In this document: in pieces, positions 1 through 64,000 of the stretch
Position numbering within the stretch: position 1 is the first letter of the stretch
How the letters are laid out: each line of letters opens with the position of its first letter
Assembly: GCA_017474235.1 (NCBI GenBank)
Contig: JAFVIB010000011.1
Span: 1 to 64,000 of the forward strand
Length of the DNA stretch: 64,000 bases
Reading direction: 5' to 3'
Origin: Alistipes sp.
GTDB lineage: Bacteria; Bacteroidota; Bacteroidia; Bacteroidales; Rikenellaceae
Program-made: the position numbers and the translations under genes
Notes under the pieces: generated by a model
What the model saw: only the letters and a program-made list of their open reading frames with translations
The model's database searches: none
Told to the model about the DNA's origin: nothing

Positions 1-159
1 ATACTTATGGCATGGGGATACTGTCCACTTTCATTCCGTACGGTAGATTCGGTAGATTACAAAAAGGCGATGCTGATGTTCTACGAGCAGAACAATATCG
101 CAGCATTCAAGCAGATATTTATTGAGCAATACGAGTTCGCAACAAAGAATTATTTTTAG
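1..159 (+). CDS. C-terminal end of a Fic-like protein (partial)
   Basis: The window opens inside a gene; 52 codons of frame 1 remain before TAG at 157-159. The tail reads VDSVDYKKAMLMFYEQNN and then FIEQYEFATKNYF. It resembles the end of Fic/DOC-family AMP-transferases, where a conserved aspartate-tyrosine stretch is followed by a YEL-N helix and an aromatic tail. The catalytic HPFxxGNG motif would lie upstream of the window, so activity cannot be judged. A hairpin with a short T-run follows about 100 bases downstream. The family call rests only on the tail and is tentative. Confidence 0.45.
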   Translation: MLMAWGYCPLSFRTVDSVDYKKAMLMFYEQNNIAAFKQIFIEQYEFATKNYF

Positions 160-253
160 GTTGCATCGTAAAAATAGCTGCAATATCGTGCATGTTTGAG
201 CCTTGAAATTTTAGTGTAGAAAACCGCATCAGTGAGTGCAGAGTGAGTTTGAA

Positions 254-284
254 AAAGTGCCGTACGCAGTACGGCTTTCTTGTT
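254..284 (+). terminator. Intrinsic terminator after the Fic-like gene
   Basis: A perfect 7-bp stem, GCCGTAC (259-265) and GTACGGC (269-275), has a 3-base loop and is followed by TTTCTTG. The A-rich stretch before the stem pairs partly with the T-run. It would end transcription from the gene at the window start. The rest of 160-374 shows no coding frame I can support. Confidence 0.65.
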
Positions 285-304
285 GCACATTGCCGAGGAC
301 TCCA

Positions 305-338
305 AGGGAAAGACGCAGTAAAGCGAAGCGGCTGCGTC
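305..338 (-). terminator. Candidate terminator after the CotH gene
   Basis: GACGCAG (312-318) and CTGCGTC (332-338) form a 7-bp stem with a 13-base loop. Read on the minus strand it lies 37 bases beyond the CotH stop codon and is followed by TTTCCCTT. The T-run is interrupted, so this is a moderate call. Confidence 0.45.
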
Positions 339-374
339 AATCCCGCTACTAACTACTCTTTATACTACATATAT

Positions 375-2237
375 TTATCGCAGGGCTTTGTCGATAATTT
401 CGATTCTTTGGCGGGTGATGTCTGTCAGGCGGTTGATGGATGCGGGGTATGACAGTTTTTCATCGCCGTTGATTGTGGTGGTGATGCCCCAGATGCCGAA
501 GTTTTTATACCATGAGCGGTAGATGTAATCACTTTGGCTGTCTATAAAATCAAAGACAGTCATAAATTTCGGTTTCAGCACTGTCCAGCGTTCAGATGCA
601 AGAGCCATAAACCTCTCATCCTTAAACAGGCGGCTATACCACCACGCATGGGTCATAAACAGTCCCCACTGAGCCTCGGGCGAGGCATTATAGGAGAATG
701 TACCCCAATCAAAGTCCCAAACAGGACCCGCCTTAAGTTTGCTGTTACGCTCCTTTGTCAGATATACACTGCCCGGATTGGCAAGCTCGTGGTTTACGCA
801 AATCTCGTATATAAGCCAATAGTCAATAAACGACTGCATATCTATATACTGCGCATAGCCGCTCTTTGGATCGGTAAAATTCTCTCCATAGAGCGCACTC
901 TCGACCTGTGCGATATAGCCCTTTATCCACTCAAGTTGTTGTGGTGTCAAATCCTCCTCTTCCGGATATTTGACCGCAAATGGGGTGCCGCTTGCACCGT
1001 GCCACTGCCACTGATTATCGAAGTGGAAATCCAACTCAAGCAGATAGCCACCCGTAACTGCATCTCCGGAGTTATCTGTCGTCTCCATCTCGGTAATATC
1101 CACTCTATTTTCATCTACCTTGATATGTTCGGCGACAAGATAACTGCCAAGATGCTTCCCATTAAGAATAAGTTCTACAAACTCGCAACGAGGAGTCCAG
1201 TCGAGCGATGTCTGCTCGGCAAGATAGTATGCTACACGATTGCGCAACAGAGTGCGATCCATATAGTTTGCCAACAAGCACCACCGTTTATGCTTAGGCA
1301 TACCCAACAACTCCTGCTTCTTGTCAAGTTTTATATTGTACGGTTTTTTCTCATACTCCCAAGTCGAGTTTCCGCGACCTCGTATAGAGAGTTTTACGCC
1401 ATCAACATCTTCAAAAATACCCATTCCGTCGATCCACAGCGTAGCCCCCTCTGTCCACTCCTCTTTTGAGTATATGCCCACATTATTCGGGGTCTCTATC
1501 CTCATAACAGGGATGCCCGTGAAGCAACCTAAATGGAGCGTATAGTCGGTGCTATTACTACCCTTCCACACCGTAATCGATATATCTCTATGCAGGTCTA
1601 TCGGCTCATTCTCTTGCAAATCAACCCCGTTTATCGTCACTCTGTCAATACTGTCGTATGTAAATGTAGGAACGAACTTTCGATTGGCGATATACTCCTC
1701 TATATGTGCGCTAAAGGTGCGTGAAGTGTGGTCATACTCAAACACAACATCGCTCTTCAGAGAGCTGTTTTTCGCCCGCTCAAGCCTTATATCGGTAATA
1801 CCACCGACAAAATTACTACTCTTTATAGTAATCTTATTCGAGCGCACAAGCTCGCCATCACTCTGTTTGATAACTATATAAGCACGATACAGATAGGGGC
1901 GTTTAGAACCACCATCTGTAATTGTTGCACGATATAGACCTTGGCTATCTGCCGTAGCAACTCTTGTCAGAGATATATAGTCGGGCGTTGCGGTAATATT
2001 ATCACTCAGCCTCAACTCTACCTGACAGCCATCTGAAGAGAGTGCATAGTTAAATAGCGCAAGTGGATGTTCTACACTAAAGATAACCTCCACACTGCCA
2101 CCACTCTCTATCTCATATTCTGTAACAGGAACATTTATCGAAGAGAGCGTAACAGGGGCATCAGACCCATTATCCGGCTCTGCACACGCGCCAAAAAGAA
2201 GGAGAGCGAGAAGTATAAGTCTGACGCCACGACCCAT
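375..2237 (-). CDS. CotH kinase family lipoprotein
   Basis: This 620-residue protein begins with a lipoprotein signal ending at Cys18 (LLLFGAC), so it should be anchored to the outer membrane or cell surface. Residues about 25-235 look like beta-sandwich modules. Residues about 245-610 match the CotH kinase family: GRGNSTWEYEKKPY at 287-300, a NYMDRTLLRN stretch at 324-333, AEHIKVDENRVD at 369-380, and the DFD metal/catalytic motif at 508-510 (VWDFDWG). In Bacillus CotH phosphorylates spore-coat proteins; Bacteroidetes homologues are secreted and their targets are unknown. The gene starts 3 bases after the GH30 stop codon, so the two are surely co-transcribed. This links a putative secreted protein kinase to a glycan-degrading enzyme. 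The family call is firm, the role is not. Confidence 0.85.
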   Translation of the reverse strand: MGRGVRLILLALLLFGACAEPDNGSDAPVTLSSINVPVTEYEIESGGSVEVIFSVEHPLALFNYALSSDGCQVELRLSDNITATPDYISLTRVATADSQGLYRATITDGGSKRPYLYRAYIVIKQSDGELVRSNKITIKSSNFVGGITDIRLERAKNSSLKSDVVFEYDHTSRTFSAHIEEYIANRKFVPTFTYDSIDRVTINGVDLQENEPIDLHRDISITVWKGSNSTDYTLHLGCFTGIPVMRIETPNNVGIYSKEEWTEGATLWIDGMGIFEDVDGVKLSIRGRGNSTWEYEKKPYNIKLDKKQELLGMPKHKRWCLLANYMDRTLLRNRVAYYLAEQTSLDWTPRCEFVELILNGKHLGSYLVAEHIKVDENRVDITEMETTDNSGDAVTGGYLLELDFHFDNQWQWHGASGTPFAVKYPEEEDLTPQQLEWIKGYIAQVESALYGENFTDPKSGYAQYIDMQSFIDYWLIYEICVNHELANPGSVYLTKERNSKLKAGPVWDFDWGTFSYNASPEAQWGLFMTHAWWYSRLFKDERFMALASERWTVLKPKFMTVFDFIDSQSDYIYRSWYKNFGIWGITTTINGDEKLSYPASINRLTDITRQRIEIIDKALR

Positions 2238-2240
2238 AGG

Positions 2241-3980
2241 CTACCAAATCAACGATACTACTGAGCGTGCAGGAAGTTCTACTACAAAATCGCCCTTTGG
2301 AGTTGTAACAACAACCTGTTTATCATTCAGACCATCATTCAGCAGCACTGCCGAGAGGGTTTTATCAGGATTTTCAAAAGCCGAACACATAACTCCACCG
2401 CCGGAGCTTTGAACACGATATGCCCCACGCTGGATAACCTTTGACAGATGACCAACTATATACCAATGGCTGCGGAAGTTAAGACCACTGTAAGAGTAGA
2501 GAGTGTCACAATCTACAAAACCATAGCACGAGTTACAGCCACCCGGGCGATTAGGACCACGATTTGCATCGAGCATAAAGTTCCACAACACCACTGCACG
2601 GCAGTAGTTATTTATCGTACCGATGCACACCTCGCGGATATGCCACATAAGGTTATCGCCAAAGTTCGGGCACCAAGTACCGATACTCTGCTCGGTAAAG
2701 TAGATACTCTTTGACGGGTCGGCAGTATATATCTGCGCAAGGGCAGAGGAGCTACCACCGTAGGCGTGCCAAGCAGAGCCCTCAACATACTTTGAAGCCT
2801 CTTTATCGGCATATATATTCTTCACAAAATCGGTTACATCAAAGTTATGGTCGTATATCCATATCTTTGTCTTTAGCCCCTCACGCTCAAATGCAGGACC
2901 CAGATTATTCTTTATAAAGTTGCGCTGATGCTCCCACGACATATAGGTTGAAGCCGAGTTCCCGTCGTGCAGAGGCTCATTCTGCGGAGTTATAGACTCA
3001 ATCTTAAAGCCATTGCGCTCCATCTCCTTAATCCACATCACAAGATACTCTGCATACTCATCATAGTACTCAGGATTTAGCCTACCACCTGCCCACTTGT
3101 CGTATGGATTATTCGAGTGGCGGTCTATCTTCATCCACAGCGGAGCGGTCCACGGCGCAGCTATAATCTTCACATCAGGATTGATGGCAAGAATCTCTCG
3201 CAATATAGGGAAGAGATACTGCTCATCCTCCGGATGTACAGCAAAATTCTCCAATCCCTTCTTATCACACCAAGTAAACTCAGACAACGAGAAGTCAGAG
3301 CAGCCAATAGAGACCCTTATATAGTTGTAGCCCAACCCCTCTGTCGGATGAAATGCTGCACGCAGCAGTTTATCACGGTCTGCCGCCTTCATCTTAAGCA
3401 GGTTATATGCCGATGAACCTGTAATTGCAGGACCGAAGCCCTCCATCTGCTGATAGCGGGTCGAGGATTTAATGGTCAGTTGCTGCGCATCCTTAGAGGC
3501 GTGGCTCTTATCTTTAACCTCAACCGCTGAGAGCAACATCTTCTTATCTGCCGTAGAGATATAGGCTTTAACGCCACCCTCAGGGAAGTTATAATCCACA
3601 CTGCCCGAGGTCTTGACATCAATGCCTACAATATCGCCATAGACGCTATTTTTACCGGCAACACCATAGACCTTATAGTCTGTTCCCGCCGCTAAATTGT
3701 CAAACTCAACCTCTGAAGAGCCTGTAAGCCTTCTACCCTTCATCATCGCAGAGAGTGATGGGATTGCCGCATCTACATCCGTAAGCAGAGCGTATGCAGT
3801 ATCTGCATTGGTAAGTGAGACATCGACAACTACCGAGTTATCTGTTGCCGACTTTTGGGTCATAACAATACCCAACTTTTCATCCGGATTTGGCTGTATA
3901 GGCTCTGGGGAGCCACCATTGCAACCGCATATAATAGAGCCGATTGCCGCACAGAGAAGAGTCAATTTCATAGAGGTCAT
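2241..3980 (-). CDS. Glycoside hydrolase family 30 lipoprotein
   Basis: This 579-residue protein has a lipoprotein signal with the lipid cysteine at 18 or 20 (IICGC). Residues about 36-125 look like a fibronectin-III-type module. Residues about 165-579 are a GH30 (beta/alpha)8 barrel with side domain. The acid/base is probably E335 in TPQNEP and the nucleophile E430 in YFTEQSIG; both lie at the strand ends typical of clan GH-A. GH30 enzymes include beta-1,6-glucanases and glucosylceramidases. Near GH16 and GH3 genes, a beta-1,6-glucan specificity (side chains of yeast or fungal beta-glucan) is the best guess. It leads the GH30-CotH transcript, with its own TAACTTTG box just upstream. An alternative start is Met4 (3971). 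Confidence 0.88.
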   Translation of the reverse strand: MTSMKLTLLCAAIGSIICGCNGGSPEPIQPNPDEKLGIVMTQKSATDNSVVVDVSLTNADTAYALLTDVDAAIPSLSAMMKGRRLTGSSEVEFDNLAAGTDYKVYGVAGKNSVYGDIVGIDVKTSGSVDYNFPEGGVKAYISTADKKMLLSAVEVKDKSHASKDAQQLTIKSSTRYQQMEGFGPAITGSSAYNLLKMKAADRDKLLRAAFHPTEGLGYNYIRVSIGCSDFSLSEFTWCDKKGLENFAVHPEDEQYLFPILREILAINPDVKIIAAPWTAPLWMKIDRHSNNPYDKWAGGRLNPEYYDEYAEYLVMWIKEMERNGFKIESITPQNEPLHDGNSASTYMSWEHQRNFIKNNLGPAFEREGLKTKIWIYDHNFDVTDFVKNIYADKEASKYVEGSAWHAYGGSSSALAQIYTADPSKSIYFTEQSIGTWCPNFGDNLMWHIREVCIGTINNYCRAVVLWNFMLDANRGPNRPGGCNSCYGFVDCDTLYSYSGLNFRSHWYIVGHLSKVIQRGAYRVQSSGGGVMCSAFENPDKTLSAVLLNDGLNDKQVVVTTPKGDFVVELPARSVVSLIW

Positions 3981-4000
3981 AGCTTTTGTTTTTTGTTAAG

Positions 4001-4008
4001 CAAAGTTA
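4001..4008 (-). promoter_or_regulatory. Minus-7 box of the GH30-CotH operon
   Basis: TAACTTTG on the minus strand matches the Bacteroidetes TAnnTTTG element. Transcription would start near 3995, leaving a leader of about 15 bases. No clear TTTG lies 19-21 bases upstream, which fits an activator-dependent promoter. Confidence 0.5.
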
Positions 4009-4123
4009 CTAAAAATAGAGCTCTTTTCTATACTGACCTCTATATATGTAGCAGGAATATAGACCGTTATACACCAAAAAGTCTGATTATAAAACAAATA
4101 GCCTGTTATAAAAGTGGAAAAAT

Positions 4124-4155
4124 ATTGCAAATTCAAAAAGTTATTACTACATTTG
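4124..4155 (+). promoter_or_regulatory. Promoter of the DUF6377-type regulator
   Basis: ATTG (4124-4127), 20 bases, then TACATTTG (4148-4155) fit the Bacteroidetes primary sigma promoter. Only 7 bases separate the box from the ATG at 4163, so the mRNA should be leaderless or nearly so. A CTGATTAT motif (4083-4090) and an AAGTGG (4112-4117) lie just upstream and recur before the minus-strand SusC gene. Confidence 0.6.
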
Positions 4156-4162
4156 TGTTACT

Positions 4163-5833
4163 ATGAAACACCTAAAACAACTACCACTACTTACCCTGCT
4201 GTTATTGTCCATTTATAGCACGACGGCTAAAAATACAGCGATATTTCAGGAGCTTGACCAAACTATCCAGCAATCTGAGAGTTTTGTCAGTAAAAAGTTA
4301 TCCCGTATAAGCTCTATCGAAAATCAACTTGAGAAAGACGACCTCTCTCTTTTAACCCGCTACAATCTCTACAAGGCACTCTATAAGGAGTACTTTGCCT
4401 TTCAGTTTGACAGAGCTATGGATGTATTGGGCAAGCGATATGCCCTGTCACAGCAGATGGGTAATAGAGCCCTTATGATTGATGATCAGATTGACAGAGC
4501 AAGGCTCTATGCTACATCGGGAATGTATTTTGAGGCTGGCGATATGCTTGACAACCACATCGACACCCTCCACCTTACCCGTCAGCAGAAGATTGCCTAC
4601 TATGAGGCGCAGCAGCGTTTTCACTCCGACTTTTGGCACTACACCTCCGACCCCGAGAAGAAAAACCTCTCCGGAGTAAAGAAGTCCTACTATCGTGAGC
4701 AGATTCTCAAACTAACATCGCCTGATGAGCCTATGCATCAGTATATCACCGTGCGTAATCTTACCGAGAGTGGTCAGTGGAGCGAGGCTGAGGTTATCAA
4801 TATGATGTTGCTATCCAACTACCAGCCACATCAGCACGAGTATGCGATGTATGCCTATGACCGTGCGCGTATCTTGGAGGCGTTAGAGCGTCGTGACGAG
4901 ATGCGAGAGTGGTTTGCCCGCTCGGCTATGGCAGATATACGCACAGCTACAAAAGATAACGCATCGCTCTGCTCTTTAGCTCAGACGCTGCTCGAGATAG
5001 ACGATATAGACCACGCATTTCACTATGTTTTCTTCTCGCTCAACGATGCGATTTTTTATAACGCAAAGCTCCGACCTTGGCAGATTTCATCTATCGTTCC
5101 AAGCATCGAGCAGGCTTATCAGAATAAGCAACGACACAATAAAGAGGAGTTACTGCGTGAGCAACAGTTCTCGCACCGTCTGATTATTATAATCTCTATA
5201 CTTGCCGTGGCACTGCTCGGCATCTGTATCTATTTGGTGGTTATGCTTGGGAGGTATCGCCACAATACAAAGAAGATACACGATATGAATGAGCGAATAA
5301 CGACCACCAATGCAACCTTAAAGTCTCTGAACGAGCAACTTGAGTCGGTAAATAGCGATTTGAGCGAGGCAAACGCTGTTAAGGAGGAGTATATTGCCCT
5401 CTTCCTCTCAATGTGTTCTGACTATATAGAGAAGATGAAGGCTATGCAGCGCAGCATCCGCCGCAAGCTATCGCAAGGCAAGGGTGCAGAGCTTGAAAAG
5501 GAGTTGTCGTCATCGACTTTGATGGATGAGGAGCTTAACAACTTCTACGAGATGTTTGACAACGCCTTTCTAAACCTCTATCCAAACTTTGTAGAGGAGT
5601 TTAACTCTCTCCTCAAGCCCGATTCGCGCATAAAACCAAAGGGGGGGGGAAGGCTGAGCACGGAGTTGAGAATCTTTGCCCTGATACGCTTGGGCATAAC
5701 CGACTCTTCACGCATTGCATCACTGCTCCGCTACTCGGTAAATACAATCTATAACTACCGCGCGCGTACTAAGAACAACGCCCTGTGTAATCGAGATACT
5801 TTTGAAGAGAGAATTATGACTATAGGTAGATAA
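4163..5833 (+). CDS. Membrane-spanning transcriptional regulator (DUF6377-like)
   Basis: This 556-residue protein has an N-terminal signal/anchor, then a helical TPR-like sensor region (about 25-330). One transmembrane segment follows (about 338-361, rich in I, L and V), then a coiled coil (about 368-410) and a C-terminal helix-turn-helix (about 497-545, with SSRIASLLRYSVNTIYNYR). The layout matches the DUF6377 regulators that sit beside SusC/SusD genes in Bacteroidales: a periplasmic or surface-signal sensor joined directly to a cytoplasmic DNA-binding domain. It lies between the two halves of the glucan locus and is the only regulator nearby, so it probably controls that locus. A run of nine G at codons 493-496 lies just before the HTH; a one-base slip would remove the DNA-binding domain. 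Confidence 0.8.
   Translation: MKHLKQLPLLTLLLLSIYSTTAKNTAIFQELDQTIQQSESFVSKKLSRISSIENQLEKDDLSLLTRYNLYKALYKEYFAFQFDRAMDVLGKRYALSQQMGNRALMIDDQIDRARLYATSGMYFEAGDMLDNHIDTLHLTRQQKIAYYEAQQRFHSDFWHYTSDPEKKNLSGVKKSYYREQILKLTSPDEPMHQYITVRNLTESGQWSEAEVINMMLLSNYQPHQHEYAMYAYDRARILEALERRDEMREWFARSAMADIRTATKDNASLCSLAQTLLEIDDIDHAFHYVFFSLNDAIFYNAKLRPWQISSIVPSIEQAYQNKQRHNKEELLREQQFSHRLIIIISILAVALLGICIYLVVMLGRYRHNTKKIHDMNERITTTNATLKSLNEQLESVNSDLSEANAVKEEYIALFLSMCSDYIEKMKAMQRSIRRKLSQGKGAELEKELSSSTLMDEELNNFYEMFDNAFLNLYPNFVEEFNSLLKPDSRIKPKGGGRLSTELRIFALIRLGITDSSRIASLLRYSVNTIYNYRARTKNNALCNRDTFEERIMTIGR
5641..5649 (+). repeat. Run of nine G inside the regulator gene
   Basis: Nine consecutive G bases encode the end of Lys493 and Gly494-Gly496, immediately upstream of the helix-turn-helix. 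The frame is open in this copy. Runs of this length are prone to slippage in other bacteria. Confidence 0.95.
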
Positions 5834-5840
5834 TAAAAAA

Positions 5841-5869
5841 GAACGGTCTGTCACTGCGACAGACCGTTC
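5841..5869. terminator. Bidirectional terminator between regulator and GH3 gene
   Basis: GAACGGTCTGTC (5841-5852) and GACAGACCGTTC (5858-5869) form a perfect 12-bp stem with a 5-base loop. An A-run precedes it and TTCTGCAATTT follows it. It lies between two convergent genes and can serve both. Confidence 0.85.
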
Positions 5870-5888
5870 TTCTGCAATTTGAAACACA

Positions 5889-8099
5889 CTATCTTACCTC
5901 AAAACTACAAGCCTCTCCTGAAGCAGAATCTCCTGCTACCCACAATTGGAACTTACCCGGCTCTACGCCATACTCCATATCGCGATTCCAATAAGCCAAC
6001 TGCTCAACCGGCAGAGAGAAACGGCAACGCTTAGACTCGCCGGCTTTAAGTGTTACACGCTCAAAACCCTTAAGCTCCTTGACAGGGCGTACAACAGAGC
6101 CTACAAGGTCACGAACATAGAGCTGAACAACCTCTGTTGCATCATACTCGCCCGTATTTGACAGAGTATATTCTACAACGATAGTATCGTTCTTACCATA
6201 CATCTCTTTGTCAAGTGTAATATCATAGTACTCGAATGTAGTATATGACAGACCATAGCCAAATGGCAGATGTGGTCCATAACCGGAGTCGAGATAGTAC
6301 GAAGTACAACCCAACGATGTCTGACCCGCCTTAATAGGAATATCGTTCAGCAGTGTCTCTGTACCGTTATTTGGGCGACCCGTCATCGGATGGTTATAGT
6401 AGAATGGAGCCTGACCGGCATCACGCAGGAAGGTCATCGGACTCTTACCTGAAGGGACTGCACGACCTGTAATAAGGTCTGCAAGAGCCTCTCCACCCAT
6501 TGTTCCCGGATGTAGAGAGTAGAGCATTGCATCACACATCTCCATATCCTTCTCGATAGTAAGCATACGACCTGCGATAACAACCACAACAACAGGTTTA
6601 CCGGTAGCTTTCATCGCTGCAATAAGCTGGCTCTGCGCACCCTGAAGATTGAGCTGTGACAGACAGTGAGCCTCGCCCGAAAGGATTGCCTCCTCGCCAA
6701 CACATACAACAATTGCATCAGCTCGACCTGCAGCCTTTTGTGCCGCACGAATACCGGAGGTGTTATTATCGCGGCTATACTTGAGTGCCGGCTCATAGAT
6801 TACCTTATAATCCCTCTTCAGCGCATCGAGTGGAGTTACAGTGTACTGCTCCTCACCATCAAACGCCCAAGTACCGAGCTGGTCATACGGAGCATCAGCC
6901 ATAGGACCGGTAACAAGAATAGTCTTTGCACCCTTCAGCGGCAGGGTCTTATTATTATTCTGCAACAATATCACAGACTCTGTAGCGCACTGCTTTGCAG
7001 CCTCAAGGTGTTCAGGGGCATAAGCCACCTTACGAGCCAAAGACTCATCTACATAAGGATTCTCAAACAGACCCAAACGGAACTTAAGACGCAGGATATT
7101 ACGAACAGCATTGTCAATGGTCTTTTCAGAGATTTTACCCTCGGCAACCAAATCCTTAATATGCTGAATAAAGCCAAATGACATCATATCCATATCCACA
7201 CCGGCATTTACAGATAGCTCTGTGGCGTGCTTCAAATCCTCAGCATAGCCGTGAGATACCAACTCGCCCGAAGAGTTCCAATCGGTAACAACCATACCGT
7301 CAAAACCCCACTCTTTTCGCAATACATCTGTAAGCAACCAATCATTACCCGTAGATGGCAGACCATCTACATCGTTAAATGAGGTCATAAGGGTAAGCGC
7401 ACCTGCATCAATACAAGCCTTAAAGGCAGGGAAGTATGTATTTCGCAATGCTCGCTCGGAAATCATAGCCGTATTATAGTCACGACCGCCCTCGGCTGCA
7501 CCATAACCCACAAAGTGCTTTACACAAGCAGCCAAAGATGTCGGGTCTGCGTAGTTATCGCCCTGATAGCCCTTTACCATTGCCACACCCATCTGCACAT
7601 CCAAATATGGATCCTCGCCCGAGCCCTCAGCAACTCGACCCCAACGAGAGTCACGAGCAATATCGAGCATTGGAGAGAATGTCCACCTTACACCCGATGC
7701 AGTTGCCTCTACAGCAGCCACTCTTGCACCCTGCTCCACAATTGCAGGATCAAATGTTGCCGCCATACCGAGCGGAATAGGGAAGATTGTGCGGAAACCG
7801 TGAATTACATCTCGGCTGACAAGCAACGGAATACCGAGTCGGCTCTGCTCTACAGCAGCCTTCTGCACCGCATTTATCTCAACCGGATCGACAATATTAA
7901 GAATAGAACCAACATTACCGGCAGCAATCTGCTCAATAAACTGATAACCTCCCGACACCTGATTCATCTGTCCAATCTTCTCCTCGAGGGTCATCTTACC
8001 CAGCAGCTCCTCTACCCTTTTATCGACAGAGTCGCTCTTTGGGCAACTGCAACCTACAGCGAGTAGAGCACCAAGTAAAATAAAATGCTTAATCTTCAT
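5889..8099 (-). CDS. bglX: Glycoside hydrolase family 3 beta-glucosidase
   Basis: This 736-residue protein starts with a lipoprotein signal (LLAVGC, Cys17). It shows the GH3 order: an N-terminal TIM barrel (about 25-360), an alpha/beta sandwich (about 385-590) and a C-terminal fibronectin-III-like domain (about 640-730). The nucleophile is D273 in GMVVTDWN; KHF at 194-196 and GRVAEGSGEDP at 154-164 are typical substrate-binding motifs. It should cleave beta-glucosides from the non-reducing end of oligosaccharides made by the GH16 enzyme, in the periplasm or on the membrane. It lies 18 bases after the GH16 gene and closes that transcript. The symbol reflects similarity to the BglX subgroup. 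Confidence 0.9.
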   Translation of the reverse strand: MKIKHFILLGALLAVGCSCPKSDSVDKRVEELLGKMTLEEKIGQMNQVSGGYQFIEQIAAGNVGSILNIVDPVEINAVQKAAVEQSRLGIPLLVSRDVIHGFRTIFPIPLGMAATFDPAIVEQGARVAAVEATASGVRWTFSPMLDIARDSRWGRVAEGSGEDPYLDVQMGVAMVKGYQGDNYADPTSLAACVKHFVGYGAAEGGRDYNTAMISERALRNTYFPAFKACIDAGALTLMTSFNDVDGLPSTGNDWLLTDVLRKEWGFDGMVVTDWNSSGELVSHGYAEDLKHATELSVNAGVDMDMMSFGFIQHIKDLVAEGKISEKTIDNAVRNILRLKFRLGLFENPYVDESLARKVAYAPEHLEAAKQCATESVILLQNNNKTLPLKGAKTILVTGPMADAPYDQLGTWAFDGEEQYTVTPLDALKRDYKVIYEPALKYSRDNNTSGIRAAQKAAGRADAIVVCVGEEAILSGEAHCLSQLNLQGAQSQLIAAMKATGKPVVVVVIAGRMLTIEKDMEMCDAMLYSLHPGTMGGEALADLITGRAVPSGKSPMTFLRDAGQAPFYYNHPMTGRPNNGTETLLNDIPIKAGQTSLGCTSYYLDSGYGPHLPFGYGLSYTTFEYYDITLDKEMYGKNDTIVVEYTLSNTGEYDATEVVQLYVRDLVGSVVRPVKELKGFERVTLKAGESKRCRFSLPVEQLAYWNRDMEYGVEPGKFQLWVAGDSASGEACSFEVR

Positions 8100-8117
8100 A
8101 TTATTACCTTTTTGGAA

Positions 8118-9638
8118 TTACTTTATCTTTTGGAATACACGAACATAGTCTATCTCGTATGTAGTCGGCAAACAACTCTCATCTACGCCCATTGCGCCAC
8201 CCCAATTGCCGCCCCAAGCAAGGTTTAACTTGAGATAGAACGGATTGTAGAATGGCCATGTGTTATAGTCGCCCTTACCATCGTTATTGAAGGTAAAGTG
8301 GAGTTTGCCATCAAAATAGAATTTCAGATACTGCTCTGTCCACTCTACTGCGTATGTATGGAACTCTGATGTAGCAGTTGCCAGATGTATCTCGTTTGTC
8401 TTCTGAGTACCGATTGAGTGGTAGTATGCCTTGCAGTGGATAGACGACGATACATAGTTCTCGTGGTATCCTACATGCTCCATAATATCAATCTCGCCAT
8501 CATCGGGCCAAGCCTTAAAGTTCTTAGGCATCATCCAGAATGCGGGCCAGGTACCCTTTCCTTTACAGAGTTTCAAACGACCCTCAAAGTAGCCGTATGT
8601 CCAACTCTTAATTGTATTCATACGCACAGAACGCACCTTGCCATCTATCTTCTGTGCCGTAATTTTGAGTGTTCCCTCACTAACCTCGGCAATACGGGTA
8701 TCTTTATACTTACCGCCGGAAACATAATCCTGAAGCTCATTATTTCCCCAACCACTATCGCCTGTCTCATACCACCAATTATCTGTCGATGGAGTTGTAA
8801 CACCGGCAGTATCAAACTCGTCGTGCCAAACTAACTCATAACCCTCAGGAGCTGCAATTGCCGGCTCGACATACTCTGCCGAATCGGGTTTTGAGAATCC
8901 TGACGGAGCCTTAAAGTTAAACCATACATAGATGCTCTTCAGAGAGCTGTTACCTGTGCAGTTAAATGTTGTAAGTCGCTGCAATCGCTGAATATCTATC
9001 GTCGAAAGATTGTTATTCGAGCAGTCGAGATACTCAAGTTTGGTAAGTGCCGTAACATCAAGCTCAGAGAGCTGATTGTTCGAGCAGTCAAGGTAGGTTA
9101 TCTCTTTGAAATATTGACCCAACTCTGCCATCGACTTTATACCCTTACCTTTACACTCTATACGACGCACCTCTGACGCCTCCTTTGTACTCAATACGCC
9201 GTCACCATCTGCGTCATGGGCTGCTACGAGGGCTGCCAAGAAAGAGGCATCGGCAATAGTCACCGCCTCAACATCATAATTCTGCTTAACGGGCAGAGTA
9301 TATCTATTGCCGGCAGTTCTAAACTCTACTGCACCATTGCGGACATCGCCCGTCTTATTCTCCTCGATAGACACACGAAGTGTTGTCGTGCCCGACACAC
9401 CGCCACTTGGCGACACCTTTATCCACTCACACTGCGGATATGCACCCCACTCTGCATCTGCAACGACAGTAATACTCTCAGTCTGCTTATCAGAGCTGAC
9501 TGTAAGAGACTGAGTGCTAAACGAAAGCACACCACCTCCATCAGGAGTCTCCTCTGTCGAGGCATTGCTACAAGTTGCCGACATAAACGACACGCTGAGC
9601 ACTGTCAATATAAGTGACAAATAACGCATCTTTTTCAT
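8118..9638 (-). CDS. GH16 endo-beta-glucanase with BACON and LRR-like modules
   Basis: I start at ATG 9638 (506 residues); a longer reading begins two codons earlier at GTG 9644. A lipoprotein signal ends at FMSATC. In order come a BACON domain (about 35-120), a calcium-loop-like DADGDGVLSTKEA (about 142-154), a few short leucine-rich repeats (about 165-240, with LDCSNN twice), and the GH16 catalytic domain (about 262-505). The active-site motif EIDIME has its nucleophile near E382 and acid/base near E387, in the laminarinase-type arrangement. It should cut beta-1,3- or mixed-linkage glucan at the cell surface. A terminator-like hairpin lies between this gene and the binding-protein gene upstream, so enzyme levels may be set apart from transporter levels. 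Confidence 0.9.
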   Translation of the reverse strand: MKKMRYLSLILTVLSVSFMSATCSNASTEETPDGGGVLSFSTQSLTVSSDKQTESITVVADAEWGAYPQCEWIKVSPSGGVSGTTTLRVSIEENKTGDVRNGAVEFRTAGNRYTLPVKQNYDVEAVTIADASFLAALVAAHDADGDGVLSTKEASEVRRIECKGKGIKSMAELGQYFKEITYLDCSNNQLSELDVTALTKLEYLDCSNNNLSTIDIQRLQRLTTFNCTGNSSLKSIYVWFNFKAPSGFSKPDSAEYVEPAIAAPEGYELVWHDEFDTAGVTTPSTDNWWYETGDSGWGNNELQDYVSGGKYKDTRIAEVSEGTLKITAQKIDGKVRSVRMNTIKSWTYGYFEGRLKLCKGKGTWPAFWMMPKNFKAWPDDGEIDIMEHVGYHENYVSSSIHCKAYYHSIGTQKTNEIHLATATSEFHTYAVEWTEQYLKFYFDGKLHFTFNNDGKGDYNTWPFYNPFYLKLNLAWGGNWGGAMGVDESCLPTTYEIDYVRVFQKIK

Positions 9639-9664
9639 ATGCACAGTAATTTAATAGAGATAAA

Positions 9665-9695
9665 AGGGGCAGGCAGGCAAATCCCGCCCGCCCCT
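9665..9695 (-). terminator. Terminator or attenuator inside the glucan operon
   Basis: On the minus strand a 13-bp GC-rich stem (9683-9695 with 9665-9677, two G-U pairs) with a 5-base loop is followed by TTTTAT. It sits between the stop of the surface binding protein and the start of GH16. It would end or reduce transcription from the SusC side. Confidence 0.7.
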
Positions 9696-9703
9696 ATTAT
9701 CGG

Positions 9704-12277
9704 TTACTCAACATGCTCCTGAAGCACAATATCCTTAATCTCGATAGTGCTGCCTACAGGGCTACCACCAAAGTCAAGAACCAACTTTACAGGAGTACAA
9801 GCCTTACCGTCAAAGTTCCACTGCAAGAATGTAAACTCCTCAAATGAGGTTACAGATACAATCGGATCAAAATAGAACGGCTCGTCTTTTGCATCTGCAA
9901 GACCATTGCAGAGCTTAATAGTTACGCTTGGATGATCAACCTCTGAGTAGAACTTAACTTGGAAGTCATACTTCTTACCCTCAACAGTATTGATATCTGT
10001 CTGGATAGCCATCTGACCCTGCCAACGCTGAGGACCCATACCCTCCGGCATAGTAACCTTATAGTTAGAGCCACTCTGCTCTACCTCCGGATTGCTAATC
10101 TGACCCCATTCGTTGTTTGCAAACCAATAGGTAACAGTATAGTTCTCACCCTTCCACAGGTTTGAAGCAGCAGCCGGATCGAGAGATGACGGCTTAACAG
10201 CCAACTTCTTAACCTCCATATCCAAAACACCGTCATTGTCGGTAAATGTGAATGTGTAGTAACCCGGAGCTGTACCCTCAACAGTGTGGATATTACCATC
10301 ATCATTAGGGATGTGGAACAGACCGTTATCGGTAACAGTACCGTACTTATTCTTTGTCCACTCTAAGCCCCAATCAGACTGACCGAATACCTTTACAGAG
10401 CCACCCTCAGCCTTCATAGCCAAAGTGATGCGATATACATTATCAGCAATGCGTGCGCAAGGAAGCGGAGCCTCACCTGTGTTCCAGCCGATAAGATTAT
10501 CAACAGTCGGCTTACCACCACCGTCACCGATAATCCACAGTGCCTTACCATTCTCGTAAGTAGCCTTCTCGCCATTGTGGAGAGGAACAACCTTGAACCA
10601 CTTGCTATCCCACATAATGCGATAGTCGCCATCAAGAGCCATAAACTTGAGTGTAGTGTCGTTTACAACCTCGAAGAAGTCAGGGTCAACCCAAATATCA
10701 TCAAACTTAACACCTGTAACGACAATCTCCTGACCCTTTGACAGAGTAGTCTCAAGCATACCGCCAGAGATATCCTCGCCGTCAAATGTTACAGACGGAG
10801 CCTTGATATCGCGTGCCTTGAAGATATACTGCCAAGCGATAGGACCACCATTATTTGCAGTCTCAGAGAATGCAACAACCTTAAGAGTAGTCTCTGTCAG
10901 CTCAACAACATGGAATACAGGCTCATTATAGAGGTCATCGTATGGGATATAACCTACTGTGAAACCTGCAGGGAGGGTAATCTTGTCATTAGCAAATGTA
11001 TATTGACCCTCCTGACTCTGCCAAGCAATATCATAGTCATCAGCCAAACCTGCAGTTGCACCCGGAACAACAGAAGAGCAACCCTTGTTGATATAAATCT
11101 CGCCATCAGCACCCGGATTGAACTTATAAGTGCCATCAGGGCAGAATGTAAGCTCATTGTCATACATACCGAAGTCTGCCTTCTCATTTGCACCTGCGCT
11201 CCACCAGCCACCTGCATTTGCAACAGAATCGCCACAGCCGAGGTGACCTGCTGCCATATTATCCATAATCCAAACCTTACCGGCAGCCTCTGTACCTGCA
11301 AGAAGCTCCTCCGGACTTGCAACATGAACAGCCGGAACAAACTGATACTTCCAAGCAATACCGCCACCGCCATTCTCTGTCGGAGCCTCATTTACCAGCG
11401 AGAGGGTCTTGCGGATAGAACCCACAGAGGTCTCAAGGAAACGATAGCGTGGAGAGTCCAAAGCGGTCTTATGAGGGATATAAGAGAGGTTAGAGCCTGA
11501 AGGCAGCACCAAGTAAATCTCCTCAATACCTGCCGAGTTCCAATTGTTCTCGATAGTATAAGTAGAGGTGTATGCATCAATTGGAGCCTGATAGTCCTGC
11601 TCGTCATTGTTGTAGCACTCTGGGTGATAGCCATGTGCAGCCATACCCCAGTTTACATACACAGTACCACCCTCGCCCGGGTTGTATGAGTACTCGCCAC
11701 TCTCTGTAAAGCTGATACGGTCGTCATAAAGACCCATATCTGCCTTACCATCAACTCCGCAAGACCACCAATCTGTACCATCGGTAGTAGCCTGACCTGT
11801 ATCTGCATTGATAGAACCGCAACCAAAGTGACCTGCAGTTGCCTGATCCCACTGCCACTCATTTGCCAAAGCCTTCATATAAGGAGATGCATCGAATGGG
11901 TCACGATATGTATTCTCAAGTGCAAACTCATAAACCTTTGAGCCTACAGAGATACCGTGAGCATTGTATGCCTTAACCTCTACAGAGTATGTGCCAGCAT
12001 CACGGAAACGCAGCGACACGCCATTTGTAGAGTAAACATAACTCTTGCTCGCCTTGCCATCAATAAGCTGGTCACCAAAGATAAACATCGGCACCATCTG
12101 CTTATTGTTCATAGTAAATGTTACATAGTTAGTCTCCTGATTTACATCGATTGTAACATCGAAGCTCTCAGCAGAAGGTAACTTGCTTGCATCCGGCTCG
12201 ATATAGTCAACCGTACAGCCGACAACGAGCATCGGCAGCGCAAGTGCCAAAGCTATATACTTAAACAATCTTTTCAT
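9704..12277 (-). CDS. Multi-domain surface glycan-binding lipoprotein (SGBP)
   Basis: This 857-residue protein has a lipoprotein signal (LVVGC, Cys21). A PKD-like domain follows (about 30-125). Two tandem modules of roughly 180 residues come next, both containing AGHxGCG, WWSxG, KADxGxYD, YxxNPGxxGxxYxN and GxxxxYIP. Then a SusE/DUF5121-like stretch covers about 500-690, and a C-terminal jelly roll of about 150 residues resembles carbohydrate-binding family 4/9. It follows SusD by 38 bases, the usual place for an SGBP that captures glycan and helps feed the SusCD transporter. Aromatic residues are abundant. The class is clear; ligand specificity for beta-glucan is inferred from neighbours. 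Confidence 0.75.
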   Translation of the reverse strand: MKRLFKYIALALALPMLVVGCTVDYIEPDASKLPSAESFDVTIDVNQETNYVTFTMNNKQMVPMFIFGDQLIDGKASKSYVYSTNGVSLRFRDAGTYSVEVKAYNAHGISVGSKVYEFALENTYRDPFDASPYMKALANEWQWDQATAGHFGCGSINADTGQATTDGTDWWSCGVDGKADMGLYDDRISFTESGEYSYNPGEGGTVYVNWGMAAHGYHPECYNNDEQDYQAPIDAYTSTYTIENNWNSAGIEEIYLVLPSGSNLSYIPHKTALDSPRYRFLETSVGSIRKTLSLVNEAPTENGGGGIAWKYQFVPAVHVASPEELLAGTEAAGKVWIMDNMAAGHLGCGDSVANAGGWWSAGANEKADFGMYDNELTFCPDGTYKFNPGADGEIYINKGCSSVVPGATAGLADDYDIAWQSQEGQYTFANDKITLPAGFTVGYIPYDDLYNEPVFHVVELTETTLKVVAFSETANNGGPIAWQYIFKARDIKAPSVTFDGEDISGGMLETTLSKGQEIVVTGVKFDDIWVDPDFFEVVNDTTLKFMALDGDYRIMWDSKWFKVVPLHNGEKATYENGKALWIIGDGGGKPTVDNLIGWNTGEAPLPCARIADNVYRITLAMKAEGGSVKVFGQSDWGLEWTKNKYGTVTDNGLFHIPNDDGNIHTVEGTAPGYYTFTFTDNDGVLDMEVKKLAVKPSSLDPAAASNLWKGENYTVTYWFANNEWGQISNPEVEQSGSNYKVTMPEGMGPQRWQGQMAIQTDINTVEGKKYDFQVKFYSEVDHPSVTIKLCNGLADAKDEPFYFDPIVSVTSFEEFTFLQWNFDGKACTPVKLVLDFGGSPVGSTIEIKDIVLQEHVE

Positions 12278-12315
12278 AATCTGTTCTTTTTTAAGTTATT
12301 CTGTTGTCAGTACTA

Positions 12316-13827
12316 TTAGTAAGCTGTGTTCTGCTTAAGGTTAGGGTCCTTATCGCACTCAGCCTGTGGCAGAGGCCAGTACTTCTTACCAGGTGTCCAA
12401 TCTATCTGACGCCACTCGTGGTCTGCAGCCTTAAGAACCTCCTGTGCCAAGCCTGAACGCACCAAATCCCAATAACGCTTACCCTCGCCTACAAACTCCT
12501 TGCGACGCTCCTGAATAATCGCACGCTGGTCTGTACCTGTATCTGTACAACCTGCACGCTGACGCACCTGCTGGAGATATGCAGAACCATCACCACCTGT
12601 CAATACCTCAAGCTCTGCTGCGTTGAGCAGGGTCTCAGCATAACGATATACGCGGATATTGTTGCAGTGGTTCATATCTGCTGATGCAATCTGACCATGA
12701 GTACCATTACGACGAGCGATGTACTTAAGCAGGTAGTAACCTGTATGCTGCCAACGGGTCTTCTCTGCCGGAATTGGATCGAACACATCATTGTAGCACA
12801 AAATACCACCGTCACGACGCTGGTCGCCCTCCTCGTACATATCGTATGCAGCCTTAGCTACAGGACCGAAGCCCCAACCATCACAGAAACCACTCGCCTC
12901 AGTTGCTCCTGGAACACCGATAAGCATAGGATATACAGTACCACCGGCTGCAAGCGGCGCACCCCAATCTCGAGCAGCACCCTCGCTGGTGTAGTTAATC
13001 TCCCAAATAGACTCTGAGTTCCACTCGCCAGACTCCAACCAAATAGATGCGAAGTCTGATACCAAAGAGTACTCGTTAGAGTTAATAATCTCCTTCATAT
13101 AGCCCAAAGCATCGTCATAACGCTCTGTATCGTTCTGATACATAACCATCTCTGCATAGAGCATATATGCCATAGCCTTTGTAACACGACCCTCATTGCC
13201 GGCAGAAGCCTTCATTGGCAGAACATTCATCTTAAATACCTCCTCAAGATGACCTACGCACTGCTCATATACTGCGTCTGCTGTAAACTGCTCTGTAATA
13301 TACGGAGCCTCAAGGTTTTTGTCGTAATAAGGGATATTTCCCCAGAACTTCCAAAGCAAATTGTAGTAGAATGCCTTAAGAACAGTTGCCTCAGCCTTAT
13401 AGAGAGCCTTAGTCTGCTCTGACATACCCGGAACAGTATCTACATACTCAAGCACGATGCAAGAGCGGTTGATACCTGAGTAGCAGATAGTCCAAATACG
13501 GTCACTCTGCTCTGTAGGGGTAAGAGTATAGTAGTGAGTCTTTACCAAAGCCGGCTGGTCACCCTCGTTACTACCACCACAGTAGATATCATCTGCCATA
13601 ATATCCGGAGTAAGAGTAAGGGCGTTTACATACTGATCAAAGTAGTCGAGCCACTCCAAAGAGTCGTAAGCAGCCACCAAAGATTGGTACATACGAGCCT
13701 CATCGATAAAATACTCGTCTAATGGCTCCGAAGAGTTGTGCTTTACGGTAATAAAGTCCTTACCGCATGACGAGAGCAATGCCGCTGTTGCAAAAATTGC
13801 AAAAAATATCTTTTTCATAATCATCAT
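12316..13827 (-). CDS. SusD/RagB family nutrient-binding lipoprotein
   Basis: This 503-residue lipoprotein (LLSSCGK) has the SusD layout: an N-terminal helical half and a C-terminal part ending in the family hallmark, RRKEFVGEGKRYWDLVRSG followed by WPLPQ. SusD proteins form the lid of the SusC channel and bind oligosaccharides. The gene lies 12 bases after SusC. Three in-frame ATGs at 13827, 13824 and 13818 are possible starts; the one before KKIFFAIF (13818) gives the most usual signal peptide. Confidence 0.93.
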   Translation of the reverse strand: MMIMKKIFFAIFATAALLSSCGKDFITVKHNSSEPLDEYFIDEARMYQSLVAAYDSLEWLDYFDQYVNALTLTPDIMADDIYCGGSNEGDQPALVKTHYYTLTPTEQSDRIWTICYSGINRSCIVLEYVDTVPGMSEQTKALYKAEATVLKAFYYNLLWKFWGNIPYYDKNLEAPYITEQFTADAVYEQCVGHLEEVFKMNVLPMKASAGNEGRVTKAMAYMLYAEMVMYQNDTERYDDALGYMKEIINSNEYSLVSDFASIWLESGEWNSESIWEINYTSEGAARDWGAPLAAGGTVYPMLIGVPGATEASGFCDGWGFGPVAKAAYDMYEEGDQRRDGGILCYNDVFDPIPAEKTRWQHTGYYLLKYIARRNGTHGQIASADMNHCNNIRVYRYAETLLNAAELEVLTGGDGSAYLQQVRQRAGCTDTGTDQRAIIQERRKEFVGEGKRYWDLVRSGLAQEVLKAADHEWRQIDWTPGKKYWPLPQAECDKDPNLKQNTAY

Positions 13828-13839
13828 TCGGTTTTAAGG

Positions 13840-16800
13840 TTAGAAAGTAAGGTTTACACCAACTGAGAAAATACGAGACATAGGATATACACCACGGTCG
13901 ATACCCTGCTCTGTGCCGAAACCGTTACCACCGGTAACCTCCGGATCACAACCCGTATAATTTGTGAGAGTAAAGAGATTCTCCGCCATCAAGTAAACAC
14001 GCAGGCGAGAGATAGCAGCCTTTCTTGTAATATTCTGTGGCAATGTATAGCCCAACTGAACATTACGAGCGCGCAAGAACGAGCCGTCCTCAAGCCAAAG
14101 GTCTGATACACGGTAGTTCTCATTTGGAGAGTCGAACATAAAGCGTGGATACTTATTTGTAGAGCCCTCGCCTGTCCAACGATTAAGAATAGACTTGTTG
14201 AGATTTACATAGTAGAGGTCTGTACGACGGCTGACATTGAAAATCTGACAACCTGCCTGACCCTGAAGCAGAACATTGAAGTCGATACCCTTCCAGTTAA
14301 AGCCGAGATTAACGCCGAATGTCCAATCAGGAATACCCTTACCAATCATTGTACGGTCATCGTCATTCAAAATACCATTACCATCAATATCCTTGAAACG
14401 AACATCTCCAGGAGCTGCCTTTGGTTGCAGAAGCTCTCCATCCTTATTTACATGAGCAGCAACCTCTGCGGCATTTTGGAAGATACCGTCACTCTGATAT
14501 CCGTAGAAGTAAGGGAACGGCAGACCGATAGAACCACGAGTAAGCTGACCAATCTTATGGTTAGAACCGTAGAGGTGTGTAGAGTCATCGCCCAAATATG
14601 TAAGCTCGCTCTGACCATAAGTTACATTACCTGAGATATGGTAGTTAAAGTCACCAATGCGGTCTTTCCAACCCAAATCAATCTCAACACCGCTATTTAC
14701 CATATCGCCGAGGTTACCAATTGGTGCAGAGTCACCCGAGTAGCTTGGCACAGGCATTGAGAGCAACATACCGGCAGTCTGCTTGCGATAGTAATCAACA
14801 GTCAGAGTGAGTCGGTTGCTAAAGAAACCTGCATCAATACCGATATCTGTCTGACGAGACTCCTCCCAACGAGCATTAGGGTTAGCAAGTCCTGAAGGCT
14901 TTGAGCCGAGAGTGATAGACTCTGAGCCATTACCACCGGAACCGAAGATATAGTTGTTACCAGAGTTCATATATACTGCATATACGAAGTTGGCAATACT
15001 ATCGCTACCATTTACACCCCAAGATGCACGGAGCTTGAGAGTTGAGAGCCAATCGACATTCTGCATAAATGCCTCATTGCGGATGTTCCAACCGACTGAT
15101 ACAGATGGGAAGTTACCCCACTTATTGTTATCACCAAATCGGCTTGAACCGTCACGACGGAAGGTAACCTCCGCCATATAACGCTCATCATAGTTGTAAG
15201 AGAGACGACCGAAGTAAGATGCGAGGCGGTAAGGAATAGAGTTCCAAGAGCCCCAACCGTTACGATCGCCATCAGCCTGCTTACCCAATGTATTGTTCAC
15301 TGTAATCTTATAAGGGTCGTACGGATACATAATACCGCGAGCCGATGCACCCACATTCAGAGATGTGCTTGCAATGGCAGACTGACCGAGAATTACAGCG
15401 ATAGAGTGCTTACCAAATGTCTTGTCATAAGAGAGGACATTCTCAACCTGATACTGGAAACCGCGATTCATCTCCTGCGATACAGACTCAGCATAGTTTG
15501 TCTTCTCTGTAACAGTCTCATTACCATCCTTATCATAAGTGGTCTCAGAAGCGATAGTGTTGTAGCTATAACGCTTTGAAGAGAGGAAGTACTGAGTAGA
15601 GTAGCCGTGATTGCCCCAGAAAGCAAGGTCAATACCAACTGAAGAGCGGAACTTGAGTCCGTCAAAGATATTGAGCTCACCAACAAAGTTTGCAATAAAC
15701 TTATCAGTGCTATACTTTGTACCAGGGAGTGAGAGTGAAGCGAGCGGGTTGGTCTGCTCGTTATATACACCACCATCTACAACAGTGTATGCACGACCAT
15801 CCTTGTCGCGTACAATATGCTCGTAACCCTCAGGATAGAGCTCCTTATAGAGAGCCTCCTCCTCCGGAGTTGCATATACATTGAGCAGTGGAGACATACT
15901 GATAGCCGAACCGAGTGGAGAGCCGTACTCAGAGTTCACCTCAATACCCTTTGATAATATACGCGCGTAAGAGGCAGAGGTCTGAACGGTCAGCTTATTG
16001 AGCCAATCGCGCTGCTTTGTGCTATCAAATACTGTAACGCCGATATTTGCACGAACAGTAACACGCTCATAGTTTGAACGGTCGAAGTTACCACCAACAG
16101 TACCCTCACGAGTAAGGTAGCCGGCAGAGAGTGCATAGTTTACATTCTCGCCACCACCAGAGATTGAGAGGTCGTGCTTCATCACAGGAGCATTATGATT
16201 CAGAGTCTCATCAATCCAATCAGTACCCTCGCCGTACTTAAACGGATTGTCATAAATTGGAGCCTGACCGGCATTGATATAACCCTCATTCATAATTGTA
16301 GCATACTCGGTAGCATTAAGAACATTAGGCTTGCGCCAAATATTCTGAATACCATAAGAGAAGTCGTAGTTTACAGTTGCATTACCCTTCTGACCCTTCT
16401 TTGTAGTCACGAGGATAACACCATTTGCTGCACGCGCACCGTAAACTGCACCAGAAGCGGCATCTTTCAACACCTCAATACGCTCGATGTCGTTTGGATT
16501 GAGATAGTCGATACCACCTGAGATTGCCATACCATCTACAATGTAGAGAGGCTCAGAGTTGTTAATAGAGCCGATACCACGGATGCGCACCTGCGCACCT
16601 GCATCAGGAGCACCTGAAGGAGCAGTAACCAATACACCCGAGCTCATACCCTGAAGTACATTCTCGATACGATTGTTAGCCTGTGCCTTCAAGTCATCGG
16701 CTGTAATAGACGAAATTGCAGCAGTTACCACGCTCTTCTTCTGAACGCCATAACCAACAACTACAACCTCCTCTACATTTTGAGTATCCTCCTCAAGGAC

Positions 16801-17082
16801 CACATCGTACATCGTAACACCGCTAACAACAGGAACTGTTTTTGATGTATAACCGATGAACGAAACCTCCAATGTCTGCCCTGCGACAGCATTGATTGTA
16901 AAACTACCGTCAAGCTCAGTAGTCGTGCCGACGGTTGTACCTTCGACAACAACTGCTGCACCTACTACAGGTGTGCCTGCTGCGTCCTTAACGGTACCCT
17001 TCACTTGTTGAGCAAATGCCGAAGCTGTGCCCATACACACGATTGCAAGAATCAGTGCGATTTTGTAAGTCAAGTTTTTCAT
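13840..17082 (-). CDS. SusC/RagA family TonB-dependent transporter (glucan locus)
   Basis: This 1080-residue outer-membrane protein has a signal peptide (1-24, ending SAFAQ), a carboxypeptidase-regulatory-like domain (about 26-105), a TonB-box-like EEVVVVGYG, a plug domain with RIRGIGSINNSEPLYIVDG, and a C-terminal beta-barrel ending in aromatic F. It should import oligosaccharides with its SusD partner, powered by TonB-ExbBD encoded elsewhere. It is the first gene of the minus-strand operon. The long region upstream (17083-17586) holds a TATCTTTG box and repeated motifs that could be regulator sites. Confidence 0.95.
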   Translation of the reverse strand: MKNLTYKIALILAIVCMGTASAFAQQVKGTVKDAAGTPVVGAAVVVEGTTVGTTTELDGSFTINAVAGQTLEVSFIGYTSKTVPVVSGVTMYDVVLEEDTQNVEEVVVVGYGVQKKSVVTAAISSITADDLKAQANNRIENVLQGMSSGVLVTAPSGAPDAGAQVRIRGIGSINNSEPLYIVDGMAISGGIDYLNPNDIERIEVLKDAASGAVYGARAANGVILVTTKKGQKGNATVNYDFSYGIQNIWRKPNVLNATEYATIMNEGYINAGQAPIYDNPFKYGEGTDWIDETLNHNAPVMKHDLSISGGGENVNYALSAGYLTREGTVGGNFDRSNYERVTVRANIGVTVFDSTKQRDWLNKLTVQTSASYARILSKGIEVNSEYGSPLGSAISMSPLLNVYATPEEEALYKELYPEGYEHIVRDKDGRAYTVVDGGVYNEQTNPLASLSLPGTKYSTDKFIANFVGELNIFDGLKFRSSVGIDLAFWGNHGYSTQYFLSSKRYSYNTIASETTYDKDGNETVTEKTNYAESVSQEMNRGFQYQVENVLSYDKTFGKHSIAVILGQSAIASTSLNVGASARGIMYPYDPYKITVNNTLGKQADGDRNGWGSWNSIPYRLASYFGRLSYNYDERYMAEVTFRRDGSSRFGDNNKWGNFPSVSVGWNIRNEAFMQNVDWLSTLKLRASWGVNGSDSIANFVYAVYMNSGNNYIFGSGGNGSESITLGSKPSGLANPNARWEESRQTDIGIDAGFFSNRLTLTVDYYRKQTAGMLLSMPVPSYSGDSAPIGNLGDMVNSGVEIDLGWKDRIGDFNYHISGNVTYGQSELTYLGDDSTHLYGSNHKIGQLTRGSIGLPFPYFYGYQSDGIFQNAAEVAAHVNKDGELLQPKAAPGDVRFKDIDGNGILNDDDRTMIGKGIPDWTFGVNLGFNWKGIDFNVLLQGQAGCQIFNVSRRTDLYYVNLNKSILNRWTGEGSTNKYPRFMFDSPNENYRVSDLWLEDGSFLRARNVQLGYTLPQNITRKAAISRLRVYLMAENLFTLTNYTGCDPEVTGGNGFGTEQGIDRGVYPMSRIFSVGVNLTF

Positions 17083-17240
17083 AGGCTTGTTGTTTTTGGT
17101 AAATGATTAGTCTATTTTTTCAAATGTTTTTTCTGCCATTTGCAATACTAATTTAATACATTTATACATCTCTGACAACTCTTTTCGATGCAGTACAAAA
17201 AAGGAGAGATAAAAATATAGACTTTATCATAATAACCACC

Positions 17241-17400
17241 CTGATTATCAAATATTTACACCTCGAAAAACCACAAAATAAGTGGATAAAAAGTGCCTAT
17301 CTGCAAAGATATAAAACACCTATTTTCAAAGCGCCAAAAACGACATCCATAAAAAGTGGACTATCTTATGAAACATCACTAAATACACAACTGATTATCA
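17241..17400. repeat. Direct repeats upstream of SusC, possible operator
   Basis: CTGATTATCA occurs at 17241-17250 and 17391-17400, exactly 150 bases apart. AAGTGG occurs at 17280-17285, 17354-17359 and 17430-17435. Both motifs also lie in the regulator's own upstream region (4083 and 4112). Binding by the regulator is my inference. Confidence 0.4.
17304..17311 (-). promoter_or_regulatory. Candidate minus-7 box of the glucan SusC operon
   Basis: TATCTTTG on the minus strand is a perfect TAnnTTTG. The nearest TTTG upstream (17335-17338) is 23 bases away, slightly too far, as expected for an activated promoter. The leader would be about 215 bases. Confidence 0.4.
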
Positions 17401-17536
17401 ATCAATTACAAGTTTACTATATTATAAACAAGTGGCTATTCACACCTATTTCCACACTAAAAAAACTCCTCAAAAAGCCAAATTCCTTAATAAATAGTCA
17501 CTCTTGTCGTCTTTATCGTAGAGTTTTCGACAACAT

Positions 17537-17563
17537 TCAAAAATAGCCACCCGAAGGCGGCTA
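17537..17563 (-). terminator. UUCG-loop terminator after the small membrane protein gene
   Basis: On the minus strand TAGCCGCC (17563-17556), the tetraloop TTCG and GGTGGCTA (17551-17544) form an 8-bp stem with one G-U pair, followed by TTTTTGAATG. It lies 23 bases after the stop of the 52-residue frame and supports that frame as a real gene. Confidence 0.75.
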
Positions 17564-17586
17564 CAAAAGGACAGAGGTTGTGGCGA

Positions 17587-17745
17587 TTATTGGTCGTTGG
17601 AGTCGGCTTTTATTTTGTCAAATAGTGTCAAAATACCGCCGATGGTTGCCCCGAGGAAGCATAGTATGCCATAACCGACAAGCACAATCACTCCGAGAGC
17701 AATCAAAATCATTATTCCGTAACCTATAAAACTCCAGATCTCCAT
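17587..17745 (-). CDS. Small hydrophobic membrane protein, 52 residues
   Basis: The frame runs from ATG 17745 to TAA at 17587 and starts MEIWSFIGYGIMIL. Residues about 5-42 are almost wholly hydrophobic and glycine-rich, enough for one long or two short membrane helices with a GILCFLGATIGG hairpin. The tail is short and polar (DKIKADSNDQ). A TAAATTTG box lies about 23 bases upstream and a UUCG-loop terminator just downstream, so it looks like a complete single-gene transcription unit. I do not recognise the family. It sits between two divergent SusC operons but need not belong to either. Confidence 0.65.
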   Translation of the reverse strand: MEIWSFIGYGIMILIALGVIVLVGYGILCFLGATIGGILTLFDKIKADSNDQ

Positions 17746-17767
17746 AGTAAACTTGACTTTGTGAGTA

Positions 17768-17775
17768 CAAATTTA
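17768..17775 (-). promoter_or_regulatory. Minus-7 box of the small membrane protein gene
   Basis: TAAATTTG on the minus strand matches TAnnTTTG. Transcription would start near 17762, about 17 bases before the ATG. No convincing minus-33 TTTG is visible. Confidence 0.4.
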
Positions 17776-17985
17776 ACAAAAATTATTCAATTATCCGCTA
17801 TACATAATTATTTGGAAGTGATTACGACAACTACAAATAAATGTATAATAAATAGTGTGTAATCAGTCTAAAAAATAATCTTTTTATTAATAAGCAACAC
17901 AAAAGGCAAGAAACGGAAATTTATATAATATTATCAATGGTAAATAATGCAAACGAAAAGAAAATGCAAGTTTTTCTTTAAGAAA

Positions 17986-18017
17986 TTTGCATAATATAGA
18001 ATATTTACCTACCTTTG
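17986..18017 (+). promoter_or_regulatory. Promoter of the second SusC operon
   Basis: TTTG (17986-17989), 20 bases, then TACCTTTG (18010-18017) is a perfect Bacteroidetes promoter. The leader to the ATG at 18081 is roughly 55-60 bases. The 240 bases before it are AT-rich with no gene visible. Confidence 0.8.
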
Positions 18018-18080
18018 TATATTAATTAGGAATTGCAGACGGACACAAAACCTATTTTATAAACTTAAAAAACTAATTGT

Positions 18081-21000
18081 ATGAAAAAACTGCTACACAA
18101 CTCAGCAAGATTGCTTCTTGTGATGCTTGCTTGCTGTTTCAGTTTGACCGCCATTGCGCAGAAGAGATCCATACAGGGTACTGTTGTGGATGAAACCGGC
18201 GCTCCAATGATTGGTGCTTCCGTAGTCGTAATGAGTGGCGAGAACATCGTGGGGGGGGGTACAACTACCGATATTTCAGGTAGTTACACCGTTTCTGTAG
18301 AAACCGGTCAATCTCTTGACATATCCTTTATCGGATATAAGTCAGCGAGAGTTGCCATCACAGCACAACAGACTGTCTATAAGACCACATTGGTTATGGA
18401 CAGTGAGGCTGTAGAAGAGGTCGTTGTCGTAGGTTACGGCACCGAGAAGAAGGTAAACCTTACCGGTTCGGTATCTTCAATCTCTACCGAGGAGTTTAAT
18501 TCTCGACCAATCACCCAGCTCTCTACCGCATTGCAGGGTATCGCTCCGGGCGTTACAGTAACCACAGCAGGTGGTGCTCCGGGTGCTGATACAGGTAACA
18601 TTCAGATTCGCGGTATCGGCTCTTTTGGTGGCTCTGATTGCGCACCACTTATCCTTATCGACGGCGTTGAGGGTGATATGAACTCCGTTGATGCTTCACA
18701 AATCGATCAAATCACAGTACTTAAGGACGCTGCTTCTGCTGCAATCTACGGTTCGCGTGCAGCAAATGGTGTTATCTTGATTACAACAAAGCGTGCCGGC
18801 AAGGACAAGTTCGGTGTAACTTATCGTGGTTATGTTGGTTGGCAGGAGCCTGTTGTATATCCTGATGTTGTTGGTCCAGAGGACTTTATGCGTCTGCAGA
18901 GTATTGCTGAGGCAAACGACGGTATCACTAAGCTCACTTACTCTCCTGAGTATATTGAGAACTACCGCAAGAACAACTTCCTTGATCCTGATGCATACCC
19001 AATCATCGATTGGCAGAAGCGCCTGATGACCGGTAACGGTTTCACTCACAGCCATATTGTAACTATGTCCGCAGGCTCTGAGCGTATCCGCAACATTTCA
19101 TCATTCGGTTATCTTGATCAGAACGGTATTATCAAGGATGCATCTTTCAGCCGTTTCAACTTGCGTAACAACCTCGATGTTCAGCTTCACAAAAAGTTCA
19201 AGCTCAGTCTCGACATCGCAGGTACTTACTCAAACCGCGAGATTAACCCTTATCAGAATGGTATCTTCCAGTTTATGAACGCAAAGGACCCTGTAATGCT
19301 TGCACAGTGGTCTGATGGCAGCTACGCTCCGTTCACAGGTGGTACAACAAACCCACTGCCAATGATTGAGACAGGTGTAGGTGGTAACCGCCACTATCAG
19401 AGACTCAACATCAAGGCTGCTGTTGCATTGGAGTACAAGCCTGTTAAGTGGCTCACTCTCGAGGTTAAGGCTGCTCCACAGCTTTCAGCAACAAAGAACC
19501 ACACTTTCAAAGATCAGGTTGAGTATCACTCAGATCCATACGGTTCTATCTCTCCTATCACCAATGTTGAGTTCAACTCTTTGGATGAGAGCATTGCAAC
19601 TACATTCAACGGCTACTATCACGGTATGCTGACCTTGGCTCACAGCTTTGGTAAGCATAACCTCAAGCTGCTCCTCGGTGCATCTTACGAGAATACAGAG
19701 TACTCATCACTCTCTGCTTATCGTCAGGATTTTGCATATCCTCAGTATGATGTAATCGACGCAGGTGCTGATAACGAGTTCAAGCAGAATGGTGGTACTC
19801 GCACACAGCTTGCTTTGGCTTCATTCTTCGGTCGTTTCAACTACAACTATGACAACCGTTACCTGTTTGAGGCTAACCTCCGTTATGACGGTTCTTCACG
19901 CTTCTCTAAGCGCAACCGTTGGGGTCTGTTCCCATCATTCTCTGCAGCTTGGCGTCTGAGCGAGGAGTCATTTATGGATAGCACTCGCGATGTACTGACA
20001 GAGGCTAAGATTCGTCTCTCTTATGGTACTTTGGGTAACCAGAACATCGGTGGTAACTACCCTACTGCACAGATGCTCTCAATTTCATCTATTGCAGCTG
20101 CCGGCAGCATCTACCCTATCGTTGCACAGACTTCTCTTGCAAATGAGAATATCACTTGGGAGACTACATATATGGCAGATGCCGGTATCGACTTGACTTT
20201 GTGGGAGAAATTCACTTTGACAGCCGACTACTACTACAAGAAGACTGACGGTATCCTTATGAAGCTCGATATCCCTTCTACAATCGGTCTTAACGCACCT
20301 TATCAGAACGCAGGTGTTGTAACTAACCACGGTTGGGAGGTAGCTTTGGGCTACAACAACCGTTGGGGCGATTGGTCATTCGGCGTACAGGGCAACATCT
20401 CTGATGTAATCAACGAAATTGTCGATATGAAGGGTACTTCAGGTTCAAGCGGCGTTATCCGCAACCAGGAGGGTTCATCTATCAACTCTCTCTACTTGCT
20501 CAAGAGCCTCGGCATCGTTCAGACACAGGAGCAGGCAGACTGGATTAACGAGAACTGCCCTCAGTATGGTCAGGTAACTCATCCGGGAGACCTTGTTTAT
20601 GAGGACTACAACCTCGATAACAAGATTGATGACAACGATAAGCAGATTGTAGGCTCACTTATCCCTCGTTACACTTACGGTCTTACACTCAATGTAGGTT
20701 GGAAGGGTATCAACTTGAGCGCACAGTTCCAGGGCGTAGGTAAGGCAAACGCTTATATCAGTGGTTACTATACTCAGCCTTGCGTTAGTGGTGGTACATT
20801 CCAGAAGAGCCACATTGACAACTGGACTCCAGAGAATACCGACGCTAAGTATCCTCGTCTCTCTTATCAGGCAGACCTTAACAAGAAGTCTTCTACATTC
20901 TGGATGGCAAACGGTGCATACTGCCGTCTGAAGAACCTTCAGTTGAGCTACACCTTCCCTAAGAAGATAGTAAAGGCTATGAAGATTAAGGGTCTTATGG

Positions 21001-21164
21001 TTTATGCAAATGCTACAAACCTCTTCACTATCAGTGACTACTATGATGGTTATGACCCTGAGACAGCTTACCAGAGTGGTTCACAGGGTGCAACAACCGG
21101 TTCTATCGGTAACAACTACCCACTTTGTAGCACATACACATTCGGTGCAGAGATTAAATTCTAA
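18081..21164 (+). CDS. SusC/RagA family TonB-dependent transporter (second locus)
   Basis: This 1027-residue protein has a signal peptide (1-27, ending TAIAQ), a carboxypeptidase-regulatory-like domain (about 30-110), the TonB-box-like EEVVVVGYGTEKK, a plug domain with IRGIGSFGGSDCAPLILIDG, and a beta-barrel ending in an aromatic residue. A strong promoter drives it, with no regulator beside it. Codons 57-60 contain a run of nine G; a slip there would truncate the protein near its N-terminus and switch the locus off. No enzyme is encoded in the operon, so the substrate is unknown. Confidence 0.95.
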   Translation: MKKLLHNSARLLLVMLACCFSLTAIAQKRSIQGTVVDETGAPMIGASVVVMSGENIVGGGTTTDISGSYTVSVETGQSLDISFIGYKSARVAITAQQTVYKTTLVMDSEAVEEVVVVGYGTEKKVNLTGSVSSISTEEFNSRPITQLSTALQGIAPGVTVTTAGGAPGADTGNIQIRGIGSFGGSDCAPLILIDGVEGDMNSVDASQIDQITVLKDAASAAIYGSRAANGVILITTKRAGKDKFGVTYRGYVGWQEPVVYPDVVGPEDFMRLQSIAEANDGITKLTYSPEYIENYRKNNFLDPDAYPIIDWQKRLMTGNGFTHSHIVTMSAGSERIRNISSFGYLDQNGIIKDASFSRFNLRNNLDVQLHKKFKLSLDIAGTYSNREINPYQNGIFQFMNAKDPVMLAQWSDGSYAPFTGGTTNPLPMIETGVGGNRHYQRLNIKAAVALEYKPVKWLTLEVKAAPQLSATKNHTFKDQVEYHSDPYGSISPITNVEFNSLDESIATTFNGYYHGMLTLAHSFGKHNLKLLLGASYENTEYSSLSAYRQDFAYPQYDVIDAGADNEFKQNGGTRTQLALASFFGRFNYNYDNRYLFEANLRYDGSSRFSKRNRWGLFPSFSAAWRLSEESFMDSTRDVLTEAKIRLSYGTLGNQNIGGNYPTAQMLSISSIAAAGSIYPIVAQTSLANENITWETTYMADAGIDLTLWEKFTLTADYYYKKTDGILMKLDIPSTIGLNAPYQNAGVVTNHGWEVALGYNNRWGDWSFGVQGNISDVINEIVDMKGTSGSSGVIRNQEGSSINSLYLLKSLGIVQTQEQADWINENCPQYGQVTHPGDLVYEDYNLDNKIDDNDKQIVGSLIPRYTYGLTLNVGWKGINLSAQFQGVGKANAYISGYYTQPCVSGGTFQKSHIDNWTPENTDAKYPRLSYQADLNKKSSTFWMANGAYCRLKNLQLSYTFPKKIVKAMKIKGLMVYANATNLFTISDYYDGYDPETAYQSGSQGATTGSIGNNYPLCSTYTFGAEIKF
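18251..18259 (+). repeat. Run of nine G inside the second SusC gene
   Basis: Nine consecutive G bases encode the end of Val57 and Gly58-Gly60 of the transporter. The reading frame is intact in this copy. It is the second such run in the window. Confidence 0.95.
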
Positions 21165-21178
21165 AACAGATTGCAATT

Positions 21179-22969
21179 ATGAAAAAGAATATTATAACTT
21201 TACTTCTGTCGGTAGTTCTTTTGAGCAGTTGCTCTCTTGATCGTGAGCCGCTTGACGGTCCATCTACCGGTACTTTCCCTGCAACCGCAGAAGAGGCTGA
21301 GGCAGGTCTGCTTGCCGCTTATAAGAGCCTTTCAAATGATGTACACCAGTACAACCCAGCAGATCGTTGGTACGATCAGCTCTCTGATATTGGTGCTATG
21401 AGAACTACTATGTCAAGCTGGCCTAACTTCGGCTTGTCAACCGTTACCTCAGAACTCTCTCATGTAGAGAAGACATACACTCGTATCTATAAGGCTATCG
21501 GTCGTGTACACCTTGTACTCGACAAACTCGATAATCTTCGTGGTGTAGTATCTGACGAGCAGTACTATCAGTTCAAGGCTGAGCTCCTCTGTCTTCGTGC
21601 TTATCAGTATGACAAGGGTTGTAAGATTTTTGGTGATATGCCGTGGATTGACCACGCACTCGACCTTGATGACTACGCATACGCTCGTACACCAAAGGCT
21701 GAGGTTATTGCCAATATTCTCAACGATTTGGATGATGAGTTGATAGACAACCTCCCTATTGCTTGGGACCGTGCTACTTGGGGAACTTGCCGTATTGGTC
21801 GTGTAGCTGCATATGCACTCAAGGCTCGTATCTGTCTTGAGTGGGGTTTCTTCGAGGATGCTGCTAAGTATTCAAAGAAGGCTCTTGACCTTGCAGCCGG
21901 TGTTTATGACCTTACTCCACTGGATTGCACCTACTACCCTACACACGCAGATGGTGAGCCAGATCCAACCCCACTTTTCGGTTACGATGCTGAGAGAAAC
22001 TCTCGTGAGTGGATTTGGGCTATTCAGTTCGACCGTCTTGCTGCAAGTAACACACACCAGGGTGTATATAACCATGCTTCTCGTGTACACAATGGCTCTG
22101 CAGGTGCTGGTCCAGCTATGGCATTTATTGACACCTTCCAGTGTACTGACGGTCTTTCTATTGCTGAGTCTCCACTCTACAATTGGCAGGACCCTTGGAA
22201 GAATCGTGACCCACGCCTCGACCTGTTCTGCTTGCGTTCAGGCGCACGCTCTATGGGCGTTCAGTTCTCAACAGACCCTGCTGACAAGACTGTCTTTGAT
22301 TATAATATAGGTAAGGCAGTGCCTAATGGCGATGTTACAGGTAATAAGAGTGAGTATGGTCCTAACGGCACAAAGGGTCCTGGTGGCTACTTATGGCGTA
22401 AGTTCCTCAATATGGAGTACTATGCAAGCGTTACCGGTAACTCTTATGAGGATGAGTTGGATTTGCCTATTATTCGTCTTGCTGAGGTGCTTTTGGTTGA
22501 TGCCGAGGCAAATATCGAGTGGGAGGGTGGTGACCTCTCTCGCGCAAAGGCAAATATCGACCGTATTCGTGCTCGTGTAAATATGCCTCCTGTAAAGGCG
22601 ACCGACCGTGAGGGTCTGCGTTCAGCTCTTCGTTACGAGCGTAAGGTAGAGCTCTGCTGCGAGGGCTTCCGTTGGTTTGACATCCGTCGTTGGAAGGACT
22701 CTACAGGTAAGCCGCTGGTATATAAGGCTATGAATGTTCAGCAGTTTGCACCGGGTTATGGTCGCACAACTTCAAATGCTAAGCCGACTATCGACGAGAA
22801 CTGGATTGTCACTTACGACAAGAACAACACCTTTGACGGTAAGGCTTGCAATGCTCGTGTTCACACAACCTTCAAGTTTGTGGATAAGGATATGCTTTGG
22901 CCATTCCCATATACCGAGATGGTTACCAACCCAATGATTGGTTTGGAGAATAACAACCCTGGTTATTAA
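21179..22969 (+). CDS. SusD/RagB family lipoprotein (second locus)
   Basis: This 596-residue protein has a lipoprotein signal (LLSSCSLD). The C-terminal hallmark LRYERKVELCCEGFRWFDIRR is followed by a WPFPYTE stretch, both characteristic of SusD. It lies 14 bases after SusC and forms the binding lid of that transporter. At 596 residues it belongs to the longer SusD proteins, often linked to complex or decorated substrates; that is only a tendency. Confidence 0.94.
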   Translation: MKKNIITLLLSVVLLSSCSLDREPLDGPSTGTFPATAEEAEAGLLAAYKSLSNDVHQYNPADRWYDQLSDIGAMRTTMSSWPNFGLSTVTSELSHVEKTYTRIYKAIGRVHLVLDKLDNLRGVVSDEQYYQFKAELLCLRAYQYDKGCKIFGDMPWIDHALDLDDYAYARTPKAEVIANILNDLDDELIDNLPIAWDRATWGTCRIGRVAAYALKARICLEWGFFEDAAKYSKKALDLAAGVYDLTPLDCTYYPTHADGEPDPTPLFGYDAERNSREWIWAIQFDRLAASNTHQGVYNHASRVHNGSAGAGPAMAFIDTFQCTDGLSIAESPLYNWQDPWKNRDPRLDLFCLRSGARSMGVQFSTDPADKTVFDYNIGKAVPNGDVTGNKSEYGPNGTKGPGGYLWRKFLNMEYYASVTGNSYEDELDLPIIRLAEVLLVDAEANIEWEGGDLSRAKANIDRIRARVNMPPVKATDREGLRSALRYERKVELCCEGFRWFDIRRWKDSTGKPLVYKAMNVQQFAPGYGRTTSNAKPTIDENWIVTYDKNNTFDGKACNARVHTTFKFVDKDMLWPFPYTEMVTNPMIGLENNNPGY

Positions 22970-22986
22970 TATTAAGAGCGTTCACA

Positions 22987-25542
22987 ATGAAAAAGATTTG
23001 GAAATATTTAAGCTTCTGCCTGCCTGTTATGGCGTTGGCAGTGGGTTGTACCGAGGCTGACGGCATCTCTGAGTTCCAGCCCGATACAAACAAGACCGGC
23101 GATGTAACAATCCTTGCCTCTATTGAGAATGCCGACTCTCGTGCATCTTTGGTTGCTACCGGAGAGGCTCGTTGGCAGCCTGAGGATGGCATTAAGGTTG
23201 TTTGCGATGACGGCTCTACAACTATATTTGAGTTGGACGGCACAGGCGAGACTCGTCGTGCGCTGTTCAAGGGCTCTCTGAGCGGAAACTCTGTTGGAGA
23301 GTATGCAATCTACCCTACAACTGCCGATTTTTCAAACAACAGCCTCTCTATCACACTTCCTTCAGTAGTTGAGGCATCGGCAACCGGCACTTGTGCCTTT
23401 ATGGCAGGTGTTATCGACGAGAAGAATGAGGTTGAGTTCAAGCAGCTTACAGCATACGCTACTGTTCAGCTTAACAACATTCCTGACAAGTCTGTAAAGA
23501 TTGTTTTCTCTTCAGATAAGAACCTTTCAGGCAATGTTACAGTTACACTTCCTGATGCACTGACTGAGGGTGCAGCAGCAAAGGCTGGCAATGAGACTGT
23601 TACAGTAAACTTTGAGGGCAAAGCACCTTCAATGATCAATGTATTCCTCCCACTTGCTGTTGGCGAGTATTCACACATCACAGCTACTGCTTACAACGAG
23701 AAGGGAAATGTACTTAGCGAGGGTGTTGTTGCATCACTTGTAAGTGCATCACGCGGTCTGCTTCTGAGCTACAATGTTGATATGCCGGGTGCATCTAAGC
23801 CAACACCAATCCCTGGTACTGTAAATGTTGCAGGTATCTACTGGGCACTTGGTAACCTCGAGTATGAGGCTGGCGCAACAGCTACTAACGGTTTTGCCGA
23901 GGGTTGGAGAATTGCACCAAGTCAGGAGCACCACTTCTATATGGATAAGCCGGGCGATATTAAGGATCTTAAGGATTACAACAAGGTTGCACACTTCAAC
24001 TTTGGTGGTATTGCAGATTATGCATCTATCAATGCTGCTTCTGCTGTACACATTGCCGGCAGCCCTGCATTTGACTTCAGCGGTAAGATGTACTCTGACG
24101 CTGCTTGCAAGAACGAGACTACCGACTTCAACGCGGCACAGTTTGGTGATATTGCACACTGGGCATCACGCGGTCAGTTCCGTATGCCTACATCAGAGGA
24201 GTTTGCAGCTCTCTATGAGAAGGCTTGCTACACTGCTGCTGTCTATAACTCAGTTAACGGTACATACTTCTTCGACCCTGAGAATGGCGAGGACCCTGTA
24301 TATGTAGAGGGTGTTAAGGAGCTTACCGCTGCTGATTTGACAGTAGGTCTGTTCCTCCCAGCTACAGGTCGCTGCTACAACAACACTGAGTATAACATCT
24401 ATAAGGTTAACGATCAGGGCTTCTACCGTGCATCGACTGTAGATCCTAACTCTCAGGTTGGTAATGGTTACGGTGTTCTCTACCGTACTCTAACAGGTGG
24501 TGCTACGGCTTATGATGAGGCTACTACAGGCAAGCCATTCTTTAACGATGGTCTGCGCGGTAGCGGTAACAACGCCGGTACTTACAACTATGGTGCTCTG
24601 TCACGCTACTCTATCCGTCCTGTATATGTAAGCGGAAACTTCGCACCTGTTACACCTGCTCCGGACCCAACACCGGACCCTGATCCAACTCCGGGTCCTG
24701 ATACAGATCCTGTTCCAACAACAGGTACTGTAACTGTTGCGGGCATTGAGTGGGCAATCGGTAACCTCCAGTTTGAGGAGGGTGGTGCTACAGGCGAGGG
24801 TTTTGCTACAGGCTGGAGCATCAGTGCAGGTCAGCACTTCCACTTCTATATGGGCAAGAGCGGTAATCAGACAGATCTTCCTGAGAACTTCTCAAAGATG
24901 GCACACTTCAACTTCGGAGGTATTACCAATCCATTTATCAACGATGTTACTCTGTCGGCTTCTATTGCAGGCACAAAGGACATCAGCGGTAAGATGTACA
25001 CCGATCAGACCTGCGTTGCCGAGACAACAGATTTTGCTGCCGCTAAGTTTGGAGATATTGCATACTGGGCATCAAAGGGTGCATACCGTATGCCAACTGC
25101 AGAAGAGATGCAGAAACTCTATACAGACGCATGCCGTGTTAAGGCTACCTACACTACTGCCGATGGTGCTGAGATAAGTGGTACATACTTCTACGATCCT
25201 GCATCAGGAGAGACTCCTGGCGCAGTAGAGGTAGATGCTCCTCGCGTAGTTAAAAATGCTGATATGAAGAAGGGTCTGTTCCTTCCTTATACAGGTCGTG
25301 GACAGAGCGGTAATACATACGCAATCTATGCAGTAAATACTCAGGGTGTATATCGTTCATCTACAACTATCAGCGCATCTACCCTTGAGCAGACCTACGG
25401 TGCTATCTATCGTCCTCATGTTCTTAGCGAGGCTGATGGCAAGCATCCTACAGACTATATCTATACATATTGGGAGGCTAAGAATCAGACTGCTTACGGT
25501 GTTATGGGTCGCTACGCTATCCGCCCTGTAAAGGTTAAGTAA
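22987..25542 (+). CDS. Fimbrillin-like lipoprotein with two FISUMP-like modules
   Basis: This 851-residue protein has a lipoprotein signal (MALAVGC) and an N-terminal fimbrillin-like beta-sandwich (about 30-260). Two homologous C-terminal modules follow (about 270-555 and 580-850), joined by a PDPTPDPDPTP linker. Each module runs through VAGIxWAxGNL, HFNFGGI, SGKMY, GDIAxWAS, YRMPT or FRMPT, GLFLPxTGR and finally RYxIRPV. This order resembles the FISUMP domain of secreted Bacteroidetes proteins. It follows SusD by 17 bases and is probably the surface ligand-binding protein of the locus. A strong hairpin closes the unit 20 bases later. Function beyond surface location is unknown. Confidence 0.7.
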   Translation: MKKIWKYLSFCLPVMALAVGCTEADGISEFQPDTNKTGDVTILASIENADSRASLVATGEARWQPEDGIKVVCDDGSTTIFELDGTGETRRALFKGSLSGNSVGEYAIYPTTADFSNNSLSITLPSVVEASATGTCAFMAGVIDEKNEVEFKQLTAYATVQLNNIPDKSVKIVFSSDKNLSGNVTVTLPDALTEGAAAKAGNETVTVNFEGKAPSMINVFLPLAVGEYSHITATAYNEKGNVLSEGVVASLVSASRGLLLSYNVDMPGASKPTPIPGTVNVAGIYWALGNLEYEAGATATNGFAEGWRIAPSQEHHFYMDKPGDIKDLKDYNKVAHFNFGGIADYASINAASAVHIAGSPAFDFSGKMYSDAACKNETTDFNAAQFGDIAHWASRGQFRMPTSEEFAALYEKACYTAAVYNSVNGTYFFDPENGEDPVYVEGVKELTAADLTVGLFLPATGRCYNNTEYNIYKVNDQGFYRASTVDPNSQVGNGYGVLYRTLTGGATAYDEATTGKPFFNDGLRGSGNNAGTYNYGALSRYSIRPVYVSGNFAPVTPAPDPTPDPDPTPGPDTDPVPTTGTVTVAGIEWAIGNLQFEEGGATGEGFATGWSISAGQHFHFYMGKSGNQTDLPENFSKMAHFNFGGITNPFINDVTLSASIAGTKDISGKMYTDQTCVAETTDFAAAKFGDIAYWASKGAYRMPTAEEMQKLYTDACRVKATYTTADGAEISGTYFYDPASGETPGAVEVDAPRVVKNADMKKGLFLPYTGRGQSGNTYAIYAVNTQGVYRSSTTISASTLEQTYGAIYRPHVLSEADGKHPTDYIYTYWEAKNQTAYGVMGRYAIRPVKVK

Positions 25543-25562
25543 TATCTAAACTAACTCCATAA

Positions 25563-25595
25563 ACACTCCACGCCCGATTTTCGAGCGTGGAGTGT
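25563..25595 (+). terminator. Terminator or attenuator after the second Sus operon
   Basis: ACACTCCACGC (25563-25573) and GCGTGGAGTGT (25585-25595) form a perfect 11-bp stem with an 11-base loop. The tail ATAAACTTTTG is only partly T-rich, so some read-through into the next unit is possible. Confidence 0.65.
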
Positions 25596-25641
25596 ATAAA
25601 CTTTTGATAACATAACAAACCTAATTAAAAACTTTAACAAA

Positions 25642-25779
25642 ATGAGAACTTACACAAAACCTACTATCCTCGCTGAGGATGTAAAAGTAGAGGCTGGTTT
25701 TCAGACCTCAACTGTAGAATGGGAACTCGGCGCACCGGGTGGCGAGATTGATGTTAATGATTATGAAATCGAACTCTAA
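25642..25779 (+). CDS. 45-residue acidic peptide of unknown function
   Basis: The frame runs from ATG 25642 to TAA 25777-25779. It starts MRTYTKPTILAEDVKVEAG, continues with FQTSTVEWELGAPGG and ends EIDVNDYEIEL. It has no signal peptide or membrane segment. The N-terminal part is charged and helix-like, followed by a Gly-Ala-Pro-Gly-Gly turn and a strongly acidic tail. Short proteins beginning MK/R-x-Y-x-KP are common ahead of secreted-protein genes in Bacteroidales, but I know no proven function. It lies 13 bases before a fimbrillin-like lipoprotein and opens the metallo-beta-lactamase unit. The GG followed by a short tail recalls leader peptides of exported peptides, but no processing transporter is nearby. 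Confidence 0.6.
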   Translation: MRTYTKPTILAEDVKVEAGFQTSTVEWELGAPGGEIDVNDYEIEL

Positions 25780-25792
25780 AAAATGTAGCACT

Positions 25793-27514
25793 ATGAGAAA
25801 GTTTATTACCACAATGCTTATCGCAGCGGCTGCATTTACCGCTTGCGTTCAGAACGACGAGGTTGTCGTTCCAAATAACAATGACAAAATCACCTTTACC
25901 GCTACCGTAACTGCTCCTGAGACCCGTACAGTGCTTGTTGAGGAGGGTGGCAAGTTCCACGCTGAGTGGCAGAATGACGATGTAATCGAGGTTTTTGAGG
26001 TTACAGATGTAGTACAGAGTGGTACTAAAAAATACCAATCAAATTTAACAACAGTTGTAGTCGATGGAACTAATAGCACTGCAAATGTAGAACTGAATGT
26101 TTTTGATACTGCTACATCATACTCTTATGTTCTTACCACAACTAATGCCTCTATGAATGGAGGTGCAACATATCTTGGTTTGACACTCCCTTCTGCACAG
26201 GCTCCTGCTGCAATGAACACATTTGATGGAGCATCTGATATTATTGTATCAAAGCGTGTTCAGCGTACATCACAGCCTGCTGCTGGCGAAACTATTTCAT
26301 TCGACAATATTCGTATCTCTGCTATTGTAAAGGTTACTATCAAGAATCTTGCTCTCGCTGCAGGTGATAAGGTTGAGAGTGTAACATTCTCTTGCAATAA
26401 GGAGATTGCAGGTAAATTTACAAAGATTTACTTAGATGATATTGAGAACGGTACACCATTTGTTAACAGCTCTGGAGATGGTACATTTGGCAATGTAACC
26501 GTTACCCTTCCTGAGGCTCAGTCAGGTGATTTCAGCTACTATATGAATGTATGGCCCGCAACCCTTGAGGCGGGATCGGACTACTCTGTAACCGTTATCA
26601 CAACAAATAGCAAATTCATAAAGAAAGGTACTATCCCTGCAGACAAGCCGCTCACATTTGCAATGGGCGATATCACTACTCTTACAGTTAATATGGCAAC
26701 CGCAGAGGAGGATATTGTTGCAAGTAGCGACTATATAACCATTGCCGGTGTTAAGTGGGCAACAGGTAACTTGTGGTATGACGAGGATGGTACTACTGAA
26801 GATGGTTTTGTAAATGGTTGGTCCATCGCCCCAAATCAGCACTATTGTATTGTAAACTCTACAGATGGTCCTACTACACGCGATATATTCAACTTTGGTG
26901 GTATCACAGATCCAATGAGTCACTCTACATGTGTTAATATCACCACAATTCCTGATGAAGGATTCAATATCAGTGGTAAGATGTTTACAGATGCAACTTG
27001 TGCTACAACTACTACAAACTATGCAGAAGCTGTTTATGGAGATATTGCATACTATGCATCAAAGGGTAAGTATCGTATGCCAACAGCACAAGAGTTTAAG
27101 GATATGATAGCAGCTACCAGCTCAACTCTTGCTACATTTAACGATATACCGGGTGTATATTTCTGGATTCCTGCCGCTGACGAAGAGCGCACTGTTGCAA
27201 ACAATTCTACTTCTATAACCTTAACAAAAGATCAGTTAGCTACAGGTCTATTCTTCCCTGCAATTGGTCGTGGATTTAATAAGGAAGACTGGAGCATTAA
27301 TGGCGTCGGATCAACATACATGTATCGCGCAGCAGATGTAGAATCTGAAGATAATTGGGGTGATAGTCCAGGGGAAACATGTTATGGAGTTATTGCAAAT
27401 CTCAAGCTTGCTGGATCTACTGACACTGCTGTTAATAAGAAGGATGTACACTATTGGAACAAGGCTATTGGAGCGAAAGCTCGTCTTCCAATTCGTCCTG
27501 TTGTAAATGAGTAA
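25793..27514 (+). CDS. Fimbrillin-like lipoprotein with one FISUMP-like module
   Basis: I start at ATG 25793 (573 residues, MRKFITTMLIAAAAFTAC) because this gives a clean lipoprotein signal; a longer frame from 25739 would overlap the small peptide gene. After the lipid cysteine comes a fimbrillin-like domain (about 30-305; ITFTATVTAPETRTV is typical). One C-terminal module (about 318-573) with VKWATGNL, FNFGGI, SGKMF, GDIAYYAS, YRMPT, GLFFPAIGRG and LPIRPV is homologous to the two in the lipoprotein at 22987. Nothing catalytic is visible. It may form a surface scaffold or bind the same ligand as its relative. The first metallo-beta-lactamase gene starts 16 bases later. Confidence 0.7.
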   Translation: MRKFITTMLIAAAAFTACVQNDEVVVPNNNDKITFTATVTAPETRTVLVEEGGKFHAEWQNDDVIEVFEVTDVVQSGTKKYQSNLTTVVVDGTNSTANVELNVFDTATSYSYVLTTTNASMNGGATYLGLTLPSAQAPAAMNTFDGASDIIVSKRVQRTSQPAAGETISFDNIRISAIVKVTIKNLALAAGDKVESVTFSCNKEIAGKFTKIYLDDIENGTPFVNSSGDGTFGNVTVTLPEAQSGDFSYYMNVWPATLEAGSDYSVTVITTNSKFIKKGTIPADKPLTFAMGDITTLTVNMATAEEDIVASSDYITIAGVKWATGNLWYDEDGTTEDGFVNGWSIAPNQHYCIVNSTDGPTTRDIFNFGGITDPMSHSTCVNITTIPDEGFNISGKMFTDATCATTTTNYAEAVYGDIAYYASKGKYRMPTAQEFKDMIAATSSTLATFNDIPGVYFWIPAADEERTVANNSTSITLTKDQLATGLFFPAIGRGFNKEDWSINGVGSTYMYRAADVESEDNWGDSPGETCYGVIANLKLAGSTDTAVNKKDVHYWNKAIGAKARLPIRPVVNE

Positions 27515-27530
27515 TAACTAATAGTTTCTG

Positions 27531-28736
27531 ATGAGACGAAGTTTTATAATTTTTCTATCGATGTGTCTGGCGGTGATTGTTTTCACCGCCGGATGCAACG
27601 GTAATACGGCTCGCGTAGGCAGTCCACTCCCTGCGTGGAGCGAGGGTCATCTTGACATTCACACGATAAGCACAGGTCGTGGAGAGTGTCTATTGGTTAT
27701 TTTGCCCGACGGCACAACGATAGTAGTTGATGCGGGCGAGTTCAGCCGAGAGAGCAAGAGTTATGGCAATGTTGCACAGCGTCCTAATGCTCAGACACGC
27801 CCGACAAAGGCTTTTGGCGACTATATTCGCCACTTCCTTCCAAAGAGTGATAGTGTTGACTACTTCAACCTCTCGCACTTTCATATGGACCATATGGGTA
27901 ATATAGAGCCTGAATATACAAAGTCTGCCGAGGGAGATTACATCCTCTCAGGCGTAATGGCTCTATATCATCAAGTACCATTTCGTGAGGTTATAGACCG
28001 TGCATACGGGGCTTATGACTCTTTGGCGGTACAGGCTATGAGCGTAAAGTCGCTTCCTGAGTACAAGAAGTTTATCTCTCATCACACCGCTCACGGAACA
28101 CTCAAGGCTACTCGCTTTGAGCTTGGCGCAGTAAATCAGTTTGCTATGCGCTACAATGCCGAGGCTTATCCAAACCTCACTATCGAGAATATCTGCTCAA
28201 ACGGCTATGTTTGGGACAACGGCAAGGCGGTAGATGTCTATGAGAACAATCGCGAAAACATTCGCGAGAATGCGGCAAGTTGCGGTTTTGTAATCCGCTA
28301 CGGAGCTTTTGACTTCTTTACTGCCGGCGATATTGGCGACTACTACGACCTTGAGTATCGTGTAGCACTTGCTGCGGGCGATGTTGATGCTGCAAAGGCA
28401 AACCATCACCTCTCTCCGCACTCTAACTGTCAAAAGGCTATGGGAGTTCTCAAGCCCGAGGTGCTTGTAGCGACAAGTTTCTACCACCGTGAGATACAGC
28501 CCGATCAGAGCAAGTTCGGCTGGATAACCGACGGCGGTTGTCGTCTCTACTGCACAAGCGTAAGCGAGAAGTTGCTCGAGGCTCAGCCGGAGGTGTACTC
28601 TCTATGTAGTGCTACGAGCGGTCACAATGTTATCCGCGTAGCCCCGAATGGCGATTCATACACTGTCTATACCCTTGACGATAGCGACAGCGAGTATCGC
28701 GTAACTAAGATTGACGGACCTTTTACAAGCAAATAA
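27531..28736 (+). CDS. ComEC-like metallo-beta-lactamase lipoprotein 1
   Basis: This 401-residue protein has a lipoprotein signal (VFTAGC, Cys22) and then a single metallo-beta-lactamase domain. Visible motifs are HTISTGRGECLLVILPDGT (44-62), VVDAGE (65-70), the metal-binding HFHMDH (116-121), TAGDIGD (264-270) and NHHLSPHS (291-298). Their order is that of the extracellular nuclease-like domain of the DNA-uptake protein ComEC (COG2333 type), without its membrane channel. The lipid anchor puts it outside the cytoplasm. Hydrolysis of a phosphodiester such as extracellular nucleic acid is possible; the substrate is unproven. The next paralogue starts 3 bases after the stop codon. Confidence 0.75.
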   Translation: MRRSFIIFLSMCLAVIVFTAGCNGNTARVGSPLPAWSEGHLDIHTISTGRGECLLVILPDGTTIVVDAGEFSRESKSYGNVAQRPNAQTRPTKAFGDYIRHFLPKSDSVDYFNLSHFHMDHMGNIEPEYTKSAEGDYILSGVMALYHQVPFREVIDRAYGAYDSLAVQAMSVKSLPEYKKFISHHTAHGTLKATRFELGAVNQFAMRYNAEAYPNLTIENICSNGYVWDNGKAVDVYENNRENIRENAASCGFVIRYGAFDFFTAGDIGDYYDLEYRVALAAGDVDAAKANHHLSPHSNCQKAMGVLKPEVLVATSFYHREIQPDQSKFGWITDGGCRLYCTSVSEKLLEAQPEVYSLCSATSGHNVIRVAPNGDSYTVYTLDDSDSEYRVTKIDGPFTSK

Positions 28737-28739
28737 TCT

Positions 28740-30059
28740 ATGAGGCGACTGATATATTGGCTATTACCTCTTACAATCCTACTTTCCGTATCGTGCGGAG
28801 AGCCGGATGTCAAGATGCCGTGGGAGGATGACTTAGGCAAGGGCGAGCAACAGCAGCCCGACAACCCGACGCCCGACAACCCAACACCAGACAACCCGAC
28901 ACCCGACAACCCTACACCTCCGACAGAGGGCGTTTACAAGGTTGGCGAGGTGTTACCTCTATGGAGCGAGGGCGAGTTGGATATTCACACCATAAGCACA
29001 GGTCGTGGCGAGTGTCTGTTGATAATTATGCCCGACGGTACTACTATGGTGGTTGATGCGGGCGAGTTCAGTCGCGAGACATCCGAGTACAAGAATGTTG
29101 CTCAGCGCCCGAATGCACAAACACGCCCTACACAGGTATATGCCGACTATATCAAGCATTTCTTGCCTTCAGGACGCACAATGATAGACTATTTCCACCT
29201 CTCACACTTCCACATGGACCACATGGGAAACTTGGAGAAGGAGTACTCAAAGTTTGCCGAGGGCAACTATACCCTCGCAGGTATTACGGCTCTATATCAT
29301 CTTCTCCCTTTCCGCGAGGTTATAGACCGCGCATACGGAAAGTATGATGCACTGAAGGTTAATAGCATGAGTGAGGCTGCTCTGAAGAATTATCGCGTCT
29401 TCTTGGATTATCAGGTGGGCAAAGGCAATCTGCGTGCATCGCAATTCCAGTTAGGTGCTGTAAATCAGTTTGCTATGCGCTACAATGCCAAAGACTACCC
29501 CAACTTCAAAATCGAAAATGTCTGCGCAAACTGCAATATTTGGGAGAACAACAAGGCTGTGGATATATATGCAGGCAAAAGCAAGGCTGAGAATGCTGCA
29601 TCTTGCGGTTTTGTTATCCGCTATGGAGATTTCGACTTCCACTCTGCCGGCGACATTGGCGACTACGAGGACCTTGAGTATCGCGTAGCCAAAGTTGTAG
29701 GTCAAGTCGAGGCTGCAAAGGCTCATCACCACCTCTCACCACACTCCAACTGTAAGAAGGCGATGGATGTGCTTAAACCGCAGACACTCGTGGCAACAAG
29801 TTTCTATGTGCGCGAGATTCAGCCCGACAAGAGCAAGTTTGACTACATAACAGCAGGCGGTTGCGATCTCTTCTGCACATCTGTCGGCGAGCCTCTGCTA
29901 CTGCAATATCCTACAGATTACGCAAAGTGCAATGCTACAAGCGGGCATATCGTAATTCGCGTAGCTCCAAATGGCAGCGAATATATGGTTTACACTCTTG
30001 ACGATAGCGACAATCTATATAAAATAAAACATATTGACGGACCTTATAAATGTAAGTAG
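28740..30059 (+). CDS. ComEC-like metallo-beta-lactamase lipoprotein 2
   Basis: This 439-residue paralogue of the preceding protein has a lipoprotein signal (LLSVSC, Cys19) followed by acidic residues (MPWEDD) that resemble a surface-export signal. A PDNPT linker repeated four times (residues 40-59) comes next. The metallo-beta-lactamase domain keeps every motif of copy 1: HTISTGRGECLL, VVDAGEFSRE, HFHMDHMG, SAGDIGDY and HHLSPHSNC. Copies 1 and 2 are closer to each other than to copies 3 and 4, which suggests stepwise duplication. The linker probably lifts the domain off the membrane. Only one base separates its stop codon from the next start. Confidence 0.75.
   Translation: MRRLIYWLLPLTILLSVSCGEPDVKMPWEDDLGKGEQQQPDNPTPDNPTPDNPTPDNPTPPTEGVYKVGEVLPLWSEGELDIHTISTGRGECLLIIMPDGTTMVVDAGEFSRETSEYKNVAQRPNAQTRPTQVYADYIKHFLPSGRTMIDYFHLSHFHMDHMGNLEKEYSKFAEGNYTLAGITALYHLLPFREVIDRAYGKYDALKVNSMSEAALKNYRVFLDYQVGKGNLRASQFQLGAVNQFAMRYNAKDYPNFKIENVCANCNIWENNKAVDIYAGKSKAENAASCGFVIRYGDFDFHSAGDIGDYEDLEYRVAKVVGQVEAAKAHHHLSPHSNCKKAMDVLKPQTLVATSFYVREIQPDKSKFDYITAGGCDLFCTSVGEPLLLQYPTDYAKCNATSGHIVIRVAPNGSEYMVYTLDDSDNLYKIKHIDGPYKCK
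28857..28916 (+). repeat. Four 15-base tandem repeats encoding PDNPT
   Basis: Four in-frame copies of a 15-base unit (CCCGACAACCCGACG and close variants) encode a Pro-Asp-Asn-Pro-Thr linker. Third-position differences between the copies show it is not a recent perfect expansion. Confidence 0.9.
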
Positions 30060-30060
30060 T

Positions 30061-31317
30061 ATGAAAAAGTTTTGGTTTTTACCTCTTATCGCCCTATTTG
30101 CAATATCTTGTGGCGGAGACAACGAAGAGATGCCTTGGGATGATGATATTAACCCCGACAAGAACGAACAGACAACCGTAGAGATTGGTAAGCCTCTGCC
30201 GCTTTGGAGCGAGGGTCATCTCGATATTCACTTTATCAACTCCGGTCGTGGCGAGTGTTGCTACTACATTCTGCCCGATGGCACAACACTGCTTGTCGAT
30301 GCCGGCGAGCTGCCACTGAATTATGGCGACGGACCTTGCCCACAGCGTCCAAATTCAGTAATTCGTCCATATGAGACCTATGCAAAGTATATCAAGCACT
30401 TTATGCCTCAGGGCAATAGCGCAATCGACTACTGCGCACCTTCTCACTTCCATATCGACCATATAGGTAGTAAGGATGCTGCAACAGAGACCTCTCCTGT
30501 TGGTTATCGCAAGTCGGGTCTGCTCGCGCTGTTTGACCTTGTGGCTTACAAACATATCCTCGACAATGCCTATCCGGGATACAAGGAGGATAGTGTAACG
30601 CCTGCACTTGATGGCGAGCTTGCAGAGGACTGGGGCAAGTTCGTAACTTGGGGAGTTAAAGAGGGTAAGTTTACCGGAGCTCGCTTTACCCCGGGAGAGG
30701 AGCAGATTGTGCTGCTGAATAAGAGAGATAGTTACAAAAACTTCAAGGTCTTCAACATCTGCGCAAATGGCTTTGTATGGTCTAAAAATGGTCTTGCCGG
30801 CTCAAAATCGGATAAGGGAAACCCTGCTTGCTGCGGCTTCCATATCACATACGGCAAGTTTGACTATATCGCTTGTGGCGACCTTACAAGTAGCTCTCAG
30901 AACCGTTTTGCAACCTATTTCAAGGATTGTGTCGGCAGCGGTAAGCTTGAGGCTTTCAAGAGTCATCACCACCTCGGAGCAAACAGTTGGGGTTCAAAGA
31001 TGCAGGAGTACGAGTTCAATCCTCGCGTAATTTTGAACTGTAGTATGTATAAAGGTCAGCCAAATGTAGATATGCTCAACAATATTCTCAATAATGTTGC
31101 CCCATTCCCATTCTGGGTTAAGGATTTCTTTACAACAAGTGCCCACTCTGAGGCTATAGCTGAGAATAGCGCACTCTACAACAAAGTTACAGGCTACAAC
31201 GGACATATTGTACTGCGCGTAGCTCCGGGCGGTAGCGAGTTCTATGTCTATATGCTCGACGATACTAACTTTGACTACAATGTAAAGTCTGTCCACGGAC
31301 CTTATACATCTAAATAA
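30061..31317 (+). CDS. ComEC-like metallo-beta-lactamase lipoprotein 3
   Basis: I start at ATG 30061 (418 residues, MKKFWFLPLIALFAISC); a frame from 30034 would overlap copy 2 and spoil the signal. After the lipid cysteine comes GGDNEEMPWDDD, strongly acidic like known surface-export signals. The metallo-beta-lactamase domain shows HFINSGRGECCYYILPDGT, LLVDAGE, HFHIDHIG, ACGDLTSSS and HHHLGANSWG. These differ from copies 1 and 2 in the same way as copy 4, so this is the second subfamily. Metal ligands are kept, so the protein is probably an active hydrolase. Seven bases separate it from copy 4. Confidence 0.75.
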   Translation: MKKFWFLPLIALFAISCGGDNEEMPWDDDINPDKNEQTTVEIGKPLPLWSEGHLDIHFINSGRGECCYYILPDGTTLLVDAGELPLNYGDGPCPQRPNSVIRPYETYAKYIKHFMPQGNSAIDYCAPSHFHIDHIGSKDAATETSPVGYRKSGLLALFDLVAYKHILDNAYPGYKEDSVTPALDGELAEDWGKFVTWGVKEGKFTGARFTPGEEQIVLLNKRDSYKNFKVFNICANGFVWSKNGLAGSKSDKGNPACCGFHITYGKFDYIACGDLTSSSQNRFATYFKDCVGSGKLEAFKSHHHLGANSWGSKMQEYEFNPRVILNCSMYKGQPNVDMLNNILNNVAPFPFWVKDFFTTSAHSEAIAENSALYNKVTGYNGHIVLRVAPGGSEFYVYMLDDTNFDYNVKSVHGPYTSK

Positions 31318-31324
31318 TCCAAAA

Positions 31325-33343
31325 ATGAAAAGATTTATTTACTTCCTCTCTGCTCTGCTGCTGACAGTAGGTTGTGCAGGATATGAAGAGGTCGATATTG
31401 TTACTGATGCGCCCGAAGCCTTCACTGCCGATATTGAAGAGTCTTGTGTGCGCCTATATATAGATGATAATAAGCTCTATTGGCACAATAGCGACGAGAT
31501 TTCAATCTTTGCAGGCACTACAAAGAACCTCAAATACAAATTTGAGGGCGAGACAGGCAGTCGCACCGGAAAGTTCAGCTGTGTAACCTCAAATACATCG
31601 GGTGGCACTGCTCTTGACTGCAACTATGCCATCTATCCATACTCGGCACTTACAACAATGCTTGCAAGCGGCAATATCGAGTACTCGCTCTCATCTTCAC
31701 AGAAGTATGCAGAGAACTCTTTTGCCCCTAATGCTAATATTATGGTGGCTGCAACTGAGAACAGTGACAATACCCACTTCCAATTCAAGAATGTTGTCGG
31801 CTATCTGAAGTTGCAATTGTATGGCAACAACACCTCTGTCAAGACAATCACCTTGACGGGCAATAAGAGCGAGAAACTTACAGGTAATGCCACTATCACA
31901 GCCTCTTTTGGCAAAGAGCCGACTTTGACTCTTGATGATAATGCAACAAACAAGGTTACGCTTAACTGCGAGTCGGCTGTAAAGCTGAGTAGCAACAGCG
32001 CGAAACCTACAGAGTTTTGGTTTGCTCTGCCTCCGATAACATTCTCAGAGGGCTTTACCATTACCGTTACAGACTCTGAGGGTAACCAATTTAAGAAATC
32101 AACCTCTAAGAAGGTTGTAATTGCTCGTAATACCATACTGCCGATGCAGAGTATTGAGGTAGTGACAAAGGCTACAACGGGCTCTACCCTCCCTGCTTGG
32201 TCAGAGGGATATCTCGACATCCACTTTATCAATGCAGGTCGTGGCGAGTGCTGCTTCTACATACTTCCTGACGGTACAACTATGCTTGTTGATGCAGGCG
32301 AAGTAAAGACCAATAACATTAAAGAAGGTAATGAGAATTACCCTGATGACCTGAATGTAGAGCAGAAACCAAATGCAAGTGTACGCCCATATATGGTCTA
32401 TGCAAACTATATCAAGCACTTTATGCCTAACGGTCAGACAGCTATCAACTGGTGCGCACCGTCACACTTCCATATCGACCATATCGGAGATCCTAATACT
32501 GCAACCGAAAGACACACCGAGGGAGGCTACCGCAAGACTGGTCTTATGGCTCTGTTTGATGAGGTGCCATTCTATCGCGTTATCGACCGTGCATATCCTG
32601 ACTATGTAGAGGATGATACAACAGCTCCATTAGAGGGCGGTTTGGCTCAGGATTGGGCAAAGTTTGTCAAGTATCATATTGCAGAGGGTAATATTGCAGC
32701 CGGCTACCGCTTTACCCCGGGTGAGGAGCAGATAACTCTCCGATACAACAAAGCAGCCTATAGCAACTTCCGTATCTTCAACATCTGCGCAAACGGTTTT
32801 GTGTGGAATAAGAAAAATGGTGCAGAATATTTGGCAGGTAGTAGAGCCAATGAAGGCAATCCTGCCTCATGCGGTTTCCATATCAGCTACGGAGACTTTG
32901 ATTATGTTGCTTGCGGTGACCTTACCTCTACTCCGCAGAACTTGGCAGCATATTATGTCCGTGATTTTATTGGCGGAGACAAACTCGATGCCTTTAAGAC
33001 TCACCACCATTTGAGTGGTAATAGTTGGGGTACAAGAACTAAGGAAGTTCACCAGCCACAAGTGATTTTAAGCCATAGCTTCTACAATAAGCAGCCTGAC
33101 ACGGGTCTATTAGATATGCTGTTCGGCTATACATGGCAGAAGAATTTCTTTGTAACAAACCTCCACTCTATGTGGAAGAGCAATAATGGTACACTGCTGA
33201 ACGATAGTGAGTTTACTGGCTCTGAGGGTCACATTGTTCTTCGCGTTGCCCCGGGCGGTAAGACATTCTATGTCTATATGCTTGACGACACAAACTTTGA
33301 GTATAAGATTAAGTCTATTCACGGACCTTACACTTCAAAATAG
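31325..33343 (+). CDS. Fimbrillin-like domain fused to ComEC-like metallo-beta-lactamase (copy 4)
   Basis: This 672-residue lipoprotein (LLTVGC) joins two parts. Residues about 20-280 are a fimbrillin-like beta-sandwich, with HFQFKNVVGYLKLQLYG and an ARNTILPMQSIEV end. Residues about 283-672 are a metallo-beta-lactamase domain of the second subfamily: HFINAGRGECCFYILPDGT, LVDAGE, HFHIDHIG, ACGDLTSTP and HHHLSGNSWG. The fusion ties the hydrolase directly to the kind of domain that copy 1's upstream neighbour encodes separately. That is good evidence that fimbrillin-like protein and hydrolase act together on the cell surface. It is the last gene before a strong terminator. Confidence 0.78.
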   Translation: MKRFIYFLSALLLTVGCAGYEEVDIVTDAPEAFTADIEESCVRLYIDDNKLYWHNSDEISIFAGTTKNLKYKFEGETGSRTGKFSCVTSNTSGGTALDCNYAIYPYSALTTMLASGNIEYSLSSSQKYAENSFAPNANIMVAATENSDNTHFQFKNVVGYLKLQLYGNNTSVKTITLTGNKSEKLTGNATITASFGKEPTLTLDDNATNKVTLNCESAVKLSSNSAKPTEFWFALPPITFSEGFTITVTDSEGNQFKKSTSKKVVIARNTILPMQSIEVVTKATTGSTLPAWSEGYLDIHFINAGRGECCFYILPDGTTMLVDAGEVKTNNIKEGNENYPDDLNVEQKPNASVRPYMVYANYIKHFMPNGQTAINWCAPSHFHIDHIGDPNTATERHTEGGYRKTGLMALFDEVPFYRVIDRAYPDYVEDDTTAPLEGGLAQDWAKFVKYHIAEGNIAAGYRFTPGEEQITLRYNKAAYSNFRIFNICANGFVWNKKNGAEYLAGSRANEGNPASCGFHISYGDFDYVACGDLTSTPQNLAAYYVRDFIGGDKLDAFKTHHHLSGNSWGTRTKEVHQPQVILSHSFYNKQPDTGLLDMLFGYTWQKNFFVTNLHSMWKSNNGTLLNDSEFTGSEGHIVLRVAPGGKTFYVYMLDDTNFEYKIKSIHGPYTSK

Positions 33344-33362
33344 GCTATTGGTTGATATACTA

Positions 33363-33394
33363 TTAAAGGCAGTTAGAATACTAACTGCCTTTAA
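33363..33394 (+). terminator. Terminator of the metallo-beta-lactamase operon
   Basis: TTAAAGGCAGTTAG (33363-33376) and CTAACTGCCTTTAA (33381-33394) form a perfect 14-bp stem with a 4-base loop, followed by TTTTG. It ends the unit that begins with the 45-residue peptide. Confidence 0.85.
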
Positions 33395-33480
33395 TTTTGC
33401 GCCCTCTGCGCTCGGTTTGGCGTCGGTTATCAAAAGTGCGTAATTAGCCGATGGAAATGCGCCGCTATCACGATAAAATC

Positions 33481-33607
33481 ATTTTGTTGTCAAAAGGCAG
33501 TAGTTGCAAGGCGTACAAAAAACCGAGCGCGCAGCATACTAAAGCATATGTGAGCAGCTCGGTTATCGAAGTGCAACGCAGCAAATGCTGCCTTTTCACA
33601 ACAAAAT
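33481..33607 (-). repeat. Long imperfect inverted repeat after rimM
   Basis: The ends ATTTTGTTGTCAAAAGGCAG (33481-33500) and CTGCCTTTTCACAACAAAAT (33588-33607) pair at 19 of 20 positions. Inside, GTTGCA (33503) pairs with TGCAAC (33572) and AACCGAGC (33521) with GCTCGGTT (33557). The whole forms one hairpin of about 127 bases, four bases beyond the rimM stop codon. I see no gene in 33395-33611. Confidence 0.8.
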
Positions 33608-33611
33608 AAGA

Positions 33612-34103
33612 CTACAATTCTAACAGTCCTTCAGGTAGCACCAACTTCATTACCTCCTCCTCAAAATCTATTGCAGCGATAAACTCCTCGGCTGCGGGAA
33701 TGAGGTGGGTGGTATTATCGGAGAGGGTGACTTCAAAGAGTGGATTTATATCGTTGTCGTAGAAGTCTGTGATAGTACCCTTTCGGCGACCGATTTTGAC
33801 GGTAAAGCCTATAAGGTCATCAAAAGTAAACTCGTCATCGTCATTTTCGGGCTCCTCGATAAAGATTTCGTTGCCCATAATTAGCTCTGCGCGCTTGACG
33901 GTATCAATATCTGCAAAGCGGACAGTTGCGCTGCTATGACCACGACGCGAGAATGAATCACAAAAAAGAGGAACGACCAAGCTATCTACAATAGTAAATA
34001 GTGGTTGTTCCTCTGTAAAGTTGTCGGGGAAGTCAGCATAGAGGTTAACATTAACCTCGCCCTCAGCTCCGAAGAGCTTTGTTATACGACCTACCGCCAA
34101 CAT
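33612..34103 (-). CDS. rimM: Ribosome maturation factor RimM
   Basis: This 163-residue protein begins LAVGRITKLFGAEGEVNVN, the N-terminal RimM beta-barrel (about 1-85). Then a PRC-barrel follows (about 90-160, FTFDDLIGFTVKI and NDINPLFEV). RimM binds ribosomal protein S19 and assists late folding of the 16S rRNA 3' domain of the 30S subunit. It lies 6 bases after rpsP, the conserved pairing seen in many bacteria, and shares its promoter. Confidence 0.93.
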   Translation of the reverse strand: MLAVGRITKLFGAEGEVNVNLYADFPDNFTEEQPLFTIVDSLVVPLFCDSFSRRGHSSATVRFADIDTVKRAELIMGNEIFIEEPENDDDEFTFDDLIGFTVKIGRRKGTITDFYDNDINPLFEVTLSDNTTHLIPAAEEFIAAIDFEEEVMKLVLPEGLLEL

Positions 34104-34109
34104 ACCTGC

Positions 34110-34637
34110 TTACTCGGCAGCCTCAGCTGATTCCTCTGTTGCCTGCTCTGCAGCAGCAGCGGCAGCCTCAGCCTCAGCAGCAGCCTTCTTCTCAGCGATA
34201 GCCTGTACGCGAGCTGCGTTTACAGCAGCCTCAGCAGTAAGACGAGCCTTCTTGTCTGCAGAAGCAGCAGAAGCGAGTGAGCTAACCTTAGCAGCTACCT
34301 TACCCTCCTTCTCGCCGAGCCACTTATTGAAGCGAGCCTCAGCCTCAGCCTCAGTAAATGCACCCTTAGCTACACCACCAAGCAGGTGTTTCTTGTACAA
34401 TACGCCCTTGTACGAAAGAATCGCACGAGCAGTATCTGTAGGTTGTGCGCCCTTCATTAACCAACCCAGCGCTTGCTCGAAGTTCAGGTCGATTGTAGCA
34501 GGATTCGTGTTAGGGTTGTAAGTACCCAGCTTCTCGATAAATTTACCATCACGTGGCGCTCTGCTATCTGCAACAACAATGTGATAGAAAGCGTAAGCCT
34601 TCTTACCATGTCTTGCCAAACGAATTTTAACAGCCAT
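34110..34637 (-). CDS. rpsP: 30S ribosomal protein S16
   Basis: The first 80 residues ([20 protein letters not shown], then [10 protein letters not shown]) are ribosomal protein S16, which stabilises the 30S body. The protein has 175 residues instead of the usual 80-90. The extra C-terminal half is rich in Ala, Glu and Lys and probably helical; such tails are normal in Bacteroidetes S16. It leads the rpsP-rimM operon from a perfect promoter about 65 bases upstream. Confidence 0.96.
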
Positions 34638-34698
34638 TTGCTATAAAATTTTTTTGTTAATAAATAAGTTACACTAACCCACTTAGGATTAATCGGCA

Positions 34699-34729
34699 CA
34701 AAGGTAGAAATAATTATTTGAAATTCAAA
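34699..34729 (-). promoter_or_regulatory. Promoter of rpsP-rimM
   Basis: On the minus strand TTTG (34729-34726), 19 bases, then TACCTTTG (34706-34699) is a perfect Bacteroidetes promoter. Confidence 0.8.
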
Positions 34730-34743
34730 ATGTTGTGCAAAAA

Positions 34744-34773
34744 AAGAGGTTAGACTCAGTAGTCTAACCTCTT
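34744..34773 (-). terminator. Terminator of the third Sus operon
   Basis: AAGAGGTTAGACT (34744-34756) and AGTCTAACCTCTT (34761-34773) form a perfect 13-bp stem with a 4-base loop. On the minus strand it is followed by TTTTTGC. It lies 20 bases after the stop of the modular lipoprotein gene. Confidence 0.85.
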
Positions 34774-34792
34774 GATATATAGTCTAAATTGA

Positions 34793-37700
34793 TTACTTAA
34801 CCATCTCAACAATGCGTGAACGCTTTACCGGAGTCTGCTTGTTGTCGTTTGACTTCTTCACCTTTGTAGGATAGCTAGATAATTTAGCTACGCCAAGTTT
34901 CATAGGACTATACGCAGAGGCATTGCTGCTCTTCGCAAAGCTTTGCTGCTTGAGTGTAGCACCCTTAATACTTGATGTTACCTTAACATTAGCCTTATCA
35001 GCGCTTGATGTAGAAGCAGTCTGCTCTTGATCAAGTACGAAGTACTCTGTAAAGATGGTACCTCCACCAAGAGATACACTAGGACCCAACTCTGGACATG
35101 CAAGAATTACATGGAATACAAACTCTCCAGCCTCTGCATCGAAGTAAGGCTGAGCGTCACCACCAATTTGTGCAGCAAGTTCCTCCCAAGTAATCTCACG
35201 ACCATTCTCCTTATAGTATGTGCGCACATCACAAGCAAAGATATTCCCCTGACCACCCATTGGTGTAGAATCTACGCCGGTATCATTGTAACCGATAATC
35301 TCACACTTGTTAGTAGTCTTATCCCAAGTGAAGTTGAGATCTGTACCAGCACCAGTAAAATCAACGATGCGATACTTATTCGTATTCTCAAGGTTCATCA
35401 ACTTACGACCAGTGAATGGAACATAGTAGTCCTCACTATCTGTGAAGAGTACTGAACAGTAGCTACCTGTATCAACCTCTACCCACTGTGGCTCTGAAAC
35501 TGCACCATCGAGAACGAATACCTCGTTAACGAAGTAAGTCTTATTGCCATCTGCATCTGCGAATGTCAGCATACTTTCAACATCTGGCAAGAAGTATGAT
35601 ACACGGAATACGAATGCATTCTCCTCAGGATCGAAGTAAGGCTGTACAGATCCGCCATAATCAGCCTCCAACGACTCCCAAGTATCATCATAACCCAAGT
35701 AATTCCAAGAAGTCTTCTCATCAGCGAAGAAAATGTTACCAGGAGCGCCAACACCCAACGCCGAAGCGGCAATACCAGTATCATTCATACCCTGAACCTC
35801 ACAGAGGTTAGTCTCCTTATTCCAGCTAAATACGAAATGCTTATCTGTAGCGCCTAAGAAGTCAACTACACGGTAGAGGTTTGTATCCTCTGCATGCTGG
35901 AGTGTCAGCTCGGTAACAGGGTCCTTCATAACATTGCAATACCAAGAACCGGTCGCTACATCAGTCCAAACATAAGTCTCCAAGCTCTCCTTGCAAGTAC
36001 CCGGCATGAGCAGATTGCCCTCTGCATCGCAAATCTTTACAGATAATACTACGCCATTTGAAGCAACTGTACCGCTAAGAATCTGGAGATATACCTGCTG
36101 ACCGTAGATAGACACACCTGTTGGCTGAAGCTCGTAACCTGCAGGAATGGTTACCTCTCCATCTGCATTACCTGCGAAGTAGATATCATAACCATTTGCA
36201 TAAGCAGATGGAATACGATAAGCTGTACCGTACTGCTTCTCAAATGCAGCTGCACCACGACCTGTGCAAGCACCCTTCTCAAGAGTTGCAGTCCACTCGT
36301 TATCCTGGAATACAGACTTGAATGTATCTGTAAAGAGAGCTGTGTACTCAAAGTCTGCTCTCAAATCCATTGCAGGAACATAAGGGAAGTCAGGAGCCTC
36401 TGTTGAGATAACCTCATTGTAAACGCCGTAAGGGATAATATACTGACCCTGATATGTGTAGAACTCTGCAACGAGTGCAAGCTCACCTGTCTCAGGATTG
36501 AACTTAGATGCCTTAGCGTCGATAGCCATATATACATCGTAGCCATTCTGAACAAGACCTGTTGCCTGCTCCTCAAAGCCTGCAGGAACGGTTACTGTAC
36601 CGTCTGCCTTTGCACCGAAGTAGATTGGATAATCAACTGCATAGCACTCTGCAAGGCGATACATAAGACCATACTGAGCAACAAAGTTGCGGTCTGCATC
36701 GTCAGTGCTTTTATTTGGACGACCCTCCTCAAGGATAGGATACCAAGCAGCAGCCTGTGACTCAGAGTAGAAGAGTGCATTCTCGTCAAGCTCCATCTCA
36801 GTGAATGTGAAGTCGCCATCCTCATAACCCTCAGGAAGAATAAGTGAATACTTACCGAGCTTTGGAGCTACTGTAAGGGCAAATGCACCGCTAGTATTTG
36901 CATAGTAAGTATTAGAACCTACATAAGTACCACCTGGGCAACCAAGAAGAGCCTGAACAGGGAATGTAAGAGTACCACCATTGAATGAACCATACATATC
37001 CTCAGTTGGAGTAGCTCCGTTATCCAAACGGTAACCAACCATAGAGTAGATAGACGCCTCACCGCCATTGATTGAGATACCAAGTGGCTGAAGGTCGATA
37101 TATGCTCTGTTGTAAGGTTTTGCATTGATAACGAGGTAAGTAGGGTCAGACTCAAGGGTTGTATCCTCAGGGTCAGCCCAAGGACCTACACGGTAAGGGT
37201 TTAACAAACGGTAGATACCTGACAGACCTGCGTCAGAACCTGTACCATCGAGAGCAGCCTGGAATGCAGCCTCGTCGATAGAGTCAGCACGAACCTGTAC
37301 CTTTACATTATATGTAGGGTGTGTCTGACCAGCCCACTCGCCTTCAAAACTGAAACCCCACCATGAGGTAATAACATCCTCTGTATAAGCACACTCGCCT
37401 ACATCAACCCACTTTACGCGGGTAACAGTAAGGCTGATAGAGTTTGCATTTGCGCTCTCATACTGCTTTACATACTGTGGATCGTTGATTGCGAAAGAGA
37501 GGGTGTAAGGAACACCAATCTCAGACTCGTTAAGAGAGACTGTAAACTCTGCAACATCGCTACCCTCCTCGAAAACAATCTCAGATACGGTAAACTTCTC
37601 CTGAGTATTTGCAGTCACAACAACCGGAACAGTTACTGCACCCTCAGTATTGTTACGATATGCAGTATATTTAAACTCAGTTGCATCAGCAGGATCGAGC

Positions 37701-37876
37701 TCTACAGCTCCTGTTGGACCCTGAGTCTCAAGAGTCGCTGCATCCGGGAAATAGACATCGTAGCAACTCTCAATCTCTGGCGCACCTGGCTCATAGGTAT
37801 CAGTCTCTGTACAAGCGACCATACCTACTGTTGCAAGTGCAAGCAGAGCATAGAAAAATTTATTTAATGTTTTCAT
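34793..37876 (-). CDS. Modular surface lipoprotein of the third Sus locus, 1027 residues
   Basis: I start at ATG 37876; a longer frame begins at TTG 37894 and lacks a better signal. The lipoprotein signal ends TVGMVAC. Residues about 30-140 resemble a Calx-beta-type domain. Several related beta-rich modules follow. The last two (about 130 residues each) share LYRVVDF or KYRIVDF, FxWxKxTNxCExxGxNDTG, GNIFxxD, and PYFDxExxxFVFxV, and so arose by duplication. The final 80 residues are Lys/Ser-rich and basic (STSSADKANVKV through KRSRIVEMVK), unlike the acidic body. It probably serves as the ligand-binding partner of the SusCD pair. No catalytic motif is visible and I do not recognise the modules. 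Confidence 0.65.
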   Translation of the reverse strand: MKTLNKFFYALLALATVGMVACTETDTYEPGAPEIESCYDVYFPDAATLETQGPTGAVELDPADATEFKYTAYRNNTEGAVTVPVVVTANTQEKFTVSEIVFEEGSDVAEFTVSLNESEIGVPYTLSFAINDPQYVKQYESANANSISLTVTRVKWVDVGECAYTEDVITSWWGFSFEGEWAGQTHPTYNVKVQVRADSIDEAAFQAALDGTGSDAGLSGIYRLLNPYRVGPWADPEDTTLESDPTYLVINAKPYNRAYIDLQPLGISINGGEASIYSMVGYRLDNGATPTEDMYGSFNGGTLTFPVQALLGCPGGTYVGSNTYYANTSGAFALTVAPKLGKYSLILPEGYEDGDFTFTEMELDENALFYSESQAAAWYPILEEGRPNKSTDDADRNFVAQYGLMYRLAECYAVDYPIYFGAKADGTVTVPAGFEEQATGLVQNGYDVYMAIDAKASKFNPETGELALVAEFYTYQGQYIIPYGVYNEVISTEAPDFPYVPAMDLRADFEYTALFTDTFKSVFQDNEWTATLEKGACTGRGAAAFEKQYGTAYRIPSAYANGYDIYFAGNADGEVTIPAGYELQPTGVSIYGQQVYLQILSGTVASNGVVLSVKICDAEGNLLMPGTCKESLETYVWTDVATGSWYCNVMKDPVTELTLQHAEDTNLYRVVDFLGATDKHFVFSWNKETNLCEVQGMNDTGIAASALGVGAPGNIFFADEKTSWNYLGYDDTWESLEADYGGSVQPYFDPEENAFVFRVSYFLPDVESMLTFADADGNKTYFVNEVFVLDGAVSEPQWVEVDTGSYCSVLFTDSEDYYVPFTGRKLMNLENTNKYRIVDFTGAGTDLNFTWDKTTNKCEIIGYNDTGVDSTPMGGQGNIFACDVRTYYKENGREITWEELAAQIGGDAQPYFDAEAGEFVFHVILACPELGPSVSLGGGTIFTEYFVLDQEQTASTSSADKANVKVTSSIKGATLKQQSFAKSSNASAYSPMKLGVAKLSSYPTKVKKSNDNKQTPVKRSRIVEMVK

Positions 37877-37918
37877 ATATATCGTGTTTTTCAATTTGAC
37901 ATATTATCCGTTGTTGGA

Positions 37919-39538
37919 CTACTCCATCCACAACTCTACGCTACCTGATGGGTCAGGGTTGTTAGTCTCTGTAAGAGCCTTATTATCCTGAGCCTCATAG
38001 CCGTTGAGTGGGAAGTTGAACCAAGGAGCAAGACCATCGCAGTTGAAGCGCGCAAGCTCAGGGTGGTTAGTACCCTTATAACCGCGGTTGAGCTGGAGAA
38101 GCTCCGGACAACGCTTGTAGTCGAAGAATACAATACCCTCGCCCCAGAACTCAACTCGCTTCTGGAAGAATACCTCACGGAGAAGGTCATTACCAGTAAG
38201 AGTACAAGTGTACTGTGGGTTACGAGTCTTTACGATATCTACCAACGCTGTTGCATCGTTATTAAGACGAGCGTCGCACTCAGCGATGATAAACTTCATC
38301 TCCTCCATACGCATCATTGGGAAGTCGGTAGCTGAACCTGTCATATAGTCATCAGGATTTGCATCTCCCGGACGGAACTTGATGCCACCATACTCTGGAA
38401 GTGCTGATGAACCAGGATAGTTGTCTGTTGCAGGAACAAACTTAACCTTAGCCTCAAGCTCGTGACCGGCAGGAGCCTTCCAAGAGAGCTTACGGAAGTC
38501 TGTGTTAGGAATCTGATTGTAGAACTTAGAGTCCACCTCAACAAAAGCACCTGCACCCGGACCACCATAACCATATACATTCTCATTTGACATGAATGAT
38601 ACGAAGTTGATGATACCTGTCTTAACTACAGATGACTCTGATGATGTACGAGTGCAGAGCATCCAAGATGTCTGACTGTCAGCATCGTTAAAGCCTGTAG
38701 TTACAGATGTCCACTGCTCCTCTGTAAGTGGTGCGAAAGAACCTGCTGCAAGAGCCTTCTCTGCATACTCCTTTGCCAATGCATACTCGCCCTCATAGAG
38801 CTTTGCACGAGCATAGAGACCGTATGCTACTGCCAAATCAGGCAGGGTCTTGTCAGTTGTAGGAGCGTGACCGTCAAGAAGAGATACTGCAACATCGAGT
38901 GACTCGTAAATCTTTGCAAGATAGTCAGCCTTTGGCAGACGAGGGTTGTTCTTTGCATAGTCAACAGTCATATTCTCGTGGAGATATGGAACTGTAAGAC
39001 CCTCGATACCATCCTTTGAAGTGTACTTATTCGCCTTGAACTCATAGAGCTGTGCCATATCGATCATAGCAAGCGCACGGTAAGCATAAGCTGCACCTAC
39101 ATAGCCCTTGTTTGAATCAACGATAGCCTCAAGATCAGGGTTCATACGAATAACATCATTTGCAAGAGCAATCAGCTTAGTGTACATCAACCAAGGAATC
39201 TGCACGAATTTAGAGGTTGCACTAAGACCGAGGTTCTGCTGCTCAGTTGTGTACCAACCGTAAGGGTTGTCAGCAATAGTAAGGTCATTGCACATCACCT
39301 CACGCTGCACGCAGAGTGATGGATAGCCGTAGAATGAGTGTACACTACTGCTAGACCAGTTTGCATTTGCAGCATAGTTTGCAATAGCACCTGACATAGA
39401 CTTAAGTGCATCTGCAGAAGCGGTAGCCTGCTCTGCTGAGATCGAGCTGCCGGTAGGGTTAACCTCCTTGATACAGCCGGTAGTGACCACAGAAGCAAGA
39501 ACGCTGAATATAGCTGTATATTTCAATATATTTTTCAT
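37919..39538 (-). CDS. SusD/RagB family lipoprotein (third locus)
   Basis: This 539-residue lipoprotein (SVVTTGC) is rich in helical TPR-like segments, including ALAMIDMAQLYEF. It ends with the SusD hallmark, here LREVFFQKRVEFWGEG followed by FFDYKR. It lies 23 bases after the SusC gene and should form the lid of that transporter. No hydrolase lies in the operon, so the imported substrate cannot be guessed from context. Confidence 0.93.
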   Translation of the reverse strand: MKNILKYTAIFSVLASVVTTGCIKEVNPTGSSISAEQATASADALKSMSGAIANYAANANWSSSSVHSFYGYPSLCVQREVMCNDLTIADNPYGWYTTEQQNLGLSATSKFVQIPWLMYTKLIALANDVIRMNPDLEAIVDSNKGYVGAAYAYRALAMIDMAQLYEFKANKYTSKDGIEGLTVPYLHENMTVDYAKNNPRLPKADYLAKIYESLDVAVSLLDGHAPTTDKTLPDLAVAYGLYARAKLYEGEYALAKEYAEKALAAGSFAPLTEEQWTSVTTGFNDADSQTSWMLCTRTSSESSVVKTGIINFVSFMSNENVYGYGGPGAGAFVEVDSKFYNQIPNTDFRKLSWKAPAGHELEAKVKFVPATDNYPGSSALPEYGGIKFRPGDANPDDYMTGSATDFPMMRMEEMKFIIAECDARLNNDATALVDIVKTRNPQYTCTLTGNDLLREVFFQKRVEFWGEGIVFFDYKRCPELLQLNRGYKGTNHPELARFNCDGLAPWFNFPLNGYEAQDNKALTETNNPDPSGSVELWME

Positions 39539-39561
39539 ATCTTTTCTCCTTTCTTTAATAA

Positions 39562-42500
39562 TTAGAAGGTAAGGTTAACACCACCAGAGATGGTACGGAT
39601 TGGTGAGTAGTATGCAGCTGAAGCACCACCTGTGAAGCTCTGGCGTGGGTCAAGACCCTTACGAGCAGAGATGTACCAAAGGTTCTCACCTGCTACATAG
39701 ATACGGAGGCGTGCAACACCAATCTTAGACATCCACTTGCTTGGGAATGTATAACCAACATTTACATTCTGAAGGCTCAGATATGATGCAGATGTCAAGA
39801 AACGATCTGAAGATGATGCTGTGTACTGATCACCATATACGAAGCGTGGGTAGTCTGAAGTGTTGTTCTCAGGAGTCCATGCGTTGTACATATCCTTGTG
39901 GATAGCACGACCTACGCTCTGTGCGCTTGGGCTAGCCATTGAACCTGCATAGTCACCATCATAAACCTTACCACCAATCTGATATACGAAGTTTGCAGAT
40001 ACATCAACACCATAGAAGTCGAATGAAGTACCGAAACCACCATAGAGATCAGGCAGTGAAGTGTCAAATACGAAGTAGTCTGCATCTGCAGAGTAGTCAT
40101 CAGTCTTGTAGAGCTCGAATGATGGCTGACCGGTTGTCTTATCAACAAACTCGCGGCGTGCCCAATAGAGAGCCTTACCTGTCTGAGGATCTACACCTGC
40201 ATAAGCCTTGTAGTTCTTAGTATAGATTGCAGAACCGATTGCATACATATTGCTACCGTCACGGTAACCGGTATATGCGTTACCCTCGAGGTCAAAGAGC
40301 TGATCCTTTACATTGTCCGGATCGAGGTCGAGAATCTGGTTCTTTACATAAGTTGCATTGAGGTTGATATTCCAGTTGAAGTTCTTCTTGCGAATAACAT
40401 TTACATTGAGAGCAAGCTCAACACCCTGGTTAGACATATCACCAACATTCTTCCAGAAACCTGAGTAACCCATTGATGAAGGTACTGAGTACCAAGAGAG
40501 CATATCGGTAGTGATACGGTTGAAGTACTCAACGCTACCGGCGAGGCGACCCTGCCAGAATGAGAACTCAACACCTGCGTTCATATTTGCGTTGGTCTCC
40601 CAAGTAAGCTCCTCGTTACCCTTTGAAGAGAATGCAACTGACCACTTATCTGTACCGTCATTTGCAATTGAGTAGCGGTCCATATAGAGGAAGTCAGAAA
40701 TCTGGTCGTTACCCTGTGAACCGTAAGAAGCCTTAATCTTGAGCTCATCAACCCAAGTTGCGTTAAACCAGCTCTCCTTATTGATCAACCAAGCACCTGA
40801 TACTGACCAGAAGTTACCCCAGCGGTGATCAGGGTGGAAGCGTGAAGATGCATCACGACGGAATGAAGCAGAGAAGAAGAAGCGATTATCAAAATCATAC
40901 TGACCACGGAAGAGGTAACCCTCATTGTTGTACTCAGAGAATGATGAAGATGTGCTTGAAACCTTCAGACCCTGTGTAAGCTCTGATGAATCTACAGAGT
41001 AGAGACCATTCTTGTAACCTACAAGTGAACGACCCATATCGTAGTTATTCTCGTGACCGAGCATAATATCTACATGGTGACGATCTGCAAATGTGTAGTT
41101 CCAAGTCAAAATCTGCTGGAGAGTGTAGCTCCAATACATAGACTCCTGACGACCGATAGAACCACCTGATACTGCATACTGACCATAGAGTGGGTTAGAT
41201 GTAGAGATAGCAGTTGTCTGACGAGTTGATACACCACCGTTGAATGAGAACTTGAAGCCGAGTGGAAGGATAACATCTGCAAAACCGTTGAATGAAGCGA
41301 GGTTTGAAGTAGAGTTATTCTTATCGAGCAACAGAGCTGCCATTGGGTTAGCATTCGAGAGGAATGCACGGTTCAGACCAGCGTTGCTACCTGCCTGAGT
41401 TGCAGTACCGTGGTCATAGATAATGTTACCATACTGGTCACGACGGATATTACCCTCACCATCACGAGTATAGAGTGGATAGATAGGTGCAATCTGTGAA
41501 GTATAAGCAAAGATGTTAGCTGAAGAGCTTGATGAACCATCCTCAGAAGATGTCTGACTCTTAGAGTGTGTGTAAGATGCGTTACCACCAACCTTGAGCC
41601 ACTTCTTAGCCTGATAGTCAGCACGCAGACGAGCAGTATAACGCTCATAGCCTGTAGCATCAACGATACCCTCATTGTTGAGGTAACCGAATGAACCATA
41701 GAAGCTTGCACGCTCGTTACCGGCAGCAACATTTACATTGTACTCCTGACGGATACCCTGCATATAAACCTCATCAATCCAGTTATCCGGAGTTACGAGA
41801 TAGTCCTCGCCGTTGTGATTAATAACACGACCGAGAGTAGCGGCAGGGTTGAGCTTACCGTTACGACCGATAAGGGTCTGACCCTCTGGAACTGTATATA
41901 CATTGTAACCAAGTGAGCCGTTAGCTGCAGATGGATCAATCATGGTCTGATTAGCCTTCACATGAGCATCGTGTGGAGACATCTTTGATACCTGAGTGTA
42001 GTAGTTGTTGAGCATCTTGTAGTGCATCTCATAGTACTCACCCGGATCGGTAATAAAGTCATAATCCTGCTGTGCGCGCTGGTTAACACCAACCTTGATA
42101 TCTACAGATACGATAGCATCACGACCCTTAGCACGCTTGGTAGTAATCAAAATCACACCATTAGCACCACGAGAACCATAAAGAGCGGCTGCTGCAGCAT
42201 CCTTAAGCACTGACATTGACTCGATATCTGCAGGGTTGATATCGTTCATAGAACCTGCGAAAGACATACCGTCAACGATAATCAGCGGCTCCTTACCTGC
42301 CTCAATAGAGGAGATACCACGGATAATCACAGTTGGAGATGCGCTACCTGGCTGACCTGTTGCATTCACAATCTGAAGACCAGGAACTTTACCGTTCAGA
42401 GCATCAATAGCGTTAGTGTGCTGGCTCTTAACAATCTCCTCAGTCTTTACCATTACAGCAGATCCTGAGAAAGCCTCACGCTTAGCCTCACCGTAAGCAG

Positions 42501-42825
42501 TTACGATGACATCATCCAAAGCGTGTGCAGCCTCTGCCAGTACTACATTTACGAGAGTCTTGCCGTTAATAGCAATCTTCTGCTCGTCATAACCGATTGA
42601 GGATACAGCAAGAACGCCGTCAGCCGGAGCTTCGAGAGTATACTGACCCTGTGCATCGGTAGATGTACCGATAGTGGTTCCATCAACCACAACAGTTGCA
42701 CCGATTACCGGCGCACCCTTAGTATCGGTAACCGTACCCGAAACTTGCTTATTCTGCGCCATAGCCATACCGACTACCGACAGAACAGCAGCTAATGAAA
42801 GTACAATTTTCCTTACCATAAGCAT
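39562..42825 (-). CDS. SusC/RagA family TonB-dependent transporter (third locus)
   Basis: This 1087-residue protein has a signal peptide ending VGMAMAQ, a carboxypeptidase-regulatory-like domain (about 28-105), a TonB-box-like DDVIVTAYGEAKR, a plug with IIRGISSIEAGKEPLIIVDG, and an outer-membrane barrel. Two ATGs are possible, 42825 and 42819. It heads a three-gene operon with SusD and a modular lipoprotein, from a perfect promoter, without a local regulator. That suggests constitutive or globally controlled expression. Confidence 0.95.
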   Translation of the reverse strand: MLMVRKIVLSLAAVLSVVGMAMAQNKQVSGTVTDTKGAPVIGATVVVDGTTIGTSTDAQGQYTLEAPADGVLAVSSIGYDEQKIAINGKTLVNVVLAEAAHALDDVIVTAYGEAKREAFSGSAVMVKTEEIVKSQHTNAIDALNGKVPGLQIVNATGQPGSASPTVIIRGISSIEAGKEPLIIVDGMSFAGSMNDINPADIESMSVLKDAAAAALYGSRGANGVILITTKRAKGRDAIVSVDIKVGVNQRAQQDYDFITDPGEYYEMHYKMLNNYYTQVSKMSPHDAHVKANQTMIDPSAANGSLGYNVYTVPEGQTLIGRNGKLNPAATLGRVINHNGEDYLVTPDNWIDEVYMQGIRQEYNVNVAAGNERASFYGSFGYLNNEGIVDATGYERYTARLRADYQAKKWLKVGGNASYTHSKSQTSSEDGSSSSSANIFAYTSQIAPIYPLYTRDGEGNIRRDQYGNIIYDHGTATQAGSNAGLNRAFLSNANPMAALLLDKNNSTSNLASFNGFADVILPLGFKFSFNGGVSTRQTTAISTSNPLYGQYAVSGGSIGRQESMYWSYTLQQILTWNYTFADRHHVDIMLGHENNYDMGRSLVGYKNGLYSVDSSELTQGLKVSSTSSSFSEYNNEGYLFRGQYDFDNRFFFSASFRRDASSRFHPDHRWGNFWSVSGAWLINKESWFNATWVDELKIKASYGSQGNDQISDFLYMDRYSIANDGTDKWSVAFSSKGNEELTWETNANMNAGVEFSFWQGRLAGSVEYFNRITTDMLSWYSVPSSMGYSGFWKNVGDMSNQGVELALNVNVIRKKNFNWNINLNATYVKNQILDLDPDNVKDQLFDLEGNAYTGYRDGSNMYAIGSAIYTKNYKAYAGVDPQTGKALYWARREFVDKTTGQPSFELYKTDDYSADADYFVFDTSLPDLYGGFGTSFDFYGVDVSANFVYQIGGKVYDGDYAGSMASPSAQSVGRAIHKDMYNAWTPENNTSDYPRFVYGDQYTASSSDRFLTSASYLSLQNVNVGYTFPSKWMSKIGVARLRIYVAGENLWYISARKGLDPRQSFTGGASAAYYSPIRTISGGVNLTF

Positions 42826-42860
42826 TTAATATTAGTTAAAAAATAAAAATCTTTTCGTAG

Positions 42861-42892
42861 CAAAGTTAGTAATAAACAATAGACCAACCAAA
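42861..42892 (-). promoter_or_regulatory. Promoter of the third Sus operon
   Basis: On the minus strand TTTG (42892-42889), 20 bases, then TAACTTTG (42868-42861) is a perfect match. The rest of 42893-43151 is AT-rich, with no reading frame; AACTTACACTTT occurs twice (43101 and 43117) with no evident role. Confidence 0.8.
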
Positions 42893-43151
42893 TAATTTAA
42901 TAACTATTTTGAGGCAAAGTAACAGACTTGTAGCATTTTGCATCAAATAATAGTCGATTGAAAGCATTTAATACTACAATAGTTACAAAATGTAATTAAA
43001 ATTTTTCAAAAAATTGTTCAATAAATATAAAAATGCAAATCGCAATCTTCAAAAAGCCCCTGCAATAGCGTTCAGAGCCTATTTTTAGATTATATTATCC
43101 AACTTACACTTTTTTTAACTTACACTTTGTAAGATATAACTTTTAAAATGA

Positions 43152-43188
43152 TATAAGGGTGTTCAATAAGCTATGAAACACCCTTATA
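43152..43188 (-). terminator. Hairpin after queA, probable terminator
   Basis: TATAAGGGTGTT (43152-43163) and AACACCCTTATA (43177-43188) form a 12-bp stem with a 13-base loop. On the minus strand it lies 21 bases after the queA stop and is followed by TCATTTTAAAA, a weak T-run. Confidence 0.55.
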
Positions 43189-43209
43189 TATAAATATAGG
43201 TATCCCTCT

Positions 43210-44421
43210 CTATTCAACTATCAGCAATGACGAATCGCCATAAGATAGAAAGCGAAAGTCGTGAGAGAGGGCATAGTCGTATATCTTATGCCAATCATCG
43301 CCCACATAAGCCGACACAAGCAGCAGAAGTGTCGATTTAGGTTGATGAAAATTTGTAACTATGCGATTGACGATGCGGAACTTATAACCCAGCGGAGTAA
43401 TCATAATTTGCGTAGCCGCCTTAAGCCTATCTACGCCCTTACTATTCATATAATCGAGCAGTATTTCAACCGCCTCAGCACCCGAAAACTCTGCCGGAAT
43501 ATCATACAGTTCCCACTGCCCTATCACTCGCTCACACTCTGCATCTGCGCCACTCTTCACGCGCCAAGCGAGTGCCGAGAGCGACTCAAGCGTTCTGACA
43601 GATGTCGTACCCACAGCGGTAACATTACCTATCTTCGAGCGCAATAGTTCAAGTGTCTGCCTTGTAATCTCAAAGTGTTCGGTGTGCATCGAGTGCTTTG
43701 TTGCATCCTCATCCTTAACAGGCAAAAATGTTCCCGCGCCCACATGGAGAGTAACCTCTCCAAACTCAAAACCGCGGTTTTTCAGGCTCTCTATAAGCTC
43801 GTTTGTAAAGTGTAAGCCCGCCGTAGGAGCCGCCACAGAGCCTTCAAAACGCGAATAGACCGTCTGATAGCGGGTATTGTCAATCTCCTCGCTCTCTCGA
43901 TTAAGATATGGAGGAATAGGTATTCTGCCCAGCCACTCCAATAGCTGACCAAAACTCATCGGAGCATCCCACACAAAGCGGACTATATGCTCCCTTGTAC
44001 CGCGCTCGGCAATATAAGCCTGCAACAGATAGTCACAACCCTCATAACTGAACGGAATCTGCACAGCACCATCTTTCCACTTCTTCAGATTACCTACAAT
44101 GCAACTCCAACAACACTCCCCGCGCACTGCAAAGGCACGCTCATAATCTGCCGGAGCAGAAGGCTCAAGGCAAAATACCTCTACCCTCGCACCCGAAGGC
44201 TTATGCATAACAAGGCGCGCGCGCACAACCTTCGTATTATTGAACACAAAGAGCGTATCCGAAGAGAGCTCACTGCCAATATCCGAAAATCTGCGCTCAC
44301 TAATCTCCCCATTGCGATATACAAGTAACTTGGAACTATCTCTACGCTCCAACGGAAACTTGGCAATGCGCTCATCAGGTAGCGGATAGTCAAAGTCGTT
44401 GATGTTTATTGTTTTAGCCAT
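43210..44421 (-). CDS. queA: tRNA preQ1(34) S-adenosylmethionine ribosyltransferase-isomerase
   Basis: This 403-residue protein matches QueA throughout. Markers are FDYPLPDERIAKFPLERRD near the start, FVFNNTKVVRARL, the APTAGLHFT motif, LHVGAGTF, GTTSVRTLES and FHQPKSTLLLLVSA. QueA moves the ribosyl part of S-adenosylmethionine onto preQ1 in the wobble position of tRNAs for Tyr, His, Asn and Asp, forming epoxyqueuosine in the cytoplasm. It is somewhat longer than the Escherichia coli enzyme, which has about 356 residues. It stands alone, with two long inverted repeats between it and tpiA. Confidence 0.95.
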   Translation of the reverse strand: MAKTININDFDYPLPDERIAKFPLERRDSSKLLVYRNGEISERRFSDIGSELSSDTLFVFNNTKVVRARLVMHKPSGARVEVFCLEPSAPADYERAFAVRGECCWSCIVGNLKKWKDGAVQIPFSYEGCDYLLQAYIAERGTREHIVRFVWDAPMSFGQLLEWLGRIPIPPYLNRESEEIDNTRYQTVYSRFEGSVAAPTAGLHFTNELIESLKNRGFEFGEVTLHVGAGTFLPVKDEDATKHSMHTEHFEITRQTLELLRSKIGNVTAVGTTSVRTLESLSALAWRVKSGADAECERVIGQWELYDIPAEFSGAEAVEILLDYMNSKGVDRLKAATQIMITPLGYKFRIVNRIVTNFHQPKSTLLLLVSAYVGDDWHKIYDYALSHDFRFLSYGDSSLLIVE

Positions 44422-44503
44422 CCCTGATTACAGAACTGCCACTTTTTGAAAAAAAGCGGCACCAAAAACTTTCGGCGAAACTCCGTTTCGCTTATTACCG
44501 TTG

Positions 44504-44625
44504 CGAATTTAGGATAACCAGCGAGCGGTTACTACGCTATAAAATTGAGCCCTTCACATCCAAGCAAGCTCGAGTGTCAGGCTCAATTTTCTATCGTACC
44601 ATCTATGATGGTAGTCCTAAATCCG
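44504..44625. repeat. Long imperfect inverted repeat upstream of queA
   Basis: CGAATTTAGGA (44504) pairs with TCCTAAATCCG (ending 44625) and AAAATTGAGCC (44541-44551) with GGCTCAATTTT (44580-44590), with looser pairing between them. TACCATC/GATGGTA (44597-44613) can form a local hairpin. The full hairpin is about 122 bases. Confidence 0.7.
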
Positions 44626-44647
44626 AGAATAATCTCTTTTGCACCCC

Positions 44648-44775
44648 AATTTAGCGTTAGAGTGCGGCATATGCAACGCTCGCCTTGATTGTTGCCGATG
44701 GGCTGTACTCCTCGTACTGCCCATTGGCAACATATTAAGGTAGCGGAAGCAGATACCGTGATATCACGCTAAATT
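44648..44775 (-). repeat. Long imperfect inverted repeat at the tpiA stop codon
   Basis: AATTTAGCG (44648-44656) pairs with CGCTAAATT (44767-44775), the latter reaching into the tpiA stop codon. The core is an 18-bp stem with one mismatch: 44691-44708 with 44714-44731 and a 5-base loop. The flanking bases pair loosely, giving one hairpin of about 128 bases. Confidence 0.75.
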
Positions 44776-45529
44776 AGAAGCCTTTACCGATAGCGAGGAA
44801 ATCCTCTGCCTTAAGAGCTGCACCACCGATAAGACCACCATCTACATCCTCCTTAGCGAAGATTTCGGTAGCGTTTGATGGCTTGCAAGAACCGCCATAG
44901 AGGATTGGGCACTGAGCAGCTGCTGCGCCGAACTTTGCAGCGAGCACCTCGCGGATATATGCGTGAATCTCCTGTGCCTGCTCTGCGGTTGCAGTCTCGC
45001 CTGTACCGATAGCCCAAACAGGCTCATAAGCGATAACGAGGTTTGCGAACTGCTCCTCTGTAAGGTTATAAACAACCTCCTCAATCTGAGCCTTGCAAAC
45101 TGCAAAGTGGTTACCTGCCTTACGCTCCTCAAGGCTCTCACCTACGCAGTAGATTGGAGTCAGACCGTTTGCATAAGCCTGAGCCATCTTCTTATTGAGA
45201 GTCTCTGAAGTCTCACCATAGTACTGACGACGCTCAGAGTGACCGAGGATAACATACTTACAACCAAGAGCTGCAATCATTGAAGCTGCAACCTCGCCTG
45301 TGTAAGCACCCTTAGCCTCAGTTGCGCAATCCTGTGCGCCTACAGCGATATCAGAGCCCTTAACAGCCTCGATAACCTGTGAGAGGTGTGTAAATGGAGG
45401 GCAAACGATAAAGTTTACGCAATCGCAAACCTCGCCACGACCAGCAACAACATTCTTTGCCAGCTCAACACCCTCTGCAGGCAGAGTATTCATCTTCCAG
45501 TTACCTGCAACAATCTTCTTTCTTGCCAT
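44774..45529 (-). CDS. tpiA: Triosephosphate isomerase
   Basis: This 251-residue protein has all the active-site residues: K12 in NWKMN, H97 in ILGHSERR, and E169 in AYEPVWAIGTG, plus the phosphate-binding GGS and GG loops at the C-terminus. It interconverts dihydroxyacetone phosphate and glyceraldehyde 3-phosphate in glycolysis. Its length is normal. It is flanked on both sides by long inverted repeats, so it is probably a single-gene transcript. Confidence 0.98.
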   Translation of the reverse strand: MARKKIVAGNWKMNTLPAEGVELAKNVVAGRGEVCDCVNFIVCPPFTHLSQVIEAVKGSDIAVGAQDCATEAKGAYTGEVAASMIAALGCKYVILGHSERRQYYGETSETLNKKMAQAYANGLTPIYCVGESLEERKAGNHFAVCKAQIEEVVYNLTEEQFANLVIAYEPVWAIGTGETATAEQAQEIHAYIREVLAAKFGAAAAQCPILYGGSCKPSNATEIFAKEDVDGGLIGGAALKAEDFLAIGKGF

Positions 45530-45585
45530 AATGATTTAATTTTTATTTAAGTTTAACAATAATTTTTATTCCTTTATAAGAGGTG

Positions 45586-45735
45586 GTCTTGAATCTGTTT
45601 ACAAAGCTATTTGACTATGATTTTGTGACTATTTCCTATTAAATTTTGCGGCGCATAGGGAGTCCTATGTAACAAGAAATTTAATAGGAGAGAGTCGTAA
45701 AGCAAGTCAAAGAGCAAAGTAAACAGGTTTAAGAC
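45586..45735 (-). repeat. Long imperfect inverted repeat at the lysS stop codon
   Basis: GTCTTGAATCTG (45586-45597) pairs with CAGGTTTAAGAC (45724-45735), which overlaps the lysS stop. CTGTTTAC pairs with GTAAACAG, TTTGACT with AGTCAAA, CCTATTAAATTT with AAATTTAATAGG, and CATAGG with CCTATG near the centre. The two arms align along nearly their whole length, forming a hairpin of about 150 bases. No gene is visible in 45530-45728. Confidence 0.8.
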
Positions 45736-47456
45736 AAACTCTCAATCCACGCCTTAATTTCTGCTGTTGGCAGACCGAGCTTATTCTTCTTATTGAAGCC
45801 GCAGAGGTCGTTAAAGAGTTTCATACCGCCACTCTTTGCAGTACCTGCGAATGCCTCAAGGGTAATATAACCCATCTTCTGAATAGTCTCTACCCACTCT
45901 GCCGGCACGCCTGCCTCGGTATATACCGCTGCATCATCAGCAACGACCTTCTTCTCCGGACGCATAGTTGGGAAGAAGAGCACATCCTGAATAGAGGTCT
46001 GACCGGTCATGAACATTGTCAGGCGGTCGATACCCATACCCATACCTGAGCAGTTAGGCATACCGTATTCAAGGGCGCGAACAAAGTCCATATCGATAAA
46101 CATAGCCTCATCATCGCCACGCTCAGAGAGACGCATCTGCTCCTGGAAACGCTCAAGCTGGTCAATTGGGTCGTTAAGCTCCGAGTATGCGTTACAGAGC
46201 TCCTTGCCTGCAACGAAGAGCTCGAAACGCTCTGTCAAATCCTCATTATCGCGGTGACGCTTACAGAGTGGCGACATCTCGATAGGATAGTCACAGATAA
46301 ATGTAGGCTGGATAAGGTCGCCCTCGCAATACTGACCAAAGATTGCATCGATAAGCTTACCCTTACCCATTGTATCATCAACCTCAACATTAAGGCGAGC
46401 GCAAGCCTCACGCAACTCTGCCTCGCTCTGACCCGTAATATCGTAACCGGTCTTCTCGCGGATAGCATCGGTCATTGTCAGGCGGCGGAACGGAGCCTTG
46501 AAAGAGATGGTCTTGCCGTCAATCTCGACATCGGTAGTACCATTCACTGCAAGTGCGATACGCTCAAGCATATTCTCTGTAAACTCCATCATCCAGCGGT
46601 AGTCCTTGTAGGCGATATAAATCTCCATACAGGTAAACTCCGGATTATGGGTTCTATCCATACCCTCATTGCGGAAGTTCTTACCAAACTCATAAACACC
46701 GTCAAAGCCACCAACGATAAGACGCTTCAAGTATAGCTCGGTAGCTATTCGCATATAGAAGTCAATATCAAGGGCATTGTGGTGAGTGATAAACGGACGA
46801 GCCGATGCACCACCCGGAATTGGCTGAAGAATAGGTGTCTCAACCTCAAGGCAGCCGTGCTCGTTGAAGTACTCACGCATAGTTGCAATAATCTTTGCTC
46901 GCTTAACAAAGACATCACGCACCTTTGGATTGACAACCAAATCTACATAACGCTGACGATAGCGCACCTCAGGGTCTGTAAGGGCATCAAACTGCTGACC
47001 ATCCTTCTCCTTAACAACAGGCAGCGGACGGATAGACTTTGACAGAACTGTGAACTTGCGACAGTGTACAGAGAGCTCGCCCGTATTTGTACGGAAAGCA
47101 AAACCCTCGACGCCGATAAAGTCACCGATATCGAGCAACTTCTTAAAGACGGTGTTGTAGAGCATCGGATCGCCCTCAGGACATACATCGTCACGACGAA
47201 TATAGACCTGAATACGACCTGTATGGTCCTGCAACTCAAAGAATGATGCGCTACCCATAATGCGGCGGCTCATCATACGACCGGCAATAGTCACACTCTG
47301 AAAGCTCTCCGGAGCAGCATCAAAGCCCTCCGAAATAGATGCAGCTGTAGCGTTTACATCAAAACGCTCTGCCGGATATGGGTTAATACCTGCCTCACGC
47401 AGTGCGGTAAGAGACTTACGACGCAACTGCTCCTGTTCACTAAGATGTTCTATCAT
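45729..47456 (-). CDS. lysS: Lysyl-tRNA synthetase, class II
   Basis: This 575-residue enzyme has an N-terminal OB-fold anticodon-binding domain (about 55-170). The class II catalytic core follows, with motif 2 ([15 protein letters not shown]) and motif 3 ([12 protein letters not shown]). It attaches lysine to tRNA-Lys. Compared with the usual 500 or so residues there is a C-terminal extension of about 70 residues (from [12 protein letters not shown] on), which is common in Bacteroidetes LysS. It has its own promoter, overlapping the end of the PAP2 gene upstream. Confidence 0.97.
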
Positions 47457-47485
47457 AATATCTACATTTGTTTCAAAAAAGCGCG

Positions 47486-47517
47486 CAAATTTAGCTGTTT
47501 TTCAGCAGAATATCAAG
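47486..47517 (-). promoter_or_regulatory. Promoter of lysS
   Basis: On the minus strand CTTG (47517-47514), 20 bases, then TAAATTTG (47493-47486) fit the consensus with one minus-33 mismatch. It overlaps the end of the PAP2 coding sequence and gives a leader of roughly 25 bases. Confidence 0.55.
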
Positions 47518-48078
47518 TTTTCGCCACAAAAGATACATTGCCCAGCCCGAAATAGCTCCGACTGCAAGACCCAAAACTATATCCTGTGGAAAGTGGCAAG
47601 CCAAATAGATGCGCGAATAGCATATCAAAAGCACAATGGCAGAGACTATCCAACTGTATCTCTTACTGCCTATTGCAAGCGCAGAAATAAGTGCCATTGC
47701 TGCCGCTGTTGCAGCGTGTGCCGACACTGTTCCATAAGGACCGTGGTGCAGGGAGACAACATGCGCTAAATCTCTGATTTTCACATCAAACATCGGACGA
47801 TTACGCACCGGAAAGTCTGCCCACACATCTTTCAGCAGACCCGTATGTTTAAATATTCCACAGAGCATATCTGAGATACCCATTGCCAACGCCAAGCAGA
47901 CCACAAAGAGCAACAGACTCTTCCAGCCGTACTTTCGCTGCACCGCCCACGCGATAAAGAGGTAGAGCGGAATCCACATCAGCGTACCCGACACAGCACT
48001 CATTATCCAATCCATCACAGCCCCACCGTCAAAGTTGAGCCATAAGAACAGTCGTTCATCAAAGGTAAAATCTCCCAT
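47491..48078 (-). CDS. PAP2-family membrane phosphatase
   Basis: This 195-residue integral membrane protein has five or six hydrophobic helices. It carries the three phosphatidic-acid-phosphatase signatures: the K-x6-RP type motif near [14 protein letters not shown], a VSAH version of the usual PSGH, and [12 protein letters not shown] with the S-R-x5-H-x3-D pattern. Members remove phosphate from lipids such as undecaprenyl pyrophosphate or lipid A. Which lipid is used here cannot be told from sequence. It is the last gene of the three-gene Zn-peptidase, alkaline phosphatase and PAP2 operon. Confidence 0.85.
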
Positions 48079-48087
48079 AGTTCCTCG

Positions 48088-49479
48088 TTAATTTTCAAGT
48101 GTTGTACCCATAGCCTCTGCTATCGCCTTTGGCACATCTGTATTATCGTAACAGTCGCCAAAGTACTTAAGACCTGCACCCTTGACATAGAGCGGCACCT
48201 GCATACCTGTATGGTCAAGGCTTACCCACTTGATTTTTGCCCGTTTATTAAGCACCTCGATAGCCACTGATGCAAGTTTCTCGTTGTGGTTATAGAGGCT
48301 GACAACCTCGGTGGCTGTATTTACAAAATCATTCTCAAAGCACTCCTTAATCAGTTTCTCATCCTCTGCCTCCAGCTCTACCTCACTCCACAGACCCAGC
48401 TCCACTTTCAGCAACTCGACCATACTCTGCCAAGAGGTATCACCGCGATCACGCATCGCTCTCATCTTAGCTGTCAGCGCAACCATAGAGCAACGCTGAT
48501 ATGCCAAAAGCTCCGGATACATAAAATAGTCCTTATATCCGAGGCTCAAGCCACTTGTCTCGTGGTCTGCCGTAACAATAATAAGGGTCTGCTTCGGATG
48601 CTTTGCATAGAAGTCGAGGGCAAGCTGCACAGACTCAGAGAGATGATTAACCTCCTCAAAAGTGGTCACAGCGTCGTTATCGTGAGCGCAGTAGTCTATA
48701 TGACCCGCCTCAACCATAAGGAAAAATCCATTTTTATCCGATTCACGCTCAAGGTACTCTATCGCAGCGGCTGTGTAATCGACAATAGTAGGGTCTGTCT
48801 CCTCACAATCAACGGCATATTTGAGTGCCTGCTCATCAAGAGTCGGCGAGAGCAGCATCACACGCTTATTCTCGACCTTTGCCGCACTCTGAGGATCTTG
48901 AACAACCTCAATACCCACCTCTCTTGCTACATCGGCAAGCTCTGCGGGAGTCTTTCCACTGCGCTTATGGAGAATAGTCGAGCCGGCTGCAAAATCGACA
49001 TCAGATGCTATAAGTTGCTCAAAGAGTGACAAGTAGTTGCTACGAGATTTATCGTGAGCAAAAAAGGCACTCGGTGTGGCGTGATTAACACCGACATTTG
49101 TCGCAACGCCAACCTTCATACCACGCTCGGCTGCAAGCTCGGCAATGGTCTTTGCGCTGTTTAGATTCTCATCCACACCCATATAGCCATTCACAGTCTT
49201 TACGCCCGAAGCAAGAGCCGTACCGGCTGCCGAAGAGTCGGTAACGAGCGATGAAGAGGAGTGGTTTGTAATGTAAGTACGCAACGGGAAGGTACTAAAA
49301 CTCATACGCCCCTGATTCGGCATCTGAGGATGCACTGCGGCATTATAGAGTTCTGTGCCGTATATATGGTTGATACCCAAACCGTCACCAATAAAGTAGA
49401 ATACATACTTTGCTCGCTGTGCAGTAGTAATGCCGACAACAAGCAGTAGCAGGGTTAGTGTTGTTATTAGTCTCTTCAT
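48088..49479 (-). CDS. Alkaline phosphatase
   Basis: This 463-residue protein has a signal peptide (1-20, ending TTAQ), so it acts in the periplasm or outside. The fold is the PhoA type: metal ligand D32 in GDGLG, the phosphorylated serine S82 in VTDSSAAGTALASG, and later metal ligands in EAGHIDYCAHDND and TADHETSG. It releases phosphate from monoesters. No Pho box is recognisable. It starts 4 bases after the Zn-peptidase gene and ends 9 bases before the PAP2 gene, so the operon carries two phosphatases acting outside the cytoplasm. Confidence 0.9.
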   Translation of the reverse strand: MKRLITTLTLLLLVVGITTAQRAKYVFYFIGDGLGINHIYGTELYNAAVHPQMPNQGRMSFSTFPLRTYITNHSSSSLVTDSSAAGTALASGVKTVNGYMGVDENLNSAKTIAELAAERGMKVGVATNVGVNHATPSAFFAHDKSRSNYLSLFEQLIASDVDFAAGSTILHKRSGKTPAELADVAREVGIEVVQDPQSAAKVENKRVMLLSPTLDEQALKYAVDCEETDPTIVDYTAAAIEYLERESDKNGFFLMVEAGHIDYCAHDNDAVTTFEEVNHLSESVQLALDFYAKHPKQTLIIVTADHETSGLSLGYKDYFMYPELLAYQRCSMVALTAKMRAMRDRGDTSWQSMVELLKVELGLWSEVELEAEDEKLIKECFENDFVNTATEVVSLYNHNEKLASVAIEVLNKRAKIKWVSLDHTGMQVPLYVKGAGLKYFGDCYDNTDVPKAIAEAMGTTLEN

Positions 49480-49483
49480 ATCT

Positions 49484-50230
49484 TTAATCTCTTCTATTGT
49501 TTATCAGCGCAATGTAATATAACAATGAAGCTATTGCCGAGAGTGCCGCAACAAGATATGTACGGGCAGCCCAACGCAGGGATGTCTTTGCTCCATCCAT
49601 CTCCTCTGCACGAAGGGTTCTGCTACTCTCCAACCAAGCCAAAGCCCTATCAGAGGCGTTATACTCCACAGGCAGAGTTACTATCGAGAAGAGGGCTGAC
49701 ATAGCAATCATACCCACGCCAATCCAGCAGACAAGTGCGCTACCCGACGAGCTCATCATAATAAGTCCTATAACGATAACCCACTGAGCCATTCTTGACG
49801 AGAAGCTGACAATCGGCACAAGTGACGAGCGCAACTGCAAAGGCGCATAACCCTCGGCGTGCTGTATGGCGTGACCGCACTCGTGGCAAGCTACTGCCGC
49901 AGCGGCGATAGAGCGACTCGAATAGACCGACTTCGAGAGATTTACCGTAAGCGTTGCAGGGTTATAGTGGTCGGTAAGCTCTCCATCGACCTGCGTAATA
50001 CGGACATTGTGGATATTGTGGTCACGCAACATCTTAGCGGCAATCTCCGCGCCTGTCATACCGTTGCTTATCCACACATTGGAATACTTATTGAACACTG
50101 AGCGCAGGCGCATCTGCACAATCATTCCCACAACGGCAATGATAATGATAAGGAAGAATGCCTCCGATGTTGTAAGATTGGTAATAAATGACGATGAACC
50201 GTCGTAATAACTTTGAAGTAATGCAAACAT
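49484..50230 (-). CDS. Membrane zinc metallopeptidase (YugP-like)
   Basis: I start at ATG 50230 (248 residues); two codons upstream a TTG would give a longer frame. The protein has an N-terminal transmembrane helix (about 24-40), then a cytoplasmic or periplasmic part with the zinc site HECGH (116-120). Two or three C-terminal membrane helices follow. This matches the neutral zinc metallopeptidase family that includes Bacillus YugP (Zn_peptidase_2). Substrates are unknown. The N-V-x-I and NLSKSVYSSRS stretches ahead of the HExxH are typical of the family. It is the first gene of the operon. Confidence 0.85.
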   Translation of the reverse strand: MFALLQSYYDGSSSFITNLTTSEAFFLIIIIAVVGMIVQMRLRSVFNKYSNVWISNGMTGAEIAAKMLRDHNIHNVRITQVDGELTDHYNPATLTVNLSKSVYSSRSIAAAAVACHECGHAIQHAEGYAPLQLRSSLVPIVSFSSRMAQWVIVIGLIMMSSSGSALVCWIGVGMIAMSALFSIVTLPVEYNASDRALAWLESSRTLRAEEMDGAKTSLRWAARTYLVAALSAIASLLYYIALINNRRD

Positions 50231-50259
50231 AATCAAACCTAATTTTTAACAGAGAACGG

Positions 50260-50267
50260 CAAAAATA
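50260..50267 (-). promoter_or_regulatory. Minus-7 box of the Zn-peptidase operon
   Basis: TATTTTTG on the minus strand, about 29 bases before the ATG, matches TAnnTTTG. No TTTG is found 19-21 bases upstream. Confidence 0.4.
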
Positions 50268-50383
50268 TACTTTTAGTATCACTCGCCCCCTCTCAAAAGT
50301 TCCTCTTTTAAGATGATTTTCTCGCAAAGAGCAGAAAATTATCTATAAAATTAAAAAACCGAGCAAAGATAAGAAATTTTGTG

Positions 50384-50391
50384 TAATTTTG
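50384..50391 (+). promoter_or_regulatory. Minus-7 box of the deaminase operon
   Basis: TAATTTTG ends only 4 bases before the ATG at 50396, so the transcript should start at or near the start codon. There is no TTTG at the usual minus-33 spacing. Confidence 0.5.
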
Positions 50392-50395
50392 TACT

Positions 50396-50884
50396 ATGAA
50401 CAGAGTGAAATTTACTTCGGAAGATGAAAAGTTTATGCAGCAGGCTATTGATTTATCAATAGAGAGTGTTGCAAACGGCGGTGGACCATTCGGTGCAGTG
50501 ATTGTTCGCAATGGCGAGGTCATAGCCACAGGAACAAACCGCGTAACAGCCACTTGCGACCCTACTGCGCACGCAGAGGTGAGTGCCATTCGTGCCGCCT
50601 GTGCAAAGTTAAAAGAGTTTAAGCTCTCAGGATGCACAATATACTCCTCCTGTGAGCCGTGCCCGATGTGTCTGAGCGCACTCTATTGGGCTGGTGTGGA
50701 GCGTATATTTTATGGCAACACCAAGAGCGATGCAAAGGCTATTAACTTTGACGACTCTTTCATCTACGACCAGATAGCTCTCGACTATTCAAAACGCTCT
50801 ATACCGTGCATTAACATTATGCGTGACAAGGCTTTAGAGGGTTTTAGAGCGTGGAGCGAGAAAGAGGATAAAGTATTGTATTAA
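50396..50884 (+). CDS. Nucleoside/guanine deaminase
   Basis: This 162-residue cytidine-deaminase-fold protein has the zinc and catalytic motifs HAE (59-61, with E61 as proton shuttle) and PCPMC (88-92, Cys89 and Cys92). The N-terminal GGGPFGAVIVRNGE and the C-terminal RDKALEGFRAWSEKEDK are typical of guanine deaminase (GuaD type), not the tRNA adenosine deaminase TadA. It would convert guanine to xanthine in the cytoplasm. It leads an operon whose later genes are functionally unrelated. Confidence 0.85.
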   Translation: MNRVKFTSEDEKFMQQAIDLSIESVANGGGPFGAVIVRNGEVIATGTNRVTATCDPTAHAEVSAIRAACAKLKEFKLSGCTIYSSCEPCPMCLSALYWAGVERIFYGNTKSDAKAINFDDSFIYDQIALDYSKRSIPCINIMRDKALEGFRAWSEKEDKVLY

Positions 50885-50890
50885 AGAGCG

Positions 50891-52123
50891 ATGAACCTAC
50901 CACTACACATAGCGCGTCGTACTGCAAAGAGTGCCACCTCTACACAGAGTACTATGGTCCGTATTGCAACCATTGCCGTTGCAGTGAGTATTACCGTTAT
51001 GTTGGTAACGATGGCTGTTGTCGAGGGTTTCCGTAAGCAGATTTATGCCACTATATCCGATATGTCGGCAGACATTACCGTTACCGACCTCTCGACAATC
51101 TACGGCACGCAGTCAAAGCCGATAAAGTACAACTATTCGTTAGACAGCATCTTTCTTGCAACCGAGGGTATATCTACTATCGACTGCTACGCTATGCGAG
51201 GTTGTATTGTCCGTTCACAGAGCGATGCTGCTGGTATTGTTATCAAGGGTGTTGAGGCTATCGAGCCGACAAGTATTACAGCCAAGTCTGTTATAGAGGG
51301 CTCACTACCAACCTTCGGCAAGCAGCGAAAAAGGGAGTTGCTACTACCGAAGCAGACCGCCGAGCAGTTGGGCGTAACAATCGGCGAGAGGGTTGAGGTA
51401 CTGACTGTCGAGGGCGACAAACTACCTCATAGAGAGGTATTTAAGGTTTGTGGCATATACAGTACCGTTGGCGATTTGCCTACCGTTATTGCATTGGCAG
51501 ATATTCGCAATGTGCAGAAGATAAACGGCTGGCAAAGTGACACCTACTCGGGCTTTGAGATAGAGACAGCAGAGGGCTATGATGCCGAGGCGATTACAGA
51601 GAGCCTTAACTGGAATATCTTTGAGAACTACAACGGCTTGGAGAGTATATCTGCCATATCTGCCAAAGAGTTGTATGCGCATATCTTTGCGTGGCTCGAG
51701 ACCCACAACATCAACGCAACGGTAATTATCGTGATAATGTTTATTGTCGCGCTCTTCAATATGGTCACAGCCCTGCTTATACTGCTCTTTGAGCGAACCC
51801 GAATGGTCGGTATCCTCAAGAGTTTAGGTATGAATAACAACACGGTACGCCAAATTTTCCTCTACCAAGCAGCACGAATTGTCGGTATAGGAATGGCTGT
51901 CGGCAATGTTTTGGCAGCGGTGCTGATTTTGGTGCAAAAATATACAGGGGTAGTAAAATTGGATGCTACTGCATACTATGTGTCGGAAGTTCCCGTTTCT
52001 ATAGGTATAGTGGATATTTTGGCAATAAACACTATCTTTGCAGCAGCAATACTGCTTCTGCTCTTTGTTGCCACAGCCATTGTTTCGCGCATAGAGCCGT
52101 CAGAGGCGGTTAAATATGAGTAA
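50891..52123 (+). CDS. FtsX/LolE-like ABC transporter permease
   Basis: This 410-residue protein has the MacB/LolE layout: one N-terminal transmembrane helix (about 23-46), a large periplasmic domain (about 47-270), and three C-terminal helices (about 273-302, 318-345 and 368-402). The segment LLFERTRMVGILKSLGMNN is the coupling-helix motif of this family. In Bacteroidetes such single permeases are thought to extract lipoproteins for transport to the outer membrane; the ATPase partner is not in this window. It starts 6 bases after the deaminase gene and overlaps menG by 8 bases. Confidence 0.85.
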   Translation: MNLPLHIARRTAKSATSTQSTMVRIATIAVAVSITVMLVTMAVVEGFRKQIYATISDMSADITVTDLSTIYGTQSKPIKYNYSLDSIFLATEGISTIDCYAMRGCIVRSQSDAAGIVIKGVEAIEPTSITAKSVIEGSLPTFGKQRKRELLLPKQTAEQLGVTIGERVEVLTVEGDKLPHREVFKVCGIYSTVGDLPTVIALADIRNVQKINGWQSDTYSGFEIETAEGYDAEAITESLNWNIFENYNGLESISAISAKELYAHIFAWLETHNINATVIIVIMFIVALFNMVTALLILLFERTRMVGILKSLGMNNNTVRQIFLYQAARIVGIGMAVGNVLAAVLILVQKYTGVVKLDATAYYVSEVPVSIGIVDILAINTIFAAAILLLLFVATAIVSRIEPSEAVKYE

Positions 52124-52841
52124 AGGTATGAGTAGCAATATAAAACCACAAACAGAAGAGGTCAAGCAGATGTTTGATGACATCGCGCCGACATACGACC
52201 GATTGAACCATATTCTCTCACTCTCGATAGATAAGATATGGAGAAGAAGAGTTGTGCGCGCAGTGCGTCGTTTAGGGGCAAAGCAGATTTTAGACATCGC
52301 AACAGGTACGGGCGATTTGGCGATAGCTATGGCTCGAAAGATTAAGGATGCGACTATCTGCGGAGCCGACCTCTCGCCCGAGATGTTGGCAGTAGCCAAA
52401 GCAAAGGTCGCAAAGGCAAATTTGGCGGAGCGAATATCACTAATGGAGGGTAATGCCGAGCATCTTCCGCTTGCAGATACGAGTGTCGATGCGGTAACTA
52501 TCGCCTTTGGTATCCGCAACTTTGAGAATAAGGAGAACTGCCTTAGGGAGTTACGAAGAATTATCCGCGCAGATGGTCATTTGGTGATTCTCGAGTTCTC
52601 AAATCCTAAGAGCCGTCTTATCGGCTGGTGCTACCGTCTATACTCACACAATATTCTGCCGTGGATTGGCGGTCTTATATCGAGCAACCGCTCGGCATAC
52701 GAGTATCTGCCGGCATCGGTAGATAGTTTTCCAAATCCGGACAAGTTCTCGCAGATGATTGAGAGTGCCGGCTTTAAGATGGTCAAGCGTCGCAGTCAGA
52801 GCTTCGGCATTGCGCAAATATATATTGCACAGAGAGTATGA
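52116..52841 (+). CDS. menG: Demethylmenaquinone methyltransferase
   Basis: This 241-residue protein carries the UbiE/MenG signatures VKQMFDDIAPTYDRLNHILS (17-36), the SAM-binding DIATGTGDLA (60-69) and AFGIRNFENKENCLRELRR. It performs the last methylation of menaquinone, the quinone of Bacteroidales respiration. The start overlaps the end of the permease gene (ATGAGTAA), and the end overlaps the next gene by 4 bases (ATGA), showing translational coupling. Confidence 0.95.
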   Translation: MSKGMSSNIKPQTEEVKQMFDDIAPTYDRLNHILSLSIDKIWRRRVVRAVRRLGAKQILDIATGTGDLAIAMARKIKDATICGADLSPEMLAVAKAKVAKANLAERISLMEGNAEHLPLADTSVDAVTIAFGIRNFENKENCLRELRRIIRADGHLVILEFSNPKSRLIGWCYRLYSHNILPWIGGLISSNRSAYEYLPASVDSFPNPDKFSQMIESAGFKMVKRRSQSFGIAQIYIAQRV

Positions 52842-53332
52842 GAGGTCTTCTAAAGATAATAGTTACACTGTTTGCACTGTTGGCTCTATGCAGTTGTTCG
52901 GACCAGAAGCGCATAGAGCGTCTGCAAAAGAAGATTGCAGTAGAGGCTGTAGAGAATATATCTGGCTCACTCTCAGGTGGTTGGGTCGTCTCGCTGCGTA
53001 TTCGCAACAACACCGGTTATGCGCCGACAATCAGCGCAGCCGATGCAGACATCTACTGCGACAACACGCATACTGTTCACGCCGAGCTTACTTCAAATAT
53101 AACTATTCCGAAAAAGCAGGTTTCAATCGTAGATATACCGCTCAAAATAAAGATAGGCAACCCTCTGAAAGCTCTCTCGCTGCTTCTCAGGCTGAAAGAT
53201 AAGAGATTTGACGGCACGGAGATTAGCTTTAATGCCGACTTTGAGGTTATGGGTGTCAAACGCACTATCGGCACCGAGAGAATTGCCACCACAACACTAT
53301 TTGAAAAATTAGGATATACAACCGAACTATGA
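52838..53332 (+). CDS. LEA-like lipoprotein, 164 residues
   Basis: The lipoprotein signal ends LLALCSC, leaving a mature domain of about 145 residues. Alternating beta segments (WVVSLRIRNNTGYAPTISAADADIY, read here in parts, and VSIVDIPLKIKIGNPL) resemble late-embryogenesis-abundant type 2 domains found in envelope proteins. It is probably periplasmic or on the outer membrane. It overlaps menG and the SPOR gene by 4 bases each. The function is unknown; linkage to a lipoprotein-type permease suggests an envelope role. Confidence 0.6.
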   Translation: MRGLLKIIVTLFALLALCSCSDQKRIERLQKKIAVEAVENISGSLSGGWVVSLRIRNNTGYAPTISAADADIYCDNTHTVHAELTSNITIPKKQVSIVDIPLKIKIGNPLKALSLLLRLKDKRFDGTEISFNADFEVMGVKRTIGTERIATTTLFEKLGYTTEL

Positions 53333-53790
53333 AGAAGATAATCACAGCAGCAGCCGTTCTGCTCTTTTTTGCAGCCTCTGCACAAAACCTAACCACCTTT
53401 AAGAGCCGCCTTGGTGCGCCTGTGCAGATAGACTCTCTGACAACTGTTCGCTCGACCGTGCAGGTTACCGAGCATGGTGACGCAGCGCAAATAATAACCC
53501 GCGCAGCCTCTACAGTCCGTCCGCAGAGTGTCAATGGTTACCGCATAATGCTATTTATGAGCAACTCTCAGAGTGCCCGCACAGATGCCTTTGCAGCCTG
53601 CGATTCACTTGCAGTGCGTATGCCAAGTCTGCCGACCTATGTGACCTACGACAATCCGTACTTCAAAGTCACAGCCGGAAATTGCACCTCGCAAGAGGAG
53701 GCTCTGATTTTGTTGGAGCGCATAAAGCCAACCTTCCCAAAGGCATTTATTATGCGCGAAAACATTCCGTTAGAGGAGCTAACCCGATAA
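53329..53790 (+). CDS. Exported SPOR-like protein
   Basis: This 153-residue protein has a signal peptide (1-18, ending AASAQ). Its C-terminal domain (about 68-145, from NGYRIMLFMSNSQSA to FPKAFIMREN) matches the length and pattern of SPOR domains, which bind denuded peptidoglycan at division sites. Residues 20-65 are a linker of unknown role. It is the last gene of the five-gene operon; each of the last three starts overlaps the preceding gene. Confidence 0.7.
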   Translation: MKKIITAAAVLLFFAASAQNLTTFKSRLGAPVQIDSLTTVRSTVQVTEHGDAAQIITRAASTVRPQSVNGYRIMLFMSNSQSARTDAFAACDSLAVRMPSLPTYVTYDNPYFKVTAGNCTSQEEALILLERIKPTFPKAFIMRENIPLEELTR

Positions 53791-53825
53791 AATTGTATAT
53801 ACTGCACAAATTTCTCTCTCAAATA

Positions 53826-53857
53826 TTTGTTTGTGCGATAATAAATATTTAACTTTG
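53826..53857 (+). promoter_or_regulatory. Promoter of the cysteine-rich lipoprotein gene
   Basis: TTTG (53826-53829), 20 bases, then TAACTTTG (53850-53857) is a perfect promoter. The leader to the ATG at 53896 is about 30-35 bases. The gene thus has its own transcript. Confidence 0.8.
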
Positions 53858-53895
53858 TGTGACAATTATTGTTTAACCGTTAATTTTTTAAGATT

Positions 53896-54264
53896 ATGAA
53901 GAAGATTTTAACAATGGTAGTATTGGTTGCAGCTATTGCAATGGTTGGCTGCGCAGGTAATAATAATAAGAAGAAGTCTGCAACCTGTGAGAAGGCAGTT
54001 TGCGAGCAGTGCGAGAAGGCTGCTGCTTGTGAGAAGGCTGTTGAGTGTCAGAAGGCAGAGTGCCAGGGCGAGTGCGACAAGGCAGACTGCAAAGGCGGCG
54101 AGTGCAAGAGTGGCGAGTGCAAGAGCGATTGCGGTAAGGCTGACTGCAAGAAGGGCGATTGCAAGAAGGACGATTGCAAGAAGGACGCTGAGTGCTGCAA
54201 GGATGCAAAGTGTGAGAAGGGTGGCGAGAACTGCAAGGCAGAGGGTTGCAAAGATTGCAAATAG
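53896..54264 (+). CDS. Cysteine- and lysine-rich lipoprotein
   Basis: This 122-residue protein has a lipoprotein signal ending AMVGC (Cys19). The mature part contains 20 further cysteines in about 103 residues. Nearly all sit in short repeats of the type CEKA, CQKA, CDKAD, CKSGE and CKKDD, so each Cys is flanked by Lys and Glu/Asp. There is almost no hydrophobic residue, so no normal folded core is likely. The pattern recalls metallothioneins or a disulfide-linked extended chain, placed outside the cytoplasm by the lipid anchor. It has a strong promoter and a strong terminator. I do not recognise a named family; metal binding is inference. Confidence 0.8.
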   Translation: MKKILTMVVLVAAIAMVGCAGNNNKKKSATCEKAVCEQCEKAAACEKAVECQKAECQGECDKADCKGGECKSGECKSDCGKADCKKGDCKKDDCKKDAECCKDAKCEKGGENCKAEGCKDCK

Positions 54265-54284
54265 CCACACATCTTTATATTGCT

Positions 54285-54320
54285 AATGGAGTGTCCAACA
54301 TTTTGGACACTCCATTTTTT
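54285..54320 (+). terminator. Terminator of the cysteine-rich lipoprotein gene
   Basis: AATGGAGTGTCC (54285-54296) and GGACACTCCATT (54305-54316) form a perfect 12-bp stem with an 8-base loop, followed by TTTT. It touches the stop codon of the convergent sigma-54 activator gene. Confidence 0.85.
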
Positions 54321-55461
54321 AACAATATAGCTCAACATCATCCATACTGATACGCTCACCGCTGAGAATTATAAGCCGCTCGATAACATTGCGCAGCTCG
54401 CGGATATTACCACTCCACTTCATTCTTGAGAGAGCCTCAACCGCTTGAGCCTCAATAGCTTTACGAGCCATACCATATTCGGCGCATATATTGCCGATAA
54501 AGTAATCTACAAGCATCGGAATATCCCCATGGCGCGACCTTAATGGAGGCACGCAGATAACAATAACGCTCAATCGGTGGTACAAATCCTCGCGGAAGTT
54601 GCCCTTTGCTATCTCATCCCTCAGATTTTTGTTTGTCGCTGCAATAACCCTCACATCTACATCTATATCTCGGTCACTACCCACACGCGAGATTTTGCGT
54701 TCTTGCAGAGCGCGGAGCACCTTTGCCTGTGCAGAGAGTGACATATCTCCAATCTCATCCATAAAGAGCGTTCCACCATCAGCCTGCTCAAACTTACCCT
54801 TGCGTTGCTTTACCGCCGAAGTAAATGCCCCTCTCTCGTGTCCAAACAACTCACTTTCAATCAACTCCGACGGTATCGCTGCACAATTAACCTCAACAAA
54901 TGGAGCGGCAGCTCGTGCCGACTTTGCGTGCATCCAGCGGGCAACAAGCTCCTTGCCTGTACCATTCTCTCCCGTGATAAGCACTCGTGCCTGCGAGGGG
55001 GCAACTTTATCTATCAGATGCCGCACATGGACAATCTCCTCCGACTCCCCTATTATAGGCTCTATGCAACTCTCTGTATGCCCTTTTTTGCGACCTGCGC
55101 TCTTGCGAGCAGGTCGTACAGCAGTTTCTGACACAGATGAATCTCCAACACTGCTGCGAATTGCCGCCAGCAGACGGTTCATATCTATCGGTTTGACAAG
55201 AAAATCGACCGCTCCGCGACGCATAGCCACCAAAGCCGACTCAAGAGTCGATGTGGCAGAGATTACAATAAATGGAGTCTCTGTCTGCGGAAGGGTTGCA
55301 GCATCGTCTGTAATAATAAGGTCTATATCGTCCTGCTCAATCGTTGCTGCAACCTGCTCGGCACACTCTGCCGATTGTGTGGCATATCCCTCAAATTCAA
55401 GCCGCTCACAGAGATTATTTCGCACGCTTTTTGAATGTTCGATTATTAAAAGTTTTGTCAT
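54319..55461 (-). CDS. Sigma-54 activator (NtrC-like) lacking a DNA-binding domain
   Basis: This 380-residue protein has a receiver domain (1-105) with a likely phosphoacceptor D52 (LIITDD) and K90 in LVKP. The usual N-terminal acidic pair is reduced to E8-H9. A full sigma-54 AAA+ domain follows (about 135-365): Walker A GENGTGKE (164-171), a GAFTSA version of the GAFTGA loop (211-216), Walker B TLFMDEIGD (231-239), and RELRNVIERL. The protein ends at VELYC, with no Fis-type helix-turn-helix, which normally adds 50-80 residues. Helicobacter FlgR and chlamydial CtcC are similar enhancer-independent activators. Its cognate kinase is not in the window. Confidence 0.9.
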   Translation of the reverse strand: MTKLLIIEHSKSVRNNLCERLEFEGYATQSAECAEQVAATIEQDDIDLIITDDAATLPQTETPFIVISATSTLESALVAMRRGAVDFLVKPIDMNRLLAAIRSSVGDSSVSETAVRPARKSAGRKKGHTESCIEPIIGESEEIVHVRHLIDKVAPSQARVLITGENGTGKELVARWMHAKSARAAAPFVEVNCAAIPSELIESELFGHERGAFTSAVKQRKGKFEQADGGTLFMDEIGDMSLSAQAKVLRALQERKISRVGSDRDIDVDVRVIAATNKNLRDEIAKGNFREDLYHRLSVIVICVPPLRSRHGDIPMLVDYFIGNICAEYGMARKAIEAQAVEALSRMKWSGNIRELRNVIERLIILSGERISMDDVELYC

Positions 55462-55484
55462 TGCGTAAAATTTTACTATTTTTG
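55454..55484 (+). promoter_or_regulatory. Promoter of the DUF4290 gene
   Basis: TTTG (55454-55457), 19 bases, then TATTTTTG (55477-55484) is a perfect match. It overlaps the start of the divergent activator gene and yields a leader of about 130 bases with a hairpin near its end. Confidence 0.6.
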
Positions 55485-55487
55485 CAT

Positions 55488-55520
55488 CAAATTTAAGGCA
55501 TTACTTCTGTAATCCACAAT
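55488..55520 (-). promoter_or_regulatory. Promoter of the sigma-54 activator gene
   Basis: On the minus strand ATTG (55520-55517), 21 bases, then TAAATTTG (55495-55488) fit the consensus with one minus-33 mismatch. Its minus-7 box lies 3 bases from that of the opposing promoter. Confidence 0.55.
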
Positions 55521-55571
55521 TTTGTTACCCCCTGTCAGAGAGGGTATTTAGATTAAAATTTTTAGTTCAAA

Positions 55572-55612
55572 CGGGATATTATCCACGCCCATACGGAGTA
55601 TCGGATAACCCG
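55572..55612 (+). promoter_or_regulatory. Structured leader in front of the DUF4290 gene
   Basis: CGGG then TTATCC (55572-55584, with a 3-base bulge) pairs with GGATAACCCG (55603-55612). ATAC/GTAT can pair within the loop. The hairpin ends 8 bases before the ATG and would cover the ribosome-binding region. No known riboswitch class is recognised. Confidence 0.4.
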
Positions 55613-55620
55613 AAACAGTT

Positions 55621-56313
55621 ATGAGACATAATTACAACTACACGCGTCGTAAACTCTATCTGCCTGAGTATGGTCGCCACATCCACAAGATGGTTGATTC
55701 GCTGTTGCTTATCGAAGATCGCGCAGAGCGCACTCGTCAGGCAAAGGCTGTAATTGCGGTGATGGGAAATCTTAATCCGTTACTGCGAGACACTGCCGAC
55801 TTTACCCATAAACTTTGGGACCATCTATTCTTAATGTCTGATTTTCAGTTAGATGTAGATAGTCCATACCCTCTTCCATCACGAGAGGAGTTGCAGCCTA
55901 CTCCGCGCCGATTGGAGTATCCGCAGAGCCATATTCGCTTTAAGCACTACGGCAAGTATGTAGGCAAGATTCTCAAGAGTCTTGCCGAGTGTGACAACAA
56001 GCATGGTGTAGCCACAACGGTAGATAACATTGCCCGCTATATGCGCACCAAGAGCTACGAATACAACCAAGACCACCCTAACAACGAGGTGATAATAAAA
56101 GACATAAAGATTTTGTCTAACCACGGCATCGAGATTGACGAAGAGTCACTAAATAATATCCGTAGCGACTATAAACACAACTTTTCGGCGCACCCTCAGC
56201 GAAACAAGGCTCGTCAGCAACAGCAGAAGGGCAAGAACCGCAACCAGCAACAGCATAAAAATCATCAAAAAACAGCAACTAAACATACAAATCAGCACAA
56301 TACAACCAGATAG
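55621..56313 (+). CDS. DUF4290 domain protein
   Basis: The first 185 residues of this 230-residue protein match DUF4290, a Bacteroidetes family of unknown function; markers are LYLPEYGRHIHKMVDSLL, LLRDTADFTHKLWDHLF and SHIRFKHYGKYVGKI. It has no signal peptide, so it is cytoplasmic. The last 45 residues are low-complexity, rich in Gln, Lys, Asn and His, and basic, perhaps nucleic-acid or metal binding. It is transcribed away from the sigma-54 activator, and its promoter overlaps that gene's. Confidence 0.85.
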   Translation: MRHNYNYTRRKLYLPEYGRHIHKMVDSLLLIEDRAERTRQAKAVIAVMGNLNPLLRDTADFTHKLWDHLFLMSDFQLDVDSPYPLPSREELQPTPRRLEYPQSHIRFKHYGKYVGKILKSLAECDNKHGVATTVDNIARYMRTKSYEYNQDHPNNEVIIKDIKILSNHGIEIDEESLNNIRSDYKHNFSAHPQRNKARQQQQKGKNRNQQQHKNHQKTATKHTNQHNTTR

Positions 56314-56371
56314 CTGTTCGTTTTAAGAAAAAAATTATTACCTTTACCCTGTTTTTTGAAACAAGTTATAT

Positions 56372-57499
56372 ATGAAGAAGACCCTTTTTGCACTACTTTG
56401 TGCAACCATACTCTGCTGCAGCTGCGGCAAAAATGAGGTTCGTATCTCTGGAAAGTTTTTCGGACTTAATGCCACAAGCGTATATCTCGAGCAGATGACA
56501 GCCTCCGGTCAGACGGTTATCGACTCTGTTGAGTTGGCAAAAGATGGCTCTTACCGCTTCTTGGTCAAGAATGTTCCGCAGACGCCGTCTATCTACAACA
56601 TCATCTACAACAACGAGCGTATTCCATTGCTACTCTCGGCAGGCGAGAATGTTACAGTAGGCTCATTAGGCTCTGTTTTGGCAAACTACACTGTCAGCGG
56701 CTCAAAAGAGTCAGAGTTGCTGCGTGAGTTCAACCGCGAGTATATCGTCGGTATGCAGGAACTTAATGCACAGATTGCCAAGTATGCAGAGGCTGGCGAG
56801 GCTGCTCGTCCGGAGATTGCCCGCCTCTACAATGCCAAGCAGCGCGAGCTGAAGAGAAATCAGATTTCATTTATCATTAAGAACAAGAGCTCTATTGCCG
56901 CAGTATATGCACTCTATCAGCGTCTGCCCGATGAGCAGTATCTTGTAAACTCAGAGAGCGATTTGATATACTTCCGCACTGTTGCCGATGCTGTATGCAA
57001 GAGCTACCCTGATTCACCATTTGTAATCACTCTGCGAAATGATGTTGCCCGTATGGAGGCGCAGTCATCACTGCTCAACACTATTGAGGAGCGTGATTAT
57101 CCCGATATTGAGGCAGACGATATGTACGGCAACCCTACAAAGCTGTCAGACCTTGACGCATCTGTTATTCTTGTAGATTTCTGGGCTGCCGAGTTGGGTA
57201 ACAGCAACGCCCTTAATGCAGACCTCAAGCAGATATACGAGAAGTATCACGATAGCGGTTTTGAGGTATATCAGGTCTCTTTCGACACCTCTAAGGCAGC
57301 TTGGATTAAAGCAGTACAGGAGCAGAAGCTCCCGTGGGTCTCTGTGTGCGACTTCCGCGGTCAGGCTTCTCCGATTATGGGCGTGTATAATGTTCGCTCG
57401 CTCCCTGCAAACTACCTTATCGACCGCACAAATGGACATATCATCGCAAAGAATGTCTATAGCGACGCGCTGGAGAAGGAGCTTAAGAAGGTGCTATAA
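56372..57499 (+). CDS. DUF4369/thioredoxin-like lipoprotein without CXXC
   Basis: This 375-residue lipoprotein (ILCCSC) has an N-terminal DUF4369 beta domain (about 22-115), a helical middle (about 120-235) and a C-terminal thioredoxin-like domain (about 240-375; VILVDFWA and VRSLPANYLIDRTNGHI). In TlpA-type relatives WCxxC follows VDFWA; here the segment is VDFWAAELGNSNAL, without cysteine. So it cannot act as a thiol-disulfide oxidoreductase and may bind or chaperone a partner. It starts the operon that continues with lpxH 15 bases later. Confidence 0.85.
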   Translation: MKKTLFALLCATILCCSCGKNEVRISGKFFGLNATSVYLEQMTASGQTVIDSVELAKDGSYRFLVKNVPQTPSIYNIIYNNERIPLLLSAGENVTVGSLGSVLANYTVSGSKESELLREFNREYIVGMQELNAQIAKYAEAGEAARPEIARLYNAKQRELKRNQISFIIKNKSSIAAVYALYQRLPDEQYLVNSESDLIYFRTVADAVCKSYPDSPFVITLRNDVARMEAQSSLLNTIEERDYPDIEADDMYGNPTKLSDLDASVILVDFWAAELGNSNALNADLKQIYEKYHDSGFEVYQVSFDTSKAAWIKAVQEQKLPWVSVCDFRGQASPIMGVYNVRSLPANYLIDRTNGHIIAKNVYSDALEKELKKVL

Positions 57500-57514
57500 C
57501 AGCTTCGGCAATCA

Positions 57515-58228
57515 ATGATATATTTTGCATCAGACATACACCTCGGCAGTGGAGATATTGCTCGACAGAGGGCTACCGAACAGAGATTTGTAAAGTGGCT
57601 TGAGTCTATTGAGCCCACTGCCGAGGTGCTGTTTCTTTTAGGCGATATTTTCGATTTTTGGTTTGAATATAAGCGAGTTGTGCCTAAAGGCTTTGTAAGA
57701 ACTCTCGGACAGTTGGCTAAAATGGCAGAGCGCGGCACTCGAATTGTTATGCTTACAGGCAACCACGATATGTGGGTGGGCAAATACCTTACAGAGGAGT
57801 GCGGCATAGAGCTATATACGACACCGCAAACATTTGACATTAAGGGACTTAAACTCTATCTATCACACGGCGACAATACGAATATCAAAGGTCAGCCGAT
57901 GCTAAGAGTGATGAACCGCTTTTTCCGCTCAAAATCACTGCGAGTGCTTGCATCGTGGCTCATACACCCCGACCTGTTCTTGCGCTTTGGTCAGTGGTGG
58001 AGTGGCTCGTCAAGAAAGGCTCATACTGAGCAGACAGACCTCAAATATCTCGACCCACTCATTGAGTTTGCAAAGGGGTACTATGAGCAGCCGATAGATC
58101 ACTTCGTTTTTGGTCATATCCATATCCCGCACCAAAGAGATAATATCACATTCTTGGGCGAATGGAGCAAAGCTGCCTCATGGGCGGAGCTTGATGACAA
58201 TGGAATAATCACACTGAAAACCAAATAG
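57515..58228 (+). CDS. lpxH: UDP-2,3-diacylglucosamine diphosphatase
   Basis: This 237-residue calcineurin-like metallophosphoesterase has the LpxH motif set: SDIHLGSG at the N-terminus, [26 protein letters not shown] and VFGHIHIPH. It releases UMP from UDP-2,3-diacylglucosamine, giving lipid X in lipid A synthesis, at the inner face of the cytoplasmic membrane. It lies 2 bases before thyA. Its length is normal for the family. Confidence 0.9.
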
Positions 58229-58230
58229 TT

Positions 58231-59130
58231 ATGAAACAATACCACGACCTACTCAATCGAATAATGACTCAGGGAGTCACAAAGAGCGACCGCACAGGTA
58301 CAGGCACAAAGAGTGTCTTTGGTCATCAGATGCGTTTTGATTTGAGCGAGGGTTTTCCACTACTCACAACAAAGAAGGTCTTTCTGAAGGGTATTATCCA
58401 TGAACTTCTTTGGTTTTTGAAGGGCGACACGAATATCAAATATTTGGTCGAAAATGGCGTACATATTTGGGATAATGACGCCTATCGCCACTACAACGAC
58501 TTGTGTATCAAACATAGCGTTCTGCCCGTAGATATGGATACCTTCCTTGCTGCGGCAGCAAAGGGCGTTATCTCACCTATTGACGGCTACACTTTTGGCG
58601 ACCTAAACCGCGTATATGGCTGTCAGTGGCGCAGTTGGGCTACACCTGACGGTGGTGCAATAGACCAAATAGAGCAGGTAGTAAACACCATTAAGAACAA
58701 TCCCGACTCACGCCGTATGATTGTTTCGGCGTGGAATGTTGCCGATATTGACAGTATGGCTCTGCCACCGTGCCATGTATTGTTCCAATTCTATGTAGCA
58801 GATGGCAAGTTGTCGTGTATGCTCTACCAGCGTAGTGCCGATACATTCCTCGGTGTGCCGTTCAATATCGCCTCGTATGCACTGCTGACAATGATGATTG
58901 CACAGGTTTGCGGTCTTAAGACGGGAGAGTTTATCCACACCCTCGGAGATACACACCTCTATCTCAACCACCTTGAGCAGGCTGCCGAGCAGTTATCCCG
59001 CACACCGCGCAAACTGCCAACTATGCACTTAAACCCTGATGTAAAGTCTATCTTTGACTTTAAGTTTGAGGACTTTACACTTGAGGGTTACGATCCATAT
59101 CCAACCATTAAAGCTCCAATGTCGTTCTAA
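58231..59130 (+). CDS. thyA: Thymidylate synthase
   Basis: This 299-residue enzyme has [11 protein letters not shown] (21-31), the nucleophile C181 in [13 protein letters not shown], and the RRMIVSAWN motif. It methylates dUMP to dTMP with methylene-tetrahydrofolate. It is about 35 residues longer than the Escherichia coli enzyme. The extra part lies at about 84-118, between HIWDNDAY and [11 protein letters not shown], the site of the variable insert known in Lactobacillus. The gene overlaps folA by one base (TAATG), matching the functional link: ThyA makes dihydrofolate that FolA recycles. Confidence 0.97.
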
Positions 59131-59612
59131 TGATATCAATTATTGTTGCTATCGCCAAAAATGGTGTTATCGGAGATAAAAACACCCTTTTGTGGCATCT
59201 GCGCGAAGATATGATACACTTCCGCACAATCACCTCCGGTCATCCCGTAGTTATGGGTCGCAAAACCTATGACTCTATCGGTCGTCCACTGCCAAAGCGT
59301 ACAAATGTCGTCATTACACGCGACACAGAGCTGCAAATCGAAGGGTGTACTATGGCTCACTCTCTTACCGAAGCCGTAGAGATGTTTGACAGCAGTGAAG
59401 AGGTATTTATTATCGGCGGAGCACAGATTTACAGTCAGGCAATGCCTATTGCCGACAGACTATATCTGACCATTATCGACAAAGAGTACGAGGGTGACAG
59501 TTCATTCCCCGAAATAGACTACAATAGTTGGCGACAAATCTCTTGCGAAAAGTTTGAGCGCGGAGAGGAGTTTGAGTATCCATTTTCATTTATAACACTC
59601 GAAAGAGTATAA
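59130..59612 (+). CDS. folA: Dihydrofolate reductase
   Basis: This 160-residue protein matches FolA along its length: IVAIAKNGVIGDKN, LLWHLREDMIHFR with the substrate-binding acid D27, VVMGRKTYDSIGRPLP for NADPH, and FIIGGAQIYSQA. It reduces dihydrofolate to tetrahydrofolate using NADPH and is the target of trimethoprim. The start codon overlaps the stop of thyA, so translation is coupled. Nothing in the sequence suggests a resistant variant, though that cannot be judged without comparison. Confidence 0.97.
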   Translation: MISIIVAIAKNGVIGDKNTLLWHLREDMIHFRTITSGHPVVMGRKTYDSIGRPLPKRTNVVITRDTELQIEGCTMAHSLTEAVEMFDSSEEVFIIGGAQIYSQAMPIADRLYLTIIDKEYEGDSSFPEIDYNSWRQISCEKFERGEEFEYPFSFITLERV

Positions 59613-59625
59613 CCCATAACAACCT

Positions 59626-60255
59626 ATGAAACAGATTATTATCACCGTCATTCTCTGTGCTACAGCACTTGTGGCACTTCGCATTGCAGCACCCAAGCAG
59701 GAGTGCAACTCAAATGTCATTGAGGCTATATATGCCCGTCGCAGCATCCGTCAGTACACAGATTGTGCTGTTGAGCGCGAGAAACTTATGGAGGTGGCAC
59801 GCGCCGGCATTGCTGCTCCAAATGCAATGAATCGCCAGGCATGGGCAGTACGAATTGTAGATAGCAAGGAGTGGATAGATGCCTGCACAGCGGCATTTGT
59901 TCCGACAATCGAGGGTACTCCATTTGGCGAGCATCTGCTCACTGCCGACTTCAAGAATATGTTCCGTAATGCGCCGGCTGTAATCTTTGTGGCAGCAGAG
60001 CCAAGTGTTTATGCAGGTGTAGATTGCGGTATTTTGGGTCAGAATATGATGCTGGCAGCCTATCAGTTGGGCTTAGGTACTTGCTGTTTAGGCAGCCCTG
60101 TAGGTTTTATGAACTCCGAGGCTGGTGCAAAGTTCCTTGCAGACCTTAATCTGCCGGAGGGTTATCAGCTTCAATATGCAATTGCAATAGGCTATGCCGA
60201 TGAGGCTCCTGAGGCAAAGCCAAGAGATGAATCAAAAATCAGTTTTGTAGAGTAA
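59626..60255 (+). CDS. Nitroreductase family protein with N-terminal anchor
   Basis: This 209-residue protein has the nitroreductase fold: the FMN-binding YARRSIRQYTD (about 36-46), AGIAAPNAMNRQAW, and a GLGTCCLGSPVGF loop near the C-terminus. It would reduce quinones, flavins or nitro compounds with NAD(P)H. The first 25 residues (MKQIIITVILCATALVAL) are a hydrophobic signal or anchor, unusual because these enzymes are normally cytoplasmic. Thirteen bases separate it from folA, and it ends the operon. Confidence 0.85.
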   Translation: MKQIIITVILCATALVALRIAAPKQECNSNVIEAIYARRSIRQYTDCAVEREKLMEVARAGIAAPNAMNRQAWAVRIVDSKEWIDACTAAFVPTIEGTPFGEHLLTADFKNMFRNAPAVIFVAAEPSVYAGVDCGILGQNMMLAAYQLGLGTCCLGSPVGFMNSEAGAKFLADLNLPEGYQLQYAIAIGYADEAPEAKPRDESKISFVE

Positions 60256-60267
60256 TATTGCCTTAAT

Positions 60268-60298
60268 TTTGATTTTTAAAAATCAAAGCGTATCTTTG
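60268..60298 (+). promoter_or_regulatory. Promoter with a 20-base palindrome before the TonB receptor
   Basis: TTTG (60268-60271), 19 bases, then TATCTTTG (60291-60298) is a perfect promoter. The perfect palindrome TTTGATTTTTAAAAATCAAA (60268-60287) begins at the minus-33 box and fills most of the spacer. It could be a repressor site, or the terminator of the operon before it. The ATG is only 7 bases from the minus-7 box. Confidence 0.7.
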
Positions 60299-60305
60299 TG
60301 CCCGT

Positions 60306-62615
60306 ATGTTAATGAGGGTATTGAGATACGCTTTTTTTGCGACTTTTGCAGTCGCAACTCTTGTCGCGCGCGCACACGGTGTATGCGAGACTTCTGAGCG
60401 CGTAACCCTGCTTGAGTCTGACACCCTCTTTACGGTCGATCCTGTGGCTGTAACAGCCGTCAAGCACGAACATCAACTCAAGAAGAGTGCCGTAACATCT
60501 ACTATTATCGACTACAAGACCATTGAGCAGCAGGGCATTGGCGGCATTAAGGATATTATTACCGCTGCACCAAACTTCTTTATGCCCGACTATGGCTCAC
60601 GAATGACCTCTTCAATCTATGTCCGCGGTTTGGGTACTCGTATAGACCAGCCCGTTGTCGGTATGACTGTCGATAATGTCCCTATTGCCGATAAGAATCT
60701 CTACGATACAACACTTCCGGATATTGAGCGTATAGAGGTGTTACGGGGTGCTCAATCTACGCTCTATGGTCGTAATACGATGTGCGGAATTATCAACATC
60801 TACACCCTCTCGCCACTGCGCTATCAGGGTGTAAAGATTCGTGCCGACTACGGCTCAAGAAACAGCTATCGTGTCGGAGCATCGGCATACTTCAAGCACA
60901 ATGCCGGTATGGGCTCTTCAGTATCGGCTCAATTCTCGCATAATGACGGATATTTCCGTAATGGCTATAACAACTCTCTGCTCGACCGACAGAATAGCGG
61001 CGATATACGCACAAAGTTCCAGTGGCGCAAAAACTTTCTGAGCCTTGACAACACCCTCGCCCTCTCTGTTTTGCGCCAATATGGCTATCCATACGCCTAT
61101 ATAGGTGCAGTGGATAGCAACAATGAGCATCATAGCGACCTTATCGGCACTATCAACTACAACGACCCCTCTTCATACCGCCGTACAGGTATCACAGAGG
61201 GTCTTACCGCACGCCACGATTGGGAGAAGATAACCCTTACAAGCATAACGGCATACCAATACCTCGACGACCAGATGGTTATGGATCAGGATTTTCTGCC
61301 GTGGAGCTACTTTACCCTCTCACAAGCAAAGCAGCAGCACGACATCTCTGAGGATATTATCATTCGCTCACGCAAAGCGGGTCGCTACAAGTGGATGGTC
61401 GGTGCTTTCGGCTTTTTCAAGCATCAGGCTATGCAGGCTCCTGTAACATTCCTTGCAGACGGCATTGAGAATTTGATACTCAAGAATGTGAACCAATATA
61501 GCGGTTATCCGGGTGAGTATCGTTGGGGTAAGGCTGACGGTACACTCTCAGACACACTCTTGTTGGGCAGCAACTTCCGCACATCAACTCTCGGTTGGGC
61601 TCTCTACCACGAATCGACACTCAATGCAGGCAGATGGCTCTTTACACTCGGTCTGCGCCTTGATAGTGAGCATATCTCGATGCGCTATCACAACTTTACA
61701 GATAGCTACTACACCGCCTTCCCGAGCGATACAAGCAAACCGGCACAGCAGGTGGCTCTGATTATTGATGATAGTGACAGACTGAAGAAGAACTTTATGG
61801 AGCTGTTGCCTAAATTTACGGCGACATACAACATCAACAGCAGCAACACCCTCTACCTCTCTGCCGCGAAGGGATATAAGGCAGGAGGTTTTAATACACA
61901 GATGTTCTCCGAGGTGTTGCAGCGCAAGATTAAGCACTATATGGGTATGTATCAGCAGTTGGATGTAGAGGAGCTGATTACATACGACCCTGAAAAGAGT
62001 TGGAATTTTGAGTTAGGCGGTCATTTTTCCACAAACGACACACGATTTACCGCAGATGTTGCGTTATTTTGGATAGAGTGCTTTGACCAGCAGCTCACAG
62101 TCTTCCCCGAGGGGCAGACTACGGGCAGAATGATGACAAATGCCGGCAGAACGCGCAGCTTTGGAGCAGAACTCTCATTCAATGCACGCCTTGCCGAGGG
62201 GCTCTACCTCAACGGTGCATACGGATATACAAATGCCCGATTTAGGGAGCTTAAGGATGGAGTAAACGACTATGCAGGCAAGTATATACCTTATGCTCCG
62301 CAAAATACAGCCTCGGCAACGCTGAGCTATCGACTCGATATTGAGAGTAGTTGGCTGAACAGCATAACCATCAGTGCTACGGGCAGAGGTGCGGGCAGAA
62401 TATATTGGAACGAGAGGAATGACATATATCAGCCCTTCTATGCGACACTTGATGGCTCACTGCGCTTTGATGGCAATATTTGGGCGGTCGATTTTTGGGC
62501 AAAGAATATTACCAACACCCACTATGACCTCTTCTACTTCGAGAGTATGGGTAACGCCTTTCTGCAACGAGCAAGAGGTGCTGCGGTGGGCGTAAGATTT
62601 GTTTTAGAGTTATAA
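60306..62615 (+). CDS. TonB-dependent outer membrane receptor
   Basis: This 769-residue protein has a signal peptide (about 1-25), a plug domain (about 65-170, with IYVRGLGTRIDQPVVGMTVD and IERIEVLRGAQSTLYGRN) and a 22-strand-type barrel ending VGVRFVLEL. It lacks the N-terminal regulatory-like domain of SusC proteins, so it belongs to the siderophore/vitamin/metal receptor type. The ligand is unknown. The palindrome over its promoter fits control by a dimeric repressor. A lipoprotein gene follows 31 bases later and is probably its partner. Confidence 0.9.
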   Translation: MLMRVLRYAFFATFAVATLVARAHGVCETSERVTLLESDTLFTVDPVAVTAVKHEHQLKKSAVTSTIIDYKTIEQQGIGGIKDIITAAPNFFMPDYGSRMTSSIYVRGLGTRIDQPVVGMTVDNVPIADKNLYDTTLPDIERIEVLRGAQSTLYGRNTMCGIINIYTLSPLRYQGVKIRADYGSRNSYRVGASAYFKHNAGMGSSVSAQFSHNDGYFRNGYNNSLLDRQNSGDIRTKFQWRKNFLSLDNTLALSVLRQYGYPYAYIGAVDSNNEHHSDLIGTINYNDPSSYRRTGITEGLTARHDWEKITLTSITAYQYLDDQMVMDQDFLPWSYFTLSQAKQQHDISEDIIIRSRKAGRYKWMVGAFGFFKHQAMQAPVTFLADGIENLILKNVNQYSGYPGEYRWGKADGTLSDTLLLGSNFRTSTLGWALYHESTLNAGRWLFTLGLRLDSEHISMRYHNFTDSYYTAFPSDTSKPAQQVALIIDDSDRLKKNFMELLPKFTATYNINSSNTLYLSAAKGYKAGGFNTQMFSEVLQRKIKHYMGMYQQLDVEELITYDPEKSWNFELGGHFSTNDTRFTADVALFWIECFDQQLTVFPEGQTTGRMMTNAGRTRSFGAELSFNARLAEGLYLNGAYGYTNARFRELKDGVNDYAGKYIPYAPQNTASATLSYRLDIESSWLNSITISATGRGAGRIYWNERNDIYQPFYATLDGSLRFDGNIWAVDFWAKNITNTHYDLFYFESMGNAFLQRARGAAVGVRFVLEL

Positions 62616-62646
62616 AAATATATAAACGATTAATTATCAAGCATTT

Positions 62647-63519
62647 ATGAAAAAATTTATCTTTATGGCAGTTGCGCTTCTTATGGCGACTGCGTGTGAG
62701 CCAGAGCGTGATCAAAAGGACTCTTGGTCAAAGAGCATTGCTGACAATATGGTCACTGTAAATACCGTGAGCGGTGTTGAATATACCGACAATGCCACTG
62801 TGGTTGTTGAGATTAAGGATATTACAAAGCCTTATGTAAACCTCACTATCGAGGGTGTTAAGTTTGTGCCGATGATGCCGGATGTAAACTTTACCCTTTC
62901 AGATGTCCCTTTTACAATCTATGCCTCTGATGATACCAACGACCCACTCTACGGCTCTTGGACATTCAATGAGAGTTCAATAGTTCCATCTGTCGGTGGC
63001 GTATCACGCGAGGAGTACACAATGCACAACTTCAAGGGTAACATCTCTGACTACGGTGTAGTGCTTGAGTTTGATGTAAACTTCGGCGGCGTTATCTATC
63101 ACGCAGTATTTGGCAAGAATCAGGCTCTTCAGAGTTGGGATGCCGACTTTAAGGCAAACGCAACTGTTGTAATAAACCCGGGCGAGAGTGCTTCGACATC
63201 TACTGACGAACTGACCGTATCTTTCGTGCAGGAGAACCTCTCAAAGCAGATTGTAGATATCACATTCAAGGATTTTCGTTTCGTACCACAGATGCCGGAG
63301 GTGACTATTACACTCAAGGCAGTTCCTTTCTCATACTCTGAGGATGGCTCACAGCGTCTGTTTAATGTAGCCACTATCACTCCGTATGTAGGCGAGGAGG
63401 AGTATAAGCAGTTTGTCCTTACAAGCTTCACAGGCAGTGTATCAAAGAGTGAGCTTATTCTTGACTGCGACATCGCCTCTATGAATGCACACGCATCAAT
63501 TTCAGGAACATCTAAGTAA
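62647..63519 (+). CDS. Lipoprotein with two homologous beta-rich repeats
   Basis: This 290-residue lipoprotein (LMATAC, Cys17) consists of two related domains (about 35-160 and 172-288). Each has an FVPxMPxVxxTLxxVPF signature followed by a variable loop, an I-x-P-x-V-G element and a FxG final strand pair. I do not recognise the family; it recalls calycin-like lipoproteins found beside TonB-dependent receptors in Bacteroidales. It is placed directly after such a receptor, so a role in capturing its ligand is likely but unproven. Confidence 0.6.
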   Translation: MKKFIFMAVALLMATACEPERDQKDSWSKSIADNMVTVNTVSGVEYTDNATVVVEIKDITKPYVNLTIEGVKFVPMMPDVNFTLSDVPFTIYASDDTNDPLYGSWTFNESSIVPSVGGVSREEYTMHNFKGNISDYGVVLEFDVNFGGVIYHAVFGKNQALQSWDADFKANATVVINPGESASTSTDELTVSFVQENLSKQIVDITFKDFRFVPQMPEVTITLKAVPFSYSEDGSQRLFNVATITPYVGEEEYKQFVLTSFTGSVSKSELILDCDIASMNAHASISGTSK

Positions 63520-63529
63520 TCAAAAAGAT

Positions 63530-64000
63530 ATGAAAGCCGAGTACAAACCCTATGTAGATGCTCTTATTGAGCTTGCCATAAGCGAAGATTTAGGCGATGG
63601 CGACCACACCTCTCTCTGCTGTATTCCCGCCGATGAGCGCGGACGAATGAAGCTACTCTGCAAGCAGGATGGTATTATTGCAGGTATAGAGATTGCACAG
63701 ATGATTCTCTCTCGTCTTGACCCTGAGATGAAAATGGAGCAGATTTTAAGCGATGGCGACCGCGTCAAGGTTGGAGATATTGCCTTCTATGTAGAGGGCA
63801 GACTTCAGTCACTCCTTCAGGCAGAGCGCATCCTGCTCAACATTATGCAGCGTATGAGCGGCGTTGCAACACAGACCGCTGTATATGCAGACCGCATTGC
63901 CGACCTCCATACAAAGGTGCTTGACACACGCAAGACTACCCCGGGTATGCGCGTGCTTGACAAGATGGCTGTAAAGATTGGCGGTGGCGAGAATCACCGT
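63530..64000 (+). CDS. nadC: Nicotinate-nucleotide pyrophosphorylase (partial)
   Basis: The first 157 codons are present; the window ends inside the gene. ELAISEDLGDGDHTS at the start, the LNIMQRMSGVATQT helix, LDTRKTTPG and KIGGGENHR are quinolinate phosphoribosyltransferase motifs that bind quinolinate and PRPP. NadC makes nicotinate mononucleotide in de novo NAD synthesis. The complete protein should have about 280 residues. It starts 10 bases after the lipoprotein gene, perhaps by chance of packing. Confidence 0.95.
   Translation, partial: MKAEYKPYVDALIELAISEDLGDGDHTSLCCIPADERGRMKLLCKQDGIIAGIEIAQMILSRLDPEMKMEQILSDGDRVKVGDIAFYVEGRLQSLLQAERILLNIMQRMSGVATQTAVYADRIADLHTKVLDTRKTTPGMRVLDKMAVKIGGGENHR

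Follow-up and report, generated by a model that had tools for sequence, protein, structure and literature searches.

Closest described systems

The closest described systems are the phosphate utilisation systems (PUS) of Flavobacterium johnsoniae, in which a SusCD-like pair (PusCD) is co-located with predicted phosphodiesterases or monoesterases rather than with CAZymes (PMC8115612). As in the operon of the window (the whole 64,000-nucleotide stretch of Alistipes sp. DNA analysed here), these enzymes are described as exported lipoproteins, and the paper reports ECF sigma and FecR genes of the kind we find among the neighbours of related metallo-beta-lactamase (MBL) genes. However, the PUS phosphodiesterases are given there as calcineurin-like and PhoA-type, the terms MBL and lactamase are absent from the paper's main text, and a PUS is defined by its induction at low phosphate. 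In the window operon the MBLs stand in tandem with fimbrillin-like partners, and a regulator-sized ORF was not found in the 1 kb upstream of its SusC gene. The levan and dextran utilisomes of Bacteroides thetaiotaomicron are also close; they are described with a glycoside hydrolase as the enzyme where our locus has several MBLs (PMC7618045). Our best reading is that the locus would be akin to the Flavobacterium systems.

Two solved phosphodiesterases resemble the MBLs about equally. The first is the teichoic acid phosphorylcholine esterase Pce/CbpE of Streptococcus pneumoniae (1wra, 2bib), to which the MBLs are about 16% identical. The second is the beta-lactamase-like domain of ComEC/Rec2 (COG2333; 9ic4), described as a Mn-dependent nuclease with HxDxDH as motif II (PMC8579336, PMC12455585).

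A predicted SusCD operon with four tandem MBL genes

The unit contains the following features.

17986..18017, + strand: match to TTTG-N20-TACCTTTG, which we take to be a Bacteroidales-type promoter consensus, 63 bases 5' of SusC
18081..21164, + strand: SusC/RagA TonB-dependent outer-membrane transporter (TIGR04056, E 1.1e-277; plug and beta-barrel)
21179..22969, + strand: SusD/RagB ligand-binding lipoprotein (PF07980, E 9e-44; PF14322, 4.5e-13)
22987..25542, + strand: lipoprotein homologous to Fim, with a fimbrillin-like N-terminus and two FISUMP-type repeats (homology; weak Lcl_C)
25563..25595, + strand: strong intergenic RNA hairpin between the transporter half and the hydrolase half (z -7.39)
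25642..25779, + strand: conserved 45-aa ORF without evident signal peptide
25793..27514, + strand: Fim, a lipoprotein that folds as a fimbrillin at residues about 29-305 and ends in a FISUMP-type domain (AlphaFold model; PDB fold matches)
27531..28736, + strand: MBL1, subfamily A, with a lipobox-like Cys
28740..30059, + strand: MBL2, subfamily A lipoprotein, with an acidic MPWEDDLG linker after the Cys
30061..31317, + strand: MBL3, subfamily B lipoprotein, with an MPWDDDI linker
31325..33343, + strand: MBL4, subfamily B, a fimbrillin-like N-terminus fused to the MBL domain
33362..33395, + strand: intrinsic terminator-type hairpin at the unit's end (15 pairs, then a short U run; z -4.15)

Homologues of SusC and SusD lie side by side at the head of the unit (18081-22969), as in SusCD utilisation loci. 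An earlier note on this DNA had seen no transporter; the pair lies just upstream of the segment it considered, as does the second fimbrillin/FISUMP lipoprotein, so that a transporter is present. There are 12 copies of the upstream promoter pattern in the window, compared with the 1.23 that shuffles predict. None of the eight long genes was recognised as a member of a glycoside hydrolase, lyase or carbohydrate esterase family. The nine closest named relatives repeat the order SusC-SusD-FISUMP-Fim-MBL1-MBL2-MBL3, and MBL genes behind SusC/SusD are also found throughout Bacteroidales, so the linkage recurs in other genomes. Among culturable commensals, Bacteroides oleiciplenus (L105) and B. stercorirosoris (L103) have the locus in single copy. 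A hairpin comparable to that at 25563..25595 is present in seven of nine relatives folded. The 45-aa ORF has counterparts of 42-48 aa at the same position in five relatives, and its matches, in 4 of 31 genomes searched, all lie at this operon.

As the earlier note described, the four MBL paralogues (27531-33343) are in tandem with gaps of 1-16 bases, form two subfamilies, have complete metal sites and are closed by a strong terminator. Family libraries recognise them by sub-threshold ComEC/MBL resemblance only. In an alignment of 158 rows from 157 proteins (identical rows removed; MBL3 of the window present twice, with two starts), motif II is HxHxDH in 156 rows, including all four window MBLs, and the motif III Asn (N285 equivalent) is found in 157 of 157 rows bearing a residue there; the metal ligands are retained. 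The predicted MBL fold, HxHxDH and a bridging Asp and His are shared with Pce/CbpE; motif II is Pce-like and motif III ComEC-like. Given the predicted fold and these ligands, the MBLs are most likely metal-dependent enzymes that cut phosphodiesters. They are probably exported. The lipobox-like Cys of MBL1 is missing in nine of the 11 relatives shown.

Fim has a two-domain fimbrillin fold in its AlphaFold model and PDB fold matches; the FISUMP assignment of its C-terminus comes from one member of 18. In the 22987..25542 protein, residues 6-546 are homologous to Fim, and relatives have homology to residues 546-851 in that same region. Both lipoproteins follow SusD, where SusCD loci have surface binding proteins, and may serve as such. 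There are also fusions of fimbrillin-like domains to MBLs (MBL4 residues 1-280 match the Fim profile with a probability of 96.3 by hhalign), and this genome has one to a GDPD. The genetic linkage of ComEC-type MBL domains to fimbrillin-like partners held up. The proposed free-standing surface machine scaffolded by fimbrillins is not supported; the fimbrillin-like proteins have a C-terminal FISUMP-type domain and stand in the binding-protein position. Pfam recognised no pilus partners in the unit, a result that says nothing for or against pilus assembly.

Phosphodiester genes near related MBLs

We next consider the neighbours of MBL genes in relatives. A GDPD gene occurs in 6 of 30 MBL clusters, leaving 24 without one within 6 kb, compared with none of 40 control SusD loci chosen from the match list before their DNA was seen. 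The eight GDPD matches in this genome raise the chance level of such neighbours. In three relatives a GDPD directly terminates the MBL array, and in distant relatives type I phosphodiesterases and glycerol-phosphate-type genes are also among the neighbours. The window operon itself has no adjoining GDPD, GlpT or phosphatase, and in the largest cluster (30 loci, of the window's type) there is none within 6 kb either; the phosphodiester context is that of relatives. Taken together, the genes near MBLs in relatives suggest catabolism of glycerophosphodiesters, polyols and phosphoesters. The likely phosphodiesterase function agrees with the earlier note; nucleic acid, one of the substrates it named, is less likely in view of these neighbours.

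These counts depend on the sampling. The MBL search used the best 80 of 523 matches, and the GDPD model was derived from MBL loci; an independent motif added no further GDPD. The neighbour tally covers 99 of 162 references, hand-picked before scanning and dereplicated, with mainly transporter-less loci, housekeeping genes and very long ORFs left out; the control tally took every second entry, 88 of 175, and was not dereplicated. Some genomes are present twice, as G copies and named L copies, which the cluster tally merges. The L062 MBL is missing from ORF-based tallies, in which overlapping reverse frames were chosen, and tblastn shows both an MBL and a GDPD there; a GDPD-like stretch 3 kb from the L117 MBL, also from tblastn, lies outside the cluster count. 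Arrays were counted by MBL matches; for SusC/SusD the observation covers loci L036-L040 and L051-L059 and the window. A transporter was scored absent in 18 of 66 loci, of which two are probably undercounted, since L084 has SusC and L119 a receptor-sized gene.

A proposed phosphodiester uptake system

In this organism, probably a ruminant-gut relative of Alistipes, four MBLs directly behind SusC/SusD suggest a system that takes up phosphorus-linked molecules, and not a machine for DNA uptake or a pilus. We propose, with a probability of roughly 0.6, that the locus is a SusCD-type uptake operon for phosphodiester-containing nutrients in which metal-dependent phosphodiesterases of the MBL fold replace glycoside hydrolases. 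The fimbrillin/FISUMP lipoproteins, judging by fold and position, would stand on the surface and bind the substrate, whose phosphodiester bonds MBL2, MBL3 and MBL4 would cut at a two-metal site while held by lipidated linkers or the fimbrillin-like stalk. SusC/SusD, clear members of their families, would import the product, and MBL1, whose lipidation Cys is missing in most relatives looked at, would complete the breakdown in the periplasm together with GDPDs from other loci of the genome. As substrate we consider most likely a molecule or polymer of glycerophosphodiester type (a phospholipid head group or teichoic-acid-like polymer) or a phosphodiester-decorated glycan. The clusters without GDPD, the loci scored without a transporter and a second MBL cluster of this genome (C15) speak against this reading. 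More tentatively, such loci may form a distinct SusCD class, a "phosphodiester utilisome" rare per genome and present in several phyla, that would harvest polymers with phosphodiester links (for example, the glycerol- or polyol-phosphate teichoic acids that Gram-positive neighbours make) by tandem surface MBL phosphodiesterases fused to fimbrillin-like binding domains, the paralogue arrays giving several bond specificities per operon.

The alternative that survives best, though unlikely, is Pce-like trimming, in which phosphorylcholine or phosphoethanolamine is removed from a glycan before its import, or the cell's own surface is remodelled. In sequence searches of the PDB, both a single protein and the profile match Pce entries best (12qj, 1wra, 2bib), motif II is shared, and the MBLs are probable surface lipoproteins. 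However, the window MBLs differ from Pce in their lipoprotein anchor and tandem copies behind SusCD, Pfam finds no choline-binding module in them, their motif III Asn stands against the His that PMC8579336 implies for Pce, and glycoside hydrolases are few among the 25 of 94 neighbour families listed.

We are more doubtful that the MBLs are surface nucleases cutting DNA or RNA for import of oligonucleotides by SusCD. By VIA Z, ComEC 9ic4 ranks first, 2.5 above Pce, and it shares the fold and the motif III Asn, but it differs at motif II, and a His kept by distant members (in an HTQP context; possibly ComEC H725) is, by eye, absent from the window MBLs. The same 25 of 94 neighbour families include no nucleotidase, nucleoside hydrolase or nucleoside transporter. 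The competence channel domain PF03772 is absent from the MBL proteins; the one gene with it stands apart, on C14, and no MBL domain is recognised in the genome's own, separately encoded ComEC of 482 aa.

Enzymes of the MBL superfamily are catalytically diverse, and this diversity, with sulfatase-family and sialate O-acetylesterase-type genes close to some copies, fits hydrolysis of a different bond (lactone, sulfate ester or amide) in an ordinary polysaccharide utilization locus, which we regard as improbable. Finally, a transporter-free surface machine on a fimbrillin-like scaffold agrees with the fold of Fim, the fimbrillin-MBL fusions and the second MBL cluster of the genome (C15), which has three genes and no adjacent SusC/SusD, but is very improbable given that SusC/SusD lie inside the unit and are conserved with the MBLs, and that L065, L104 and L122 have a single MBL after SusC-SusD and no recognised fimbrillin partner.

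SusCD loci are usually read as sugar-harvesting and their uncharacterised lipoproteins as adhesins. If the MBLs do act as phosphodiesterases, one class of outer-membrane importers of gut and rumen Bacteroidales would be assigned to phosphorus-linked substrates. Genes now recognised by sub-threshold ComEC/MBL resemblance would then acquire a role, and what fimbrillin-like proteins do outside pili would become open to testing.

Organization of the operon

The earlier note had described an operon of four tandem ComEC-like hydrolases with fimbrillin-like partners and suggested a transporter-free surface machine scaffolded by the latter. We confirm the tandem metallo-beta-lactamase-fold (MBL) genes with fimbrillin-like partners. 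The interpretation survives only in part, as these genes are the downstream portion of a longer plus-strand unit headed by SusC and SusD. Families, ligands and predicted fold identify MBL1-MBL4 as MBL-fold proteins, predicted phosphodiesterases.

Genes of the operon
18081-21164, plus strand: SusC (TIGR04056 match, 1.1e-277)
21179-22969, plus strand: SusD
22987-25542, plus strand: fimbrillin/FISUMP lipoprotein
25642-25779, plus strand: 45-aa ORF directly before Fim, no evident signal peptide
25793-27514, plus strand: Fim, a fimbrillin-fold lipoprotein with a C-terminal FISUMP-type domain
after Fim to 33343, plus strand: MBL1 to MBL4, last four genes of the unit

The intergenic gaps from SusC through MBL4 are, in order, 14, 17, 99, 13, 16, 3, 1 and 7 bases. 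A match to the Bacteroidales-type promoter consensus TTTG-N20-TACCTTTG lies at 17986-18017 (12 matches in the window versus about 1.2 expected), and a terminator-type hairpin of 15 pairs lies 3' of the last stop. The 99-base gap between the transporter and hydrolase genes holds a strong RNA hairpin (25563-25595; z -7.4; without a clear U run), and the unit may therefore be one transcript or two; the hairpin may control how strongly one half is expressed relative to the other. It has similar strength, with a changed stem sequence, in seven of nine relatives folded there and is missing in loci L054 and L038. The 45-aa ORF matches in 4 of 31 genomes searched, only at the MBL operon, and its Y, P, V, E, GF, S, PG, Y and final EL are invariant across six copies.

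Elsewhere in the window, 375-17082 is a separate, mostly minus-strand locus (CotH, GH30, GH3, GH16, SusD, SusC, with a plus-strand DUF6377 gene at 4163-5833) that resembles a conventional utilization locus of the beta-glucan type. A third SusCD unit (34793-42825, minus strand; SusC, SusD and a 1033-aa protein without Pfam match) faces the MBL operon, with two short genes in between that resemble rimM and rpsP by eye.

Conservation and linkage in other genomes

The source genome (1.97 Mb, 50 contigs, the window being contig C38) most likely belongs to an Alistipes-like bacterium of the ruminant gut, since its closest named relatives, among the best 80 of 523 genome matches, are Alistipes and Rikenellaceae genomes assembled from metagenomes, the majority of goat, sheep, deer and cattle gut origin. 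Some match occurs in 50 of 180 genus genomes, many weak or partial. The linkage that the earlier note proposed to look for is present: judged by MBL matches, the MBL1-MBL2-MBL3 array occurs in 10 of the 180, and the order SusC to MBL3 is kept in 6 of 37 genus genomes, the source genome counted. The nine closest named loci (L051-L059) read SusC-SusD-FISUMP-Fim-MBL1-MBL2-MBL3, and SusC-SusD-FISUMP-MBL(-MBL) is found repeatedly across Bacteroidales. MBLs follow SusC-SusD in Bacteroides, Sphingobacterium and Wenyingzhuangia. A receptor-sized gene precedes them in one Rhizobiales and two Altererythrobacter loci, accompanied by genes that resemble sigma and anti-sigma factors by eye. The receptor of locus L114 is Pfam-confirmed. 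Of the 66 loci whose upstream sequence extends for 6 kb or more, 48 carry a same-strand SusC/TonB or SusD gene no further than 9 kb away, according to tblastn.

Counter-evidence to this linkage comes from contig C15 of the same genome, where three tandem MBL3-type proteins (L009:10339-14071) follow a glutamate-dehydrogenase-like gene. SusC/SusD are absent beside this cluster and its counterparts in relatives, which have one or two MBL copies in the corresponding position. Upstream of the C15 cluster is a calcineurin-like phosphoesterase/PQQ-repeat gene.

Several related proteins were also seen. In one protein of the source genome (L236:2104-3732, contig C35), a fimbrillin-like domain is joined to a glycerophosphodiester phosphodiesterase (GDPD), a parallel to MBL4. 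Downstream of the orthologous operon in L054, a 777-aa protein (14351-16684) has MBL4's fimbrillin-like N-terminus (42%) with repeat sequence replacing the MBL (by eye). The genome's own ComEC (L243:2543-3991, contig C14) spans 482 aa and has a channel domain but no recognised MBL domain. Among 158 rows compared, two family members, L104:9905-11185 and L148:9399-10706, are the only exceptions with a ComEC-like HxDxDH in motif II.

Phosphodiester-type neighbours and control loci

In relatives, GDPD genes directly follow the MBL array in three Alistipes assemblies (L062-L064; in L063 and L064, SusC shares 73% identity with that of the window) and lie within 6 kb of an MBL there, in Bacteroides loci L102, L103 and L105, and in L071, L108, L148, L149/L158 and L154. 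Those of L063, L071, L103 and L108 are confirmed by Pfam or NCBIfam. In L094, glycerol-1-phosphate dehydrogenase-like and GlpT/PgtP-like genes, both below curated cut-offs, lie 3' of the last MBL with a HAD-IIA phosphatase; L091, L097 and L098 also have the dehydrogenase-like and GlpT/PgtP-like genes. Type I phosphodiesterases occur in L152 and L153, the latter with a purple acid phosphatase. FAD_oxidored, sodium symporters, PfkB kinases and Zn-alcohol dehydrogenases are repeatedly near MBLs, and mannitol dehydrogenase once, as expected if a polyol were released and burnt.

As controls, we took 40 SusD loci of same-order genomes, each covered over 9-20 kb. Within that span none held a GDPD or an MBL of the window's family, compared with GDPD in 6 of 30 MBL clusters (p 0.0045). 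A Pfam tally of 99 dereplicated MBL neighbours, hand-picked from 162, gave FAD_oxidored 7, GDPD 6, SSF 4 and Phosphodiest 3, none of which reaches two among 88 control neighbours (every second of 175, not dereplicated). The controls gave GH3 5 and GH16 4; among the 25 of 94 families listed for MBL neighbours, the only glycoside hydrolase was Glyco_hydro_2_C (2).

Functional reading

We favour the reading that the operon is a SusCD locus for phosphodiester-bearing nutrients, based on its utilisome-like parts and a Flavobacterium precedent. In PMC7618045, the utilisome comprises SusC, SusD, a binding protein with Ig-like domains and a surface enzyme; the window locus has the same kinds of parts, with MBLs replacing the glycoside hydrolase. 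The nearest functional precedent is the Flavobacterium phosphate utilisation system (PUS), in which SusCD pairs lie alongside phosphodiesterases (PMC8115612). Gene order, protein families, predicted fold, ligands, conservation and the enrichment of neighbours in relatives come directly from the analysis, whereas export side, catalysis, transport and substrate are inferred. Teichoic-acid-type polymers are an attractive if speculative substrate, because the MBL-fold pneumococcal phosphorylcholine esterase Pce acts on teichoic acid and one locus group has a glycerol-1-phosphate-dehydrogenase-like gene. Placed among SusCD/PUS loci in this way, the fimbrillin-like proteins and their partner hydrolases, a family that has no curated name, would gain a testable role.
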